Below are positions 1 to 64,000 of a stretch of 64,000 nucleotides of DNA, piece after piece. Position numbers and translations under genes: made by a program. Source of the stretch: Flavobacterium fluvii (GTDB lineage: Bacteria > Bacteroidota > Bacteroidia > Flavobacteriales > Flavobacteriaceae); contig NZ_FQWB01000001.1 in NCBI RefSeq assembly GCF_900129545.1, forward strand, positions 806,001 to 870,000. The letters run 5' to 3'. The stretch's first letter is position 1, and each line of letters begins with the position of its first letter. Below the pieces are notes generated by a model. It worked only from the letters and a program-made list of their open reading frames with translations, searched no databases and was not told where the DNA came from.

Positions 1-807
1 ATTGCCCAACATTTCATAAATTCCGATTTCGGCAGTGGAACCAAAACGGTTTTTTAGCGAACGCAAAATGCGGTACACGTGATTTCTGTCGCCTTCAAAT
101 TGCAACACGGTATCGACCATATGTTCCAAAATTTTGGGACCGGCAATGTTTCCGTCTTTGGTAATATGACCAATCAGAATCACGGGAATATTGGTTTCTT
201 TGGCAAATTTTATCAGTTCTGCGGTAGTTTCCCGAATTTGGGAAATACTTCCCGGAGTCGATTCGATATAATCGGTATGAAGCGTTTGAATGGAATCGAT
301 AATCACGATTTCAGGTTCGATGGCTTCAATTTGTTTGAAGATGTTTTGGGTTTTGGTTTCGGTAAGAATGTAGCAATTATCGCCGTTTGGCGTGATTCTT
401 TCTGCACGCATTTTTATTTGTTTTTGGCTTTCTTCACCCGAAACATATAAAGTTTTATAAGGTAATTTTAAAGAAATTTGGAGTAAAAGCGTGCTTTTTC
501 CGATGCCGGGTTCACCGCCCAAAAGGATTAAGGAACCGGGAACAATTCCGCCTCCCAGCACCCGATTGAGTTCGCCGTCCGTGGTGTCCATTCGGATTTC
601 CTGGGCAGAATCAATTTCGTTGATTCGCAAGGGTTTTGGTGCTTTGGAATTGGAAACCGATTCGCTTTTCCAAGCTGATTTTTCTTCTTTCTGTATGATT
701 TCCTCGGCTATGGTATTCCACTCTTTACAAGAATTGCACTGTCCTTGCCATTTCGAATATTGGGCACCGCAATTTTGGCAAAAAAAGGAAGTTTTTACTT
801 TGGACAT
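1..807 (-). CDS. radA: DNA repair protein RadA (partial, C-terminus beyond window)
   Basis: RecA-like ATPase that helps process recombination intermediates (branch migration). The minus-strand frame opens at the ATG at 805-807 and stays open to the window edge, giving 269 residues; the C-terminal Lon-like domain lies outside. Seen in the translation: an N-terminal four-cysteine zinc finger (CQNC...CNSC), a Walker A motif GEPGIGKST, a Walker B-like stretch IVIIDSIQT, and the RadA-specific KNRFG motif near the edge. Its ATG overlaps the stop of the upstream esterase-like gene as TAATG, so the two are probably co-transcribed and translationally coupled. The identification is firm. Confidence 0.95.
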   Translation of the reverse strand, partial: MSKVKTSFFCQNCGAQYSKWQGQCNSCKEWNTIAEEIIQKEEKSAWKSESVSNSKAPKPLRINEIDSAQEIRMDTTDGELNRVLGGGIVPGSLILLGGEPGIGKSTLLLQISLKLPYKTLYVSGEESQKQIKMRAERITPNGDNCYILTETKTQNIFKQIEAIEPEIVIIDSIQTLHTDYIESTPGSISQIRETTAELIKFAKETNIPVILIGHITKDGNIAGPKILEHMVDTVLQFEGDRNHVYRILRSLKNRFGSTAEIGIYEMLGN

Positions 808-1958
808 TATTTCTTTTTTGGTGTTAGACTTTGCATTTCATCAAATTTCTCAAGCATAAGGTCTTTGGTCAAGTCTCCTATTTCGTTTAATTGGGCTGCT
901 TTTTGATAGGCTTTTGCCGCTTTTTTGGTATCGCCCAGTTTTTCATACATTAAAGCCAATTCATAATCGGCAAGTATGGATTTTGGATAATTTTTCCTTG
1001 CAATTTGGGATAAATCGTCTAATTCTTGGTAAGCTTTGTTTTTTAAAATAGCCGCTTCAATGGCTTTAAAATCGGTTGACCGAATTGGAACTTTGAATCC
1101 CAAGGTTTTTTCAATTCCATCATATTTATCAGTCAAATATTTTACATATCCATTTTGGAGTACCGCGATTTTTTCGGTATACTCTGCCATTGAAATGGGT
1201 TTGTAACAGTCGAAAAATTGGTACAAGGCATTTGGTATTGAATAGAGAACCGAGGAGTAATGGGATGCGCCTTTAAACTCTTCGTATTTGTAATTAAGCA
1301 TCGGATTGACAACTTGTTTTATGTTGGTGTCCAAGGTTTTTATGCCTTCCTTGACGTCTTTTAAATCGCCTTCTCCCGAAGATTGGTAATAAAAAACGGG
1401 TTGTTTCAATTTTGCCAATTTTTCCGGGATTCGGACTTCCATTTCTGGTGCGAGTTCTGGACTTAGAGAGATGTAGGCATTAAAAACTGGGTTTTCCTTG
1501 TAGAGGTAAAAGTTTAAATAGCCTGCCGTGATGTCGTGTCCTGCAATAATTCGAAACGGGGCTACATGGTATTTTTTTTCAATGTAAGGCAACAATTCTC
1601 CGCCAATGAATTCGAAAAAACTGGCTCCTTTTTTAGAAGGAACACCATTTAAATCATCATAAGTACTGTCGTCTGTTCGTTCGTCATTTTTGTTTTGGCT
1701 GATGCCGACGATGATGGTCTCGGGTAAATCATCCCAATAAGCACCATAGTTTAAGGCTCCAAAAAAGGGGTCGAACAAGTAATCTCCATCGAGCAAAATG
1801 AGTATGGGATATTGTTTGTTTGGATTTTTTTCATAGGAAGCAGGCAATCCAATGGTGATTTCGCGACTTTCGCCCAACTTGGTTGAAACAAAGGTTTCCG
1901 TAGTTTTTTGTGAAAAAACAGTTGCGGAAAAAAACAGCAATAGTAGTAGGTGTTTCAT
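807..1958 (-). CDS. Secreted esterase-like alpha/beta-hydrolase with C-terminal TPR; nucleophile Ser replaced
   Basis: 383 residues. I chose the ATG at 1958 because it opens directly into a signal peptide (MKHLLLLLFFSATVFSQ); an upstream ATG at 2009 would put a charged tail in front of it. The body looks like the putative esterase family (Esterase D type): ILILLDGDY, then a nucleophile-elbow region and FNAYISLSPEL. The usual elbow is GHSxGG, but here it reads GHDITAG, so Asp142 sits where the catalytic serine should be. About residues 330-365 look like one TPR repeat (ADYELALMYEKLGDTKKAAKAY). The stop overlaps the radA start (TAATG). Family membership is likely. Catalytic activity is doubtful, and the role may be binding rather than hydrolysis. 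Confidence 0.8.
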   Translation of the reverse strand: MKHLLLLLFFSATVFSQKTTETFVSTKLGESREITIGLPASYEKNPNKQYPILILLDGDYLFDPFFGALNYGAYWDDLPETIIVGISQNKNDERTDDSTYDDLNGVPSKKGASFFEFIGGELLPYIEKKYHVAPFRIIAGHDITAGYLNFYLYKENPVFNAYISLSPELAPEMEVRIPEKLAKLKQPVFYYQSSGEGDLKDVKEGIKTLDTNIKQVVNPMLNYKYEEFKGASHYSSVLYSIPNALYQFFDCYKPISMAEYTEKIAVLQNGYVKYLTDKYDGIEKTLGFKVPIRSTDFKAIEAAILKNKAYQELDDLSQIARKNYPKSILADYELALMYEKLGDTKKAAKAYQKAAQLNEIGDLTKDLMLEKFDEMQSLTPKKK

Positions 1959-2113
1959 GTTTTCGAGATTAAAATTCACCCGACTTTTCGGGATTAAATA
2001 GAGTAGCAATATAGTACTTTATTTGCTTTTATTGAAAACAGGAATGGTAAAAAACAACAGATTTGGGCAAATTCAAAACAGTAGTTAAACCTAAAGATGA
2101 GCCTCTGAAAAGG

Positions 2114-2464
2114 TTAGGTCAGTGAATTGTCGTTTTCATTTGGAAAAAGAATCCAAGGTTTGAAAGTTTTTGCTTCTTCAAAGTCCAGCGTGGCATAAGA
2201 AATAATGATGATGATATCGTCTCTTTGCACTTTTCTGGCGGCGGGTCCATTGAGGGTTATTTCACCTGAATTTTTTTCGCCCTTGATGGCATAAGTTTCC
2301 AATCGTTCACCATTATTGATGTTTACAATAGATACTTTTTCGCCTTCAATAATATTTGAAGCTTCCATTAATGCCTCGTCAATGGTAATGCTACCGATGT
2401 AATTTAAATCGGCGCCGGTCACTTTTACACGGTGAATTTTTGATTTTACGACTTGTATTTGCAT
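2114..2464 (-). CDS. panD: Aspartate 1-decarboxylase
   Basis: Decarboxylates L-aspartate to beta-alanine for pantothenate synthesis; a pyruvoyl enzyme that self-cleaves. The 116-residue length fits the family. The Gly24-Ser25 cleavage site is visible in [11 protein letters not shown], as are the Lys9 region ([10 protein letters not shown]) and the GPAARKV motif. It lies 14 bp downstream of panC on the same strand, and panC uses beta-alanine, its product. A separate minus-7 box lies only 4 nt before the ATG, so it may also be made as a leaderless transcript. Confidence 0.96.
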
Positions 2465-2468
2465 TTTG

Positions 2469-2501
2469 CAAAAGTAAATTAATTTAATGAAATGGTGTCA
2501 A
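2469..2501 (-). promoter_or_regulatory. Putative panD promoter inside the 3' end of panC
   Basis: On the minus strand TACTTTTG (2476-2469) matches the Bacteroidota minus-7 consensus TAnnTTTG, with TTG (2501-2499) 22 bp upstream. The box ends 4 nt before the panD ATG, which would place the transcript start at about the A of the start codon. Confidence 0.5.
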
Positions 2502-3327
2502 TCAATCGGATATTATTAACAAATACGGCTATAAAAGCACGGTAATTCTTGTTTTTATTTTTTCTCAAACAAGGCAAAAGTGTTGCCTCGTCGGCTATTT
2601 GAAAATATTCTAATTTGAAGTCGGGATTGTTTTCAAATGATTTTTGTACCCAATTGGTCACGGCAGCTGCGCTGTTTTTTTGGAATTTTGAATTGGCTTC
2701 AATTAGTGTTTTGTAAATAATGGAAGCTTCTTCTTTTTCTTTTGGGGATAAAAGTGTATTTCTGGAACTCATTGCCAATTTGTTGGGTTCTCTATAAATA
2801 GGGCAGCCTATTACATTGACTTTTAAGTCGTTTTTGGCGACCATTTTCTTTACAATTTGCAACTGTTGAAAATCTTTTTCTCCAAAGTAGGCGTTGGTGG
2901 GTTCCACGATTTCAAAAAGACGTTTTACGATGGTGCCCACTCCATTAAAATGGCCGGGTCTGAATTTTCCTTCCATTTGGTTTTCCAATCCGTCAAAATC
3001 GAACGATTGCGAAACGGTTTGACCTTCATAAATATCCTCCACTGTTGGGGCATACAATATGATTTCGGGACTTAAATCAGTCATTTTTTGGATGTCTTCG
3101 TCTATCGTTCTTGGATATTTTGCCAGGTCTTCGGGATTGTTGAACTGGGTGGGATTTACAAAAATACTTACCACCGTGGCTTGATTTTCCTGCATTGATT
3201 GTTGCATCAATGATAAATGTCCTTGGTGTAAAGCACCCATTGTTGGAACAAACCCAATGGTGAAATTGCTGGTTTTAATAGATTTTAAATAATCTGTCAA
3301 AGCTGCTTTCCCGTAGAAAATATGCAT
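2479..3327 (-). CDS. panC: Pantothenate synthetase (pantoate-beta-alanine ligase)
   Basis: Joins pantoate and beta-alanine using ATP. 282 residues from the ATG at 3327; a further in-frame ATG at 3381 would overlap the likely minus-7 box and add a non-homologous tail. Visible motifs: [16 protein letters not shown] (HIGH-like nucleotidyl-transfer motif), [35 protein letters not shown] and the KMSKS-like AMSSRN. It is followed by panD on the same strand and is divergent from the glycogen-synthase-like gene. Identification is firm. Confidence 0.96.
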
Positions 3328-3350
3328 GGCTGTTTTATTGAAATAGTTTG

Positions 3351-3358
3351 CAAACTTA
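3351..3358 (-). promoter_or_regulatory. Putative panC minus-7 box
   Basis: The minus strand reads TAAGTTTG, matching TAnnTTTG, 23 nt upstream of the chosen panC ATG. No clear TTG lies at the expected distance. The position supports the start at 3327. Confidence 0.4.
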
Positions 3359-3390
3359 TATATTTTAGTCCATAACTGCATAAATTTTTG

Positions 3391-3398
3391 TAATTTTG
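3391..3398 (+). promoter_or_regulatory. Putative minus-7 box of the glycogen-synthase-like gene
   Basis: TAATTTTG fits TAnnTTTG and lies 37 nt upstream of the ATG at 3436. It is divergent from the panC promoter about 35 bp away. No good TTG box was seen. Confidence 0.4.
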
Positions 3399-3435
3399 CA
3401 TGGTTTTTATTGCCAATAAATTAAGTAAATACAAT

Positions 3436-4242
3436 ATGGAAGATAAGAGGATATTATATGTATCATCTGAAGTTGTGCCTTATCTAGCTGAAAATGAGGT
3501 ATCTTCAATGTCTTATGAGGTGCCTAAAATGATCAATAATCAAGGAGGACAAATAAGAATTTTCATGCCTAGATATGGGAATATTAATGAAAGAAGGCAT
3601 CAGTTACACGAAGTAATTCGTCTCTCGGGGATGAATTTGGTAGTGAATGACCTGGATATGCCTTTGATTATAAAAGTGGCATCCATACCCAAAGAAAGAA
3701 TACAAGTATATTTTATTGACAACGACGAATATTTCAAAAGGAAAGCTACTTTTACTGATGAAGAAGGTGTTTTGTATCCTGATAATGACGAACGTGCCAT
3801 TTTCTTTGCAAAAGGGGTTGTCGAGACCGTAAAAAAACTGAATTGGGTTCCAGATATTATTCATGTTCATGGATGGATGGCAGCTATGTTGCCTGTTTAC
3901 ATGAAACATTATTACAAAAACGAAGCCTTGTTTTCGGAAACCAAGATTGTAACTTCCGTTTATGGCCAGTCTTTTGAAGGAACTTTGGATAAAGAAATGA
4001 TTAATAAAGTGAAGTTTGATGGCGTTCCAAACGATTCAATAAATGATTTGGAAGTTCCTGATTACGAAAATATCATGAAAGCCACCATTGCTCACTCTGA
4101 TGCAGTCATTATTGCTTCAGAACAAGTGTCTTCAAGTTTAACAAAATTTATAGAATCTTCGGGTAAACCTTTTTTACCTTTCGCCCCGAAAGAAAAATTT
4201 GCCGAGGCGTATACTAATTTCTATAAAAATTTTGTTCTGTAA
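3436..4242 (+). CDS. Glycogen/starch synthase-like protein, N-terminal (GT5) domain only
   Basis: 268 residues, against about 470-500 for a full glycogen synthase. It matches the first Rossmann domain: MEDKRILYVSSEVVPYL at the start, a MPRYGNINE stretch, IIHVHGWMAAMLPVYMKHYY and the HSDAVIIASEQVS end of the domain. The C-terminal nucleotide-sugar-binding domain is absent, and the KTGGLxDV ADP-glucose motif expected near residue 15-22 is replaced by ENEVSSMSYEVP. The start at 3436 was preferred because it begins the conserved KRILYVSSE strand; an upstream ATG at 3400 adds 12 poorly coding residues and lies next to the promoter box. From memory, short proteins like this next to panC are common in Flavobacteriia. 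Function is unknown; it may be regulatory or structural rather than a glucosyltransferase. Confidence 0.8.
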   Translation: MEDKRILYVSSEVVPYLAENEVSSMSYEVPKMINNQGGQIRIFMPRYGNINERRHQLHEVIRLSGMNLVVNDLDMPLIIKVASIPKERIQVYFIDNDEYFKRKATFTDEEGVLYPDNDERAIFFAKGVVETVKKLNWVPDIIHVHGWMAAMLPVYMKHYYKNEALFSETKIVTSVYGQSFEGTLDKEMINKVKFDGVPNDSINDLEVPDYENIMKATIAHSDAVIIASEQVSSSLTKFIESSGKPFLPFAPKEKFAEAYTNFYKNFVL

Positions 4243-4263
4243 TCTTAACATTTTCTATTAAAC

Positions 4264-5847
4264 ATGCATAATAATTCCATTTTCAAGCAAATTCTATTGG
4301 TCGTAAGTATCGTCCTTTTTGTTTCGTGTGATAAAGACTATAATGTAATTGGAGACGGATTAATTGGAGACAATCATTTTGACTTAGCTAAAGAAACCTA
4401 CGATGTGGTTGCTTATAACCAGAAAATCACTCCCATACAATCCAATAATCTTCCCATAAATGCTTTGGGTATTTATGATAATCCTGCTTTTGGCAAGACG
4501 ACGGCAAATTTTGCAACCCAATTGACATTGGCAAGCGTAAACCCGACTATTGGAACCAATCCTGTGATAGATAGTGTTTACATTGATGTGCCTTATTTTG
4601 TTGATGCTACACAAACAAAGCCAAAAACAAGCGGTGGAAACACCTACGTATTGGATTCCATTTACGGTGAACCTTCGGGCAAAATTAAACTGAGTGTTTT
4701 TGAATCTGGTCTGTATATGAGGGACAAGGATCCTGCGGGTGGATTTCAAGAAGCCCAGAAGTATTTTACCGACCAAAAAACCGATTTTGAGAATCTTAAA
4801 ATAGGAAATCGTTTGAATGATGCTGCTGATGTTTCTCAAAATGACGCTTTTTTCTTTGATCCAGCCCAACATTCAGTGAAAACCAAAGACGATGCAGGAA
4901 AAGAAACGACTACCTATTCGGCTCCTAGTATGCGTTTGAAATTGAACGTTCAATTTTTTACGGACAAGATATTAAAGGCTCCTGCCGGTAAATTAACCAA
5001 CAACGAAATTTTTAAGGAATATTTTAAAGGATTGTACTTCAAAGTGGAGCAATCAGGAACTGACCCAGGAAGTTTGGCCATGATTAATTTTGCCAAAGGA
5101 ACCATTACCATTAAATACAAAGAAAACACCTCGACGACCGATGCCACGAGAGTGGATAAATCGATAGTGCTTAATATGTCGGGAAACACGGTAAGTTTGT
5201 TGGAGCAAAGCAATACTAATGTAGATTATGCCAATGCCACCAGTAATGCAAATCCTGTGATTGGAGATGATAAATTGTATTTAAAAGGAGGTGAAGGATC
5301 GTTGGCGGTAATAAAACTTTTTGGTCCAGATTTATATGGAGAAGATGGTACGACTGGAAGTCCGAATGGAGTGGCAGATCAATTGGATATTATTAGAAAA
5401 AAAGGCTGGTTAATTAACCAAGCCAATCTTGTTTTTAATATAGATACCGATAATGCTGATTTTGCAAAAAGCCCTGAGCCGGAGAGAGTCTATTTGTATG
5501 ATTTTACCAACAATCGAGCTACTTTAGATTATTATAGTTACAGTGGGAAAATAACCAGGGACGCAACAACTAAAAAAAGAGGTTTGTATTATAAAGTGAA
5601 TCTTACGAGCCATATCAGGAGTCTCATAAAACATGCCGATTCAACAAATATTAAATTGGGAATTGTTGTTACTCAGGATATAACGGTTACAGATTTCTAT
5701 AAGTTGAGAACACCAACAGCTTTCATTTCGCAAGCGCCAAAAGCAAGCGTCATGAATCCATTGGGAACGGTACTTCACGGTGGAAAATCTTCCGTTCCGG
5801 AAAATAAAAGATTAAAACTTGAAATTTATTATACAAAACCTAATTAA
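4264..5847 (+). CDS. DUF4270-family outer-membrane lipoprotein
   Basis: 527 residues, starting 21 bp after the previous gene. The N-terminus is a lipoprotein signal, with hydrophobic core ILLVVSIVLFVSC ending at a lipobox Cys22 followed by DKD, so it is probably anchored in an outer membrane. The remainder, with VIGDGLIGDNHFD near residue 28 and the NALGIYDNPAFGKTTANFATQL stretch split over residues 66-87, matches the DUF4270 pattern known from Bacteroidota. No enzymatic motif is seen. It lies between the glycogen-synthase-like gene and glmS in one plus-strand run, with 9 bp to glmS. Function unknown. Confidence 0.85.
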   Translation: MHNNSIFKQILLVVSIVLFVSCDKDYNVIGDGLIGDNHFDLAKETYDVVAYNQKITPIQSNNLPINALGIYDNPAFGKTTANFATQLTLASVNPTIGTNPVIDSVYIDVPYFVDATQTKPKTSGGNTYVLDSIYGEPSGKIKLSVFESGLYMRDKDPAGGFQEAQKYFTDQKTDFENLKIGNRLNDAADVSQNDAFFFDPAQHSVKTKDDAGKETTTYSAPSMRLKLNVQFFTDKILKAPAGKLTNNEIFKEYFKGLYFKVEQSGTDPGSLAMINFAKGTITIKYKENTSTTDATRVDKSIVLNMSGNTVSLLEQSNTNVDYANATSNANPVIGDDKLYLKGGEGSLAVIKLFGPDLYGEDGTTGSPNGVADQLDIIRKKGWLINQANLVFNIDTDNADFAKSPEPERVYLYDFTNNRATLDYYSYSGKITRDATTKKRGLYYKVNLTSHIRSLIKHADSTNIKLGIVVTQDITVTDFYKLRTPTAFISQAPKASVMNPLGTVLHGGKSSVPENKRLKLEIYYTKPN

Positions 5848-5856
5848 ACCAAAATT

Positions 5857-7704
5857 ATGTGTGGAATAGTTGGATACATCGGTTATAGAGAAGCTTATCC
5901 TATTGTTATTAAAGGTCTAAAAAGACTTGAATATAGAGGGTATGATAGTGCAGGGGTTATGTTGTATGACGGAAACGACTTAAAGCTTTGCAAAACAAAG
6001 GGTAAAGTTTCTGATCTTGAAGAGAAAGCTTCAAAAGAAACTACCACCAATGGAACAATAGGAATGGGGCATACCCGTTGGGCGACACATGGCGTTCCAA
6101 ATGACGTGAATTCCCATCCACATGTTTCCAATTCAGGAGATTTGGCCATAATTCATAATGGAATTATTGAAAATTATGCTCCACTGAAAGAAGAATTAAT
6201 AAAAAGAGGATATGTTTTTCATTCTGATACAGACACAGAAGTTCTTGTAAATCTTATCGAAGAAATCCAGAAAAAAGAAAATTTAAGATTAGGGAAAGCT
6301 GTTCAGGTTGCACTAAACCAAGTGTTTGGAGCTTATGCGATAGCTGTTTTTGACAAGAAAAATCCAGATGAAATTGTAGTGGCTCGTTTGGGAAGTCCAT
6401 TGGCAATAGGAATTGGTGAAGGAGAATATTTTATAGCTTCGGATGCTTCACCTTTTATAGAATATACTTCGAATGCTGTTTATCTAGAAGACGGAGAGAT
6501 GGCGAACATCAGGTTGCACAAACCGATGAAAGTGAGAAAAATCAAAGATGATTCTTTGGTTGATCCATATATTCAAGAGCTTCAAATGAATTTGGAGCAA
6601 ATAGAAAAAGGGGGTTACGATCACTTCATGTTGAAAGAAATATACGAACAGCCAAATGTTATAAGAGATACTTATAGAGGAAGGCTTCATGCAAATGAAG
6701 GCATTATTCAAATGTCGGGTGTTGAAGACAACTTGGAGAAATTCCTTAATGCAGAAAGAATTATAATCGTTGCCTGTGGTACTTCATGGCATGCAGGATT
6801 AGTTGCGGAATATATATTTGAAGAATTTGCCCGAATTCCTGTGGAAGTGGAATACGCTTCGGAGTTTAGATATAGAAACCCAATCATAGGCACTCGAGAC
6901 GTTGTAATCGCCATTTCACAATCAGGTGAAACAGCCGATACAATGGCTGCCATAAAATTGGCCAAAGAAAAAGGAGCATTTGTTTACGGAGTTTGTAATG
7001 TTGTAGGCTCTTCTATTTCCAGAGAAACACATGCAGGTACTCATACCCATGCAGGTCCAGAAATAGGTGTGGCTTCAACAAAAGCTTTTACCACGCAAAT
7101 TACGGTATTGACCATGATTGCCTTGCGTTTGGCAAAAGCCAAAGGGACATTAAGCAATACGGATTATCACAGATATTTGCAAGAATTGGAAATCATTCCT
7201 GAAAAAGTAAAAGAAGCATTGGAAACCAATGATAGAGCCAAAGAAATTGCCTCTGTTTTCAAGGATTCCCACAATTGCCTTTATTTAGGAAGAGGATATA
7301 ATTTTCCGGTGGCGCTAGAAGGAGCTTTGAAACTAAAAGAAATTTCATATATCCATGCCGAAGGTTACCCAGCGGCTGAAATGAAACACGGGCCAATTGC
7401 TTTGATTGATGCTCAAATGCCGGTAGTTATTATAGCTCCAAAACAAGGTCATTACGACAAAATAGTAAGTAATATCCAGGAAATTAAATCCAGAAGCGGC
7501 ATCATTATAGCTGTGGTGACAAAAGGAGATACTCAAGTACGTGAATTGGCCGATTATATAATTGAAATTCCAGAAACATCGGATGCATTGTCACCATTAA
7601 TTACAACCATTCCATTGCAATTGCTGTCATACCACATCGCGGTCATGAGAGGATGTAATGTAGATCAACCTCGTAATTTGGCAAAGTCGGTTACTGTTGA
7701 ATAA
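5857..7704 (+). CDS. glmS: Glutamine-fructose-6-phosphate aminotransferase (isomerizing)
   Basis: Makes glucosamine-6-phosphate from fructose-6-phosphate and glutamine, the first step to UDP-GlcNAc for peptidoglycan and lipopolysaccharide. 615 residues, full length. The N-terminal glutaminase domain starts MCGIVGYIGYREAY with Cys2 as nucleophile, and GHTRWATHG and HNGIIENY follow. Two SIS sugar-isomerase domains follow (ACGTSWHAG, ISQSGETADTM, LGRGYNFPVALEGALKLKE), and the C-terminus LAKSVTVE is the canonical end. It is the last gene of the plus-strand run and is followed by a strong terminator. Confidence 0.98.
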   Translation: MCGIVGYIGYREAYPIVIKGLKRLEYRGYDSAGVMLYDGNDLKLCKTKGKVSDLEEKASKETTTNGTIGMGHTRWATHGVPNDVNSHPHVSNSGDLAIIHNGIIENYAPLKEELIKRGYVFHSDTDTEVLVNLIEEIQKKENLRLGKAVQVALNQVFGAYAIAVFDKKNPDEIVVARLGSPLAIGIGEGEYFIASDASPFIEYTSNAVYLEDGEMANIRLHKPMKVRKIKDDSLVDPYIQELQMNLEQIEKGGYDHFMLKEIYEQPNVIRDTYRGRLHANEGIIQMSGVEDNLEKFLNAERIIIVACGTSWHAGLVAEYIFEEFARIPVEVEYASEFRYRNPIIGTRDVVIAISQSGETADTMAAIKLAKEKGAFVYGVCNVVGSSISRETHAGTHTHAGPEIGVASTKAFTTQITVLTMIALRLAKAKGTLSNTDYHRYLQELEIIPEKVKEALETNDRAKEIASVFKDSHNCLYLGRGYNFPVALEGALKLKEISYIHAEGYPAAEMKHGPIALIDAQMPVVIIAPKQGHYDKIVSNIQEIKSRSGIIIAVVTKGDTQVRELADYIIEIPETSDALSPLITTIPLQLLSYHIAVMRGCNVDQPRNLAKSVTVE

Positions 7705-7730
7705 GTGAATTCTTATACATATTTTATTCA

Positions 7731-7756
7731 AAAGCGAGATTTATTCTCGCTTTTTT
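7731..7756 (+). terminator. Intrinsic terminator after glmS
   Basis: A perfect 9-bp stem AAAGCGAGA / TCTCGCTTT with a 5-nt loop, followed by T residues. It ends the glmS transcript. Confidence 0.85.
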
Positions 7757-7987
7757 GATGTATTAAATTGTCGTTTTTTATGCGAAATAATGCATTTTTG
7801 TCGTTGTTTATGTGTGTGTATACTATAGTTTTTAATGAAAAACACAGAAACCTCTTTTTATATTGATAATATGGAATAGTTATAAATAGATGGATAAAAT
7901 TATTGATTATGATTTTTTTACGCCATTTTTGTAATAATATCAATAATATTTTTATTTTTACTTCACTAACCTACAAAACTTAACCTA

Positions 7988-10843
7988 ATGAAAATTTATC
8001 TTCTTTTTCTGTCTTTGCTTTTTTGCAGCATTACTTTTGCTCAAAACACTGTTACAGGCTCTGTTACAAATAGTAACAACCTGCCTATCCCTGGTGCCAA
8101 TGTCCAAGTTGTTGGCGACAAAGCGGGAACAATTACCGATAGCGATGGAAGATTTACTTTAAATTCTTCAAAAGCTCTTCCTTTTACAATTGAGGTGACA
8201 AGTTTGGGTCACGAAGCTAAAAAAGTAAACATTACTTCAAACCATCAAAATGTCGATGTAAACTTGATTAGTGAAGAGACAAAATTGAGCGAAGTGGTAG
8301 TTTCTGCTTCCAGAACCCCCGAACGAATTTTAGAATCGCCGGTCACCATTGAAAGAATGGGAATTAAGGAAATAAAAAGAACGGCATCTCCAACCTTTTA
8401 TGATGGATTGGAAAACTTGAAAGAAGTGCAAATGAACACCAGTAGTTTAACTTTCAAGTCCATAAACACTAGGGGTTTTGCCACTGTTTCAAATACTCGA
8501 TTTATGCAACTGGTAGATGGAATGGATAATTCTTCTCCATTGTTAAATTTTGTGTTGGGTAACATGATTGGGGTTTCGGATATTGATGTGCAAAGCGTGG
8601 AATTATTGCCTGGTGCATCCTCTGCATTGTATGGTGCAAATGCCTTTAACGGGATTATGTTCATGAACAGCAAAAGTCCGTTTGATTTCCCGGGTATTTC
8701 AGCTTATTTAAAATATGGAGCCACCAGCCAAGATGCTGCTGGAACAAACACTTTTTATGATTTTGGAATAAGAATGGCACATAAGTTCAATAATTATTTT
8801 GCTGCAAAAGCCAACTTTACCTATATGGATGGGACAGATTGGTATGCCACAAATTATGATGATAGAAATCATCAAGGACAAGGAAGAACTAGGGCTAACA
8901 ACGATTACGATGGAATCAATATATACGGGGATGAGCAAAAGGTATATAATCTAAATGATGTTGGAAAACAAATGGTTGCAAATGGTAGTTGGGCTGCAAA
9001 TGGTTTGCCGGCTGCTTGGGCAACAGCATTGCCTAAAGATTACGTGACAAGAACTGGTTACAATGAAGTTGACTTGACAAATAATAAAGCGTCCAATACT
9101 AAAATTGATTTCTCACTTCATCTAAGACCGCTTGGGGATGAAAGAGTGGAAGTAATTTGGCAAAGTAAATTTGGTTTCGGAAATGCAATTTATCAAGGTG
9201 CAGACCGATATAATTTGAATGATTTTTACATGTCCCAGCATAAATTAGAAGTAAAAGGGAAAAACTTTTTCGTGAGAGGATATGTTACTTCAGAAGATGG
9301 AGGAAAATCGTATGACATGAATTTTACCGGAACCCATATCAATGAAATGTGGAAACCAGATGCTACTTGGTACGGTACTTATGCGGCAAACTATGCCGGG
9401 GCAATCAACAATCCGGCAAGTCCTTTATTTGGGAATGTTGCTGGATCCAATGCCTTTGCGCGGTCAAAAGCGGATGAAGGCAGATTAATGCCTGGAACAG
9501 CTGGTTTTCAGTCTGCTTTTAACACCGTAATTTCTGATCCGAGTTCATTGACAGGTTCAAAATTGGTGGATAATTCCAAAATATACCATTCAGATATAAA
9601 TTATAACTTTAAAGACCTTATTAAGTTTGGAGAAATTCAAGTGGGTGGGTCTTATAGGGATTATCAATTGGATTCCCATGGCAGAATTTATACGGACGCC
9701 AATAGTATAATTAAATACGATGAATACGGAGCTTATTTGCAACTGCAAAAAAAATTCATGGAGGATAGATTTAAATTTACCGGCTCGATTCGTTATGACA
9801 AAGCCAAAAACTTTGACGGGAATTATTCTCCAAGACTATCCTTGGTGTATTCTGGTGGAGAAAGAAAACAACACAATTTCAGGGCATCTTATCAAACCGG
9901 TTTTAGAAACCCAACAACACAAGACCAATACATAGGTTTTAATGTGGGTTATGCGGCGCTTGTGGGTTCGGCAGCTGATAACTTGACAAGATTCACGGAA
10001 ACATTTCCCGTTGCAACCGCAGCTGGCCAGTTTTTTGCAGGTGGTGCAAATGCTACTTTGACAGGATTAAATGCGTATTACAATTCTTATACAAGAGAAT
10101 CTGTGGGGGCTTTATTGGCAACAGGCAATCCGGCATTGTTGAAAAAAACAAACGTGGCATTGGTAAAACCAGAAGAAGTGCAAGCATTTGAGTTGGGATA
10201 TCGTTCTCAAATTAGGGAAGTTAATATTGACCTTAATGGATATTATAATGTTTACAATGATTTTATAGGAAACACGACGGCTATTGCAACATATTATGGA
10301 AAGGCTCAAGACTCTCCAAATCCTGCAGCTGGGCCAAGCGATCCAGGAGTGCAGTCTTTACATGCGCTTCAGAACAGTAATTTTAGAGCTTATCAATTAT
10401 ATACCAATACAGATTTGGAAATCCATTCATTGGGAGTAGGAATTGGTCTTTCCAGAAAAATGTTTGGAAATTATGATTTTGGAGTTAACTATAACTATGC
10501 ACAATTTGATTTTGACCAAGCCAAAGACCCAGGTTTTGAGGCGGGTTTCAATACGCCAAAACATAGGGTTAAAGCCTCTGTTGGAAATGATAAATTAATT
10601 AAAAATCTTGGGTTTAATGCCAGTGTAAGATGGAACAGCGAATATTTGTGGCAATCCACAATGGTTGATGGAATGATTGAGTCGGCCACGGTTGTCGATG
10701 CGCAAATCAATTATGGACTTCCAAAATTGAAGTCTGTAATTAAACTGGGTGCAACAAATATTGGAGGAAAAGAGTATATACAAGTATTAGGTGCCGGAGC
10801 AATCGGGCAACAATATTTTGTTTCTTGGACAATTAATCCATAA
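7988..10843 (+). CDS. TonB-dependent outer-membrane receptor with carboxypeptidase-like regulatory domain
   Basis: 951 residues. A signal peptide (about residues 1-19, ending TFAQ) is followed by a CarboxypepD_reg-like beta-sandwich (TGSVTNSNNLPIPGANVQV ... DSDGRFTL, about 21-95). A plug domain follows, with LSEVVVSASRTPERI and the GASSALYGANAFNGI signature, and then a long beta-barrel rich in aromatic-alternating strands. It imports an unknown substrate with TonB energy. No SusD-like gene or other transport partner is adjacent, and the gene has its own terminator, so the substrate cannot be inferred from context. Confidence 0.93.
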   Translation: MKIYLLFLSLLFCSITFAQNTVTGSVTNSNNLPIPGANVQVVGDKAGTITDSDGRFTLNSSKALPFTIEVTSLGHEAKKVNITSNHQNVDVNLISEETKLSEVVVSASRTPERILESPVTIERMGIKEIKRTASPTFYDGLENLKEVQMNTSSLTFKSINTRGFATVSNTRFMQLVDGMDNSSPLLNFVLGNMIGVSDIDVQSVELLPGASSALYGANAFNGIMFMNSKSPFDFPGISAYLKYGATSQDAAGTNTFYDFGIRMAHKFNNYFAAKANFTYMDGTDWYATNYDDRNHQGQGRTRANNDYDGINIYGDEQKVYNLNDVGKQMVANGSWAANGLPAAWATALPKDYVTRTGYNEVDLTNNKASNTKIDFSLHLRPLGDERVEVIWQSKFGFGNAIYQGADRYNLNDFYMSQHKLEVKGKNFFVRGYVTSEDGGKSYDMNFTGTHINEMWKPDATWYGTYAANYAGAINNPASPLFGNVAGSNAFARSKADEGRLMPGTAGFQSAFNTVISDPSSLTGSKLVDNSKIYHSDINYNFKDLIKFGEIQVGGSYRDYQLDSHGRIYTDANSIIKYDEYGAYLQLQKKFMEDRFKFTGSIRYDKAKNFDGNYSPRLSLVYSGGERKQHNFRASYQTGFRNPTTQDQYIGFNVGYAALVGSAADNLTRFTETFPVATAAGQFFAGGANATLTGLNAYYNSYTRESVGALLATGNPALLKKTNVALVKPEEVQAFELGYRSQIREVNIDLNGYYNVYNDFIGNTTAIATYYGKAQDSPNPAAGPSDPGVQSLHALQNSNFRAYQLYTNTDLEIHSLGVGIGLSRKMFGNYDFGVNYNYAQFDFDQAKDPGFEAGFNTPKHRVKASVGNDKLIKNLGFNASVRWNSEYLWQSTMVDGMIESATVVDAQINYGLPKLKSVIKLGATNIGGKEYIQVLGAGAIGQQYFVSWTINP

Positions 10844-10863
10844 TACTATTTGTTTTATTTTTG

Positions 10864-10893
10864 AAAACCATCATGGTAACGTGATGGTTTTTT
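10864..10893 (+). terminator. Intrinsic terminator after the TonB-dependent receptor
   Basis: Stem AAACCATCA / TGATGGTTT with an 8-nt loop and a T-run, about 20 nt after the stop codon. Confidence 0.85.
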
Positions 10894-10974
10894 GGTTTTT
10901 AGGTGTTTTTTGACATATATTTTACTTCTTTAAGAGCGTTGTCTAAAAGAGTCTGTTTTTTTATAAAAAAAGTA

Positions 10975-11005
10975 TTGATTTTTATATTTTAAAAAATTAC
11001 CTTTG
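10975..11005 (+). promoter_or_regulatory. Putative atpD promoter
   Basis: TTG (10975-10977), a 20-bp spacer, then TACCTTTG (10998-11005) fits the Flavobacterium consensus TTG-N17-23-TAnnTTTG. The leader to the ATG at 11088 is about 80 nt. Confidence 0.7.
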
Positions 11006-11084
11006 CGCACTGAAAATGCATCCAGTCGATTATTTCGTTTAGATGTGTATCATAAACCTGAATAGCTATTTAATAAATACATAA

Positions 11085-12599
<1,515 letters not shown>

Positions 12600-12602
12600 A
12601 AT

Positions 12603-12666
12603 CAGTTGGCAGTTTTCAGTTGGCAGTTTTCAGAAACTTCTAACTTCTAACTTCTAACTTCTAACT
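12603..12666. repeat. Short tandem repeats in the atpD-atpC spacer
   Basis: Two adjacent exact copies of a 14-bp unit CAGTTGGCAGTTTT (12603-12616 and 12617-12630) are followed by about 4.6 copies of the 7-bp unit AACTTCT (12635-12666). They fill most of the spacer between the two genes, ending 9 nt before the atpC ATG. Confidence 0.9.
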
Positions 12667-12674
12667 CAAACAAA

Positions 12675-12956
12675 ATGATTTTAGAAATAGTATCACCAGA
12701 AGCAAAATTATTTTCAGGAGAAGTAACTTCCATTTCACTTCCAGGAGTTGATGGACACTTTCAAATGTTGAATAATCACGCGCCAATAGTTTCATTACTT
12801 CAAAAAGGACTTGTGAAAATCACGGCTCCAAGTTTCAATTTCAGCAGTGAGTCAGAAGAGTTGTTTACGAAAGTAAACGATCAGAACTACACCATAGCTA
12901 TCAATTCTGGAACTATCGAAATGAAAGACAACAAAGTAATTGTTTTAGCCGACTAA
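12675..12956 (+). CDS. atpC: F1F0 ATP synthase subunit epsilon (short form)
   Basis: Central-stalk epsilon subunit. 93 residues: the N-terminal beta-sandwich (MILEIVSPEAKLFSGEV, SLPGVDGHFQMLNNHAPIVSLL) is complete, but the C-terminal two-helix regulatory domain found in E. coli is missing, as is usual in Bacteroidota. It follows atpD and is followed by a strong terminator. Confidence 0.95.
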   Translation: MILEIVSPEAKLFSGEVTSISLPGVDGHFQMLNNHAPIVSLLQKGLVKITAPSFNFSSESEELFTKVNDQNYTIAINSGTIEMKDNKVIVLAD

Positions 12957-12976
12957 GACAATTTCAATTTTATAAT

Positions 12977-13006
12977 AAAACGCCAAGCTTTTGCTTGGCG
13001 TTTTTT
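12977..13006 (+). terminator. Intrinsic terminator after atpC
   Basis: Stem AAAACGCCAAGC / GCTTGGCGTTTT with a TTTT loop and a T-run. Its T-rich tail runs into the minus-7 box of the next gene. Confidence 0.9.
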
Positions 13007-13009
13007 ATT

Positions 13010-13017
13010 TATTTTTG
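13010..13017 (+). promoter_or_regulatory. Putative minus-7 box, leaderless start of the 175-aa gene
   Basis: TATTTTTG fits TAnnTTTG and ends 4 nt before the ATG at 13022, the same spacing as at panD. A TTG at 12991-12993, in the terminator loop/stem, is 16 bp upstream. Because this is a T-rich tract the match is only suggestive. Confidence 0.3.
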
Positions 13018-13021
13018 TACT

Positions 13022-13549
13022 ATGGATAAGATAAAGGACTTTGAAGTTTGCGTGTTTGAAGGTAAACGTAGCTGGTACGAATTGTTACTTGCATCTGTTT
13101 TTTTTAGTATTTTTATCTATGTTTTGATTTTATTGTTTTACAATACTTATTTTGAACTAACCTTAATCGGGTTTTTAAAAAGACTTGCGGCAACTATTAC
13201 AATTGGAAGTTTTTCTTTTGTCAAAGGATTGCAATTTTCAGCAACAAAAAACATGTTGATTGATCTTGATACCAATACAATAGTTTCAAGGTATATTGTT
13301 GGGCCATTTACTTATGATTCAAAGACCATTGCGACCGAATTTGAGTATGTTTCATTTTTTAAAAATAAGGATGACTCTTTTGGGAGCAACCTTTGGTATA
13401 AAGTAAATAGGCATTTCAAAATGTATACTTTTGAAAATGAAGAATCAGTAAGAAAATTTTCTATAGAAATAGCTAAAAAATTAAATATTGATTTGCTTGA
13501 TGCTACTGAAAAAGGAAATTCAAAATGGATAGACAAAACGGATTTATGA
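13022..13549 (+). CDS. Unknown membrane protein at head of biotin operon
   Basis: 175 residues from the ATG at 13022; an upstream ATG at 12995 lies inside the atpC terminator hairpin and was rejected. Two hydrophobic segments at about residues 23-42 and 47-65 form a likely helical hairpin. A soluble C-terminal region follows, containing NTIVSRYIVGPF and FENEESVRKFSIEIAKKLNIDLL. I do not recognise a family. The stop overlaps the bioF ATG (ATGA), so it is translationally coupled to the biotin genes, but nothing in it points to a biotin function. Confidence 0.7.
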   Translation: MDKIKDFEVCVFEGKRSWYELLLASVFFSIFIYVLILLFYNTYFELTLIGFLKRLAATITIGSFSFVKGLQFSATKNMLIDLDTNTIVSRYIVGPFTYDSKTIATEFEYVSFFKNKDDSFGSNLWYKVNRHFKMYTFENEESVRKFSIEIAKKLNIDLLDATEKGNSKWIDKTDL

Positions 13550-14715
13550 AAAATTTCTCCATTAAACTTTCTTCAAAACTCGAAACCCGAAAGCAAAACA
13601 ATGCTTTACGGAAGTTGTCTTTGCCTAATAATTTAATCGATTTTTCGTCCAATGATTATATTGGTTTTTCGAAAAACAAAGCCATTTTCGAGGAAACACA
13701 CCAGTATTTAATCAATAATGATTGCATCCAAAACGGGGCAACAGGATCACGATTAATATCAGGAAACCACAAAGTCTATCAAGAAGCTGAAAATTATATC
13801 GCAAAATTTCATCAATCGGAATCGGCCTTGATTTTCAATTCGGGGTACGATGCCAATGTGGGATTTTTTAGTTCCGTTCCTCAAAAAGGTGACTTGATTT
13901 TGTATGACGAGTTGTGTCACGCCTCGATTCGCGACGGAATCCAGCTTTCGAATGCCAAAGCTTATAAATTCAAGCACAATGATTTTGAAGATTTGGAAAA
14001 AAAGATTGTCAATTTCAATAGCAATTTCAATAGCAATTTCAATGATAATGCTGCGATAATCTACATAGTCACAGAAACAGTTTTCTCCATGGATGGCGAT
14101 TGTCCAAATATGGAAGAATTGGTTGCCATTTCCGAAAAATATGGTTGTAATATAGTAGTGGATGAGGCCCATTCGTTGGGGGTTTTTGGTTCAACCGGCG
14201 AAGGATTGGTTCAACTATTGGGAATGCAAGATCAAGTTTTTGCACGAATAATGACTTTTGGCAAAGGATTGGGTTGCCACGGAGCAGCGATTGTGGGAAG
14301 TCAGGAATTGAAAGACTATTTGGTAAATTTCGCCCGAAGTTTTATTTATACCACGGGACTTTCGCCACATTCGGTTGCCGCGATTTTAGTTGGATACCAG
14401 CATTTGAAATCCGAAAAACAAACCCTCGAAAAACTTCGAGAAAACATCATCCATTTCAATCAAGAAAAGAATCTCTTGGGATTGAAACCAATGTTTGTCA
14501 GAAGTAAATCGGCCATTCAAAGTGCCATAATTCCAGGAAACGAAAAGGTAAAATCCATAGCAAATCAATTCCAGGAAAAAGGATTTGATGTCAAAGCCAT
14601 TTTGTCGCCAACCGTTCCCGAAGGACAGGAAAGACTGCGTTTTTGTATTCATAGTTTCAATACCAAAGAAGAAATATCTGAAGTCTTGGTTTTGTTGAGT
14701 ACTTTTGTTTTTTAA
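13546..14715 (+). CDS. bioF: 8-amino-7-oxononanoate synthase family aminotransferase
   Basis: PLP enzyme joining a pimeloyl thioester with alanine to give KAPA. 389 residues from the ATG at 13546, which overlaps the upstream stop as ATGA. Motifs seen: IDFSSNDYIGF, NGATGSRLISGNH, IVVDEAHSLGVFG, and the Schiff-base lysine K240 in TFGKGLGCHG. Residues 156-167 are an in-frame Asn-rich insertion (NFNS repeated) encoded by a 12-bp tandem repeat. The relatives Kbl and serine palmitoyltransferase have the same fold; the neighbours bioD and bioA decide for bioF. Confidence 0.93.
   Translation: MKNFSIKLSSKLETRKQNNALRKLSLPNNLIDFSSNDYIGFSKNKAIFEETHQYLINNDCIQNGATGSRLISGNHKVYQEAENYIAKFHQSESALIFNSGYDANVGFFSSVPQKGDLILYDELCHASIRDGIQLSNAKAYKFKHNDFEDLEKKIVNFNSNFNSNFNDNAAIIYIVTETVFSMDGDCPNMEELVAISEKYGCNIVVDEAHSLGVFGSTGEGLVQLLGMQDQVFARIMTFGKGLGCHGAAIVGSQELKDYLVNFARSFIYTTGLSPHSVAAILVGYQHLKSEKQTLEKLRENIIHFNQEKNLLGLKPMFVRSKSAIQSAIIPGNEKVKSIANQFQEKGFDVKAILSPTVPEGQERLRFCIHSFNTKEEISEVLVLLSTFVF
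14011..14046 (+). repeat. In-frame 12-bp tandem repeat inside bioF
   Basis: Three copies of AATTTCAATAGC (the last ending in GAT) encode NFNS-NFNS-NFND. The unit is a multiple of 3, so copy-number change would not break the frame. Confidence 0.9.
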
Positions 14716-14721
14716 AATTTT

Positions 14722-15129
14722 ATGGAAGACATTTTCGAATTAATAGGAACTTACCAATATTCATCAGAAGCAATAATTTTTAAAGGAAAATTAGAGTCCG
14801 AAGGCATTGCCGTTTTTATGCGTGATAATTATACTGTGGATGCAAATCCATTATACAGTAATGCCGTTGGTGGAGTGAAACTTTTTGTAAACAGTAATGA
14901 TTATCTTAAGGCTAAGGACATTATTTCTCAAGTTAGTCAATATTCGCTAGATGATAATAGTAAGTTGCTAAAATGTCCAAATTGTAATGAAGAGCAAATT
15001 GATATGGTAACTTCCATAAAAGATTTGAAATCGCTGCTTGCCTTCATTTTTTCAATGCTTCTAGGAGCGTTGCCCTTTTATTCCAAGTATAAATACAAAT
15101 GCAATAAGTGTAATTTTGAATTCAACTAA
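14722..15129 (+). CDS. DUF2007-like protein with zinc-ribbon and membrane segment
   Basis: 135 residues. About residues 1-75 resemble the DUF2007 fold (FELIGTYQYSSEAIIFKGKLESEG followed by FVNSNDYLKAKDIISQ, quoted in parts). A CPNC motif follows at about 90-93, then one hydrophobic segment (LLAFIFSMLLGALPFYS), then KCNKCNFEF, so a four-cysteine zinc ribbon is split around a membrane or buried helix. It lies 6 bp after bioF and abuts bioD. No biotin-related function is known to me for this family. Confidence 0.75.
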   Translation: MEDIFELIGTYQYSSEAIIFKGKLESEGIAVFMRDNYTVDANPLYSNAVGGVKLFVNSNDYLKAKDIISQVSQYSLDDNSKLLKCPNCNEEQIDMVTSIKDLKSLLAFIFSMLLGALPFYSKYKYKCNKCNFEFN

Positions 15130-15750
15130 ATGAAATTATTTATAACAGGAATATCAACCGATGTGGGCAAAACCATTGCCTCGTCAATCATTGTCGAAGC
15201 ACTCGAAGCCGATTATTGGAAACCCATCCAAGCGGGTGATTTGGGCAATTCCGATAGTCATAAAATCAAAAGCTATATTTCAAACAAGAAAACTGTCATT
15301 CACGAAAACAGCTATAAGCTCAACACGCCAGCCAGTCCACATTTGGCAGCTGAATTGGACGGAATTATGATTGATTTAAAACAAATCAAAGAGCCCAAAA
15401 CTAAAAATCATTTAGTTATTGAAGGTGCTGGCGGTATTTTCGTTCCATTAAACAATTATGATTGCGTTGTCGATTTAATTCAAACCGATTATAAAGTAAT
15501 TCTGGTTTCCAGACATTATTTGGGAAGTATCAACCACACTTTGCTCACCATTGAAGCATTAAAAAACAGAAAAATAAATATCGCAGGAATTATTTTCAGC
15601 GGAGAGAAAAACGAATCCTCTGAAGCAATTATTTTGAATAAAACGGGAGTCAAATGCATTGGAAGAATAGAACAAGAACCTTATTTTGATCAAAATGTAA
15701 TCAAAGAATACGCCGATTTGTTTCGAGAGAATTTGCTGAAACTTCAATAG
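15130..15750 (+). CDS. bioD: Dethiobiotin synthetase
   Basis: ATP-dependent ring closure of DAPA to dethiobiotin. 206 residues, slightly short for the family. P-loop GISTDVGKTIASS is at residues 5-17; WKPIQAGD and VIEGAGGIFVPLN are canonical BioD motifs. It begins immediately at the end of the preceding gene and is followed by bioA after 37 bp. Confidence 0.95.
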   Translation: MKLFITGISTDVGKTIASSIIVEALEADYWKPIQAGDLGNSDSHKIKSYISNKKTVIHENSYKLNTPASPHLAAELDGIMIDLKQIKEPKTKNHLVIEGAGGIFVPLNNYDCVVDLIQTDYKVILVSRHYLGSINHTLLTIEALKNRKINIAGIIFSGEKNESSEAIILNKTGVKCIGRIEQEPYFDQNVIKEYADLFRENLLKLQ

Positions 15751-15787
15751 CAAAGTCAAAAATCGTTAATCTTCAATCTGAAATCAA

Positions 15788-17059
15788 ATGAATTTAATAG
15801 AAAGAGACCAAAACAAGATTTGGCATCCTTATACCCAACACAAAACTGCGGCACTTCCCATTGCCATAAAAAGAGGGGAAGGCGCATTGCTTTGGGACGA
15901 AAACGACAAAGAATACATCGACGCCATCGCTTCTTGGTGGGTAAATCCTTATGGGCATTCCAACAAATTTATTGCCGATGCGATTTACAAACAATTGACG
16001 ACTTTAGAACACGTTCTTTTTGGTGGATTTACGCACGAGCCAGCCGTGATTTTGGCCGAAAAGTTGATGGAGATTTTACCAAACAACCAACAAAAAATAT
16101 TTTTCTCCGACAATGGTTCAACGGCTGTTGAGGTGGCGATTAAGGTTGCACTACAATATTTTTTCAACAAAGGAGAAAAGAAAACCACGATAATTGCTTT
16201 CGAAAATGCTTTTCACGGAGATACTTTTGCAGCAATGGCAGCCAGTGGAATTTCGTTTTATACCCAAGCTTTTCAAGGAATGTTTATTGACGTGGTTCGA
16301 ATTCCCGTGCCAACAAAAGGGCAGGAACAGGAAAGTTTCGGTGCTTTACGAGAAGTCATTAAAAATCATAATTGTGCTGGATTTATTTTTGAACCCTTAG
16401 TTCAGGGAGCGGCAGGAATGGTGATGTACGAACCGGAATCATTGGATAAATTAATCCAAATTTGTCAGGAAAACAAAGTGCTCACTATTGCCGATGAAGT
16501 GATGACAGGTTTTGGAAAAACAGGGAAATTTTTTGCCTGTGATTACCTAACCGAAAAGCCGGACATGATGTGTTTGTCAAAAGCCTTGACTGGCGGAACC
16601 ATTCCAATGGCGATTACTACTTTTACCCAAGATATTTTCGAAGCTTTTTATGATGAAGACATTAATAAAGCGTTGTTTCACGGACATACTTTTACGGCGA
16701 ATCCTACGGGTTGTGCGGCGGCTTTGGCGAGTTTGTCATTGCTGCAAACCCAGGAAATGAAAGACAATGTTGCCCGAGTAAACAAAAGACATTTAGCGTT
16801 TCAAAAACACATTAAATCTCATCCAAAAGTGACTACAACAAGAGTACTTGGAGTAATTTTTGCCTTGGAAATACAAACCGAAAATACTGCCAGTTACTAC
16901 GGCACCTTGCGCAATAAACTCTATGACTTTTTTATCGAAAATGGAATAATTCTGCGACCTGTTGGGAATATTGTTTACATTTTGCCACCATACATTATTA
17001 CGGATGAACAATTGCAAAAAGTGTATGAAGTGGTCGAAAAAGCATTGGAAATAGTCTAA
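15788..17059 (+). CDS. bioA: Adenosylmethionine-8-amino-7-oxononanoate aminotransferase
   Basis: Transfers an amino group from SAM to KAPA to form DAPA. 423 residues. Motifs: IWHPYTQHKTA near the start, SWWVNPYGHSN, FSDNGSTAVEVAIKVA, FHGDTFAAMAASG, and the PLP lysine K265 in CLSKALTGG followed by HGHTFTANPTGCAAAL. It is the fourth recognised gene of the operon and is complete. Confidence 0.96.
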   Translation: MNLIERDQNKIWHPYTQHKTAALPIAIKRGEGALLWDENDKEYIDAIASWWVNPYGHSNKFIADAIYKQLTTLEHVLFGGFTHEPAVILAEKLMEILPNNQQKIFFSDNGSTAVEVAIKVALQYFFNKGEKKTTIIAFENAFHGDTFAAMAASGISFYTQAFQGMFIDVVRIPVPTKGQEQESFGALREVIKNHNCAGFIFEPLVQGAAGMVMYEPESLDKLIQICQENKVLTIADEVMTGFGKTGKFFACDYLTEKPDMMCLSKALTGGTIPMAITTFTQDIFEAFYDEDINKALFHGHTFTANPTGCAAALASLSLLQTQEMKDNVARVNKRHLAFQKHIKSHPKVTTTRVLGVIFALEIQTENTASYYGTLRNKLYDFFIENGIILRPVGNIVYILPPYIITDEQLQKVYEVVEKALEIV

Positions 17060-17115
17060 ATTTGCAAAAATAAAAGGACATTGATTTATAAAATTTGTGT
17101 CAAAAAACAATAACC

Positions 17116-18270
17116 TTGTCAAAAATTATCTCCATAACCGCACTAGCCTCTATTTCTCCGTTGGGGAATGACCCGAAGGCGATTTGGGAAAACTATCAAA
17201 ACACCAATCATTGTTTTACTAGTCATTTTTTAGACCATAAACAGACATTGGTTGCCAAACTGGATGAAGATTCCAATGCAATAGTTGATGCTTTGAAGCA
17301 ATCCGACATTAAATACAAATCTTTGGATAAATCGGTTTTGTATGCGATGGCTGCTTCACGCGTAGCTATTCAAAATGCAGGTTGGACTTCAAACGATGTT
17401 TTCGGAATCAACATTGGTTCTTCTCGTGGTGCGACCGATTTATTCGAAAAACACTATCAAGAATACTTGGAAACTGGCAAGGCACAAACTTTGGCTTCGC
17501 CAACAACCACTTTGGGAAATATTTCTTCCTGGGTAGCTCACGATTTACAAAGTTCTGGTCCCGAAATTTCGCATTCTATTACGTGTTCAACGGCTTTACA
17601 CGCACTTTTGAATGGTGTGGCATGGCTTCGTGCAGGAATGACTGACAAGTTTTTGGTGGGTGGAAGTGAAGCACCTTTGACGGATTTCACGATTGGTCAA
17701 ATGCGGGCCTTGAAAATTTATTCTAGAGATGAAGATGTGTATCCTAATCGTGCTCTTGATTTGGAAAAAACACAAAACACTTTAATTCTTGGTGAGGGTG
17801 CAGCAGTTTGTTGTTTGGAAATTGGCAAAAAGGAAAACGCTTTGGCTTTCGTTGAAAGCATTGGTTATGCTACCGAAATTCTGGAACACAACATATCCAT
17901 TTCGGCAGAAGCGATTTGTTTTCAGAAATCGATGAAAATGGCTTTGCGAAATATAGACTTGTCAGAAGTTGACGCTATCGTGATGCACGCTCCTGGAACA
18001 AAAGCAGGCGATTTGACCGAATATAAAGCGATTCAAAAAGTATTTGGAACTAATTTACCGATGTTGACTACCAATAAATGGAAAATCGGACACACTTTTG
18101 GCGCTTCGGGAATTTTGAGTATTGAAATGGCAATTTTGATGATGCAGCATCAGGAATTTATTGGAGTTCCATTTGCGGAAGCCCAAAAATCTAGAAAACA
18201 AATCCGTAAAGTCTTGGTTAATGCGGTAGGTTTTGGCGGAAATGCTGTGAGTGTTTTATTGTCTATTTAG
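17116..18270 (+). CDS. Divergent beta-ketoacyl-ACP synthase-like protein in biotin operon
   Basis: 384 residues from a TTG start. There is no ATG in frame until far into the conserved domain. TTG codons occur at 17095 and 17116, and the second gives a protein starting at SKIISITALASISPLG, where ketosynthases usually begin. The active-site cysteine is C157 in SITCSTALHALLNG, and the second histidine is H326 in IGHTFGASG. The first histidine motif, NAHGTST in FabF, appears as MHAPGTKAGD with H291 displaced by two positions, so the Cys-His-His triad is altered. Placement after bioA suggests a role in making the pimeloyl precursor or a related acyl chain. The fold is confident; the role is an inference. 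Confidence 0.8.
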   Translation: MSKIISITALASISPLGNDPKAIWENYQNTNHCFTSHFLDHKQTLVAKLDEDSNAIVDALKQSDIKYKSLDKSVLYAMAASRVAIQNAGWTSNDVFGINIGSSRGATDLFEKHYQEYLETGKAQTLASPTTTLGNISSWVAHDLQSSGPEISHSITCSTALHALLNGVAWLRAGMTDKFLVGGSEAPLTDFTIGQMRALKIYSRDEDVYPNRALDLEKTQNTLILGEGAAVCCLEIGKKENALAFVESIGYATEILEHNISISAEAICFQKSMKMALRNIDLSEVDAIVMHAPGTKAGDLTEYKAIQKVFGTNLPMLTTNKWKIGHTFGASGILSIEMAILMMQHQEFIGVPFAEAQKSRKQIRKVLVNAVGFGGNAVSVLLSI

Positions 18271-18282
18271 TTTCATAAAATT

Positions 18283-18323
18283 GGCCACAGATTTGGACGG
18301 ATTAAACGGGTTTTCACGGATGA
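18283..18323. repeat. Dispersed-type intergenic repeat (CACAGATT / ACGGATT motif)
   Basis: The stretch contains GGCCACAGATTTGGACGGAT, then ACGGG and TTTTCACGGATGA. I recall similar CACAGATT/ACGGATT strings in many intergenic regions of Flavobacterium genomes. Only one copy is seen in this window. Confidence 0.35.
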
Positions 18324-18461
18324 TTTGTAATGTTTCGGCTAAATGACCTTGTATGCCTTTTATGGTTAAAAAATCCGTTTTTATCAGTGCTTTTGCTTTA
18401 GCAAATCCTTGTCATCCGCCATTCGATTCACTATTCCATTGCGACCGAAGACTGCGACTGA

Positions 18462-18938
18462 TTACTGCTCACTGCTTTCCAATTCTTTCACTTTGTCGTA
18501 AATCAAGTTGCTTTCAAAACCTCGCCGAAGCATATAATCACAAAACTTTTTCCGTTTTTTTAATACGTTTGTTTCTTTTATAGATTCCCAATGTCTTTCC
18601 GCCAATGCGTGAAATGTCTCCAAGTATTCCTCGGGTGTGATTTCCTTGAGCGCAATATTGATGAGGGTTTGCGATATGTTTTTAAACTTCAATTCGTTGA
18701 TAATCCTGATTTTTCCCCAATGCTTGATGCGGTGCTTTCCTCTGGCAAAACTGCTGGCAAAGCGTTCTTCATTGAGAAAGTTCTCGGCGATGAGATGAAC
18801 CATTATTTGGTCGATTTCATCCGAATCCATTTTCATGGTTCGCAATTTGGCAACCACTTCCTCGTGACAACGCTCTTGATAAGCACAAAAATATTCTATC
18901 TTTTGTATGGCTTCTTTAATGGAAAAAACGTCCTTCAT
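18462..18938 (-). CDS. recX: Regulatory protein RecX
   Basis: Binds RecA filaments and modulates recombination. 158 residues, made of three-helix tandem RecX repeats: AIQKIEYFCAYQERCHEEV, LIAENFLNEERFASSFARGK with HRIKHWGKIRI, and KKRKKFCDYMLRRGFESNLI. It stands alone on the minus strand, convergent with the biotin operon. No terminator is obvious between them. Confidence 0.92.
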   Translation of the reverse strand: MKDVFSIKEAIQKIEYFCAYQERCHEEVVAKLRTMKMDSDEIDQIMVHLIAENFLNEERFASSFARGKHRIKHWGKIRIINELKFKNISQTLINIALKEITPEEYLETFHALAERHWESIKETNVLKKRKKFCDYMLRRGFESNLIYDKVKELESSEQ

Positions 18939-19163
18939 TGGAGAGGTTGTTGTTTGAAATGGATTGGGTAAACGGAGTTCAAATTTCGGGTTTTTAATTG
19001 AACTTTCAAATAGGATGTTTTTGCCTTTTTAAACAGCATTATGACGGATAAAAGAGCATTTCAACGACTTTGTTTTATGACAATAGTGATTTTTCATTAT
19101 CTTGTATTAACATGCTTGTAATCAGGCAGGTGCTATTTGTTTTTAATGATAAAAAATAGCATT

Positions 19164-22100
19164 ATGAAAACACTTTTACATAAATTTAAAATAAATCCCG
19201 TATCAATTTTAAAACCAACAAGAACATTTAGTTTGTTGTTGATGGTTTTTATTTTTATTGGTATAAATACAACAATAAAAGCTCAGTCTGGTATTTACGA
19301 AAGCTATGCTATTTTGAATAGTAACGGGGGAGGAAATGTCTATTATGATTTACAAGCAACTACAGGGAATCCAGATTTTAATGGACTAAATCTGGGCACT
19401 TTTAATTCTAGTAATACTTTAATTTTAAACGGTGCACAGAATAAAGTATATAAATGTAATACGGATGATATTACCAATGGAAAACTTTATTATCGAATAT
19501 ATAAAACAACCGATACAGCACCAATATTTATTGATTCTTCAATCCCATGGTTATCAAATGATGGACTAACTGGATTTGGATGTGGAGGGTCGGATCAAAA
19601 TCAAACTTGGCTATTAAATGGCGCTAATATTAATGTTTTAAATGGTTTGTGCCCAGGAATTTATTATTTAGAAATTTATACAACAGCTGATTTTACTTAT
19701 ACTGCAAGCGGTGGAGGAAGTGGGACACATTTTGCTGGTAATGGTGGAACTAATTACAAAGCTTCTTTTACTGTTGTAGGTACAGATACCGTTGCGCCAG
19801 CAACTCCAACATTAGCAGATGTAAATGTGGGACAATGCAGCGGAACACCTCCAACACCAACCACAACAGATACTTGCGCAGGAACCATAACGGGAACAAC
19901 AGCCACTATTTTTCCAATAACAGCGCAAGGAACAACTGTTGTGACTTGGACTTTCAGTGACGGCAACGGCAATTCGACAACGGCCAATCAAAATGTAACA
20001 GTAGACGATACCGTTGCTCCAATAACCCCAACATTGGCAAATGTAAATGTGGGACAATGCAGCGGAACACCTCCAACACCAACCACAACAGATGCTTGTG
20101 CAGGGACAATAACAGGAACAACTGCAACCATTTTTCCCATAACCGCACAAGGAACAACCATTGTCACTTGGACTTTCAATGACGGCAACGGCAATTCGAC
20201 AACGGCTAATCAAAATGTAATTGTAGATGATACCGTTGCGCCAGCAACTCCAACATTAGCAGATGTAAATGTGGGACAATGCAGCGGAACACCTCCAACA
20301 CCAACCACAACAGATGCTTGCGCGGGAACAATAACAGGAACAACTGCAACCATTTTTCCCATAATTGCGCAAGGAACAACTGTTGTCACTTGGACTTTCA
20401 ATGACGGCAACGGCAATTCGACAACGGCCAATCAAAATGTAATTGTAGATGATGTAACCAAGCCAACACTTACACCAATTGCAAATAGAAACGAAAATAT
20501 AGTTACTGCTTGTAGCTTTACAATTCCAGATTATACGGGGTTAACAACTGCATCCGACAATTGCACTGTTTCAGGAAGTATTATTAAAACGCAATCACCT
20601 GTTTCAGGAACAGTAATTAGTGGGCATAACACAACCCAACTTATCACTATCACAGCCAATGACGGCAATGGAAATACCGAGTCAACGACTTTCACAATAA
20701 CGTTGAAAGATGTCACACTCCCAACTATCACTTGTCCAGCAACAGCAACAGCGAACACCAACAACGATGGCGCAGGAAATTGCACAACCATAGTTTCATT
20801 AGGAACGCCAACGGTTTCAGACAATTGTGCTTCAGTTGGAAACATAACTATCACCGCTAAAGTAGGCGGCATTACCATAAACCCATTGACTTATTTATTT
20901 GGAATCGGAAGTACAACTGTAGTTTGGACAGCAACCGACCAAAACGGGAATGTTTCCATACCTTGCAACCAAACCGTAACTGTTACCGATAATGAAAATC
21001 CAACCATAAACTGCCTAGCCAATGTGCAGGTCTCTGCTAATGCAGGATGTACTGCTACTGTGGTATTGGTGTCTCCAACAACAGCCGATAATTGTTCTGT
21101 TGCTTCTGTAATCAATAATGCTCCGGTAGCTTTTCCTTTAGGAGTCACAACTGTAACTTGGACAGTCACTGACACATCTGGAAACACGGCAACTTGCACA
21201 CAAACCGTAACGGTTCTTGATCAAACATTGCCAGTGGCTATCTGTAAAAACATTTCGGTGAATTTGGATGCGGTTGGAACTGCCAGTATTACGGCAGCAG
21301 ACATCAATAATAATTCAACAGATAATTGCGGTATCGCTAGTTTGGTGGCTAGTAAAACCACTTTTAATTGTGCGAATACAGGAGCAAATTCAGTGATATT
21401 AACCGTTACAGATATTAGCGGAAACGTAAGTTCTTGTACGGCTATAGTTACCATTGTTGATGCGATTGCTCCAACAGCTCTTTGTAAACCAGAAACTATT
21501 TATTTAAATAGTTCTGGGACAGCAACGCTTACCACTGCCGATGTGAATAATATGAGTTCTGATAATTGTGGTTCAGTGACATTTTCGCTAAGCAAAACAA
21601 GCTTTAATTGTGCTAATCTAGGAGCAAATACAGTAACACTTACAGTGACTGACATTGCTGGTAATTCTTCGTCCTGTGATGCAACAATTACGGTTGTAGA
21701 TAATATTGCGCCAGTTGCAATCTGTAAAAATTTTACTTTAGTTTTGGCTTCAAATGGAACAGGAACATTGCTGCCTGCAAACATTAACAACGGAAGTACC
21801 GATAATTGCGGTATTGCCACTATGACCTTGTCTAAAACTAATTTTACTTGTACAGATGCCAATGGATTGCCACAATCCGTTACATTAACAGTGACAGATG
21901 CTGCCGGGAATTCTTCGAGTTGTACAGCAACTGTAACTGTGCAAACAACACTGGCAATTACGGCAACTTCCAATAGTGTCGTATGTATGGGCAATACCTT
22001 GAATTTATTTGGAGCTGTTACATCAGGTACGTTTGGCACTCCAACTTATTATTGGACAGGCCCATTAGGATTTAGTTCTAGCCTGCAAAACCCAAGTATT

Positions 22101-25100
22101 GCAAACGTGTCTATGGGTGCAGCAGGAGTTTATACACTTACTGTTACCAATGGAAATGGCTGTACAACTTCACAAACAACCACCGTAATTGTAAATCCAG
22201 TTCCGAACGTGAGTATCGATCCCACGTTCACATCAGGTTTCGTTAAGAAAGCAACTGGACAAGCTGTTTTATATACGTACACGATCACAAACATCGGCTC
22301 TGTATCCGATATTTTTGATTTATCAGCTATATGGATTAATGACAATGCCAATAGTGTAGATATGGATATTCGTTTTAAAGTCGGGGGACTTTTTTATCCA
22401 ACACCCTATGCCACAGCATCGATTCCGCCAGGTGGCACATTCACTTTTCAGGTAGAGTTGCAAGTTCAAGGCAATGCTCCAAGAGTATTGAACCATACAA
22501 GAGTAACGGCGACCAGTCGTTTGTGTAGTATTTCGTCTACATCAGCAGATATGTACACCTATGAATATAATGGAAATTTGCCACCTGCCACGGCTGCACA
22601 ACTTGAATTGTTAAAAACGGCTAGCACAACTTCAGCCATAGTGGGGGTGCCCTTTGATTATGTTATAACCATAGTAAATAATAGTAGTTCGACAGACGCA
22701 ACTAACGTTATCATATCCGATCAGATACCAGCAAATCTTACCATAACCAATAATGGGGGCGGCTTGCAATCTGGACAAACAATTACATGGGAAATAGGTA
22801 CTTTAAACAAAATTGGTGGGGCAATAAATACGGTTCAAAAAACCGTAACGGTGGTGCCAACATGTGCTTCGGTACCCTCAATCACTAATACTGCCAATGT
22901 TTTTTCTACACCTCCCGATAATGGTCTTGGTGTAAAAGTTTCAAGTATCACAATTCCGGTTACTGATAATATTGCTCCCACTGCGATTTGCAAACCTATA
23001 ACTGTAAATCTTGATGCTACAGGAGCGGCAACCATTACAGCTGCCATGGTAAATAATGGTAGTTATGATAATTGTTCTGTTCAATCTATTGCTATAAGCA
23101 AATCTAGTTTTAACTGTTCAAATATTGGAGCCAACAATGTTACTTTAACTGTTACGGATGTTTCCGGTAATATTTCTAGCTGTAATTCAGTTGTAACGGT
23201 TGTCGACAATCAGGCTCCTGTTTTCACAAGCTGTCCTACAACACCTACGGCTTTATGTGCTGATAATTTAACAACTTATACAAAAGTTGGCACTGGTTGG
23301 AATGCATTGGCAACAGACAATTGTAGCCTTGCATCACTTACTTACACTTTAACAGGTAGTACAACGGGAACAGGTACTAGCCTTAATGGAGTTGCATTTA
23401 ATGTAGGCACAACAACAGTAACTTGGACAGCAACTGACACTGTTGGTAATACTTCAAATTGTATTTTCTCCGTTACAATTAATGGATTGCCAGTTATTAC
23501 CACACAGCCTATAACACAATTAGATTGCGAAGGAGCGTCGGTGAAATTTAAAGTAATTGTTTCTGGTTCAGGATTAACCTATACTTGGCAAAGAAAAAGA
23601 CCTGCAGATGCTAGTTTTGTTACTGTCTTGTCTGGAGGTAACATTACTTTTCCCAGTCCTGAAGAAATTAAAATTGACAATGTGGGTAGTTCATTATCTC
23701 CTAGTGGAACGCAATATCAAGTTGTTGTTACCAATAGTAGTGGTTGTAGTGTAACCTCATCTGCGGCGACACTTTTGGTGAATGAAATAACTGCAATTTC
23801 ACCAATAGCAAATGACGTCACCCAATGCTATGGTACAAATTATTCTTATACTGTTTCTACTTCGACTCCACCTCCAGGATATGTTGTTTCATACCAATGG
23901 AAAAATTCAGTTGCTTCTGGACCCTGGAATAATGTAGTTGATGGGGTTCATTTTTCTGGTGCTACAACAGCCACATTAAATATAATAAATGGTACGCCTG
24001 CTGAATCTGCTGAATATAGAGTGTATGTTACTTTTCATTCTTCAGGTGCCGATTGTAATGTAAATAGTTCTTCCCGAGCTAGATCAATAACTTTTCTGCC
24101 TTTGTTGACTGCTTCCGTGAGTATTTCGGAATCTGCCAATTCAATATGTCCTGGTACACCGGTAACTTTTACGGCCATTCCAACCAATGGGGGAACAACA
24201 CCTACCTATCAATGGAAATTGAATGGAAGCAATGTTGGAGCCAATTCAACTACAGCTACATATACTAATTCAACTTTGGTCAATGGTGATATGGTGACCT
24301 GCGAGATGACCTCAAACGCAACTTGTGTAACCGGAAGTCCGGCAACCTCGAATCCTGTTACAATGACGGTTAATCCAATTTTAACATCAGTTTCATTAAA
24401 CCTTAATGGATCTCCAACGGTTTGTTTATCAGATTTAGGGACATCATTGGGTGTTGTTGAAACAGGAGGAGCAACAATTTCCAGTCGCCAATGGGGAACT
24501 CGTTCTGTTTCAGGAGGGATAATCATCCTGATTGGAGGCCAGACGGCCTCCACCTTTACACCCGGAACCGGATTAACAGCGGGAACATGGATTATAGTTT
24601 GTATATCTACCCCAACTTGTGGAAGCCCAATGGTATCTAATGAAGTGACGGTTACAGTTTCAACACCAACAGTGGCCGGAACACTTACTCCTGCCAACAC
24701 TGACGTATGTTCTGGAACTTACAATTCTGGAGTACTTACTTTAAGTGGTTATACCGGAAGTATAATAAGATGGGAATCTTCAACAGACAACTTTGTTTCC
24801 GTGGTTACTCCAATTACGAATACAGGAAATACTCAAACCATAGGAGCTCATACTGTAACAACTTACTATCGTGCCGTGGTACAAAACGGAGCTTGTAATT
24901 TGGAGTATTCTACTTCAGCCAAAATTACGGTATATGGTGCAATGGCTGCTCCCGGAGGAATTTCAGTAAATGGCGGTGCTCCATATCCTGTTTCTGGGGC
25001 AGGCATATCACATTGTGCCTCGACTTCCACAGTATTTAGTATCGCTCCAGTTGCAAATGCAACTAGTTATAATTGGGTTATTCCAACTGGATGGACATTG

Positions 25101-27236
25101 GTTAGTGGGTTAGGAACTAATTCTGTAACTGTTATTACAGGTAATAATTCTCAAAGTGAAAACATTTCAGTTTATGCCATTAATCCTGGATGTAGTACAA
25201 ATAGTAGTTATTTGTATTTGTATTTAGTTCCGTCCTCAGCTCCTCAAGTTGCACCAACACAACCCACTTGTGCTGTTCCGACGGGTACCATAACGGTGAC
25301 TTCGCCAGCTCCAACTCCAGGAATTACCTATACATTGGTTGGCACGAATCCAGTAGTTGCCGGAGTGACCAATGCTACAGGAATATTTTCAGGATTAGCT
25401 GTGGGTGCTTATGATGTAACGGTAAATAATGGCTCTTTTGTTGCATTATCGGGTATAATTAAGGATCCAACTCCACATCCATTAACGGACTGTGCTACCA
25501 CAACAAGTGTAACGATAAGTCCATTGGCCACCAATACTTGGAGTAGTGGTGCTTGGTCAACAGGATTACCGCCAACAATAAATCAAAATATAGTTTTTAG
25601 TGCTGGATATTCATCATCATCCAATATTGATGGTTGCAGCTGTACGGTTACCGCTGGCAATGTGGTTATTAATTCGGGACATACCTTGAAAATCACCAAT
25701 TGGGTGCATGTAAATGGAGGAACTTTAACCTTCGAAAACAATGCCAGTTTGGTACAAATCAACAATGTTTCGAATACCAATTCAGGGGATATTAGATACA
25801 AAAGATTGACCACGGCAATTAGAAATACTGATTATACGTATTGGTCTTCACCAGTTGCCGGTTTTACTTTAGGTGGTGTGTCTCCAAATACTCTTGCGGA
25901 CAAGTTTTATTCCTATGATTCCAGTATAGAAGATTGGAAACAAGAATCGGCAGCAACATCGATGGTCTCGGGAGTTGGCTACATTATTCGAGGACCTCAA
26001 ACAAGTTTATATTTGCCTCCTACTCCGCCGAATCTTTATCAAGCTACTTTTGTTGGCGTGCCTAATAATGGTCATTATGAAATCACGGGAATCATTGCCG
26101 ATAAATCCTATCTTTTGGGGAATCCTTATCCTTCGGCTTTAGATGCGGATGCCTTCTTGGATGCCAATCAAAATGTACTCGACGGAACTTTGTATTTCTG
26201 GACACACAACACGCCAATTGCCGTTGGCACACCGGATCCAGGTTCAGGTTTGTATGCTTACTCGGGAGATGATTATGCTTCATATAACCGCACTGGTGGA
26301 GTGTCAACGGGAGCTAAGGCTCCAAGTAGTGTTCCTCCAAACACAGGGTCGAACAGTAATATTCCATCTGGCGAAATAGCCTCTGGACAAGGATTTTTTG
26401 CAGGAAGTAAAGTTGCGCCAATTGGCACTAAAATTATTTTTGACAACAGCATGCGATTAAGCTCAGTCGGTGCAATATTGGATAACAGTCAGTTTTTCAA
26501 AACTAGAAATCCAAAGGAAAAAGTAGCCAGTCCTATGGAAAAAAATCGTCTTTGGTTAAATTTGACCAATACCCAAGGGGCTTTCAAGCAAACCTTGGTG
26601 GGTTATATAACCGATGCCACCAATAATTATGACAGCCGTTTTGACGGAGAAAGTTTTGATGGAAATGTCTTTTTAGATTTTTACAGCATAAACAATCGCA
26701 AGAATTTGACCATACAAGGTCGAGCTTTGCCGTTTGATGAAAATGATGAAGTGCCATTAGGATACCGAGTGGCTGTTGATGGGACTTTTACTGTGGAAAT
26801 TGATCAAACGGATGGCGTGTTGAGTAATCAACCCGTGTTTTTGGAAGACAAGTTGACCAATTCCATTTTTGATTTAAAAAGCGGCAACTATACTTTCAAT
26901 ACTATGGCAGGAACCTTCAACAATCGCTTTGTATTGCGATACAAGGATACATCAAACAAAACATTGAGCGTGGGCGAAATGGATGACAATGATGAAATTG
27001 TAGTTCTATATTCCAATAATTATAAAACATTGATTATTAGAAATAATGTGTCGGATGCAACAGTAAATTCTGTTACTCTTTTCAATATGTCGGGGAAAAA
27101 GATCTCCTATTGGGATGTTAAAGGCAGGGAACAAACCAGCATCCAGATTCCAATAAAAAATGTACCCTCCGAAATTTATATCGTAAAAGTCAAAACGACG
27201 AAAGGCGAATTCAGTAAAAAAATCGTCATCAGATAA
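19164..27236 (+). CDS. Giant secreted T9SS protein with HYR-type and Ig/PKD-like repeats
   Basis: 2690 residues from the ATG at 19164, which gives a long-n-region signal peptide (core FSLLLMVFIFIGI, ending KAQS). Architecture: an N-terminal domain (about 40-205); three near-identical 74-residue repeats (210-431); a series of HYR-like domains with the recurring TVTDxxGNxSSC and APxAxCK pattern (about 432-930); CARDB/DUF11-like and further HYR units to about 1450; Ig-like and PKD-like domains; then a module from about residue 2120 that recurs in the next two genes. The C-terminus has a T9SS sorting domain (VNSVTLFNMSGKKI ... [21 protein letters not shown], quoted in parts). Probably a surface adhesin or matrix protein. 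No catalytic motif seen. Confidence 0.88.
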   Translation: MKTLLHKFKINPVSILKPTRTFSLLLMVFIFIGINTTIKAQSGIYESYAILNSNGGGNVYYDLQATTGNPDFNGLNLGTFNSSNTLILNGAQNKVYKCNTDDITNGKLYYRIYKTTDTAPIFIDSSIPWLSNDGLTGFGCGGSDQNQTWLLNGANINVLNGLCPGIYYLEIYTTADFTYTASGGGSGTHFAGNGGTNYKASFTVVGTDTVAPATPTLADVNVGQCSGTPPTPTTTDTCAGTITGTTATIFPITAQGTTVVTWTFSDGNGNSTTANQNVTVDDTVAPITPTLANVNVGQCSGTPPTPTTTDACAGTITGTTATIFPITAQGTTIVTWTFNDGNGNSTTANQNVIVDDTVAPATPTLADVNVGQCSGTPPTPTTTDACAGTITGTTATIFPIIAQGTTVVTWTFNDGNGNSTTANQNVIVDDVTKPTLTPIANRNENIVTACSFTIPDYTGLTTASDNCTVSGSIIKTQSPVSGTVISGHNTTQLITITANDGNGNTESTTFTITLKDVTLPTITCPATATANTNNDGAGNCTTIVSLGTPTVSDNCASVGNITITAKVGGITINPLTYLFGIGSTTVVWTATDQNGNVSIPCNQTVTVTDNENPTINCLANVQVSANAGCTATVVLVSPTTADNCSVASVINNAPVAFPLGVTTVTWTVTDTSGNTATCTQTVTVLDQTLPVAICKNISVNLDAVGTASITAADINNNSTDNCGIASLVASKTTFNCANTGANSVILTVTDISGNVSSCTAIVTIVDAIAPTALCKPETIYLNSSGTATLTTADVNNMSSDNCGSVTFSLSKTSFNCANLGANTVTLTVTDIAGNSSSCDATITVVDNIAPVAICKNFTLVLASNGTGTLLPANINNGSTDNCGIATMTLSKTNFTCTDANGLPQSVTLTVTDAAGNSSSCTATVTVQTTLAITATSNSVVCMGNTLNLFGAVTSGTFGTPTYYWTGPLGFSSSLQNPSIANVSMGAAGVYTLTVTNGNGCTTSQTTTVIVNPVPNVSIDPTFTSGFVKKATGQAVLYTYTITNIGSVSDIFDLSAIWINDNANSVDMDIRFKVGGLFYPTPYATASIPPGGTFTFQVELQVQGNAPRVLNHTRVTATSRLCSISSTSADMYTYEYNGNLPPATAAQLELLKTASTTSAIVGVPFDYVITIVNNSSSTDATNVIISDQIPANLTITNNGGGLQSGQTITWEIGTLNKIGGAINTVQKTVTVVPTCASVPSITNTANVFSTPPDNGLGVKVSSITIPVTDNIAPTAICKPITVNLDATGAATITAAMVNNGSYDNCSVQSIAISKSSFNCSNIGANNVTLTVTDVSGNISSCNSVVTVVDNQAPVFTSCPTTPTALCADNLTTYTKVGTGWNALATDNCSLASLTYTLTGSTTGTGTSLNGVAFNVGTTTVTWTATDTVGNTSNCIFSVTINGLPVITTQPITQLDCEGASVKFKVIVSGSGLTYTWQRKRPADASFVTVLSGGNITFPSPEEIKIDNVGSSLSPSGTQYQVVVTNSSGCSVTSSAATLLVNEITAISPIANDVTQCYGTNYSYTVSTSTPPPGYVVSYQWKNSVASGPWNNVVDGVHFSGATTATLNIINGTPAESAEYRVYVTFHSSGADCNVNSSSRARSITFLPLLTASVSISESANSICPGTPVTFTAIPTNGGTTPTYQWKLNGSNVGANSTTATYTNSTLVNGDMVTCEMTSNATCVTGSPATSNPVTMTVNPILTSVSLNLNGSPTVCLSDLGTSLGVVETGGATISSRQWGTRSVSGGIIILIGGQTASTFTPGTGLTAGTWIIVCISTPTCGSPMVSNEVTVTVSTPTVAGTLTPANTDVCSGTYNSGVLTLSGYTGSIIRWESSTDNFVSVVTPITNTGNTQTIGAHTVTTYYRAVVQNGACNLEYSTSAKITVYGAMAAPGGISVNGGAPYPVSGAGISHCASTSTVFSIAPVANATSYNWVIPTGWTLVSGLGTNSVTVITGNNSQSENISVYAINPGCSTNSSYLYLYLVPSSAPQVAPTQPTCAVPTGTITVTSPAPTPGITYTLVGTNPVVAGVTNATGIFSGLAVGAYDVTVNNGSFVALSGIIKDPTPHPLTDCATTTSVTISPLATNTWSSGAWSTGLPPTINQNIVFSAGYSSSSNIDGCSCTVTAGNVVINSGHTLKITNWVHVNGGTLTFENNASLVQINNVSNTNSGDIRYKRLTTAIRNTDYTYWSSPVAGFTLGGVSPNTLADKFYSYDSSIEDWKQESAATSMVSGVGYIIRGPQTSLYLPPTPPNLYQATFVGVPNNGHYEITGIIADKSYLLGNPYPSALDADAFLDANQNVLDGTLYFWTHNTPIAVGTPDPGSGLYAYSGDDYASYNRTGGVSTGAKAPSSVPPNTGSNSNIPSGEIASGQGFFAGSKVAPIGTKIIFDNSMRLSSVGAILDNSQFFKTRNPKEKVASPMEKNRLWLNLTNTQGAFKQTLVGYITDATNNYDSRFDGESFDGNVFLDFYSINNRKNLTIQGRALPFDENDEVPLGYRVAVDGTFTVEIDQTDGVLSNQPVFLEDKLTNSIFDLKSGNYTFNTMAGTFNNRFVLRYKDTSNKTLSVGEMDDNDEIVVLYSNNYKTLIIRNNVSDATVNSVTLFNMSGKKISYWDVKGREQTSIQIPIKNVPSEIYIVKVKTTKGEFSKKIVIR
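19791..20456 (+). repeat. Three 222-bp near-identical tandem repeats in the giant adhesin gene
   Basis: Copies begin at 19791, 20013 and 20235, each 222 bp (74 codons) and differing at only scattered bases. Each encodes a unit starting VAPxTPTLAxVNVGQCSGTP and ending near GNSTTANQNV. Confidence 0.93.
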
Positions 27237-27267
27237 AAACTGATTTATAAATCGATCTAATAGCCAC

Positions 27268-27313
27268 ATAGAGCGCAGTCGAGAACCATTATTTCATCTC
27301 GATTGCGCTCTAT
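27268..27313. terminator. 17-bp palindromic hairpin after the giant adhesin gene
   Basis: Stem 27268-27284 pairs with 27297-27313 (17 bp, one G-T pair) around a 12-nt loop ACCATTATTTCA. The core is GAGCGCAGTCGAGA. Related hairpins follow the next two genes. It could terminate transcription, but the T-run is poor, and it may be a dispersed palindromic element. Confidence 0.75.
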
Positions 27314-27477
27314 TTGTTGAAAAAATAGTTGAGTGTCATATTGGCATTGGAGTAAAAATTTCTCATCATAATCAAGTATTTTTAACTGTTAATTAAAATG
27401 TTAGGTCTTTATGGAGGCATTGAAAACTATTTTTTGTTAAAAATATCCAATTAAACATTTGTAAAACAGCAGAATAA

Positions 27478-27507
27478 CGACAAAAAATGCACTTTGTCGG
27501 GTTTTTT
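27478..27507 (+). promoter_or_regulatory. Conserved leader hairpin, copy 1 (terminator/attenuator-like)
   Basis: Stem CGACAAA (27478-27484) / TTTGTCG (27493-27499), loop AAATGCAC, then GG and six T. It lies about 118 nt upstream of the ATG at 27626. Homologous copies precede the next paralog and the inverted one at nearly the same distance. Confidence 0.6.
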
Positions 27508-27625
27508 ACACCTCTTGATTAATAATGACTAATCTTGCGATTTGAAAAACTGTATTTTGCCCGCCCCATCGAGATATAAAGTATAGAATTCAGCCCCCAA
27601 TTAAAAAAAGGACTATAAAAAAATT

Positions 27626-30600
27626 ATGAATAAAACCTACTTAAGCTCAGTAAAAAATACCGCATTGTCAATACAACCATCAAAAGCAATTCGTTTGCTG
27701 TTGATGGTTTTGTTTGTTGGTTTGTTTGGTATTGGGAATGCAAATGCAGCAACTAGAACCGTATCGGTTAATGGAGACTGGAATAATACTGCAACTTGGG
27801 GAGGTAGTTCTGTTCCAACAATTTCTGATGATGTTGTGATCCCAAATGGAAAAACAGTAACTGTAACAGCGGATGCTCTTGTTAAAAGTATTATTGTCAA
27901 TAATGGGGGGACGCTTAATGTTAATTCTCCAGCCGTTCTAACTGTTGGGACTATCGGTACTTCTGCTACTACACAAGTGGTTGATTTTCAAAACGGATCT
28001 TATGTCAATGTTTATACTGGAGCATCGATGATAGTATATGGTTTGTTGAATAACAGTAATAATAGTGATAATGTCAAGTTTGACGGAACGGTAAGTGTAG
28101 ATGGTAATATTACCGTTGGAAATGGTTCTATAATAGGAGGTTTGGGCAGTTTGTCTTCAACCGGGAGTGTTACGGGAGCAGGTACAATTTTTCAAACAGG
28201 TAATGATTGTTCTAGTGGAAATGGATGTAATTATGGATGTTCAGCCAATACTATTTCAGTAAATCAGACTATTTGTTCCGGAAGTACTGCAACTCTCACG
28301 GGGAATTCCGGTACTGGCTATTCTTATCAATGGCAATCCAGTACAACTTCTTCATCATCTGGATTTAGTAATATTTCAGGAGCAACTTCAAGTAGTTATA
28401 CCTCTTCATCGTTGGCAACAACTACCTATTATAGACGTATCGTGAGTGTATCAGGTTGCTCAACTTCTAATTCAAATGTAATTAAGGTGACTATAAACCC
28501 AGTAAATACTGTAGGTACAGCTTCGTCATCCCCTACTCCTTGTATTAACACAATAATGACCAGTATTACCCATGCAACCACAAATGCAACAGGAATAGGA
28601 ATTCCAACAGGTTTGCCAACAGGGGTTACAGCTGCTTGGGCATCAAATACAATTACCATTGGCGGAACACCCACACAACCAGGAACATTTAATTACAGCA
28701 TTCCATTAACGGGAGGTTGTGGAACAGTAAACGCTACAGGGACAATCACGGTCAATCCGAATTTAGCGTCTGTTTCTTTAACCATTAGTGGTTCTTCAAC
28801 GGTTTGTTTGGTAAGTTCAGGAACATCATTAAGCGTTGCTGAAACAGCTGGCGCAACAATTGCGAGTCGCCAATGGGGAACTCGTTCTGTTTCAGGAGAG
28901 ACAATAACCCCAATTGGAGGTGCAACAACTTCTGCATTTACAGTTGGAACAGGACTAACAGCTGGAACCTGGATTGTAGTTTGTACCTCGACCTCTTCTT
29001 GCGGAGTCTCGGTGGTTTCCAATGAGATAACCGTTACAGTTAATGCACCACCAGCTAACCCTGGCCCCATTACAGGTTCTACAACTCAATGTGCGGGAAA
29101 CACATCGCAGGTTTACAGCGTTGCGCCTGTTGCCGGTGCGATTAGCTTTGATTGGTATATACCTGCAGATTGGACTATAACAAGCGGGGCGGGAACCAAC
29201 TCCATAACTGTGACTGTAGGGTCAAATTCTGGCAATATCAATGTAAATGCAATTAATACATGTGGAACTGGGTATGGTCCTTATATATATGTAGCAGTGG
29301 CAGCACCAACCGTGGCAGGGATAGTAACACCAGCAAACACGAATGTATGTTCAAATTCTAATAGTACCAATCTTTCTTTGAGTGGTTATACTGGAAGTAT
29401 TGTAAGATGGGAATCATCAACAGACGACTTTGCTACAGCTGGAATTCCAATTGCTCATACGGGAACGCCTTATACTGCAAGTGGTCTTACCACAGACACT
29501 TACTATCGTGCCGTTGTACAAAGTGGGACTTGTAATGTATTGTATTCCAATTCTGTTAAAATTACGGTAACTCCTGCAATGTCTGCTCTTGGAGGAATTT
29601 CTGTTAATGGTAGTGCTCCGTATCCTATTTCTGGGGCAGGAATATCACATTGTGCCTCGACTACAACGGTATTTAGCATCGCTTCAGTTGCAAATGCAAC
29701 TAGTTATACTTGGGTAATTCCAACAGGATGGACAAATGTTACGGGGCAAGGAACAACAACGCTAACAGCTACTACAGGTAATAATTCGCAAAGTGCAAAT
29801 ATTGAGGTGTATGCTGAAAATCCTGTATGTGGAAAAACAAATAGTAGTTATTTGTATTTGTATTTAGTTCCATCTACAGCACCTGTACTTGCACTAACAC
29901 AGCCCACTTGCGCAGTTTCAACAGGCACCATAACAGTGACATCTCCAGCTCCAGTTTTAGGAATCACCTATACATTGGTTGGAACAAATCCGGTGGTGAC
30001 AGCTGTGACGAATGATACTGGAGTTTTTTCCGGACTGTCTGTTGGAAGTTATGATGTAACCGTAAATAATGGTACTTATATATCGGCTATACCAAAAGTA
30101 GTGTTGCCCTTTACGGCATGTGCTTCGAATACAAGTAGTGCAACAATAAGTTCATTGGTTACCAATACTTGGACGGCTGGAGCATGGAACAATGGCACGC
30201 CAACCATTGATCAAAATTTAGTGTTTAGCGAAGGATTTTCTTCAACTGCCGATGTCACTGGGTGTAGCTGTACGGTTACCAATGGTAATGTTGCTATTAA
30301 TACTGGACATAACTTAAAAATCACCAATTGGGTGAATGTAAATGGAGGTTCCTTAACCTTTGCAAATGGTGCTAGTTTAGTGCAAATAAACAATGTTCCA
30401 AATTCAGGAAACATAAATTATGTTAGAACAACCAACACAGCTGTTCTTAGCACAGATTACACCTATTGGTCGTCTCCAGTTTCACCACAAACTATAGGTG
30501 GTTTTTCTCCAAAAACACAAGAAGGCATGATGTATTCTTATGATTCGAGCATTGATGATTGGAAGCAAGAATATTTGTCAACTTCGATGGCTGCAGGTGC

Positions 30601-31870
30601 AGGTTATATTGTTCGTGGACCAGAACCGGTATCACCACCACCACCACCTTCCACATATACTGCAATCTTTGTGGGTGTTCCACATAACGGGGATTATTCT
30701 ATTCCGGCAATTGCTGATAGATCGTATCTTGTGGGGAATCCCTATCCTTCGGCTTTGGATGCAGACCAGTTTTTGGTTGCCAATGCCGGTGTTTTGAATG
30801 GGACTTTGTATTTCTGGACGCATAATACACCAATTGGAACCAATGTGTCAAATCCAGGTTCAGGGGTTTATGCCTATTCAAGTGATGATTATGCAACTTA
30901 CAATGCGACAGGAGGAGTTGGTGCTGCGCCACCAGATTTAGACCCTTTAACAGGTCTGCCTTACCCAGGTCAGGCTCCCAGTGGTGGCTCCGTGCCAAAT
31001 GGAAAAATAGGTGCAGGACAGGGATTTTTTGCGTCAACAAAAACAAGTATATCTGGCAGTTCAATTGTTTATACCAACAATATGAGAGTGGGTGTAGGCG
31101 GAATAACTGGAGACAACATCCAGTTTTTCAAAACCAGAAATCCCAAAGATAAAGCAACCAGCCCCATAAAGAAAAACAGGGTGTGGTTAAACTTGACCAA
31201 TACTCAAGGAGCTTTCAAGCAAACCTTGATAGGTTATATAACCGATGCAACCAATGGTTATGACAACCGTTTTGATGGAGAGAGTTATGACGGCAACGAG
31301 TTTGTTGATTTTTACAGCATCAACGACGACAAGAATTTGACCATACAAGGACGTGCCTTGCCATTTGATGAAAATGATGGAGTACCTCTGGGTCTCCGAA
31401 CAACAATTAATGGTACTTTTACAATAAGCATTGACGAAGTTGATGGTTCTTTTACCAAACAGGCCGTATTTTTGGAAGACAAGTTGACCAATACCGTTAC
31501 AGATTTAAAAAGCGGAAACTATACCTTTAACACGACTGCGGGGACTTTTAACGATCGTTTTGTTTTGCGATATACAAATAAAACTGCAAACCAAACATTA
31601 AGTGTTGACAAAACGGATACTAACGATGGAATTATCGTTCTGTATTCAAATAATTATAAAACATTAATTATCAATAATAAAGGGCAGGGTGCAATAGTAA
31701 ATTCGGTAAGCCTTTTCAATATGTCAGGTCAACAAATTAATTCTTGGGATGTCAAGGACAGCGAACAAACCAATGTCCAGATTCCAATAAAAAATATAAG
31801 TTCTGAAATTTATGTCGTGAAAGTCAAAACAACAAAAGGCGAAACCCGTAAAAAAATCATCATCAGATAA
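27626..31870 (+). CDS. Large T9SS-secreted protein, paralog 2
   Basis: 1414 residues. A long-n-region signal peptide ([20 protein letters not shown], then core [14 protein letters not shown], ending ANAA) is followed by a beta-helix/G8-like domain (about 42-200: [39 protein letters not shown]), Ig-like domains (about 210-290), PKD-like domains, and from about residue 846 the module shared with its neighbours ([69 protein letters not shown]). It ends with a T9SS sorting domain and KKIIIR. About residues 380-845 are close to residues 1750-2120 of the preceding protein, which indicates duplication. Probably surface-exposed; no catalytic residues recognised. Confidence 0.88.
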
Positions 31871-31897
31871 AACTGATTTATAAATCGATCCAATATT

Positions 31898-31943
31898 ATA
31901 GAGTGCAGTCGAGAATCGTTATTTCATCTCGACTGCGCTCTAT
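31898..31943. terminator. 17-bp palindromic hairpin after T9SS paralog 2
   Basis: Stem 31898-31914 / 31927-31943, 17 bp with one G-T pair, loop ATCGTTATTTCA, followed by seven T on the plus strand, so a working terminator is plausible. It is the same family as 27268-27313. Confidence 0.8.
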
Positions 31944-32148
31944 TTTTTTAATAAATAGATAAATATAGGCATTGGTTAAAAATTTTCTTCTAAAAAAGTA
32001 TTTGTTTTTTTCTTCTTTCGTCTAATAATCTAAGTGGTTTTAACTGTCAATTAAGCTGTTGGGTTTTGAAAAAAAACATATTTTTTTGACTAATTTCGTG
32101 TTTTTTGTTAAAAAAACAGAATTGGATAACTGTAGAATAGTAGAATAA

Positions 32149-32178
32149 CGACAAAAAATGTACTTTGTCGGATTTTTT
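32149..32178 (+). promoter_or_regulatory. Conserved leader hairpin, copy 2
   Basis: CGACAAA (32149-32155) / TTTGTCG (32164-32170) with loop AAATGTAC, then GA and six T. It lies about 115 nt upstream of the ATG at 32294. Almost identical to copy 1. Confidence 0.6.
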
Positions 32179-32293
32179 ACATATCATGATTAATAATGAC
32201 TAGTTTCGCGCCTTGAAAAACTGTATTTGCCCGCCCCATCGAGATGTAAATATAGAATTCAGCCTCCAATTTAAAAAGGTACAATACAAAATT

Positions 32294-35200
32294 ATGAATA
32301 AATCCTACTTAAGTTCAGTTAGAAATACTATGTTATCATCAAAACCATCAATCGCAACTCAGGTGCTTTTGATGGTTTTGTTTGTTTGTTGTGGAAAATC
32401 AATAGGACAAACTACACAGGGAGCTGCATATATTTGGTCGACAACAACATCTTGGACACCTACTGGTGTTCCAACTAGTAGTGGCACTGTAACTGTCAAT
32501 CATCCACTTACACTTGATCAAGATTTAACGATTGGTACTGGGAATTACACTTTTAATCAAGATGTAACTGATCAACCAGGATTGCCTAATTATAATCTTA
32601 CAAATTCAAATGCAACTGGAAGCTTAACTATTGCTTCTGGTACAACAACTATTGGAGGTGTTACTGATATTGGAGGTAATTCAACTTTTACATTGACTGT
32701 AAAAAACGGGGCTACTTTAGTATTAGGTACTCCAGGTTCAATCTCTAATAATTTTTTAATTGGAAATAAAGCGAATATTACAATTGAACAAGGTGCAACT
32801 TTGATTATTTATGGTAATATTGTAAATAGTAATAGTTCTGGAGATTTTATTGTTAACGGATTATTGCAAGTTTATGGAGATTATAAAACCGATAATGGAA
32901 ATATCGATATAAACGGAACAACAGGGCAATTTTACACTACTGGCGCAATGCAAACGCAAGGTTCTTCATCAACTATTTATGGTTCTGGAAATGAGTGTAC
33001 TTCTAATTGCTCAGGTACATCATTGGGTTGTGGGTCAGGTGGAAATTCTTATACTGCAACAATTCTTCCACTGAGTCAAACTGTTTGCTCTGGGGGTGCG
33101 ATAGCTCAAATGACATTTACGACAAATGCTCCTTCATCTACATATCAATGGGAATCCAGTTTAACAGCAGGAGGAATTTATACGCCTATTTCAGGACAGA
33201 CTTCAAGTACTTATACACCTTCATCTTTAACTGTCACAACATGGTTTAGAATGAAATATACATCGAGTGCAAGTGGTTGTGGAACTAAATATTCAGCTCC
33301 TATTCCTGTTTATGTTTCAGCATCTACATATACTCAATCGACTTCGGGGCAGACTGTATGTGGAGGGACTTTTGGGCCAATATCAGTTTCCGCTTTTGGG
33401 ACGAGCTTGACATATCAGTGGTTTAGTAATACAACTGCTTCCAATTCAGGAGGAACTTCTATTTCTGGAGCAACATCAAATATCTATACTCCTTCAAATG
33501 CTATTAGTGGTACAAAATATTATTATTGTGTCATAAATAGTTCTTGCAATGTGCCTTTTACAACTGCTGTTTCTGGGGCTTTTACTGTAAATACACCAAC
33601 AACTCCCATAATAGGAACCATAACTCAACCTGATTGTGTAACATCAACTGGTAGCGTAATATTGAGTGGTCTGCCTGCTTCTGGAACAATATATAAAACA
33701 GGGACAGTAACTGCAAGTTATACAATTACAGGCACAACAATGACTATTTCAGGATTGGCAGCAGGAACTTATAACTTTTCAGTATCTAACGGAAGTTGTA
33801 GTTCCTCTATTACTGGAGATGTTGTAATCAATTCTGTCACTACCAATACTTGGACTTCATCTTGGGATAAGGGTACGCCTAATAGTAGTCAAAAGTTAGT
33901 TTTTACAGGGAATTATCCTCCAGCAACAGATCCTAATGTGGATATAAATGGCTGTTCGTGCATGGTTACAGGAGGAGCGGAAGTTACTATTAAATCTGGG
34001 AGGACCTTAACCATAACTAACGATCTTACAGTCGTTGGAGGAGGAACTTTAACTTTCGAAAATAACGCCAGTTTAGTGCAAATTAACAATGTGGCAAATA
34101 CGGGTAACATTATTTATAAACGAATAACCCCTTCTCTGATAGAAACCGATTATGCCTATTGGTCTTCACCAGTGGCAGGTCAAACTTTAAATATTTCCCC
34201 AGATTATGCTTATGGAACTTTCTATTCGTATGATTATTCTATTGACAACTGGGCAGCCGAAAGTTTATCTACAAATATGGCTGTGGGTAATGGTTATATT
34301 ATTCGAGGACAAAAATCGGATAACACGGCATACAACATTACGGGTACTTTTATAGGTGTTCCCAATAATGGAACAAAAACTATAGCCGTTGGTTCGACCG
34401 GAACATCTAATCTATTGGGTAATCCATATCCATCGGCCATAAATGCCGATACGTTTTTGGCAGTGAATAGTACAATCTTGGATGGGACGATTTATTTATG
34501 GACTCATAATACGGCCATTCAATTAGCTTCAAGCATTACCAATGGTACTGCAGGTTCGGGACTTTATGCCTATACTTCAGATGATTATGCTTCTTATAAC
34601 ACTACAGGAGGCGTTGGTGTTGGTAATTTTGCAAATGGTGTTGAAAAAACGACAAATAGACCTACTGGCAAAATTGCTGCTGGGCAAGCGTTCTTCACAA
34701 CCAGTAAAACCACGGGAGGAACAGTCACTTTTAATAATGCAATGCGTGTTTTGGGTAACAATACCCAGTTTTTCAGGACCAAAAACCCTAAAACAAAAAC
34801 AACTACCGACATCGAAAAAAATCGTGTTTGGTTGAATTTAACAAATACGGAAGGGGCTTTCAAGCAAGCTTTGGTAGGTTATATTACAGATGCAACGAAT
34901 GATTATGAGAGTCGTTTTGATGGTGAAAGTTTTGATGGCAATGAATATGTTGATTTTTACAGCATAAACGAAGACAAGAATTTGGTAATCCAAGGTCGTG
35001 CCTTGCCGTTTGATGAAAAGGATGAAGTGCCTCTGGGTTTTCGAACAGCAATTGATGGTGCTTTTACCATAAACATTGATGAAGTGGATGGATTTTTGGT
35101 TAATCAATCCGTGTTTTTGGAAGACAAGTTGACCAATACCGTTACAGATTTAAAAAGCGGAAACTATACTTTTAACACAACTGCAGGAACTTTTAATGAT

Positions 35201-35500
35201 CGTTTTGTTTTAAAGTATTCCAACAAGACTTTGGGCGTGGGCACAATAGATAAAGAGGATGGAATTGTGGTTCTTTATTCCAATAATTACAAAACTTTGA
35301 TCATCCACAACAACGGAGATTCAACAATAAATTCGGTTTCTCTTTTCAGTATGACAGGCCAGAACATTGCCGTTTGGGATGTCAAGGACAGCGAACAAAC
35401 CAATATCCAGATTCCAATAAAAAATATCAGTTCCGGTATTTATATTGTGAAAGTTAAAACAACAGATGGCGAAAGCAGTAAAAAAATCGTCATCAGATAA
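32294..35500 (+). CDS. Large T9SS-secreted protein, paralog 3
   Basis: 1068 residues from the ATG at 32294, chosen because MNKSYLSSVRNTMLSSKPS aligns with the start of paralog 2; the upstream in-frame ATG at 32213 lies in the duplicated leader. A signal peptide (core VLLMVLFVC) ends near GKSIGQ. A beta-helix-like region with GNITIE/GATLII-type strands spans about 60-230, Ig-like domains about 255-440, and the shared module about 517-1068 ([72 protein letters not shown]). It ends with the sorting domain and SSKKIVIR. Shortest of the four relatives. Confidence 0.88.
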   Translation: MNKSYLSSVRNTMLSSKPSIATQVLLMVLFVCCGKSIGQTTQGAAYIWSTTTSWTPTGVPTSSGTVTVNHPLTLDQDLTIGTGNYTFNQDVTDQPGLPNYNLTNSNATGSLTIASGTTTIGGVTDIGGNSTFTLTVKNGATLVLGTPGSISNNFLIGNKANITIEQGATLIIYGNIVNSNSSGDFIVNGLLQVYGDYKTDNGNIDINGTTGQFYTTGAMQTQGSSSTIYGSGNECTSNCSGTSLGCGSGGNSYTATILPLSQTVCSGGAIAQMTFTTNAPSSTYQWESSLTAGGIYTPISGQTSSTYTPSSLTVTTWFRMKYTSSASGCGTKYSAPIPVYVSASTYTQSTSGQTVCGGTFGPISVSAFGTSLTYQWFSNTTASNSGGTSISGATSNIYTPSNAISGTKYYYCVINSSCNVPFTTAVSGAFTVNTPTTPIIGTITQPDCVTSTGSVILSGLPASGTIYKTGTVTASYTITGTTMTISGLAAGTYNFSVSNGSCSSSITGDVVINSVTTNTWTSSWDKGTPNSSQKLVFTGNYPPATDPNVDINGCSCMVTGGAEVTIKSGRTLTITNDLTVVGGGTLTFENNASLVQINNVANTGNIIYKRITPSLIETDYAYWSSPVAGQTLNISPDYAYGTFYSYDYSIDNWAAESLSTNMAVGNGYIIRGQKSDNTAYNITGTFIGVPNNGTKTIAVGSTGTSNLLGNPYPSAINADTFLAVNSTILDGTIYLWTHNTAIQLASSITNGTAGSGLYAYTSDDYASYNTTGGVGVGNFANGVEKTTNRPTGKIAAGQAFFTTSKTTGGTVTFNNAMRVLGNNTQFFRTKNPKTKTTTDIEKNRVWLNLTNTEGAFKQALVGYITDATNDYESRFDGESFDGNEYVDFYSINEDKNLVIQGRALPFDEKDEVPLGFRTAIDGAFTINIDEVDGFLVNQSVFLEDKLTNTVTDLKSGNYTFNTTAGTFNDRFVLKYSNKTLGVGTIDKEDGIVVLYSNNYKTLIIHNNGDSTINSVSLFSMTGQNIAVWDVKDSEQTNIQIPIKNISSGIYIVKVKTTDGESSKKIVIR

Positions 35501-35532
35501 AAATCGGGTTTAGAAATCGTTCAATATTCGGA

Positions 35533-35568
35533 GCGCAGTCAAGATGAAATAATGATTCTCGACTGCGC
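35533..35568. terminator. Palindromic hairpin after T9SS paralog 3 (inverted copy)
   Basis: Stem 35533-35544 / 35557-35568, 12 bp with one mismatch, loop TGAAATAATGAT. The loop is the reverse complement, with one difference, of the loop of the copy at 27268-27313, so this element lies in the opposite orientation. Confidence 0.75.
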
Positions 35569-35822
35569 GCTCTATCTGTTAAAAAACAGCAGGTAAACAT
35601 GACTTGATTTTTAATGTTGAACAGGCTTCATTCAATTTAAAAGTATATTCGCTAAATCAGATTTTTGATCTGGGCAAAAGTTTTCTTTTTTATGTCCATG
35701 AAACGAATCCAATAGTTAAAATCAGGATGATAATAGTATAGATTTGGTTGTTGAATTAACAGAACAAAGCTTGTTGTACACGGCCAAGTTTAAACTCATA
35801 ATTTTATTTGGTTTCTTTCCAT

Positions 35823-35860
35823 AAAAATACCCCAAAACAGTATTTAACTTTTTTGGGGTA
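35823..35860 (-). terminator. Intrinsic terminator of the minus-strand T9SS gene
   Basis: On the minus strand TACCCCAAAA pairs with TTTTGGGGTA across a 13-nt loop and is followed by TTTTT. It lies 24 bp after the stop codon. Confidence 0.85.
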
Positions 35861-35883
35861 GTTCAAACAAGATTTTTTCAGTA

Positions 35884-38800
35884 CTAATACATAATTTTAT
35901 CGGTAACTGTAATTCCGTTTTGCAATGTTGTTTTTACCACTAGAGTTTGATGACTTGAAACTAAATTAGCTATTGAAAATTCGTTGCTGTCCACCTTGCT
36001 TTTTTGATAAATTTGTCTTCCCAACAAATCGAAAACCACAACCTTGTCAATCGTTCCAGAATAAGAATTGATTTTTATTTGTTTGTTTTTGCTCGAAACG
36101 AACACCTTGTTTGTTTGTGAATCAAAATTTTTGGTTCCCAAACTTCCATTGGTATAACGCAACACGAAACGATCGTTAAAAGTTCCTGCTGCAGATGCAA
36201 AAACGTAGGGATCTGCTTTAATGTCATAAATCACATTTAATAATTTATCTTCAAGATATATCTCTTGATTGTCAAGAAACAAGCCGTCAACATGGTCTAT
36301 GGAGAGGGTAACATTATCTGCTACTTTTGTAAAATATCCTATGGGAACAGAGTCAGAATCCGAAAATGGCAAAGCTCTACCTTGTATCGCCATTGTATCT
36401 GTTCCAAGCATACTGTATATTAATAAAGGTCTCGTGTCATCAAACAAATTACTGTCATAACCTAAATCATAAGCATTGGTTGCGTTTTCGATATAACCCA
36501 CCATTGTTTGGCTTCCTGTTGTAAGAGCACTATTGGTTATATTTAACCAGATTCTATGTCTTTCAAGATCCTTGACTTTTTTGGTATTTTGAGTTCTATA
36601 AAAATTAGTGTTGTTTTTTGTTTCTCGCATTGAATTGTTGAACTTTACATTTCCAGCAATTGCATTTTCCACAAAGAATCCTTGACCTGAAGCAATATAA
36701 CCGGTTGGGGCAATGTTGTTTCCAGTTCCAGAATTAGTATAACCTGTAGATCCAGATAAATTACACGTATAATAGTCATCCGAGCTAAAATCATTTCCTA
36801 TTATACGAGTATTGTGAGACCAAAAATAATAAGTTCCAGTCAAGGTATTTGTTGGATTTAAAAGAGCATCATATAGGTTCTCGTTGATAAAATCATCTGC
36901 ATTCAGGGCTGATGAATAGGGGTTTCCTATTAAACTTAATCCAATATCAGCTGGTGGAGTGGTAACCGCTATGGTGAATGTTCCGTTATTCGGCACTCCT
37001 ACAAATTGATGTGGTAGCACTGTTGGCACTGTTGAGGAAGTCCCTGTAGGGCATCGAATAGAATATCCTTTTCCTTTTTCGAAAACAGTGGTAGTTTCAT
37101 TTTCGTCAACATATTTATCAATTACACTATCATAAGTATTAAACCTGTCTCCATCAGTAAGTGGCGAGAAATCATATAAAGTTTGCGTGCCCGTTGTTGG
37201 TGAAGACCAAAATGTGGCATCATAAAGAAGAACAGGTGTGGTGTTCCTTTTTACAATTACATTTCCAGTATTGGCTCCTGTGTAAGTTGTTTGCAACAAA
37301 CTCGCATTATTTTCAATGGTCAATGTTGCTGGATTAACAACAGTAATGGCATCCCCAACGGATAATGTGAAACCACCTTGAAGTGTTACGGCTCCGTTTG
37401 TTATGTTTAATGTACTGGCTACATCAATATCGCTTGCCATAGTATAAACTCCTGTTGCTCCTGAAAACAAAAGTTTGAAATAATTACCATTGGTAACGGT
37501 TTGTGCAGTTCCATAATATTCAACAGTTCCTGAAGAAAAAGGCTTCCCATTTGCAGCACCCGAAAAACGAATTGTGCCATCCATCGATAGAACAGAAGTG
37601 CAAGTTAATGTTCCTGACCGCATATCTAAAATGGAATTTGGAGCTAAAACATTCAACGCATTGGTTGTTAAATTATACCCATTCATGTCAAAAACTGGAG
37701 TGCCACCATTAATGACATTCAATTGTCCACCTGTTATTATGTTGCCTGATGCAGTTTGAGTGCCGGAGGTGTTGTCTAATTCTAATGCAGGTGAACCATT
37801 ATAAGTTCCGGCTACAATGGTTTGTCCACCAGTTGCATTTGAATACGTTACGACACTGTTCCATGTTTTGCCGGCTGGAATTGGCGTGCCTGATGTATTT
37901 GCAGTTTTGATATGTCCGCTTCCGGAATTCGAAAAAGAACCTCCTCCATCCATTAAGACAAATGTTGCCATATCTAAAACAGATGCTGCATTGGCTATAT
38001 TCAAACTGTTTTTTACCGTAATTCCAATTGCAGATGAAACAATGGCGGTTATGTTTGAATTGGTTAAATTATTGAAAGTCGTTGCACTTGACCCTCCAAT
38101 TGTTTGGGTTGAAGCACCATTAAAACTTACTGTACTTGTGTTAGGAACAAAAGTCCCGTTATTGGTCCAATTTCCTCTTACGGTAAGTGTGTTTGAGCCT
38201 GAAATAGTTAGAGTTGCTCCACTTGCAATAGTAATGTTTCTACAGAGACCTCCCGAACTACCAACAACAGGTTGGTTAGTAGTAAATCCAATTGTAACAT
38301 CGGTTAGGGAGGTCGGGATACTTCCGCCACACCAATTCGTTGAAGTGTTCCAATCGGTGTTTGTAATTCCAAGCCAGGTTCCACCAATACATGAAGTTGT
38401 TACATTTAAAACACCCGTTGTGGTAGTTCCAAACCTAGTACCATTTGGATTCGTTGCAGATGAACCAGTTCCTCCATAAGATCCTAAAGCAGCTTGAAGT
38501 CCTCCGCTAAAAGTTAATGTGCCTGAACTGGATGTTGTGCCATTGAGTAATAAAGCCACAGCTGTACCACTAATTCCCAAATCTCCTGCTATAGTTGTTG
38601 CGCCAGCAAAAGTTTTATTGCCCGAACCGCTCAAAAGTAAAATTCCATAATTTTTTGCCGCGACTGTTTGTGCTGTTCCATTATAATTCACGGTACTGCT
38701 AACATCTAAAGTTGTCGTGGCAAAAGCAGGAAAACTACTTGTTCCGCTTAATTGTAAAGTTCCTGAATTTGCAACAGTTAACGTTGATCCGCCAGAAATA

Positions 38801-40965
38801 GAAAACCCGCCATTGGCCAAGGTTGCTCCAGCTGCAATGCTCAGTGGTACAGCAGCATTAAAAACTTTGATGGCATTGGCTGTTATAACTCCTGTATTGG
38901 TAACACTAACGCCGCCAGTTGCAGTAAAAGGGGTTGTCCACTCTACACCCGAAGTTCTTGCCGTGGTAGTATTGTATTGTAATGTGGCAGTTGCTCCGTA
39001 AGTTGGAGAAACTGTTACTGTTGCAGCCCCTTCCATGGAAAGTATTCCGTTTACGGTTGGCACACTTGTAAGTGTTTTTACTCCCGAATTAGAAAATGTT
39101 AGATTGTTAAAGATTGTTGAAGCTGCATTCAATATTTGGTTGACACCACCAAAATTTACCGTTCCAGTGCCTGCAACAAAATTAGTTCCCGTCCCTGTCC
39201 AAGCTGTACCTGTAAAATTGGCGTTCAAGGTGCTTGAGCCTCCATTCAAAGTTCCGTTGGTTAAAGTCACGGCTCCTGTAAAAGTATGTGTTAAACCCGA
39301 ACCTAAATTCAAAGTTCCTCCTGTTCCGTTAATGGTTAATCCCGCTCCGTTTACATTTCCTCCAAAAGTGGCCGTTCCAGAAGTTTTGGTCATCGAAACC
39401 AATCCTGTTGTGGTAAAACCTGCAATACTTTGAGCTGTCGAAATATCGGCAATAACAATGGCTCCTGTTGATGTAAATGTTCCTCCATTATTAATAAAAT
39501 CGCCACCAAAAGTCAGTCCATTATTTGACGCCGCTAATTTTCCTGTGCTTGTAATAATAAGAGGACTTGACAATCCAAATACTTTAGCTGCATTAAGTGT
39601 TATTGTATTTGCACCATTAATGACAATCCCTCCCGAAGCTGTAAATAGAGAAATCCATTCTTCGGAAGTAGTAGGTCTAATATCTGTCGTGTCGTATTGC
39701 AAAGTTGCATTTGTTCCATAAGTTACTACTCCTGCACCAGTTACGGTAACTGCTGCGGTTCCTGCGAGTGTTAATTTTCCATTTACTGTAGGGGTGGTTG
39801 AAAAAGTCTTGGTTCCTGAACCTGAAAGTATAAGATTGTTGAAGACTTCAGCCACTGAAGTTTGATTTCCCGCCAAATAGTATTCTACTGTTCCTGTTCC
39901 TGCAACAAATGTTGCTCCAGTTCCTGAGATATTGGCTCCTATTCTTAATAAACTTGAATTACAATCAAGCGTTCCTGCTGTCCTTGTCCAAGTTCCTGAA
40001 AAAGTATGCGTTAGTCCTGTTCCTAGATTTAATGTTCCAGCACCATTGATAGTTAAACCTCCACCATTTATATCACTTGTAGGCGTTGCCATTCCCCCTG
40101 TTTTTAGCATGGAAACCAACCCTGTAGTCGTAAATCCCTGGATGGATTGATCGGCAGTGCCGGTAAACTGAACTGCTGCCGAACCCAATGAAAAAGTTCC
40201 TGAATAAGTGAAATTCCCTCCTAATTTTAAAAAACCGGCACCTGTATAGGAGAATGAACCTGTATTGCTAAAGTTGCCTGTAGGTACATTTACCTGTCCT
40301 GTCGAGCTAATGGTAAAGGTTCCGCTATTGGTAAAATTGCCTACCGGATTCACCTGTCCAGTAGTTCCCGTAACGGTTCCACTGTTGTTGAAAAAACCAT
40401 TAATGGCTAACGTTCTATTTGAAAAACTCAATGTGGCTCCCGTGTTGATTGTCAGGTCAGTAACCGATGTGTTGGCTCCGACCGTGACCGTATTGGTACT
40501 GACACCATTACCAACAACAATATTAGGTCGAACACCAGTTGGCGTTAAACTACCAAAGGTGGCTGTGCCCGTAAACAATATCGTTCCAGGACCGTTCACG
40601 CCATTGGTTGTGGTTCCAGAATTTGTAAAAGTTCCTGTAACGTTAAGTGTTTGACCGCTATTTATGACTAATTTACTCGTGGTATTGCTTAAATTAAGAT
40701 TGGTGATACTTGTAGAACCTGTTACTGTTACAGTATGTCCCGCGGCAATGGTTACGTTGTCCGTAGCCGATGGAACGACACCTCCGGGCCATGGCGCATT
40801 CGCCACGGTTGAATTCCAGTTCCCGCTTCCTGCACTTATTATATTGGCTGCATTGGCAAAGGAAAAAGTTAACAATAAAAAAACCATCAACAACAAATGA
40901 ATTGCTTTTGATGGATTTAATGATAATAATGTGTTTTTTTCTGAATTTAAACAGGTTTTGTTCAT
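35884..40965 (-). CDS. Large T9SS-secreted protein, paralog 4 (inverted), repeat-rich
   Basis: 1693 residues. The start aligns with paralogs 2 and 3 (MNKTCLNSEKNTLLSLNPSK, core LLLMVFLLLTFSFANA). An N-terminal WNSTVANAPWPGG/SATDNVTIAAGHTVTV segment resembles the start of G8-like domains. A long Gly/Thr/Asn-rich region to about residue 1280 follows, with repeated units containing FTGTATFG-, TTGLVSM.KT- and GTLNLG.GLTHTF-type strands, consistent with a beta-helix. The last 400 residues are a divergent form of the shared module ([64 protein letters not shown]). The C-terminus (KVFVSSKNKQIKINS ... VTDKIMY) looks like the sorting signal I know as T9SS type C. Probably cell-surface or secreted. Confidence 0.88.
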   Translation of the reverse strand: MNKTCLNSEKNTLLSLNPSKAIHLLLMVFLLLTFSFANAANIISAGSGNWNSTVANAPWPGGVVPSATDNVTIAAGHTVTVTGSTSITNLNLSNTTSKLVINSGQTLNVTGTFTNSGTTTNGVNGPGTILFTGTATFGSLTPTGVRPNIVVGNGVSTNTVTVGANTSVTDLTINTGATLSFSNRTLAINGFFNNSGTVTGTTGQVNPVGNFTNSGTFTISSTGQVNVPTGNFSNTGSFSYTGAGFLKLGGNFTYSGTFSLGSAAVQFTGTADQSIQGFTTTGLVSMLKTGGMATPTSDINGGGLTINGAGTLNLGTGLTHTFSGTWTRTAGTLDCNSSLLRIGANISGTGATFVAGTGTVEYYLAGNQTSVAEVFNNLILSGSGTKTFSTTPTVNGKLTLAGTAAVTVTGAGVVTYGTNATLQYDTTDIRPTTSEEWISLFTASGGIVINGANTITLNAAKVFGLSSPLIITSTGKLAASNNGLTFGGDFINNGGTFTSTGAIVIADISTAQSIAGFTTTGLVSMTKTSGTATFGGNVNGAGLTINGTGGTLNLGSGLTHTFTGAVTLTNGTLNGGSSTLNANFTGTAWTGTGTNFVAGTGTVNFGGVNQILNAASTIFNNLTFSNSGVKTLTSVPTVNGILSMEGAATVTVSPTYGATATLQYNTTTARTSGVEWTTPFTATGGVSVTNTGVITANAIKVFNAAVPLSIAAGATLANGGFSISGGSTLTVANSGTLQLSGTSSFPAFATTTLDVSSTVNYNGTAQTVAAKNYGILLLSGSGNKTFAGATTIAGDLGISGTAVALLLNGTTSSSGTLTFSGGLQAALGSYGGTGSSATNPNGTRFGTTTTGVLNVTTSCIGGTWLGITNTDWNTSTNWCGGSIPTSLTDVTIGFTTNQPVVGSSGGLCRNITIASGATLTISGSNTLTVRGNWTNNGTFVPNTSTVSFNGASTQTIGGSSATTFNNLTNSNITAIVSSAIGITVKNSLNIANAASVLDMATFVLMDGGGSFSNSGSGHIKTANTSGTPIPAGKTWNSVVTYSNATGGQTIVAGTYNGSPALELDNTSGTQTASGNIITGGQLNVINGGTPVFDMNGYNLTTNALNVLAPNSILDMRSGTLTCTSVLSMDGTIRFSGAANGKPFSSGTVEYYGTAQTVTNGNYFKLLFSGATGVYTMASDIDVASTLNITNGAVTLQGGFTLSVGDAITVVNPATLTIENNASLLQTTYTGANTGNVIVKRNTTPVLLYDATFWSSPTTGTQTLYDFSPLTDGDRFNTYDSVIDKYVDENETTTVFEKGKGYSIRCPTGTSSTVPTVLPHQFVGVPNNGTFTIAVTTPPADIGLSLIGNPYSSALNADDFINENLYDALLNPTNTLTGTYYFWSHNTRIIGNDFSSDDYYTCNLSGSTGYTNSGTGNNIAPTGYIASGQGFFVENAIAGNVKFNNSMRETKNNTNFYRTQNTKKVKDLERHRIWLNITNSALTTGSQTMVGYIENATNAYDLGYDSNLFDDTRPLLIYSMLGTDTMAIQGRALPFSDSDSVPIGYFTKVADNVTLSIDHVDGLFLDNQEIYLEDKLLNVIYDIKADPYVFASAAGTFNDRFVLRYTNGSLGTKNFDSQTNKVFVSSKNKQIKINSYSGTIDKVVVFDLLGRQIYQKSKVDSNEFSIANLVSSHQTLVVKTTLQNGITVTDKIMY

Positions 40966-41077
40966 AAATATTTTTTGAATGTTTATTGGGCTAAAGCATT
41001 TTTTAATACTCCAATCTTGATATTTTTAGTAAAAAAATCTTAAGTTTCGAATGTAATTATTATTAATTGCGAAGAAC

Positions 41078-41107
41078 AAAAAATCCGATTAAGTGCATTT
41101 TTTATCG
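41078..41107 (-). promoter_or_regulatory. Conserved leader element, copy 3 (diverged)
   Basis: The minus strand reads CGATAAAAAATGCACTTAAT then CGGATTTTTT, matching copies 1 and 2 position by position except at a few stem bases. The stem is weaker (CGAT/ATCG). It ends about 112 nt upstream of the ATG at 40965, close to the spacing of the other copies. Confidence 0.5.
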
Positions 41108-41191
41108 CCATATGGCGGTTTTGCAACAAACTAATTTATATTTAAAAACATCATCTATTACCAGAAGTGAAATTAAATGGGAGTGATGCGC

Positions 41192-41229
41192 AAAAAAAAA
41201 AGTCCCAACTCAAAAAAAGTTGGGACTTT
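41192..41229 (-). terminator. Intrinsic terminator after bioB
   Basis: On the minus strand AAAGTCCCAACT pairs with AGTTGGGACTTT around a 7-nt loop, followed by a run of T. It lies about 20 bp past the bioB stop. Confidence 0.9.
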
Positions 41230-41249
41230 GAATAATTTTAAAACTTATT

Positions 41250-42335
41250 TTATTTTCCTTTTGTACTAGCTTCGAGATTTCTTTCAATCGTGTGTCCTGG
41301 GCGAGTCCATTTTGGTTTTTCTCCAAGAGCAGGAAACTTGGAATCTACAGCTTCAATCGATTCCCGTTGATTTACTTTAGCAAAGGGTTGTTGGTTCTTT
41401 AATCCCAAGGTTTCGAACATTTTCATGTCTTCGTTGAGGTCGTTGTTGGGAGTTGTAAGCAATTTATCTCCTGAAAAAATAGAATTGGCTCCAGCCAAGA
41501 AACACATAGCTTGACCTTCACGACTCATGTTTATTCTTCCGGCCGAAAGGCGTACTTGGGTTTCAGGCATAACAATTCGGGTTGTGGCTACCATTCGAAT
41601 CATTTCCCAGATTTCAACTGGTTTTTCTTCTTCAAGTGGCGTTCCTTCAACGGGAACCAGGGCATTTATTGGCACGGATTCTGGTTGTGGGTTCAAGGTC
41701 GAAAGAGCTACCAGCATTCCTGCTCGGTCTTCGATGCTTTCTCCCATTCCTATAATTCCACCGCTACAAACGGTGATGTTGGTTTTGCGTACATTGGCTA
41801 TGGTTTCCAAACGGTCTTCAAAGCCACGTGTCGAAATTACTTCTTTATAATATTCTTCGGAGGTGTCAATATTGTGGTTGTAGGCGTATAAACCGGCTTC
41901 TGCCAATCGTTGTGCTTGATTTTCGGTAATCATTCCAAGTGTACAACACACTTCCATATCCATTTTGTTGATGGTACGAACCATTTCAAGAACTTGGTCA
42001 AATTCGGTACCATCTTTCACGTTTCTCCAAGCTGCTCCCATACAAACGCGTGAGGAACCACTCTCTTTTGCTTTCGTGGCTTGTTCTTTGACTTCGCTAA
42101 CGGTCATCAAATCATTGGTCTTGATTGATGTGTGGTAGCGTTTTGCCTGAGGACAATAGCCGCAATCTTCTGAACATCCTCCTGTTTTAAGAGATATTAA
42201 AGTAGATATCTGAACTACATTTGGATCGTGATGTTGCCTGTGAACAGTGGCTGCTTCATAAAGCAACTCCATCAAAGGTTTGTTGTAAATGGCGATTATT
42301 TCTTCTTTTGTCCAGTCGTGTTTTGTAATGCTCAT
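41250..42335 (-). CDS. bioB: Biotin synthase
   Basis: Radical-SAM enzyme inserting sulfur into dethiobiotin. 361 residues from the ATG at 42335; an ATG at 42359 was rejected because a minus-7 box overlaps it. The SAM-cluster motif CSEDCGYC gives C54, C58 and C61; further motifs are MGAAWRNVKDG, VCCTLGMI, YNHNIDTSEEYY, GGIIGMGE and RLSAGRINMS. It completes the biotin pathway but stands alone, 23 kb from the bioF-D-A operon, with its own promoter and terminator. Confidence 0.97.
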   Translation of the reverse strand: MSITKHDWTKEEIIAIYNKPLMELLYEAATVHRQHHDPNVVQISTLISLKTGGCSEDCGYCPQAKRYHTSIKTNDLMTVSEVKEQATKAKESGSSRVCMGAAWRNVKDGTEFDQVLEMVRTINKMDMEVCCTLGMITENQAQRLAEAGLYAYNHNIDTSEEYYKEVISTRGFEDRLETIANVRKTNITVCSGGIIGMGESIEDRAGMLVALSTLNPQPESVPINALVPVEGTPLEEEKPVEIWEMIRMVATTRIVMPETQVRLSAGRINMSREGQAMCFLAGANSIFSGDKLLTTPNNDLNEDMKMFETLGLKNQQPFAKVNQRESIEAVDSKFPALGEKPKWTRPGHTIERNLEASTKGK

Positions 42336-42356
42336 CGATGTGATTTTTTGGTGCGT

Positions 42357-42386
42357 CAAAAGTAGTCAAATTGTTCCAATCGACAA
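42357..42386 (-). promoter_or_regulatory. Putative bioB promoter
   Basis: The minus strand has TTG (42386-42384), 19 bp, then TACTTTTG (42364-42357), matching TTG-N17-23-TAnnTTTG. The predicted transcript starts about 15 nt before the bioB ATG at 42335. Confidence 0.7.
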
Positions 42387-42436
42387 AGATGTGCTGTTGA
42401 AAAACAGCTTCAAAGCTAAATTTCAAGAATTCGGAA

Positions 42437-42874
42437 TTAATCTGCCGTAAATTGCCTGTTCCAATACAACATGGCAAACAAAGTGACAATTACTGAAGAG
42501 GCAACTCCCTCAAAAAACAAACTGAAGGAATAGGTTTCGACAGAAGGGTTTCCGCCAAACAAGAAAGTTTCCGATAAAGATTGTACATAGTTGTCTCCGC
42601 CCTGCATATAGCTGTAACCAATTAATCCGAAAACACTTAGAACTACACCCACAAGCGAGGTCTTCATTGCCGAAACTGCATTGGAAACAAAAGTCTTTTT
42701 CCCTTCGGCAATATTCATTTGAATTGTTTTGTTCACGCCATAATAAACGAATACAATATTCAAAAGACGCAAGTAAAACACATCTGCAAATCCCAAAGCA
42801 TTCATTAATAAAAAATAAACGCCAATTCCAATGAAGATTGTGGCTCCATTGAAAACTTCTTTTGATATTTTCAT
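42437..42874 (-). CDS. Unknown small membrane protein
   Basis: 145 residues with about four hydrophobic segments: FNGATIFIGIGVYFLL (about 8-23), FADVFYLRLLNIVFVYYGV (about 29-47), SLVGVVLSVFGLIGYSYM (about 73-90) and ASSVIVTLFAMLYW (about 125-138). It resembles small Bacteroidota membrane proteins of unknown function, and I cannot assign a family. It lies between ribF and bioB on the same strand with its own minus-7 box. Confidence 0.75.
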   Translation of the reverse strand: MKISKEVFNGATIFIGIGVYFLLMNALGFADVFYLRLLNIVFVYYGVNKTIQMNIAEGKKTFVSNAVSAMKTSLVGVVLSVFGLIGYSYMQGGDNYVQSLSETFLFGGNPSVETYSFSLFFEGVASSVIVTLFAMLYWNRQFTAD

Positions 42875-42933
42875 GTGATTGGTTTTTAAAAGGTTAAAAA
42901 CAATACTTTATTGATAAAGAACACAATGCATAT

Positions 42934-42941
42934 CAAATATA
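42934..42941 (-). promoter_or_regulatory. Putative minus-7 box of the 145-aa membrane protein gene
   Basis: The minus strand reads TATATTTG, fitting TAnnTTTG, about 60 nt upstream of the ATG at 42874. No TTG box was found at the usual distance. Confidence 0.4.
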
Positions 42942-42988
42942 CGTAAAAAATGATGATTTTTTTACGAAATAGTCTAAATTTTAACTAA

Positions 42989-43921
42989 TTATTGCTGTTT
43001 GTTTATGTAGTCTACTGCTGTTTGCTTGTCTTTTTTCAATTGCTCTTTTAGTAAATCGACAGAGCCGAATTTTTGTTCAGGGCGAAGACGTTCGAGAATG
43101 GAAACCGCTATTTTTTGGTTGTAAATATCTTGGTCAAAATCAAAATAGTGAACCTCGATGGATAGGTTTTCTCCTGCTACCGTGGGATTGTAGCCAATAT
43201 TCATCATTCCGTACACTGTTTTTTGGTCGATTATGCTTTTGACCACATAAACACCGTTTCGTGGAATGAGTTTGTAGTTTTCTTCAATTTTAAAGTTTGC
43301 AGTGGGGAATCCGATGGTTCTACCCAATTGTTTTCCTTTGGCAATTGTGCCTGTCAAGAAATAGTCGTAGCCCAAATAGTCATTGGCCAAAGCCATGTTT
43401 CCTTTCGTCAGGGCGTTTCTGACTTTGGTGGAACTTATGGAAACAGCATCTATTTCTTGTGCGGATATTTGTTCCACTTCAAAATCATGTTGTTTTCCAA
43501 AAGCAATCAAGTCATTGATGTCGGCAGTTCGATTTCTTCCAAACCGATGATCGTGGCCAATAATTATTTTGTTGATATGGAATCGATCCACGAGAACAGT
43601 TTTGACAAACTCTTCGGCGCTTAATTTCGAAAATGTTTCGTCAAAAGGATGAATGACAAGATTTTGAATGCCGATTTTTTCCAATAAATCTATTTTTTCG
43701 TCAATCGTGTTGAGTAGTTTAACTTCTGATTGTCCGTGTAAAACCATTCGAGGATGTGGAAAAAAAGTAAGCACCAGACTTTCGTATTTTCCGTTTTCCG
43801 TATTTTGGGTAACTCTTTCCAGAATTTTTTTATGACCAATATGCACGCCGTCGAAGGTGCCTAGCGTCAGGATGGTTTTTTTGGTTGACTCGAAATCGTT
43901 GATGGAATGAAAAATCTTCAA
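42989..43921 (-). CDS. ribF: Bifunctional riboflavin kinase / FAD synthetase
   Basis: Converts riboflavin to FMN and FAD. 310 residues. The N-terminal FAD synthetase domain has LGTFDGVHIGHKKIL, VLTFFPHPRMVL and IIGHDHRFGRNR; the C-terminal flavokinase domain has GRTIGFPTANF and NGVYVV. Full length. It has its own minus-7 box and lies downstream of the terminated metalloprotease gene. Confidence 0.96.
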   Translation of the reverse strand: MKIFHSINDFESTKKTILTLGTFDGVHIGHKKILERVTQNTENGKYESLVLTFFPHPRMVLHGQSEVKLLNTIDEKIDLLEKIGIQNLVIHPFDETFSKLSAEEFVKTVLVDRFHINKIIIGHDHRFGRNRTADINDLIAFGKQHDFEVEQISAQEIDAVSISSTKVRNALTKGNMALANDYLGYDYFLTGTIAKGKQLGRTIGFPTANFKIEENYKLIPRNGVYVVKSIIDQKTVYGMMNIGYNPTVAGENLSIEVHYFDFDQDIYNQKIAVSILERLRPEQKFGSVDLLKEQLKKDKQTAVDYINKQQ

Positions 43922-43941
43922 AGTGGTGGTTTTTTATGCTG

Positions 43942-43949
43942 CAAATTTA
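43942..43949 (-). promoter_or_regulatory. Putative ribF minus-7 box
   Basis: The minus strand reads TAAATTTG, matching TAnnTTTG, 20 nt upstream of the ribF ATG. No FMN riboswitch-like structure is possible in so short a leader. Confidence 0.5.
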
Positions 43950-43966
43950 TGGTAATAATCACATAT

Positions 43967-43998
43967 AAAAAAAGAGGATTGAAATAAATCAACCCTCT
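43967..43998 (-). terminator. Intrinsic terminator after the metalloprotease gene
   Basis: On the minus strand AGAGGGTTGA pairs with TCAATCCTCT (one mismatch) and is followed by seven T. It separates the metalloprotease from ribF. Confidence 0.85.
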
Positions 43999-44016
43999 CC
44001 AGTTTTATTTGGCAAT

Positions 44017-46098
44017 CTATTCTTTAATGAATCGCAAGGTTCTTTTCTGGTCTTCTTTTACAACGGTGATAAAATAAACACCATTGGTTAAAGTTGCCGT
44101 GTTTATGGTTAAATCCGTTTCTTTTGAAATGTTTTTTTGGCTGATTTTTTGCCCCAAGACATTACTGATGGAGTAACTATCCGGCAAACCAAAAGCACTT
44201 GGAATTCGAATGTTTAAAGTTCCTTTTGTTGGATTTGGGTACAGATAAATGTCGGATGAGGTTTCGAATTCGTTAGTTCCAAGGGTGCCTATGGTAAACG
44301 ATTTGCTGTCGCTATAGCCAAAGTCTGACCCAGATATAACCGTGATTAATCCATCTGTAGATTTGATGTCATAATAACCATTTCCCTCATCTCCACAACA
44401 AATTCCATCTCCTTGAGAATCGGTTATCGTAAAAGTATAGCATTTGTTGCTTGCCAATGTCCAGTTTTGGGTTATTAATGTAGGTAATGGCAAATTATCT
44501 TTGTCGGTATATGGGACGCTGCTATACAAGATCAGTCCGGAACTGTCTTTTATATTCCAGGTGGTTTCGCTTCCCCATAAATCCTGTTGCAATCTAAAAG
44601 TGAAAGTGTTGAATGTGTAATTGGTTGGAATGGCCGGAGCAGTATATGTTGCCGTCGCAGTATTGTTGCTAGCTCTTTGATCGGTGCCTCCATTTGTTGT
44701 TGCCACGCTTACATTTAAAACTCCATAAGAATCAGTGTTTAAAAGTGTCACAACTGCTGATTGATTTTGTGCCAAGGAACCGTTCCATGTATTGGTTTGA
44801 TTGGTACCGCCGTTTAAGGTGTAATTTAATGTCACTGAGGTTAAAGGAGTGGTTCCTCTATTGTAGATGGCGACTTGTTTGTTTGAAGGAGGCGGGGTAT
44901 TGCAACCAGCATTTTCAGGGGTAACTATACATTTGCCAGCTTCAATTTTGATTTCGGCATCATTGGCGAACAAAGGGGTAACAGGAGAGGCCTTAGTTGA
45001 ATTTTTTAAGGACTTTCTTCTTGCTGCATTATTCATAATGACCATTATCCTGTCTTTTTGACCTAGGGTAAAAATATTCATGCAGGCATCATCGGTATAG
45101 TCCATGTAGTTCTGTACCATTTCGTTTATGGTTGTGGAATTACAACTTAGTTTTGTGGGACAACCAAAATTTTTGTCATGATGAACGGGAGTGTCGGCAC
45201 AAAAATCGTCGCCACAAGTGGAATCTCCCCAAATATGTCTTAATCCTAGCCAATGTCCTACTTCATGGGTCATTGTTCTTCCTTTGTTGTATGTTGCATC
45301 TAGTGAAAAATTGTTGTTGACATCATAAGTTTTACTGCCAAATACGCTATAGCCCGAAACGACACCATCGGTGTTTGCATTTCCTCCATTAGCGTCAAGG
45401 CCGGGTAAACCGGAAGCATCAGGGTATTGAGCATAGCCTAAATCACTGCTGTTGGAAAAAGCTACACTCCACATATTTAAATACTGATTGGGATCCCAAA
45501 AAGTGGCTGGTTTCACGGTTGATTCTATTTCTTCCAATGACCATGTGGATTGGCAAAAATTTATTCTGTCAATTCCGTTTGTCGGGTTTCCGTTGGGGTC
45601 TTGCAGTGCCAATACAAATTCAATTTCGACATCTGCGCCTACAGGATTTGTATTATACCCGGGGGAATTTAGCATTTTTCTGAAATCTTCGTTTAGCACC
45701 GTGATTTGTGATTGTACTTGAGCGTCGGAAATGTTTTGTGCTGTTCCAACTGCTTGACCACTATGTATCACGTGAACCACAACAGGAATTGTTATTATTG
45801 TTGCGGCCGTTTTAGAAGTGGTTCGCATAGTTCGGTATTGTTTGACCAATGGGTTTAGCCAAGCTTCAAATTGGGCGTCCGTCATTCTCTTGGAACTTTT
45901 TTCTTGGAGAAATTGCTCGTATTCGGTTGTGGCGCAACGAATGTTCCCAGTCTTTGGATTTATGCTTTCTGGTGAAACGGTTTTGCCAAATAGGGTTTTG
46001 GGTGTTGATTTTTGGACTTGACCATAGGTGTTGCCAAGTGCAAACAAGCAAAGAACTACAATAATTTTATGGAGGAAGTTGGACGTTACTGCTTTCAT
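44017..46098 (-). CDS. Secreted M43 (pappalysin-like) zinc metalloprotease with T9SS sorting domain
   Basis: 693 residues. A signal peptide (core IIVVLCLFALG, ending YGQ) is followed by a propeptide-like region. The protease domain starts near residue 100 (IPVVVHVIH), and the extended zinc-binding motif HEVGHWLGLRH is at residues 278-288, with the downstream MDYTDDACMNIFT Met-turn. A CARDB-like beta domain follows (about 400-490, TPLTSVTLNYTLNGG), then a region with WNIKDSSGLILYS / GDGICCGDEGNGYY, and a C-terminal T9SS type A domain (YPNPTKGTLNIRIP ... FIKE). An extracellular protease; substrate unknown. Confidence 0.93.
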   Translation of the reverse strand: MKAVTSNFLHKIIVVLCLFALGNTYGQVQKSTPKTLFGKTVSPESINPKTGNIRCATTEYEQFLQEKSSKRMTDAQFEAWLNPLVKQYRTMRTTSKTAATIITIPVVVHVIHSGQAVGTAQNISDAQVQSQITVLNEDFRKMLNSPGYNTNPVGADVEIEFVLALQDPNGNPTNGIDRINFCQSTWSLEEIESTVKPATFWDPNQYLNMWSVAFSNSSDLGYAQYPDASGLPGLDANGGNANTDGVVSGYSVFGSKTYDVNNNFSLDATYNKGRTMTHEVGHWLGLRHIWGDSTCGDDFCADTPVHHDKNFGCPTKLSCNSTTINEMVQNYMDYTDDACMNIFTLGQKDRIMVIMNNAARRKSLKNSTKASPVTPLFANDAEIKIEAGKCIVTPENAGCNTPPPSNKQVAIYNRGTTPLTSVTLNYTLNGGTNQTNTWNGSLAQNQSAVVTLLNTDSYGVLNVSVATTNGGTDQRASNNTATATYTAPAIPTNYTFNTFTFRLQQDLWGSETTWNIKDSSGLILYSSVPYTDKDNLPLPTLITQNWTLASNKCYTFTITDSQGDGICCGDEGNGYYDIKSTDGLITVISGSDFGYSDSKSFTIGTLGTNEFETSSDIYLYPNPTKGTLNIRIPSAFGLPDSYSISNVLGQKISQKNISKETDLTINTATLTNGVYFITVVKEDQKRTLRFIKE

Positions 46099-46117
46099 TT
46101 TATGAAAAATATTTTGT

Positions 46118-46125
46118 CAAAGTTA
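46118..46125 (-). promoter_or_regulatory. Putative minus-7 box of the metalloprotease gene
   Basis: The minus strand reads TAACTTTG, fitting TAnnTTTG, 19 nt before the ATG at 46098. Confidence 0.5.
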
Positions 46126-46206
46126 ATGAATTTACCAAATGACAGCTATAAATGGGAAAAATTTAGAAAATGACTTGTTGCAACAGTCTGAAATAGAAAT
46201 GCTTTC

Positions 46207-46776
46207 TTATTTTCCATTGAAAGCACTCATCGTGTTTTCCAAGCCGGCGGTTCCAAAGGATTTTATGATTTCCGAAGCCAATTCCAATCGTTCGGGCAAG
46301 GCCGCTTTTTCGGTATCGTCCCATTCGCCTAGAACATAATCCACTTGTTTTCCTTTTTTGAATTCGTCGCTGATGCCAAAACGGAAACGCGCATAATCAG
46401 TCGTGTTTATGGTGGCGTGGATGCTTTTTAGCCCGTTGTGTCCGCCATCGCTGCCTTTTTTTCTGATTCGGATGGTTCCGAAAGAAAGATTCAAATCATC
46501 GGTGATGACCAAGATGTTTTCAAGTGGAATATTTTCTTTGTCCATCCAATATTGTACGGCTTTGCCGCTTAAGTTCATATAGGTGTTGGGTTTCAAGAGC
46601 AGGAAAGTTCGTCCTTTGAATTTGTACTCGGCCAATGTGCCCAGTTTCACGGTTTCAAAATTGATTCCTTCTTTTTTGGCCAAGAAATCGACCACTTTAA
46701 AACCAATGTTGTGTCTCGTGTTGACATATTCGGCACCGATGTTGCCTAATCCAACTATTAAAAATTTATTACTCAC
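46207..46776 (-). CDS. pth: Peptidyl-tRNA hydrolase
   Basis: Releases tRNA from stalled peptidyl-tRNA. 189 residues. Motifs: FLIVGLGNIGAEYVNTRHNIGF with catalytic His22, LLKPNTYMNLSG, VITDDLNLSFG and GGHNGLKSI. It lies downstream of rplY and prs in the same orientation, the usual rplY-pth neighbourhood. Confidence 0.97.
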   Translation of the reverse strand: MSNKFLIVGLGNIGAEYVNTRHNIGFKVVDFLAKKEGINFETVKLGTLAEYKFKGRTFLLLKPNTYMNLSGKAVQYWMDKENIPLENILVITDDLNLSFGTIRIRKKGSDGGHNGLKSIHATINTTDYARFRFGISDEFKKGKQVDYVLGEWDDTEKAALPERLELASEIIKSFGTAGLENTMSAFNGK

Positions 46777-46883
46777 TTTTTATATTGTTTTTTTGGGGTT
46801 CGTGAACCTTCGGTTTCATATATGCTCTGTTGTTTTCTGTTTTTGTTTTTAAAAACAGGCTGTTGAACCATTTGATCATTATG

Positions 46884-46891
46884 CAAAAGTA
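46884..46891 (-). promoter_or_regulatory. Putative pth minus-7 box
   Basis: The minus strand reads TACTTTTG, fitting TAnnTTTG, about 107 nt upstream of the pth ATG. Confidence 0.4.
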
Positions 46892-46975
46892 GTGTAATTA
46901 CTTAATTTGAAAAGGAGATATTTTGAAAAACAATGTTTGTCTTTAGCCCTGATGTCCAATTGTTTTCACAATTAC

Positions 46976-47002
46976 CTCTTGTGGCGGTGTTCGCCATAAG
47001 AG
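46976..47002. repeat. Hairpin element of dispersed flavobacterial type
   Basis: CTCTTGTGGCG (46976-46986) pairs with CGCCATAAGAG (46992-47002) with one mismatch, loop GTGTT. The flanks TAGCCCTGATG (about 46944) and ACAGCGGACAGCAGGAAC resemble intergenic repeats I recall from Flavobacterium genomes (TAGCCCCGATAG ... TTGTGGCG ... CGCCACAA ... AGCGGATAGCAGGA). Single, probably decayed copy. Confidence 0.5.
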
Positions 47003-47063
47003 ATACAGCGGACAGCAGGAACAATATTTCTCTAAAATGCCAAATGCTGGTGCTCCTTAAAAC

Positions 47064-47095
47064 AAAAAAAGCACCAGTTTTACAACTGATGCTTT
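47064..47095 (-). terminator. Intrinsic terminator after rplY
   Basis: On the minus strand AAAGCATCAGTT pairs with AACTGGTGCTTT (one mismatch) around a 4-nt loop, followed by T residues, about 20 bp after the rplY stop. Confidence 0.85.
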
Positions 47096-47115
47096 CTTGA
47101 ATGATTGAAAAAAGA

Positions 47116-47724
47116 TTATTTTTTCTTTCCTTTTGCAGGTGCTTTTGCTGCTTTTGCTGCTTCTTGAGCTGCTTTCATCGCTGCACGAGAAATTCTTACT
47201 TGAGCTACAACTGTGTTGTCTGGGTGCAATAATTTGTAGTTGTCAGAAACAAGTTTCGTAACATACAATTTGTTACCCATTTCAAGTGGAGAAATGTCGG
47301 CGTCGATAAAATCAGGAAGATTTTTTGGCAACGCTTTTACTTTTAATCTACGAGTGTTCAAACGTAGAACACCACCTAATAATACTCCAGGAGATACTCC
47401 AACAACTTTTACTGGAACTTCCATGGTGATTTCTTTGTCATCAAATAATTGAAAGAAGTCAATGTGTAAAATCTTGTCAGATACAGGGTGAACCTGGATG
47501 TCTTGTAGAATGGCATTGAATGATTTTCCTTCCAATTCAATCACAACTGTGTGTGCGTTTGGAGTGTAAACCAAGTTTTTGAATGCTCTTTCGTCTGCTG
47601 AAAAATGCACTGGTTGATTTCCTCCGTATAACACGCAAGGAACCGCTCCAGCATTACGTAAGGCTTTAGTAGCAACTTTGCCCACGCTTTCTCTTTCTGA
47701 TCCTTTAATTGTAATCGATTTCAT
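47116..47724 (-). CDS. rplY: 50S ribosomal protein L25 (general stress protein CTC type)
   Basis: 5S-rRNA-binding ribosomal protein with the longer two-domain CTC/TL5 layout, 202 residues. The N-terminal L25 domain has the [20 protein letters not shown] stretch and [14 protein letters not shown]; the C-terminal TL5 domain has [18 protein letters not shown] and the [10 protein letters not shown] stretch. An Ala/Lys-rich tail ends PAKGKKK. It lies just downstream of prs (91 bp), a common bacterial arrangement. Confidence 0.97.
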
Positions 47725-47815
47725 TGTAAAAAAATATAGTTAATAATAAATTACTGTTTAATAATGGTAGTTTCTACCATATAATCTTGGTGTCTTTTCG
47801 CCCTTGTGGCAAAAA

Positions 47816-48757
47816 TTACATCAAAAATGTTCCACTAATGGAATTGTTGTGGTGTACCATGTGCATTACTTCTGCAAAAAGAGGTGCACAACTCACCACT
47901 CTTATTTTTCTTGATTCTTTCTTCAACGGAATAGAATCGGTCACTATCAATTCGCTTAATTTCGAATTTTCTATTTTTTCGTAAGCATCTCCAGATAAAA
48001 TGGCGTGTGTACAAATCGCTCTTACGCTCAATGCGCCTTTTTCTATCATTAGATCTGCGGCTTTCGCCAATGTTCCTCCGGTGTCGATCATGTCGTCAAC
48101 CAAAATCACGTTTCTTCCTTTTACTTCACCAATCAACTCCATCGTGTCGATAATGTTGGCTTCTTTTCGTTGTTTGTAGCAAATTACCACATCCGACTCC
48201 AAGAATTTGGAATAAGCATAAGCTCTTTTTGAACCACCCATATCAGGTGATGCAATGGTCAAGTTTTCCAACCCCAAGCTTTCCACGTAAGGCAAAAAGA
48301 TAGTCGATGCGAATAAGTGATCCACTGGTTTTTCGAAGAATCCTTGAATTTGGTCTGCATGCAAATCCATAGTCATGATTCTTGTTGCGCCAGCCGTTTC
48401 CAGCAATTTAGCGACTAATTTGGCTCCAATTGGAACTCTTGCTTTGTCTTTTCTGTCTTGTCTTGCCCAACCGAAGTAAGGGATAACTGCCGTGATGTGT
48501 CTTGCCGATGCGCGTTTGGCAGCGTCAATCATCAACAACAATTCCATTAAATTGTCGGCATTTGGAAAAGTGGAACAAACAATAAATACGCGTAATCCTC
48601 TTATAGATTCCTCGAAAGACGGTTGGAATTCTCCATCGCTATAATTGGAGGTTGTAATCTTTCCTAAGGGGATTCCATAATCCTTGGCAATCTTCTCTGC
48701 GAGATAGACACTTTTTGAACACGCAAAAATTTTAGCTTCTGGCTCTAAGTGGGACAT
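47816..48757 (-). CDS. prs: Ribose-phosphate pyrophosphokinase
   Basis: Makes PRPP from ribose-5-phosphate and ATP for nucleotide, histidine and NAD synthesis. 313 residues. Motifs: KIFACSKSVYLAEKIAKDYG, YSDGEFQPSFEESIRG, IPYFGWARQDRK, the MDLHADQIQGFF metal-binding loop and the PRPP-binding loop NVILVDDMIDTGGT. Complete. Confidence 0.98.
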   Translation of the reverse strand: MSHLEPEAKIFACSKSVYLAEKIAKDYGIPLGKITTSNYSDGEFQPSFEESIRGLRVFIVCSTFPNADNLMELLLMIDAAKRASARHITAVIPYFGWARQDRKDKARVPIGAKLVAKLLETAGATRIMTMDLHADQIQGFFEKPVDHLFASTIFLPYVESLGLENLTIASPDMGGSKRAYAYSKFLESDVVICYKQRKEANIIDTMELIGEVKGRNVILVDDMIDTGGTLAKAADLMIEKGALSVRAICTHAILSGDAYEKIENSKLSELIVTDSIPLKKESRKIRVVSCAPLFAEVMHMVHHNNSISGTFLM

Positions 48758-48875
48758 TTAATTTGTTGTTTTTATTCCGCTGCGCTCCATACAATTCGGC
48801 TAGAAATTTTGTTTTAGCCAAACGATGTATTTGCCTCGGGTGTAGTTAGTTGCTGTTTTTCGTTTTACCGAGGTG

Positions 48876-48883
48876 CAAATTTA
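48876..48883 (-). promoter_or_regulatory. Putative prs minus-7 box
   Basis: The minus strand reads TAAATTTG, fitting TAnnTTTG, about 118 nt upstream of the prs ATG. It is divergent from the tRNA-Leu promoter about 70 bp away. Confidence 0.4.
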
Positions 48884-48949
48884 GGAATAAAATCGAACTC
48901 TGAAAGGAAAAATTTCAGTATTTTTATTAGAATGTTTAAAAATATTTTT

Positions 48950-48957
48950 TACATTTG
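48950..48957 (+). promoter_or_regulatory. Putative tRNA-Leu minus-7 box
   Basis: TACATTTG fits TAnnTTTG and lies about 85 nt upstream of the mature tRNA 5' end. Confidence 0.45.
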
Positions 48958-49041
48958 CACCGTGTTAAACAAAAAGGGTTTGTTTTTATGACAATCTACT
49001 TTTAATGCGTGAAATAACTGTTGTTATTTCTGTCTGCTGAA

Positions 49042-49121
49042 GCCCGGATGGCGGAATTGGTAGACGCGCTGGTCTCAAACACCTGTGGGAAACCGTGCCG
49101 GTTCGACTCCGGCTCCGGGTA
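49042..49121 (+). tRNA. tRNA-Leu (anticodon CAA)
   Basis: A class II tRNA of about 80 nt without encoded CCA. The acceptor arm GCCCGGA / TCCGGGT (one G-T pair) is closed by discriminator A49121. The D-arm has GGCGGAATTGGTAGACGC, the anticodon loop CTCAAAC gives CAA, a short variable arm follows, and the T-arm is GCCGGTTCGACTCCGGC. Its 3' end is the left attachment site of the integrated element, and the 15-bp end is repeated at 60192-60206. Confidence 0.95.
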
Positions 49122-49122
49122 C
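49108..49122 (+). repeat. attL core (tRNA-Leu 3' end)
   Basis: TCCGGCTCCGGGTAC, part of the T-arm and acceptor stem. An identical copy is at 60192-60206. Weaker similarity continues upstream (GGTTCGAC here, GGTTTCAAT there). Confidence 0.9.
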
Positions 49123-49124
49123 TT

Positions 49125-49169
49125 AAAAAGTCTGTAATCACTTGTTTTTCAAGTATTACAGGCTTTTTT
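49125..49169 (+). terminator. Terminator after tRNA-Leu, carried by the element
   Basis: AGTCTGTAAT-C-ACTTG pairs with CAAGT-ATTACAGGCT around TTTTT, followed by six T. It lies inside attL, so it probably arrived with the element and replaces the resident terminator now stranded beyond attR. Confidence 0.8.
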
Positions 49170-49178
49170 ATTTTAAAA

Positions 49179-49199
49179 TTGCCCGACATTTGCCCGACA
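49179..49199 (+). repeat. Left arm-type repeat (double decamer)
   Basis: Two TTGCCCGACA units separated by a single T. The same 21 bp occur at 60021-60041 near the other end, in the same orientation. Candidate integrase arm-binding site. Confidence 0.8.
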
Positions 49200-49275
49200 A
49201 TTTGAGAAACACTAAAAAAAACATACATTTGTAATGGTTTACGATGCCAATTTTAAACCAACGTTTGAACGACGT

Positions 49276-49307
49276 AAAAAGGGAGCCTGAACAGCTCCCT
49301 TTTTTTT
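49276..49307. terminator. Bidirectional terminator at left end of element
   Basis: GGGAGC / GCTCCC stem flanked by AAAAA and T-run, loop CTGAACA. It lies about 25 bp past the stop of the minus-strand 189-aa gene and insulates the element from the tRNA. Confidence 0.85.
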
Positions 49308-49333
49308 GCATTAATATTTTAGAATACAAGTTA

Positions 49334-49903
49334 TTACTCTGCAGCAACATTTATTACACTATTTGAAATAAACAACTCTTTGGCTTTTAAAATAAAATCA
49401 CTTATCCCAATATTTTTATATCGTACTTCACAGGCTAGGCTTCCATATATATCACGCAATGTGTCTTTTTTTCTTTCATTTAGGATGTTATATGCACCCA
49501 TATTCATGTCTAAAAGAATAAAATCCACTTCGTATGGTAAATAGAGTTCATTTTCATTATCTGCCAGGCTACGTGAGAAAATTAAAAATTCTTCTTTTTT
49601 CTGTTCACTTTCGAAGTAGCTTTTAAGATCAGCATCCGAAAAAGACTTGTTATTTAAGACCGAATCCATTGCTTTATAGTAAATATCAGTATTAATCTGA
49701 AAATCGGATTTGAAATCTGAACACATTTTGTTTGCTTTTTTTACAACCCGGATCGAATTTAATATTTCAATAGAATGACAAAGCAATTCTTTTTCGTCAT
49801 CATAAGAAATACCACTTGAATCCAAAACTATAAACGAATTATATTCTCTTTTTTCTAAATATCCTTTCGGATTAACATCTACTTGTTCTTTTTGAAGTAC
49901 CAT
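49334..49903 (-). CDS. Unknown 189-aa protein at left end of element
   Basis: 189 residues, soluble, acidic, no signal peptide. I recognise no family. Segments such as YNSFIVLDSSGISYDDEKEL and YEVDFILLDMNMGAYNILNE (in the C-terminal half) look like an alpha/beta protein. It is transcribed away from the XRE regulator across the 180-bp operator region and is followed by its own terminator. That is the usual place for a satellite or prophage accessory gene, so a cargo role (for example superinfection exclusion) is possible but unsupported. Confidence 0.7.
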   Translation of the reverse strand: MVLQKEQVDVNPKGYLEKREYNSFIVLDSSGISYDDEKELLCHSIEILNSIRVVKKANKMCSDFKSDFQINTDIYYKAMDSVLNNKSFSDADLKSYFESEQKKEEFLIFSRSLADNENELYLPYEVDFILLDMNMGAYNILNERKKDTLRDIYGSLACEVRYKNIGISDFILKAKELFISNSVINVAAE

Positions 49904-49954
49904 AAATTTTAATTTTAATTGTTATTTAATGATTTGATTTTTCAATATTAAGTA

Positions 49955-50050
49955 TTACTATAATTATTTTGATGTAAATATAAGTATTAATATAATACAT
50001 GCATATTTTTACTATAATTATTTGAAAAAAAATTAAGTGTTACTATAATT
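49955..50050 (+). promoter_or_regulatory. Operator region with three TTACTATAATT repeats
   Basis: Exact copies of TTACTATAATT lie at 49955-49965, 50009-50019 and 50040-50050, with a degenerate relative at 49983-49998. They sit in the divergent intergenic region directly before the XRE regulator gene; the last copy touches the minus-7 box region. Likely binding sites for that regulator. Confidence 0.65.
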
Positions 50051-50053
50051 CGT

Positions 50054-50061
50054 TAACTTTG
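50054..50061 (+). promoter_or_regulatory. Putative minus-7 box of the XRE regulator gene
   Basis: TAACTTTG fits TAnnTTTG, 22 nt before the ATG at 50084 and 3 nt after the third operator repeat, so a bound regulator would block it. Confidence 0.55.
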
Positions 50062-50083
50062 TATAAATTTAAATAATGAAGCC

Positions 50084-50350
50084 ATGAACATTTTAAGACT
50101 AAAAGAATTAATGAATGAAAAAGGCATAACCGGAAAAGAATTGGCCGATAAAGTTGAGGTAACTCCGGCCAGTATTTCAAACATTGTCCAGGGAAATAGT
50201 TTTCCAAAACCTGATTTATTAATTAAAATTGCAGGGGTTTTGGATGTTGACGTTAGAGATTTATTTCAATCTACTAAACCAAATGAAACTGAAACTATTT
50301 TTGTGTTTCGTGAAGGTTCTTATACTCCAATCGGGAAATTGAATAAATAA
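50084..50350 (+). CDS. XRE-family transcriptional regulator (element repressor)
   Basis: 88 residues. A Cro/C1-type HTH spans residues 5-60: LKELMNEKGITGKELADKVE, then VTPASISNIVQGNSFPKPDL and IAGVLDVDVRDLFQ. A short tail (TIFVFREGSYTPIGKLN) has no peptidase or oligomerisation domain that I recognise. It is the only plus-strand regulator, divergent from the 189-aa gene, and is preceded by three identical operator-like repeats. It is the best candidate for the master repressor of the element. Confidence 0.88.
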   Translation: MNILRLKELMNEKGITGKELADKVEVTPASISNIVQGNSFPKPDLLIKIAGVLDVDVRDLFQSTKPNETETIFVFREGSYTPIGKLNK

Positions 50351-50374
50351 TTTAAGCATTAAAATAACCCTCAA

Positions 50375-50662
50375 ATGTATTTCAAAGATTCCGAGGTCGA
50401 TTTGATGCGGTCTATATTCAGGCGCTTGGACTTAAAAACCATCGAGAGTTTGCAATTGTATGTCAAAGACAATGATCGTCGCACGGGCTGTACACAGGTC
50501 GTTTACAACAAATGGAAAAAGCCTGTTTGCCTCTTCCAGAATTTTGAGTCGTTGTCGCCATATCGAATGAAGCTGCTTATGCGATTGGCCGAACAAATAC
50601 CTTACCCGATTCACATAACCGAACCTTGCGAAGGCATTATGACAATTGGATGGAAGGTATAA
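50375..50662 (+). CDS. Unknown 95-aa protein downstream of XRE regulator
   Basis: 95 residues, basic, 24 bp after the regulator on the same strand and so probably co-transcribed. No family recognised; SIFRRLDLKTIESLQLYVKD and PYRMKLLMRLAEQIPYPIHI look helical. It could be an anti-repressor or accessory regulator by position only. Confidence 0.6.
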   Translation: MYFKDSEVDLMRSIFRRLDLKTIESLQLYVKDNDRRTGCTQVVYNKWKKPVCLFQNFESLSPYRMKLLMRLAEQIPYPIHITEPCEGIMTIGWKV

Positions 50663-50717
50663 ATCACTAATTTCTGACCTGATCCGTAAAATGTACTTAT
50701 CAGGTGCGACCATAAAC

Positions 50718-50999
50718 TCACACAATTTTTAGTGTAGTGTCTAATTTTTCAATGATTACACTTTCATTCCTTGAAAAATACCTCAACTTAATAAGATTGA
50801 ATAGATCCAAACTCATAATGATTTTGTTGTCCAATGTTTTGAAACGTCCGACATATTCTTTTTTCAACAAATGTTTTAGATCATCACTAAAAGCAATAAT
50901 TTCATTTGTCATTTCATTGTGGTAGATTTTACCAAATTCATGGAAACAGTACTTTTCAATCAATAATATTTCCAGTTCTAATAATTCTGCATCTGTCAT
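50718..50999 (-). CDS. Unknown 93-aa protein after terminase small subunit
   Basis: 93 residues, mostly helical by appearance (TDAELLELEILLIEKYCFHE, DLKHLLKKEYVGRF). Its ATG overlaps the stop of the terminase small subunit gene (ATGA), so it is translationally coupled to it. It is the last gene of the long minus-strand operon and is convergent with the 95-aa gene. No family recognised. Confidence 0.6.
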   Translation of the reverse strand: MTDAELLELEILLIEKYCFHEFGKIYHNEMTNEIIAFSDDLKHLLKKEYVGRFKTLDNKIIMSLDLFNLIKLRYFSRNESVIIEKLDTTLKIV

Positions 51000-51541
51000 A
51001 TACCTGAATTAAGAAGTTTTTCTTTTAATTCTTTAAGCCTTTCGATTTTTTGTTCTGGAGAAAGAGTTTGCGCTTTCTGCTCATTGTCTTTTTCGTAGAA
51101 GCCGATGTGTTTGTTTATCTTCTCGATAGTCCAATCTTTGCCGTGAAGCTTTATCTCAATTCCAAAACGGGTTTCTTTGATTGACTCGATGCACATCAAC
51201 TGCTCCGGGGTGAGTTTGTTGAAATCCTTTAATGATAATTTGCCTTTTTTAAACTCTACATATTCATCAATACGAGAATTCCTAAGTACGTTAAGGTGTC
51301 GAAGCATTTCCTCAGCTGTAATATTGAATTTTTTTTCAGCAATTGCAGCTAATTTAATTCGCAGCTCTTTTATCCTTGTGGCTACCTTGTGGCTAGAACT
51401 TAACTTTGAAGACATTTCGTGAATTGTTTCTGGCTTCATTCTTGAAGCATTATAAGCCTCTCGATATGCAGCGGATTTGTCTCCCAATCGAATAAACGCT
51501 TGGCAAAAGGCTTCTTGTTTGAGTGTTAGGGTATCTTTCAT
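50996..51541 (-). CDS. Phage terminase small subunit
   Basis: 181 residues. The N-terminal DNA-binding region has the terminase small-subunit signature: LTLKQEAFCQAFIRLGDKSA, AYREAYNASRMKPETIHEMS, then VATRIKELR. The middle part with EEMLRHLNVLRNSR and a Lys/Glu-rich C-terminal helix follow. It recognises packaging sites on phage DNA and hands DNA to the large subunit. No large-subunit gene is present, so it would have to work with that of another phage, as in SaPI/PICI satellites, or be a remnant. The stop overlaps the next ATG. Confidence 0.82.
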   Translation of the reverse strand: MKDTLTLKQEAFCQAFIRLGDKSAAYREAYNASRMKPETIHEMSSKLSSSHKVATRIKELRIKLAAIAEKKFNITAEEMLRHLNVLRNSRIDEYVEFKKGKLSLKDFNKLTPEQLMCIESIKETRFGIEIKLHGKDWTIEKINKHIGFYEKDNEQKAQTLSPEQKIERLKELKEKLLNSGI

Positions 51542-51598
51542 AATTTTACCTGCTTTTAGGAAAAAAAGGGGTTTTTACGCCCCCTTATTTGAATACTA

Positions 51599-52273
51599 TT
51601 ATTGTTTCTGAAACATTGCTTTTCTACTGACAATCCATTTAATCATATCTGGTTTGATTTCTAGCTTTTCACCGTTTCGCGTTAAAAAATATGTTTCAAC
51701 ATAACTCATTTTACTAGCCATTTGATTCATTGCAATTCCAGTGTTCGTAATATACTTTTCAACTACTTCAAATGCTGCAATGAATTTCGTTAAATCCTCA
51801 TAAATAGTATGTTCTTCATCGGTTTCAAGATAAATTCTACATTGAGATTCTAACACATTTTCTTTGTCCTCTGGTGTAATTATAAAGCCTTTTTCATTGA
51901 AGGAAATATGTTTTAGAGACAATTGCTTTTCCCGGCTATAAGTATTTGGACGGAATTTTTTTAACTCATTAACATAAGTTATAAATTGATTCAAAAGTGT
52001 TTCAGATCCTGCTACGATATTGTCTTTGATAATTGACTTTGAAACCCCCATTTTTTTTATGTCAGATTCAATACTTGCTTTAAATCTTTTGGAAATTTCT
52101 GCCGTTCCTGAATAAACTATTTCACTATAAATTTGAGAAGTAAAAGCCCCTATTTCTAGTGATTCATAAATAGTTTTAAGATTCTCAAGCAAGGGTTTGA
52201 AATGCTTGAAATCTGAGCATATATCGTTCAATAATGAATCGTTTTGGCTTAATAAAATTCTATCTTTTTTCAT
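51599..52273 (-). CDS. Unknown 224-aa protein between tape measure and terminase genes
   Basis: 224 residues from the ATG at 52273; an in-frame ATG at 52315 overlaps the preceding small gene. Rich in helices (ICSDFKHFKPLLENLKTIYE, LLNQFITYVNELKKF), no signal peptide or membrane segment, and no motif recognised. It starts 10 bp after the 52-aa gene in the same operon. It may be a structural or assembly protein by context only. Confidence 0.65.
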   Translation of the reverse strand: MKKDRILLSQNDSLLNDICSDFKHFKPLLENLKTIYESLEIGAFTSQIYSEIVYSGTAEISKRFKASIESDIKKMGVSKSIIKDNIVAGSETLLNQFITYVNELKKFRPNTYSREKQLSLKHISFNEKGFIITPEDKENVLESQCRIYLETDEEHTIYEDLTKFIAAFEVVEKYITNTGIAMNQMASKMSYVETYFLTRNGEKLEIKPDMIKWIVSRKAMFQKQ

Positions 52274-52283
52274 GGTTTTTGCT

Positions 52284-52442
52284 TTAATTAAAAACGTTAC
52301 TAATAAAATCATCAATATCCCCCTGAGTTATATCAATGTCATCTTGATCCTGATTGTTTTCAGCATCTCTCAACTCAGATAGAGTTTGCTGTTTTTGAGC
52401 TATTTCAGCTTCTAAATTTTCAATTTGTTCTTTTCTGTTCAT
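52284..52442 (-). CDS. Small 52-aa acidic coiled-coil-like protein
   Basis: 52 residues, starting MNRKEQIENLEAEIAQKQQT, then LSELRDAE and an acidic tail (DQDDIDITQGDIDDFI). The first 28 residues have a heptad-like pattern. The gap between the tape-measure stop and this ATG is about 25 bp, and 10 bp separate it from the next gene, so it fits the operon. No family recognised. Confidence 0.55.
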   Translation of the reverse strand: MNRKEQIENLEAEIAQKQQTLSELRDAENNQDQDDIDITQGDIDDFISNVFN

Positions 52443-52467
52443 GATTTCTGTTTTTATAATTATTAAT

Positions 52468-55400
52468 TTATGGATTCCAATTTGTATTTTTCATTTTCCA
52501 GATTTCGTGAGGGATGTCAACTTTCGGGAGATTAACCGTTACATTGGTTTTGTTTTTCTCTATAGCTTTCCTGGTGAGCCTCATTTCTTCAACGAGTTCT
52601 TTGTTATTATTCTCATTGGCTTGAAATTCATCAATTCTCTTTTTTTGAACTCCAAAACTTGTCAAAACGGAAGCTCTCATATAAGCTTGGTAATCTGCCA
52701 TGGATTTATGCACGATATCGCCTTGGTTCAAGTGTGTAAGCGTTGGAATGTTTGGTGTCAATCTTGGATTCAAACCTCTTGAACTGGTAATAACCTCACT
52801 TACTCCACCATCACCAACCCAGGCTATTTCCGCTTTTCCACCTTTACGACCCATTTTATATTTTGGGATTGGTGTGGCGATTGCGGTGGCGGTGGCTACT
52901 GCTCCAGCAAGTCCAGCCATAATCATTAACGGTATTGCCGGAGCCGCTTTCATAATTGCAAGGGCGGTTTGGATACCAATCATTGCAACGGTAACGGCTT
53001 TATCAAATATGGCTTGTTTGTGTTGCTCTTTACGTTTCTTTTTCTCCAGTTCTTCGTTCTTTTTAGCACGCTCTTTTTCGAGTAGGTCTTTTTGACGGGC
53101 ATCGTTTCCGGCCAACTCGATTTGCTTGTCGTAGTATTCGTTGTTTTTAGCAATTTTATCGTCAATTTTTTGGATTTCAGCCTCGGAAAAACTATTACTT
53201 ACTTGCGATAAAATATCTAAAGATTGCATCGAGATATCGGCAATATCATTTATTGCTTTTTCATTTTCAGTATACCAAATAGCCAGTCTTTCAGCACCGG
53301 TTTTTCCTTTTTTGATCTCGTTTTCTTTGAATTTATCTCCTTCGGACTGGATCAATTTAACCGATAGTTCAGAAAGTTCTTTTCGTTTTGCGAGAATAAA
53401 ATCACTTTCTTTTTGGGTAATAACACCATCGGCTTTTGCTTTAGCTTCGTAAGCATCTAATTCAGCGTTTACAACAGAAATTTGAAGTTTGGCAATTGCA
53501 ATTAAACCTTCTTTTTTGATGTTGAATAAATTGCGCTCATGGTCCTGGGCTGCTTTTTCTTTGGCTTTGTCATTTTCATAACCCAAAGCCAATTCTTCCT
53601 GAAAGCGTTTTTCTTCAGCTGCGATCTCTTCATTGTTGGCAATTTCAATTACCGATATTCCACGCTTGATATTGTCCTCATAAGATTTTGCATCAAACTC
53701 ATTAATCTTGTCGATTACTTCAGCTGTGTTTTTCTCAATATCTTCAATCTTGAAAGCGGCTTCCTCGGTAATTTTTACTTTATCGGCTTCGTAATTTTTG
53801 CGTAATTGTATTAATCCCGCACTGGTTTTATTACCTTCTTTTAGTTCTTTGTCAAAAGTTTCTGCAGCTAATTTTAATTGATTTTCTTTCGATTTAGTAA
53901 TCAATTCAATTTGTGCGTTTTCACTGATTTCGAGCGACATCAAACGAGCCTCGTCTGTAGCTTCTGAATTAGCTACTACTTCATTATTTACTGAAATAAT
54001 TCTTTCAAGTCGTTGTTTTTCGAGTTCGAAAGTGGTGTCCTTTACTCCTTGGAGTTTTTTCTCTGTTCCGGTTCCAGTTCCTGACCCTGTTGATGATGAA
54101 GGTGCCGTTTCTTGCTCTTTTCTGGAAAGCCTTATTTTTGCTGCTGCTGCTTGAACTTTTTTATTTTGATCTTCAATTAGTTTGTCAAAATATCCCCCTG
54201 CCTTTACGCCGGCACTTGCTTCGCTTCTTTGTTTTTTAAGTTTTTTCATTAAATCCATTTCTGCGTTGAACTCCCAAGCATAACCGTCTCTTAATATTTT
54301 TCTAACTTCTTCTTGTGTTTTTTTAACGTTTTCTTTTTTGGATAACGCCAATTGCAAATCTTTTCTAAATTCAGATTCTCCAAGTTGAATTCCTTCTTTT
54401 TTTGCATCCATAAGGTTTTCAGAATGTCCTTTTATTGCTTTTGAAATTGCATTATTCATATCTGTAAACCAATTTATTACCCCTGTAGTAAGACCTCCTA
54501 CAACACTACCTAATTTAGAATCGGACATTGTTCTTATCAAATTGGTCCAGGAGTTTGTAAACTTGTTTGTAGATTTTGTTAGCGTATCAATTCCCTCGGC
54601 TTTATCGGCTCCAGTCATTATTACCAACTGCCTAGCGGTTTCCGGCAATACATCTGAAGCTAAAATTTTACCTGCTTTGATCATTTCAAACAATCCTTTT
54701 TCTGTCAAGTTTTTAATCTCTGGATGCAATTTTTGGACGGCTTTAAGCATTGCTTGAACCGATCCCGGCAATGCTTCTGCTAATTGACCTCTCAATTCCT
54801 CGCTTGCGACAGTTCCTTTTGAAAGCATTTGATTTAAAGCCATAAAAGAACGTTCTAATGTTTCATTCGATAATCCAAGTGCGCTCCCTGATTTTGAAAT
54901 ATTTTCGAATAAATCTTGAATTTCTCCAGCTGCCAATTTATCTTTTGCAGCTACATAAAAAGCTGTATATTGTTTGGTTAGATTTTTTATTTCTAAACCA
55001 TATTTATCCGCGATTGCAGTCAAAAATGTTTGCTGTTCTTGAAAGTTTTGTTGAGTTTCGGTAACTGATTTTAATGCCAAATCTAAAGATTGAAGCTCTT
55101 TTGTTGTGTTGAAAATATCTTTTGATATTGAAACAAAAGCCGTAATTCCTCCAACAATTCCAAAAGCAGACATTATATTTCCAATTCCAGAAAATGCACT
55201 TTTGTAGTTGCCTACATTTTTGCTGAAGTCTCCAACGGCTTTATCTGCTTTTTTGATTTTGGCATCATAACCATCGAATGCTCTTTGTGCTTTTTGAATT
55301 TCTAAAGTAGATGCTTTTTCTGAAGCAATTAGATCGCGAAGTTTGTTTTTAGCATCTGTCCTGGCTTTATTCAGTTTTTCGTATGCTCCAACTAATCCTA

Positions 55401-55782
55401 ATCTTTCAAGGGTTTCCTGTTTGATTTTCTTGTTGGTTTCGGCCAATAAAACACGTTCTTTTGTTAATTCCCGGTTTGTTCCCTCGGTTGCCAGTTCAGT
55501 TTTCTTTTTGGTAGCAATCAAAGCATTTTCTAACTGGATTTGCTCTTTCCATATATCTAATGATTTTTTGTTTTGTTCATTCAATTTTTTGCTGTTTTCT
55601 GCAAATTCTTTTTGGTTGGTGGATCCTCTCAAAAGTTTATTAGCTTCGTTCATTTCCAAAATTGAGATTGCGAACTCCTTATTTTTGCCAATGGCCAGTT
55701 CCATCGTCTTTTTGTAATCTTCGCCCCAGTTTAGAGCGTCATCAGTTATGATGTCTTTTCGGGTTATCGTTCCTTCTGCCAT
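52468..55782 (-). CDS. Phage tail tape-measure protein
   Basis: 1104 residues. Seen: an N-terminal coiled-coil region rich in Lys/Glu; a tape-measure domain at about residues 190-400 containing ADKYGLEIKNLTKQYTAFY, SALGLSNETLERSFMALNQM and GTVASEELRGQLAEALPGSV; a long charged coiled coil (about 580-930); a hydrophobic Ala/Ile/Met-rich segment at about 932-972, typical of tape-measure C-terminal parts; and a C-terminal tail with WVGDGGVSEVITSSRG. Such proteins set tail length and help DNA or the channel cross the envelope. Other tail genes (tube, sheath, baseplate, chaperones) are absent, which is unusual. Confidence 0.9.
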   Translation of the reverse strand: MAEGTITRKDIITDDALNWGEDYKKTMELAIGKNKEFAISILEMNEANKLLRGSTNQKEFAENSKKLNEQNKKSLDIWKEQIQLENALIATKKKTELATEGTNRELTKERVLLAETNKKIKQETLERLGLVGAYEKLNKARTDAKNKLRDLIASEKASTLEIQKAQRAFDGYDAKIKKADKAVGDFSKNVGNYKSAFSGIGNIMSAFGIVGGITAFVSISKDIFNTTKELQSLDLALKSVTETQQNFQEQQTFLTAIADKYGLEIKNLTKQYTAFYVAAKDKLAAGEIQDLFENISKSGSALGLSNETLERSFMALNQMLSKGTVASEELRGQLAEALPGSVQAMLKAVQKLHPEIKNLTEKGLFEMIKAGKILASDVLPETARQLVIMTGADKAEGIDTLTKSTNKFTNSWTNLIRTMSDSKLGSVVGGLTTGVINWFTDMNNAISKAIKGHSENLMDAKKEGIQLGESEFRKDLQLALSKKENVKKTQEEVRKILRDGYAWEFNAEMDLMKKLKKQRSEASAGVKAGGYFDKLIEDQNKKVQAAAAKIRLSRKEQETAPSSSTGSGTGTGTEKKLQGVKDTTFELEKQRLERIISVNNEVVANSEATDEARLMSLEISENAQIELITKSKENQLKLAAETFDKELKEGNKTSAGLIQLRKNYEADKVKITEEAAFKIEDIEKNTAEVIDKINEFDAKSYEDNIKRGISVIEIANNEEIAAEEKRFQEELALGYENDKAKEKAAQDHERNLFNIKKEGLIAIAKLQISVVNAELDAYEAKAKADGVITQKESDFILAKRKELSELSVKLIQSEGDKFKENEIKKGKTGAERLAIWYTENEKAINDIADISMQSLDILSQVSNSFSEAEIQKIDDKIAKNNEYYDKQIELAGNDARQKDLLEKERAKKNEELEKKKRKEQHKQAIFDKAVTVAMIGIQTALAIMKAAPAIPLMIMAGLAGAVATATAIATPIPKYKMGRKGGKAEIAWVGDGGVSEVITSSRGLNPRLTPNIPTLTHLNQGDIVHKSMADYQAYMRASVLTSFGVQKKRIDEFQANENNNKELVEEMRLTRKAIEKNKTNVTVNLPKVDIPHEIWKMKNTNWNP

Positions 55783-55791
55783 GGTTATTTT

Positions 55792-56670
55792 TTATTGGTT
55801 AATATTAAAATTTGATTTGTGTTTTTCGATAATTTGAGCTGAATCAAACACGTATGCTTTTTTTACCCCAAACATTGCATTAACTGCATTGACAGCGGAT
55901 TGTTTAAGATCAGCATCTGTTCTTGATGAATTGTTACTCCTTACGTTTTCTTTGTTTACATAATTATCTTCTAAAATCTTTATGAAATTGGCCGGTTTGA
56001 AAATCCAATCAAAGCTGGCTGCCCAGTTTTCTTTATTGTCACCTTGTAGAAAATTTGAATCCCGAACCTTTTCAATTACAATTTGTATTGATTCTTTACC
56101 GTGTTGTTTTTGAAGTGATAAAATTCTATTTTCTCTTACTTTAGTCATTTTTTTTACTTCAGGTAAAACACCCCGATTTGCATTAAAAAAAGAAAGAAGT
56201 TTATCAAAATCAATCTTGGGATGGTTGGGTTGATTTGGAAAATCAACAACTCCTTTAGGAGTATATTCTTCTTTCTTAAATTCATTTTCATTAACAGTTA
56301 CCGTATCTGTTACCGTATCTGTTACCGTATCTTTATCCTTAACAGTTAAATTTGTTTGAACATTTTTAACACTTGTTAAATTTGTTAAATCCTGATTGTT
56401 TAATTTCAGTAACCGTCTGGCTTCCACGCTCGCTTTTCCTGCTTTACTTCGCCCTTCGATTGTTTGCTCCCATTTTTTAAGATCTCTTTTTAAAGTGTTC
56501 TCGATGTCAATAAATGAAAGCTTTGTTATTTTGTCTGGAGCCTCTGGATTTAAATCATTCACATACCTAAAAAAGTGTTTTATAAGCCTTCCGGCTTCGT
56601 CATCTTCTAGGATTTCAAATTTTTCAATCCAATCTGTATAAACCATAACAACTTTTTTATTATCTGCCAT
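55792..56670 (-). CDS. DUF6291-like phage protein, possible replication initiator
   Basis: 292 residues from the ATG at 56670, 4 bp after the upstream stop; an ATG at 56730 would overlap that gene. The N-terminus (VVMVYTDWIEKFEILEDDEA, GRLIKHFFRYVNDLNPE) matches the DUF6291 pattern I associate with phages of Bacteroidota. A KAGKASVEARR linker and a DTVT repeat tract (about residues 115-127) follow. The C-terminal part (VRENRILSLQKQHGKESIQI, FLQGDNKENWAASFDWIFKP) resembles the C-terminal domain of phage replication-initiation/DnaD-like proteins. A replication role is an inference from that. Confidence 0.7.
   Translation of the reverse strand: MADNKKVVMVYTDWIEKFEILEDDEAGRLIKHFFRYVNDLNPEAPDKITKLSFIDIENTLKRDLKKWEQTIEGRSKAGKASVEARRLLKLNNQDLTNLTSVKNVQTNLTVKDKDTVTDTVTDTVTVNENEFKKEEYTPKGVVDFPNQPNHPKIDFDKLLSFFNANRGVLPEVKKMTKVRENRILSLQKQHGKESIQIVIEKVRDSNFLQGDNKENWAASFDWIFKPANFIKILEDNYVNKENVRSNNSSRTDADLKQSAVNAVNAMFGVKKAYVFDSAQIIEKHKSNFNINQ
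56297..56332 (-). repeat. In-frame 12-bp tandem repeat in the DUF6291-like gene
   Basis: Three exact copies of GTTACCGTATCT (plus strand) encode consecutive DTVT units on the minus strand, in the linker between the N- and C-terminal domains. Confidence 0.9.
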
Positions 56671-56674
56671 TGCT

Positions 56675-57226
56675 TTAGTCTTTAGTGAATTCATTAAGCC
56701 ATTGAAAAAATTGCGAGAAGTTTTCAACAATCAAAAACAAGCCTTCAGCGGATTCAATTTGTTTTATACTTCCGACACTTCCTTTATCTTGATTTTTACT
56801 CACAATAGGGCTAGATTTAATCAGTATTTTAATATTTTGACCTTTTATAGTTGTTGATATATTATAAAATTTGTTTTTATGATTGGTTTTTATAAACTGG
56901 ACACTTCCAATGGTTCGTTTATTCCCTAAAACATCAGTTGAGGTTTTGCGTTTATCTATAAAAAATCCTTTGGAATTGATTTTTTCGACCTGGAACCCAT
57001 TGAAGCCAATGTAATCCACAACACACTTTATGAGTTTGTTACTGGTTGAATCAGTATAAGTTGGTTTTGGATAATAGGGATTATTTGGGTAGCGTTCTTT
57101 GAGTTTCTCAAGTGCCAGCCGCTCCAGAATCTTCACGCTTTCAGGTTTGATGTAGCGCAATTTTATAGTTTTGCCTTGTTTCAAACTATTGAAACAAGGA
57201 CCATGATTGTTTCCTTCGCTACTCAT
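56675..57226 (-). CDS. Unknown 183-aa protein of the element
   Basis: 183 residues. A basic N-terminus (KPESVKILERLALEKLKERY with PNNPYYPKPTYTD) leads to a small alpha/beta core (LIKCVVDYIGFNGFQVEKIN, RTIGSVQFIKTN, FYNISTTIKGQNIKILIKSS). The core pattern, with a beta strand followed by IKILIK, recalls small phage-encoded endonuclease-like folds such as VRR-NUC, but I cannot identify catalytic residues with confidence. It lies between the HTH gene and the DUF6291-like gene, 4 bp from each. Confidence 0.6.
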   Translation of the reverse strand: MSSEGNNHGPCFNSLKQGKTIKLRYIKPESVKILERLALEKLKERYPNNPYYPKPTYTDSTSNKLIKCVVDYIGFNGFQVEKINSKGFFIDKRKTSTDVLGNKRTIGSVQFIKTNHKNKFYNISTTIKGQNIKILIKSSPIVSKNQDKGSVGSIKQIESAEGLFLIVENFSQFFQWLNEFTKD

Positions 57227-57230
57227 GGTC

Positions 57231-57512
57231 CTATTTTTTTAGAGGAATCAAACTTTTCTCTATATCGGAACGCAAGAAATAAACTCGGGAACCGATACCC
57301 AAAGGATTAAGTTTTCCGGATTTGCACCAATTATGAACGGTGCTCAAATCTACATTGAACATTTCAGACACCTGTTGACGGGTTAAGTATTCAGCAGGTT
57401 GTACAGGTTTGAAGTGTTTTAAAAAGTCGTCCAAAACTACTTTTACATCAGCTGTAATTTCATTTTTTAAATCTTGTGGCGAAGTTGCCACGAATTGAAC
57501 TGTTGCACCCAT
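57231..57512 (-). CDS. HTH (MerR/excisionase-type) DNA-binding protein
   Basis: 93 residues from the ATG at 57512, the start of MGATVQFVATSPQDL; an ATG at 57563 adds an unrelated hydrophobic stretch. Residues 42-93 form a helix-turn-helix of the HTH_17 type: YLTRQQVSEMFNVDLSTVHN with WCKSGKLNPLGIGSRVYFL and RSDIEKSL. Proteins of this shape serve as excisionases or replication/transfer regulators in mobile elements. With the integrase nearby, a directionality factor is the best guess. Confidence 0.82.
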   Translation of the reverse strand: MGATVQFVATSPQDLKNEITADVKVVLDDFLKHFKPVQPAEYLTRQQVSEMFNVDLSTVHNWCKSGKLNPLGIGSRVYFLRSDIEKSLIPLKK

Positions 57513-57622
57513 AATAATTTGTTTAATTGTTATAGTGCAAATGAATTGAAACAAAATACCCACCTACTGCCCATTGGGTAGTTGGTGGGTATGAAATTTA
57601 ACAGTTTTGGCTTGAATTAAGT

Positions 57623-58249
57623 TTAATCTTCGCGTTTTATCCAATTCATTAATGAGGTTTCTAAAGTATTGATTACTGGAGTTGGTTCTTTGGTTCTTTT
57701 TCTAACCTGCTTTAGTTTGTCGCTTTTGTCAAAATCGTCAACATTAAAAAACTGTTTCATTCTCTCAAAAACTTCTTTTTCGTTCTTGACTTTACCAATA
57801 AAACCACTTTCAATTAATGCTTTTGTAAACTCTGCAAATTCTAATGTTGAACCTTGCCATTGCAATGTATTTTCATTCTGTTGAGGTTCGTTTGTTGAGG
57901 TTGTTGGATCTGATTCTAATTCCTGTTTTCTGTTTTCTAAAAATTGAATTATTTTAAGTGTTGAAATTCCTGTTTTTTCCCAGTCCAATTCTTGATTATC
58001 GGTTAATCCACCTTCCAATAATTCCGTCATTACTATGCGGTCTTTTTTTTCATTTTCAGTTAAGTGTGAGTTATCATAGAAATTATATTCAAAGGCTCGC
58101 ATTGTATGGCTGTAGTACCATAATTGTTCGTCAATAAAAGTTAGCTCACAGTTATCTTCATATTCCGCTATATGTTCTTCCAATTTTTTTTGGTAGTTTT
58201 CTATATAGTCTTTTGAGGTGCCCCATGTAAATTTTATCTTTATGCTCAT
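57623..58249 (-). CDS. RteC-like C-terminal domain protein
   Basis: 208 residues. The first 110 are acidic and helical (YIENYQKKLEEHIAEYEDNC, WYYSHTMRAFEYNFYD). The last 90 match the C-terminal RteC pattern: LQWQGSTLEFAEFTKALIES, then FERMKQFFNVDDFDKSDK and LKQVRKRTKEPTPVINTLET. RteC controls excision genes of Bacteroides conjugative transposons such as CTnDOT. Its presence in an 11-kb phage-like element suggests control of excision, but the relation is only by pattern. Confidence 0.7.
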   Translation of the reverse strand: MSIKIKFTWGTSKDYIENYQKKLEEHIAEYEDNCELTFIDEQLWYYSHTMRAFEYNFYDNSHLTENEKKDRIVMTELLEGGLTDNQELDWEKTGISTLKIIQFLENRKQELESDPTTSTNEPQQNENTLQWQGSTLEFAEFTKALIESGFIGKVKNEKEVFERMKQFFNVDDFDKSDKLKQVRKRTKEPTPVINTLETSLMNWIKRED

Positions 58250-58298
58250 TTTGACCTTGATTTTGTGTTAATTATGATTTTGTTTAATCCAAAAGGAG

Positions 58299-58562
58299 TT
58301 ATTTTTTCTTTCTCAAGTGATCCGGTTTTTTTGCCCGTTGGCCGCTTTCAATTAAATTCTTGAACCGTTCCACTCCTTGTTGCTTTGTTTCTTTTGGTTT
58401 AGGCTTGACAGCGACACGTTTTGCAGCATCACTTCCAAGCTCTTCACCAGGGCTTTTGAGTAATTCATAACCCTTTTCAAAATGTTCCCGCAAACATTTG
58501 TATTTTTCGCTTATTTCTAACAAACGATTATATTCTTCAATTGGAATCGTGATTGATTTCAT
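58299..58562 (-). CDS. Unknown small basic protein next to integrase
   Basis: 87 residues: MKSITIPIEEYNRLLEISEK, a helical part, then a Lys-rich tail (KPKPKETKQQGVERFKNL ... HLRKKK). The opening resembles small DNA-binding or antitoxin-like N-termini, but no partner toxin is adjacent. It lies 40 bp downstream of the integrase stop in the same direction. Function unknown. Confidence 0.65.
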   Translation of the reverse strand: MKSITIPIEEYNRLLEISEKYKCLREHFEKGYELLKSPGEELGSDAAKRVAVKPKPKETKQQGVERFKNLIESGQRAKKPDHLRKKK

Positions 58563-58602
58563 TTTGGATTTTTTTAAACATTGAAAAATTTATGTTTTTC
58601 AG

Positions 58603-59958
58603 TTAGTTGCTGGTTCCGTTTTTTATAACTGTAAACTGTGGTTTTGGTTCTTGCTCGGCTTCTTTCTGTTTGGCCTCCCTTTGTTTTTGTATATCTCCGT
58701 AAAACTTCATAAACAAATCGGCGTTTTCGTCTGTGTCCTCCGGTGCATTTATGTAAACCCTAAATATCGATTCTTTTGAATGCCCGCTAATGCCCATCAA
58801 TACGGGTGTAGGTATCTTTTTGTAATAGTTAGTACAGAATGAACGGCGAAAACTGTGTGTAGTGATAAGTTTGTGTTTTTCGTATAAATCGAACTTTTTA
58901 CGTCCGGTTTCGGAGTCAAAGATTTTGCCCTCTGTCATTGCGTTTATTTTAGCAGTTTCGCAAACTTTTTTGATATGGTCGTTTAGTTTTTGGGTTGTTA
59001 TTTTATAAGGAAAACTGTTTTCGAGTATGTCGATAACGTGCGGAGCTATTATTCCAATGGTAACGGCTTTCTTGGTTTTCTGCTGGACTAAATCGAGATA
59101 CATATTCTCACCTTTGTATCTTATATTGTCCGGCGTTATGTCGAGTAAATCCCCGCCACGCTGTCCAATTTCACAACCTATCAATAACCATTTACGGGCG
59201 TTTTGGTGAGCCTCGCTTTTTATGTCAGCTTTTATGATTTCGTCCAGTTCGGCAAAAGACAAAGTTTGTATGTATCTGTCGTCGTCGCTTTCCGATGCTA
59301 TTGTTATTTGTTTTGCATAGGAATTAACCTGAACACCTTTGTTTTCGGCTTCAATACAAACGGTTTTTATATTGGCAATGTGTTTTGAGGACGTGTTTAC
59401 GGCGTATTTTTTGGTTTTAAGTAGCCAATACTCAAACTTATCAATTAACGCTTGATTAATGTCTGTAAAGTGAATTTGCTTTTTGGTTTTGGTTTGGTAT
59501 TCTTTTATAATGTTTTTTGTGGCTATGTAGCTGTTTTTTCTACTTAACGAAAGGCCGTGTTTATAACCACCTTTAACTTTTACTTTGCGAGTGTCTGCCG
59601 TGTCGATTATGTTTTGAATGTAGTTTGTAATTAACCCATCATCGGTTTTTTCTACACGATTGAAACATTCGTTAATTTTTGATTCCAGCCAAAAAGCATC
59701 TATTACAATACTTTCCCCCATAGCATTATTAATACTATCAAAAAGGAATGGATCTAACTTTTTGAGATTGTTAGATAGTTTTTTGTTTTCCGGGTTATTT
59801 TGTTTTGGTAGTCCAGTTGACTCGCTCCAGTCTTTCGGGTTTATAGTGAAGCCAGTATTTAATTCTAAATCTTGTTTGCCTCGTCCTAAAGTAACACGGA
59901 CTTTAATCGGCACGTTTTTGTTTGCATTACTACGCAATCGGAATTTAATTGATGCCAT
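58603..59958 (-). CDS. Tyrosine site-specific recombinase (integrase)
   Basis: 451 residues. N-terminal arm-binding region (MASIKFRLRSNANKNVPIKV, LNTGFTINPKDWSE), a SAM-like core-binding domain (about 100-215) and a catalytic domain with the first Arg at about residue 266 (GQRGGDLLDITPDNI), HSFR at about 366-369 (TTHSFRRSFCTNYYKK), a GHSKESIFRVY stretch and a candidate nucleophile Tyr at about 400. This is the usual Bacteroidota integrase layout. It lies next to attR and should catalyse integration and excision at tRNA-Leu. Confidence 0.94.
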   Translation of the reverse strand: MASIKFRLRSNANKNVPIKVRVTLGRGKQDLELNTGFTINPKDWSESTGLPKQNNPENKKLSNNLKKLDPFLFDSINNAMGESIVIDAFWLESKINECFNRVEKTDDGLITNYIQNIIDTADTRKVKVKGGYKHGLSLSRKNSYIATKNIIKEYQTKTKKQIHFTDINQALIDKFEYWLLKTKKYAVNTSSKHIANIKTVCIEAENKGVQVNSYAKQITIASESDDDRYIQTLSFAELDEIIKADIKSEAHQNARKWLLIGCEIGQRGGDLLDITPDNIRYKGENMYLDLVQQKTKKAVTIGIIAPHVIDILENSFPYKITTQKLNDHIKKVCETAKINAMTEGKIFDSETGRKKFDLYEKHKLITTHSFRRSFCTNYYKKIPTPVLMGISGHSKESIFRVYINAPEDTDENADLFMKFYGDIQKQREAKQKEAEQEPKPQFTVIKNGTSN

Positions 59959-60020
59959 ATTTGTGAAATTGAACGTTTGAACAATTCAAAGATATTCAAT
60001 TTGTAGGACGTTTCAAAACT

Positions 60021-60041
60021 TTGCCCGACATTTGCCCGACA
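60021..60041 (+). repeat. Right arm-type repeat (double decamer)
   Basis: Two TTGCCCGACA units separated by a single T, identical to 49179-49199. It lies 62 bp upstream of the integrase ATG and 150 bp inside attR, where integrase arm sites and promoter control are expected. Confidence 0.8.
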
Positions 60042-60191
60042 TTTTCACAGTCTTATTAAATTTTATTCAATTTCATTCTATAATGTGGAGTATTTTCAAT
60101 TTTTACAAAGCATTGTAATTGTTGATGTTGTAGGTTGTTTTTGTGCAATTTTCGTGAAGTTTTTAAAATCGTCAAATTGAGTGGTTTCAAT

Positions 60192-60206
60192 TCCGGCTCC
60201 GGGTAC
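60192..60206 (+). repeat. attR core
   Basis: TCCGGCTCCGGGTAC, identical to the tRNA-Leu 3' end at 49108-49122. A stub of the resident tRNA gene left after insertion. Confidence 0.9.
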
Positions 60207-60236
60207 AAAAGCCTCTTCGAAAGAAGAGGCTTTTTT
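60207..60236 (+). terminator. Resident tRNA-Leu terminator beyond attR
   Basis: AAAAGCCTCTT / AAGAGGCTTTT stem with a short loop and T-run directly after the attR core. Before integration it would have followed the tRNA gene. Confidence 0.85.
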
Positions 60237-60240
60237 GGTT

Positions 60241-60516
60241 TTATACGTTTCTGCTTTTGTGTTTTATATAAAAATTCAAAATTATACAAAGTAAGCTAAT
60301 CGAATAATAGATTGGTTTGTAATGATATAAGTCTAATAAATTGGGGTCAATTATTTGAACGAAAATTGCTGACTTTTGAATGATTGATAAAATTACTTCA
60401 ATCAATTTCTTTCCCCTTTTTAGTTTACAGAGTTCATTTAATTGAAGTGTAGTCTTGCAAGTAATTTTGTTTTTTAGTGGCTTTAGAGCATATGAGATAG
60501 ATTTAATTGCATCCAT
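60241..60516 (-). CDS. Possible small membrane-associated protein
   Basis: 91 residues, Lys/Leu/Ile-rich, with a hydrophobic stretch (YSISLLCIILNFYI) near the end. It has no recognisable family and weak coding character, and ends in the tRNA terminator T-run. It may be a chance frame; otherwise this 390-bp stretch beyond attR holds nothing I can define. Confidence 0.2.
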   Translation of the reverse strand: MDAIKSISYALKPLKNKITCKTTLQLNELCKLKRGKKLIEVILSIIQKSAIFVQIIDPNLLDLYHYKPIYYSISLLCIILNFYIKHKSRNV

Positions 60517-60599
60517 AAAATTAAAATGATTAATTGTTTATGATGCAAACTTCAGTTAGGGAAAAATTAGGGATTCCCTAATAATTACCATAAGTAATA

Positions 60600-61019
60600 T
60601 TATTTGAGAATAACCCCAAAGTTTGTAAGTTGTGCTTTAACCTTGTCAACGGTTGATGTTGATTTGTATGGATTGTTTTTTTGTGCGTTACTTTTGTTTA
60701 ACATTGGGTTTAAGATGGGTTGTAGTGTTCCGACTTTTTCACCCGTTATTGCACTCAATACAGTTGCTAAATTATTAACACTGCTCATAAAACATGGTTC
60801 TTTCTGAAGCATATCAATTATGCCTAATTCTTTCAAATAGATTATTTTTTGAACAGCACTCGTTTGAGATAAATCTACGGATTCAGATTCTTGGTCTTGA
60901 GATTGGTCTGTTTCAACATTAAAGTTATTAAATATTTCTTCAAGAAATTCAATGTCGTAACTGCAAATTTTGCCATGAATAACAAGACTTAATCCTGATA
61001 AATCTACTAAAATTTGTCT
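60600..61019 (-). pseudogene. 3' part of a probable frameshifted or ATG-less gene
   Basis: An open minus-strand frame of 139 codons overlapping the end of the 130-aa gene by 13 nt in a different frame. The first usable ATG is about 70 codons in, yet the upstream part reads like protein (IEFLEEIFNNFNVETDQSQD, acidic linker, IIYLKELGIIDMLQKE). The C-terminus (NNLATVLSAITGEKVGTLQP) resembles a tail I recall in hypothetical Bacteroidota proteins. Probably the C-terminal half of the preceding gene, separated by a frameshift. Confidence 0.5.
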
Positions 61020-61399
61020 TCATCAAATTCATCAATCTCAATTTGAGTTTTTTGTTTTTCTCCTTCCCAATCAGGTTGGATGTTGTCCCAAACGCTGTAT
61101 TGATCATCATATCTCCCGTTTTCTAAATCTTTTTTGTATTGATGTAATCGATTTATCTCAAAGAATGATTGTAAACCCACATATTCTTTTAGGTGGTCTA
61201 ATGCTAATTCACATTGTAGTAAAAATTCATCTTTTGTGATAAAATCCTCTCGTTCTGCAACTTTTTGTTTTCGAATTAATATTTGTTGAAATAATTTCAT
61301 TTGCAAATCGAACATAGGTTCTGCGGGTTCACTTGTTACAGGTTTTTTTGTTTCGAAATATGTTTCTATGATTAGATTTAAATAGTTTTGTCTGTTCAT
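61007..61399 (-). CDS. Unknown 130-aa protein (5' part of possible split gene)
   Basis: 130 residues: MNRQNYLNLIIETYFETKKP, a helical middle (MKLFQQILIRKQKVAERED, LLQCELALDHLKEYVGL) and an acidic end (IEIDEFDEDKF) just before TAG-TAG. No family recognised. The frame shifted by one base continues open into the next 139 codons, so this may be the N-terminal half of one larger protein. Confidence 0.55.
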   Translation of the reverse strand: MNRQNYLNLIIETYFETKKPVTSEPAEPMFDLQMKLFQQILIRKQKVAEREDFITKDEFLLQCELALDHLKEYVGLQSFFEINRLHQYKKDLENGRYDDQYSVWDNIQPDWEGEKQKTQIEIDEFDEDKF

Positions 61400-61499
61400 T
61401 ATTCTGTTGCAGTATTAAGAATTATATTCATTTTGCCTGTACTCATTTATAAGTTTTCTTATTTTATAAATGTATATAATGTTTCTGCTTTTGATTTGT

Positions 61500-61814
61500 T
61501 TACTTCACTTGCAAAGTCATTCCCAGCGCATTGATAATTTGTACAAAATTGGATATTTGCAAATCGGTCTTTCCTTGTTCAATTTTGGCAATATAGGCGC
61601 GTTCTTTTCCTATTTGGTCAGCGAGTTGCTGTTGGGTAAGGTGTTTTTCTTTGCGTTTTTCTTTTATTAATTCGCCATAGTAAAAAGCCAAGGCGTTTTT
61701 TGAAAACTCTTCTCTTTCAGGAGTTCCTTGTTTTCCGTATTGTTCGTCTAAATAGTCGTTGACTGTGGGCAACTCCCTTTTTATTCTTTCTAAATCTAAT
61801 TTTGGTCTAGCCAT
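61500..61814 (-). CDS. XRE-family antitoxin
   Basis: 104 residues. The C-terminal half is a Cro/C1 HTH (IKEKRKEKHLTQQQLADQIG, then KERAYIAKIEQGKTDLQISN), ending ALGMTLQVK; the N-terminal half would bind the toxin. The order toxin-antitoxin and the 19-bp overlap with the toxin gene fit a HigBA-type module, in which the antitoxin also represses the operon. Confidence 0.88.
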   Translation of the reverse strand: MARPKLDLERIKRELPTVNDYLDEQYGKQGTPEREEFSKNALAFYYGELIKEKRKEKHLTQQQLADQIGKERAYIAKIEQGKTDLQISNFVQIINALGMTLQVK

Positions 61815-62134
61815 TGTATTAAAATTTTAGTTGCTATTTTTATTTGTTTATCGTAGTCCTTGGTCGATTTTTTCATAAATCCGTTGAGTAACAAAATGTT
61901 TTTACTTTGGTTTATGTTATCGTGGTCTATTGCAAAAACAATAATTCGATATTCATTTTTTACTTGTATTCGTACCTCGTAAAAATCGGTATTGATTAAT
62001 TTCTTTGCTACTTTGGTATTTATTACGGGTTGCGTTGTTAAAATATCGGACAAATAAGAAATTTTTTCTTTTGTTGAAGGGTCTAAACTTTCTAAAAACG
62101 CTGTAAATTCAGGTGTAATAAATAATATTCTCAT
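61796..62134 (-). CDS. RelE/HigB-type toxin
   Basis: 112 residues with the RelE/ParE fold pattern: FITPEFTAFLESLDPSTKEK, KLINTDFYEVRIQVKNEYRI, and the strand IVFAIDHDNINQSKNILLLN followed by GFMKKSTKDYDKQIKIA, which is typical of HigB-like mRNA-cleaving toxins. It overlaps the antitoxin start. It has its own promoter box and is not within the integrated element. Confidence 0.88.
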   Translation of the reverse strand: MRILFITPEFTAFLESLDPSTKEKISYLSDILTTQPVINTKVAKKLINTDFYEVRIQVKNEYRIIVFAIDHDNINQSKNILLLNGFMKKSTKDYDKQIKIATKILIQWLDQN

Positions 62135-62147
62135 ATTAATTCTTTTG

Positions 62148-62155
62148 CAAATGTA
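62148..62155 (-). promoter_or_regulatory. Putative minus-7 box of the toxin-antitoxin operon
   Basis: The minus strand reads TACATTTG, fitting TAnnTTTG, 13 nt before the toxin ATG. A GTTA...TAAC inverted repeat just upstream could be the antitoxin operator. Confidence 0.55.
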
Positions 62156-62313
62156 ATTAATTCGTTACTAAATAACAATTATTATTGGTGTAACGCTTGA
62201 TTTAGTTTCGGTTGTGTTTCTGTCCTAATCTAAAAACACGATTACAATTTTTGAATTATTGATAGAGTCAGACAATTCAAATATAATTAATTAAAGAATA
62301 TGTTTACTTTTCA

Positions 62314-62754
62314 TCATACCTTCTTTATCACATAAGTCACAATTCCCCAAATGATTAACTGGTTTTCTTCGGTGACTTTTATGGGAGGATAATTGGGGTT
62401 TTCGGGCATCAGGTACAAACAGTCTTTTTCGAGCTGGATGCGTTTTACGGTGAATTCGCCGTCGATGAAGCAAATGGCGATTTTGTTGTTTTGGGGTTCC
62501 AGACTTCGGTCAACGACCAAAACATCTTTGTCGTTGATGCCGGCGTCAATCATCGAGTTACCCTTGACTTTTATGTAGAAAGTGGCCAAAGGATTTTCAC
62601 TCAATTCCTTGTTTAGATCAATGCCGGTCTCCATAAAATCGGCCGCAGGCGAGGGAAATCCAGCCGAAACACCTTCTTTTATGAAAGGAATTCGCAGTTC
62701 GCTTTCAAAATCAGGGGTAAAAAACGTCAGCTTTTGGTCTTTGATTATTGACAT
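62314..62754 (-). CDS. umuD: UmuD-like S24 peptidase (DNA polymerase V accessory)
   Basis: 146 residues. Self-cleavage site A31-G32 (EGVSAGFPSPA), catalytic Ser67 in KGNSMIDAG and Lys104 in EFTVKRI match UmuD. After RecA-stimulated cleavage it activates UmuC for translesion synthesis. It overlaps the 3' end of umuC by 10 bp and comes after it in transcription, the reverse of the E. coli order. Confidence 0.93.
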   Translation of the reverse strand: MSIIKDQKLTFFTPDFESELRIPFIKEGVSAGFPSPAADFMETGIDLNKELSENPLATFYIKVKGNSMIDAGINDKDVLVVDRSLEPQNNKIAICFIDGEFTVKRIQLEKDCLYLMPENPNYPPIKVTEENQLIIWGIVTYVIKKV

Positions 62755-64000
62755 CGTATTTCGAGAATATCGTTGAAGTTAGTCGTGTATTTGGGCGAAA
62801 GATGATTCTGGTTCATATTCCAAGTCAGGCTCAAGTTTTGGGAGGCCAATTTTACTTTTTTGTCGCCGATTTTGGTGTTCAATTTGTCCATTGCTTGCAT
62901 CAAGGCCAAATGTTTTGGGTTTTCCTCGTCGAACAATTGCAGTTGTTTTTTGTTTTCGTCAATCAATCCGGTTACGATTACGCCTGCTTTCTTGAATTTT
63001 AAATGCTCGTTTCCTTTGTGCAATTTTTTCAATATGTCAATCGCAGTGTTTGAAATGGTCAAAGTCGAATTGGTCGCAAAAGGCAACGTAACCGCCATAT
63101 TAAAATAATATTTCGAAGTTTGAACGCTGTGTTTGTCAATGACCAACATCACGATTATCGTTTGGCAACAGGATTTTTGATTTCGTAATTTCTCGGCACA
63201 AACCGAGGCAAAAGTCGCCACGCGCTCGCGCAACAAATCGAAATCGGCAATTTGTTTGGGAAAACTTCGGGTAATGGTAATGCTTTTCTTTTGGTCGACG
63301 ATGGGTTCCAAGTCCAAAACCGATTTTCCTTCGAGTTCGTATTTCAAGCGCATTCCAACAATGCCCATTTCTCTCCTGATCCAGGCTTCGTGTTGTGGCT
63401 GGATAAAGTCCAGGGCGGTTTTGATGTTTTTCAACTTCATTTTTTTGTTCATTCGATAGCCGATGCCCCAAACGTCTTCAATCTTGGTCCATTTCAGGGC
63501 TTTGGTGCGTTTTTCCTCGGAGTCGATAACGTAAACGCCTTTTGTTCTGTCCTGAAATTTCTTGGCTATTTTGTTGGCGACTTTCGATAAAGCTTTGGTT
63601 TCGGCAAAGCCAATGCAAACGGGGATTCCGACCCATTTCTGGACACGGGTTTTCATTTGGAGGCCGTAATAGTGGTAATCGGGAATAGTCAAACCATCAA
63701 AATTCAGGAAGGCCTCGTCAATGCTGTAGATTTCCAAATTTGGCGTGAATTGGTTTAAAATCTTCATTACCCGATTGCTCAAATCGCCATAGAGCGGATA
63801 ATTGGAAGAAAACAATTGGATATTTTTTTCTTTGACCAATTCCTTGATTTGAAATGCCGGAGCGCCCATTGGAACGCCAGCAGCCTTTGCTTCGTTGCTT
63901 CTGGAAATCACGCAACCGTCGTTGTTGGATAATATCGCAACGGGTTTGCCCACGAATTGGGGCTGGAAAACCCTTTCGCAGGAAGCATAAAAATTGTTGC
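62745..64000 (-). CDS. umuC: UmuC-like Y-family DNA polymerase (partial, N-terminus beyond window)
   Basis: 417 residues in the window, missing only the first few at the right edge; the frame reads NNFYASCERVFQPQFVGKPV at the edge, the usual UmuC beginning. Motifs: AILSNNDGCVISRSNEAKA, IYSIDEAFLNFDG (catalytic acidic pair), KTRVQKWVGIPVCIGFAETK, and DVWGIGYRMNKKMKLKNI for the HhH thumb. Error-prone translesion polymerase. It ends in the overlap with umuD. Confidence 0.96.
   Translation of the reverse strand, partial: NNFYASCERVFQPQFVGKPVAILSNNDGCVISRSNEAKAAGVPMGAPAFQIKELVKEKNIQLFSSNYPLYGDLSNRVMKILNQFTPNLEIYSIDEAFLNFDGLTIPDYHYYGLQMKTRVQKWVGIPVCIGFAETKALSKVANKIAKKFQDRTKGVYVIDSEEKRTKALKWTKIEDVWGIGYRMNKKMKLKNIKTALDFIQPQHEAWIRREMGIVGMRLKYELEGKSVLDLEPIVDQKKSITITRSFPKQIADFDLLRERVATFASVCAEKLRNQKSCCQTIIVMLVIDKHSVQTSKYYFNMAVTLPFATNSTLTISNTAIDILKKLHKGNEHLKFKKAGVIVTGLIDENKKQLQLFDEENPKHLALMQAMDKLNTKIGDKKVKLASQNLSLTWNMNQNHLSPKYTTNFNDILEIRCQ

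Follow-up and report, generated by a model that had tools for sequence, protein, structure and literature searches.

The 64,000 nucleotides of Flavobacterium fluvii DNA analysed here, referred to as the window, contain an integrated unit in which genes for a tape measure protein (TMP) and a terminase small subunit (TerS) lie amongst genes for integration, regulation and replication. The question raised by this locus is whether the unit is what remains of a prophage or a satellite that borrows the virion of another phage. It is probably a phage satellite, one that would redirect the packaging of a helper siphovirus through its own TerS and would place its own TMP in the helper tails.

The element is integrated at a tRNA-Leu(caa) gene (49042..49122, + strand), identified by ARAGORN and Rfam RF00005, and spans 49123-60206 (11,084 bp) because the end of this tRNA recurs as an att repeat. 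The left copy of the repeat, TCCGGCTCCGGGTAC, represents the last 15 bases of the tRNA 3' end (49108..49122, +), and a repeat search of the window returned a single further copy of this 15-bp sequence, in the same orientation, at 60192..60206 (+), with a host terminator next to it at 60207. In genome G005 (L094) an intact tRNA-Leu is followed directly by a terminator hairpin, which is 94.7% identical over 38 bp to the window hairpin starting at 60207 and so displays the empty site. The tRNA gene, the att repeat and this empty site bear out the original prediction of an 11-kb tRNA-integrated unit, although the span of 50718-59958 that it gave covers the gene core and leaves out a 189-aa gene, the XRE repressor and a 95-aa ORF (49334-50662). 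Paired copies of a 20-bp repeat, TTGCCCGACATTTGCCCGAC, are found inside both element ends at 49179 and 60021 (49179..49203 and 60021..60045, both +) and may act as arm sites for the integrase. The GC content of the element is 33.9%, against 37.3% for the window.

From the right-hand end, the - strand encodes a tyrosine integrase of 451 aa (58603..59958; PF00589), an 87-aa ORF with no family above its cut-off (58299..58562), an RteC-domain protein (57623..58249; PF09357), an HTH_17 excisionase-like protein (57231..57512; Pfam/PHROG), a 183-aa backbone protein (56675..57226) that is 61% identical in the F. soyangense element, 48% in L074 and 43% in L075, and a DUF6291/DnaD-like replication protein (55792..56694), recognised by Pfam and by a PHROG DnaD-like helicase-loader match. 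The same strand continues with the TMP of 1104 aa (52468..55782; PF20155, E 7e-30), which occupies the tail-gene slot, a 52-aa protein (52284..52442) that is about 50% identical to one in a TMP-less relative (L060/L072), a 224-aa family-marker protein of unknown function (51599..52273; AlphaFold mean pLDDT 90, no confident fold match), TerS (50996..51541; PF03592, E 4e-13; PHROG) and a 93-aa protein (50718..50999) that overlaps the end of terS. Beyond these lie a 95-aa ORF of unknown function (50375..50662, +), an XRE/CI-like repressor with an HTH_3 domain (50084..50350, +; Pfam), which is 81% identical in L075 and 60-62% in L188/L189, and the 189-aa protein (49334..49903, -), whose function is unknown, which has no Pfam or PHROG match and which is 55% identical to a gene of the related element L075. 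A stretch of 93 bp ahead of the repressor, between divergent genes (49957..50049, no strand assigned), contains three copies of ACTATAAT, out of six when both strands of the window are counted, a clustering that renders the previously proposed repressor operators plausible. The 81%-identical L075 repressor is preceded by a single exact copy, together with three near copies judged by eye.

No match to TerL, portal, capsid, tail tube or lysin was obtained when the 14 ORFs of the element were scanned with Pfam and 10 of these with PHROGs. The gene set and the absence of structural and lysis genes are thereby as first described, the two scans agreeing, and TMP and TerS are both intact, as had also been claimed. 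An integrated element with its own integrase and att repeats that is missing the genes of an autonomous virion (TerL, portal, capsid and tail tube) has the make-up of a phage satellite. An integrase of 82% identity is located at tRNA-Leu(caa) in G014 and one of 83% identity in G002, in elements without packaging genes.

Other elements contain the gene set as well, which is therefore no product of chance. A related block, marked by the 224-aa protein, is found elsewhere in the Flavobacteriaceae, as a lineage and not as a single remnant. In F. soyangense (L044/L059) the block can be read directly, with TMP, 224-aa-type, TerS-type, 93-aa-type and 183-aa-type genes beside a tmRNA gene. Amongst 40 x 120 listed proteins, a TMP homologue and a 224-aa homologue fall on equal-sized contigs in 10 pairs where 0.1 would be expected, with eight of the 10 contigs measuring 8-13 kb; from contig size, the TMP appears to accompany the 224-aa protein on nine contigs beyond F. 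soyangense. Another relative, L061 from a viral contig collection, closes into a 9.4-kb circle.

In L061 and L189 a tail protein of 739/764 aa takes the place of the TMP, as it does in Flavobacterium sp. GT2N3 on the evidence of equal-sized contigs and the locus tags ACNQGP_07220/07235. In seven of 12 viral contigs compared, the product of the gene after TMP shares 71-81% identity with the L061 protein, which is likely to be a tail-tip protein; in phage Freya, too, a virion structural protein related to it is encoded after the TMP. These two neighbours in the phage are the only kinds of tail gene in the minimal elements mapped. The slot is optional and the family looser than its core, since six of the 10 distinct mapped elements (the window counted, G734 kept apart and weak 224-aa matches in G013, G057, G063 and G682 left out) have neither tail gene, and in L073 and L076 neither a TerS-type nor a 93-aa-type gene was seen as well. 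Relatives of the 224-aa protein occur on 17 contigs longer than 7 kb, with the slot content identified in all but six. The marker also occurs outside minimal satellites, for in G734 (L188/L191) a relative is found together with portal, TerS, TerL, TMP and tail genes.

The TMP aligns with phage TMPs at full length, with both ends conserved, which was the outcome of the comparison with full phages that had been called for. It is 62-66% identical, depending on the method, to the F. soyangense TMP (1105 vs 1104 aa), and a dN of 0.27 and dS of 1.57 between the two (dN/dS 0.17) reveal that the protein is under purifying selection. TMPs are exchanged, as indicated by mosaicism around residues 400-600 and by a quick tree in which three changes are needed between phage and satellite labels. 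The earlier idea that the element's own TMP would give tails of different length is unsupported because satellite TMPs (1023-1119 aa, linked through equal-sized contigs) overlap in size with the shorter of the phage TMPs (979-1481 aa). The different host specificity that was suggested alongside it may nevertheless apply. The neighbours of the TMP gene are those for the DUF6291 and 52-aa proteins, and no tail-assembly chaperone gene was recognised beside it with Pfam or PHROG families. Besides the host, 12 genomes of the genus have a TMP match: G146 has a lone TMP and eight have a tail-tip gene nearby (10 loci), whilst G092, G093, G221 and the second TMP of G104 (L045) were left out of this sorting.

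The packaging genes point to the kind of phage that may act as helper. TerS is 56-57% identical to prophage TerS in G162 and G174, and its counterpart on viral contig L034 is 69% identical across 132 aa; these three phages also carry related TMPs. Relatives of the DUF6291 protein, several of them over the C-terminal half only, are found on seven viral contigs that also carry TMP. By sequence comparison, the likely helpers are thus phages whose TMP, TerS and replication genes are related to those of the element; the helper is hypothetical, since a search of the host genome yielded no helper prophage. The 98-99-aa 'TerS' proteins of other elements matched neither a TerS family nor anything in the phage collection.

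The 93-aa protein starts with MTDAELLELEILL, which matches the N-terminal peptide of TerL from helper-type phages. The similarity is to a peptide of about 13 residues, and a pattern composed after the peptide had been seen is present in 24 of 2,708 distinct ORFs, namely 18 TerL homologues and six rows from five satellite-type elements, amongst which L190 is counted for a 94-aa protein recognised solely through pattern and position, BLAST giving no match at 1e-4. The TerLs that carry it belong to two PHROG groups (four tested), and it is absent from the TerLs of L045/L087, L081, L183 and L188. The confinement of this head to TerLs and satellite proteins suggests packaging piracy through TerL mimicry, of which no description was found in the searchable literature. 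Neither the TerL-like head nor the sister elements with the other tail gene featured in the earlier reading of this DNA.

The satellite cycle might proceed as follows. A phage with element-like TMP, TerS and replication genes would infect the cell and derepress the element, which would excise and replicate with its DUF6291 protein. The satellite TerS would then dock onto the helper TerL and steer it to satellite DNA, with the 93-aa protein occupying the helper TerS, or the docking site, to hold back helper DNA. At tail assembly the satellite TMP would substitute for that of the helper, and the resulting chimeric tails could serve for injection where the helper's TMP does not, whether into other cells or past exclusion systems. 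In the sister elements the equivalent role would fall to the likely tail-tip protein. More tentatively, and less probably than not, these elements may represent a Bacteroidota family that has a slot into which a single tail part, TMP or tail-tip, is plugged to decide how and into whom the borrowed virion injects, and that has a TerL-docking-peptide protein which seizes the packaging motor.

The element could instead be a decayed prophage in which TMP and TerS merely survived the loss of the head and most tail genes, as might be thought from the resemblance of the family's TMP, TerS, replication and tail proteins to those of Flavobacterium-type phages and from the G734 element, which looks like an intermediate. 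This is improbable, since random decay would not repeat the same set on 10 size-matched contigs, eight of them at 8-13 kb, and related elements have the other single tail gene or none. The block beside different tRNA and tmRNA genes, the circle-closing relative and the purifying selection on TMP favour a satellite over decay, in line with the original prediction. It is equally improbable that the tail genes are passengers, gained by recombination with helper phages and of no role to the satellite. The label changes in the TMP tree, the mosaic region and the six elements devoid of both tail genes would fit such a view, but a passenger would not be expected to be under purifying selection and to take up 30% of the element, nor would the slot be confined to two phage neighbours.

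A marginally better, though still unlikely, alternative is that the TMP is an interference protein that poisons helper tails or titrates the tail chaperone and so protects the cell, with the satellite using unmodified helper tails; a block of helper tails was one of the options in the original prediction. Satellites are known to carry defences that block tail assembly, such as Tai (PMC11364771) and Rta (PMC12987554), and the lack of a recognised chaperone gene beside the TMP is compatible with this. Against it, deletions in the Vibrio PLEs demonstrate that a satellite TMP aids transfer (PMC12987554). The protein here is moreover no truncated decoy, and a poisoned tail would strand the satellite as well.

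The reading as a satellite that pirates packaging and tails can be placed beside known systems. PICIs are defined by a pri-rep replication module and by alpA/stl regulators next to int, a layout not found here, where a DUF6291/DnaD-like protein is present instead and the XRE repressor and the integrase occupy opposite ends of the element. The element shares with SaPIs and Gram-negative PICIs an integrase, a repressor, a replication-type gene and its own packaging gene within about 11 kb, that gene being of the packaging-redirecting kind (terS or rpp) in the form of a PF03592 TerS with a predicted redirecting function; its tail gene and TerL-like peptide set it apart. The cf-PICIs, as their name says, encode their own capsid genes, none of which was found here in the Pfam and PHROG scans. 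Forsetiviridae Freya and Danklef of Polaribacter are the top named phages amongst the matches listed, with the TMP matched at 39% over 38% of the query and TerS at 35%, but these are complete phages of 44-49 kb with TerL, portal and capsid and are too distant to be the helper. Rpp is described as binding TerS and blocking phage packaging (PMC6739421), and the 93-aa protein may be its functional analogue. The N-terminal peptide that two groups of TerL have in common with the satellite 93-aa proteins may mark a TerS-TerL docking contact that parasites exploit.

The presence of a TMP in a satellite is not in itself new, because both PLEs and cf-PICIs have tmp genes, putative in the sampling of cf-PICIs given in the legend of Extended Data Fig. 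10 (PMC12987554). The original prediction knew of no described satellite with a solitary TMP, and literature searches brought up no lone one in the Bacteroidota. The novelty would lie in a satellite family of that phylum with a lone alternative tail gene and a TerL-head mimic. A close parallel by description is with the PLEs, integrated satellites that parasitise the contractile-tailed phage ICP1, encode their own TMP together with a chaperone gene and, in some cases, a baseplate hub, and make chimeric tails, the TMP being required for efficient transduction; chimeric tails built by a satellite were reported in 2026 as a first for these elements, with the benefit left open (PMC12987554). The PLE baseplate hub has its parallel in the likely tail-tip protein that sister elements encode, whereas the chaperone gene that accompanies PLE tmp is unrecognised here, where the TMP is instead found beside TerS. 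In elements of another phylum the TMP is the sole recognised tail gene, and sister elements have the adjacently encoded protein in its stead, a natural swap that makes the gain to a satellite from changing one tail part directly testable.

The element occupies positions 49123–60206 of the window, as the last 15 bases of tRNA-Leu(caa) (49042–49122, ARAGORN) have one further copy in the window, at 60192–60206. The empty site is shown by a related genome (G005), in which the same tRNA is joined directly to the terminator that starts at 60207. The minus strand of the element encodes a tyrosine integrase, an RteC-domain protein, an HTH/excisionase-like protein, a 183-aa protein, a DUF6291 protein whose PHROG matches are to a DnaD-like helicase loader, a tape measure protein (TMP, 1104 aa), 52-aa and 224-aa proteins, a small terminase subunit (TerS) and a 93-aa protein. 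At the tRNA end, an XRE repressor gene and a 189-aa gene diverge from each other. Large terminase (TerL), portal, capsid, tail-tube and lysis families were not matched among these genes in Pfam and PHROG scans, and the gene content originally predicted is confirmed. To the right of the element, a stretch that may be another variable region (61500–63953) holds a toxin-antitoxin-like pair of adjacent HTH_3 and Gp49-like proteins, together with genes that look umuD/umuC-like by eye. Integrases 82–83% identical are found in other mobile elements without satellite packaging genes, at tRNA-Leu(caa) in G014 (L115 5664–10561) and in G002 (L117 549–5412), the latter adjoining a partial att copy on another contig.

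The TMP was matched in 13 of 249 genus genomes, the window's own counted. Eight of the 12 others (10 loci) carry it near a tail-tip-type gene, as in phages, and the search for like elements in related Flavobacterium genomes that the original prediction proposed found the window's arrangement in F. soyangense (G146); G092, G093 and G221 fall outside this sorting. The F. soyangense element (L059; NZ_JADHEC010000055.1, 10,958 bp) adjoins a tmRNA gene and has the order HTH, 181-aa protein, a different 230-aa protein, TMP (1105 aa), and 51-aa, 228-aa, 99-aa and 91-aa proteins. A Nei-Gojobori script gave dN 0.27, dS 1.57 and a ratio of 0.17 between the two TMPs, and dN/dS of 0.15–0.32 for three other common genes.

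The 224-aa protein marks the element family. It has 40 relatives in the protein database, and was matched in 10 of 398 genus genomes (six clear, window counted; four weak, of which G011 proved on mapping to be a real relative) and, at family level, in 5 of 397 genomes (the window, three clear matches and a fragment). Among distinct mapped elements, the slot occupied by the TMP in the window and L059 holds a tail-tip-type protein in L061 and L189 and neither in L060 (= L072), L073, L074, L075, L076 and L190. All three of the 224-aa, TerS-type and 93-aa-type genes occur together in the window, L059, L061, L074, L075 and L190; the mapped L060 and L189 have no 93-aa-type gene, and the mapped L073 and L076 no TerS-type or 93-aa-type gene. 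Adjoining RNA genes include tRNA-Leu, tRNA-Arg and tmRNA, with att sites worked out for the window only. The element is a member of a family, not a relic.

L061 is a 9,523-bp viral contig whose ends overlap by 121 bp, which closes it to a 9,402-bp circle. Besides an integrase of its own and a DUF6291 protein 76% identical, it encodes 224-aa and 93-aa relatives, a 98-aa protein and a single tail protein of 739 aa (phrog_15220, virion structural, E 6e-115). The latter is 71–81% identical to the protein after the TMP in seven of the 12 viral contigs with which it was compared. L189, which comes from a different genus of the family, encodes a 764-aa relative (37%; phrog_15220, E 2e-90). As the protein follows the TMP in phages, its position points to a tail-tip-type protein. 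In Flavobacterium sp. GT2N3, likewise, a 224-aa relative and a tail-tip-type protein are encoded on a contig of 310,336 bases, under locus tags ACNQGP_07220 and 07235. A 20-kb element of G734, between an integrase and tRNA-Arg (L188 58–14547, L191 12255–18999), contains an XRE repressor, a 224-aa relative, an SPP1-type portal, a head-morphogenesis protein, TerS, TerL, a 1226-aa TMP and a Prophage_tail protein; no capsid or tail-tube gene was seen in it, and it may represent either an intermediate or a satellite type of larger size.

Linkage was also inferred from equal lengths of contigs between protein lists, the contigs themselves not being inspected. At least 10 equal-length pairs, one of them F. 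soyangense, join the 224-aa protein's 40 relatives to the 120 TMP relatives listed, against a mean of 0.1 and at most 2 when lengths were shifted by 1–300 bases. The two tail lists, TMP and tail-tip-type (best 120 of 516 and best 120 of 445 matches), have at least 27 lengths in common (0.26 expected), as expected for phages, and no length is common to all three lists among the matches listed. On contigs above 7 kb, at least nine of 17 relatives of the 224-aa protein pair with a TMP by this measure and at least two with a tail-tip-type protein (P0023 and P0031, the latter's 9,523-base contig matching L061), six having no slot assignment among the matches listed.

In a quick tree built from 84 TMPs, of which 11 rows are labelled satellite, 27 phage and 46 carry no label, three label changes between satellite and phage are needed, against a shuffled mean of 9.7. 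The window and most satellite rows form one cluster; P0062 and P0083 adjoin phage-labelled rows apart from it, and TMPs were therefore probably captured from phages more than once. The window TMP proved full-length on comparison with those of phages; the 1096-aa TMP of phage contig L118 matches it at 78–89% identity over residues 101–400, about 25% over 401–600 and 55–66% over 901–1100. The suggestion that it would give a different tail length finds no sign here, because satellite TMPs (1023–1119 aa) overlap in length with those of phages (979–1481 aa). Nine rows of 1005–1045 aa, some satellite-linked (P0051, P0057, P0064, P0067, P0068, P0070, P0071, P0073 and P0076), are without a listed PF20155, yet their C-terminal half is 64–84% identical to the window TMP; they are mosaic tape measures.

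The likely helpers are phages with related TMP, TerS and DUF6291 genes. The window TerS is 56–57% identical to TerS of prophages in G162 and G174 and, across 132 residues, 69% identical to the one on viral contig L034; all three sources also have a related TMP. Besides L061, 13 viral contigs encode DUF6291 relatives, in several cases with a match limited to the C-terminal half; seven of the 13 have a related TMP. Among the matches listed for named phages, Polaribacter Freya/Danklef rank top for TMP and TerS, and Tenacibaculum phage JQ (29%) for the tail-tip-type protein. A search of the host's own genome found no helper prophage. In the G174 prophage (L086 12055–15001 / L047) TerL is apparently split into two ORFs, one of 148 aa for the N-terminus and one of 661–764 aa with the rest of TerL and extra sequence, intein-like by eye.

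In other elements a 98–99-aa protein replaces the window-type TerS. It matches no TerS family and nothing in the phage collection; in the alignment most of these proteins and the window TerS have a common C-terminal tail. Because a 128-aa relative directly precedes the TerL gene in L183, it is probably a TerS as well. The 93-aa protein, whose gene overlaps terS, has the N-terminus MTDAELLELEILL. A pattern derived from it and from TerL heads occurs in 24 of 2,708 distinct ORFs, always within the first 33 residues: 18 TerL homologues and six rows from five satellite-type elements (the window, F. soyangense twice, L061, L074 and L190). Since the similarity had been noticed before the pattern was drawn up, this count serves to control for chance spread and not as an independent test. 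BLAST at 1e-4 matched the L190 protein to none of the others, and pattern and position were used to place it; in L075 the pattern missed a near match. TerLs with the shared head are of phrog_2 and phrog_38 types (four tested); those of L045/L087, L081, L183 and L188 are without it. The N-terminal peptide LTDAEILELExLL, nearly identical in TerLs of L033, L035, L051, L052, L128, L132 and others from two PHROG groups, suggests a docking peptide that may move between terminases. The simplest reading is that the TerL head would dock TerS and has been copied by the satellite.

It is fairly probable that the element is a satellite that would redirect the packaging of a helper siphovirus with its own TerS and put its own TMP into helper tails; confidence is slightly lowered because L073 and L076 are without packaging genes and the 93-aa-type protein of L190 was assigned from pattern and position. 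Rpp is described as binding helper TerS and blocking phage packaging (PMC6739421). By analogy, the 93-aa protein would hold helper TerS, and the satellite TerS would meanwhile bring TerL to satellite DNA. Deletion of tmp from PLEs lowers transduction by 96% in PLE1 and 99% in PLE4, as described in PMC12987554, where TMPs are also apparent targets of anti-tail defence (Rta against the ICP1 TMP). As in PLEs, the satellite TMP would enter the tail. In HK97, the tape measure takes part in genome injection. In a structural model, the tail protein of the sister elements shows a variable C1q/TNF-like domain, which suggests receptor binding; this protein and the satellite TMP would both act at the point of contact between particle and cell.

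The original prediction knew of no described satellite with a solitary TMP. PMC12987554 presents PLEs as the first satellites for which chimeric tails are known and shows putative tmp genes for a sampling of cf-PICIs, so that a satellite TMP as such has precedents. Searches of open-licence literature listed no satellite of this kind from Bacteroidota. Unlike PLEs, the Flavobacterium family shows no recognised chaperone gene and, unlike cf-PICIs, no capsid gene, and its own feature beside both is a set of alternative tail genes, either TMP or tail-tip-type.
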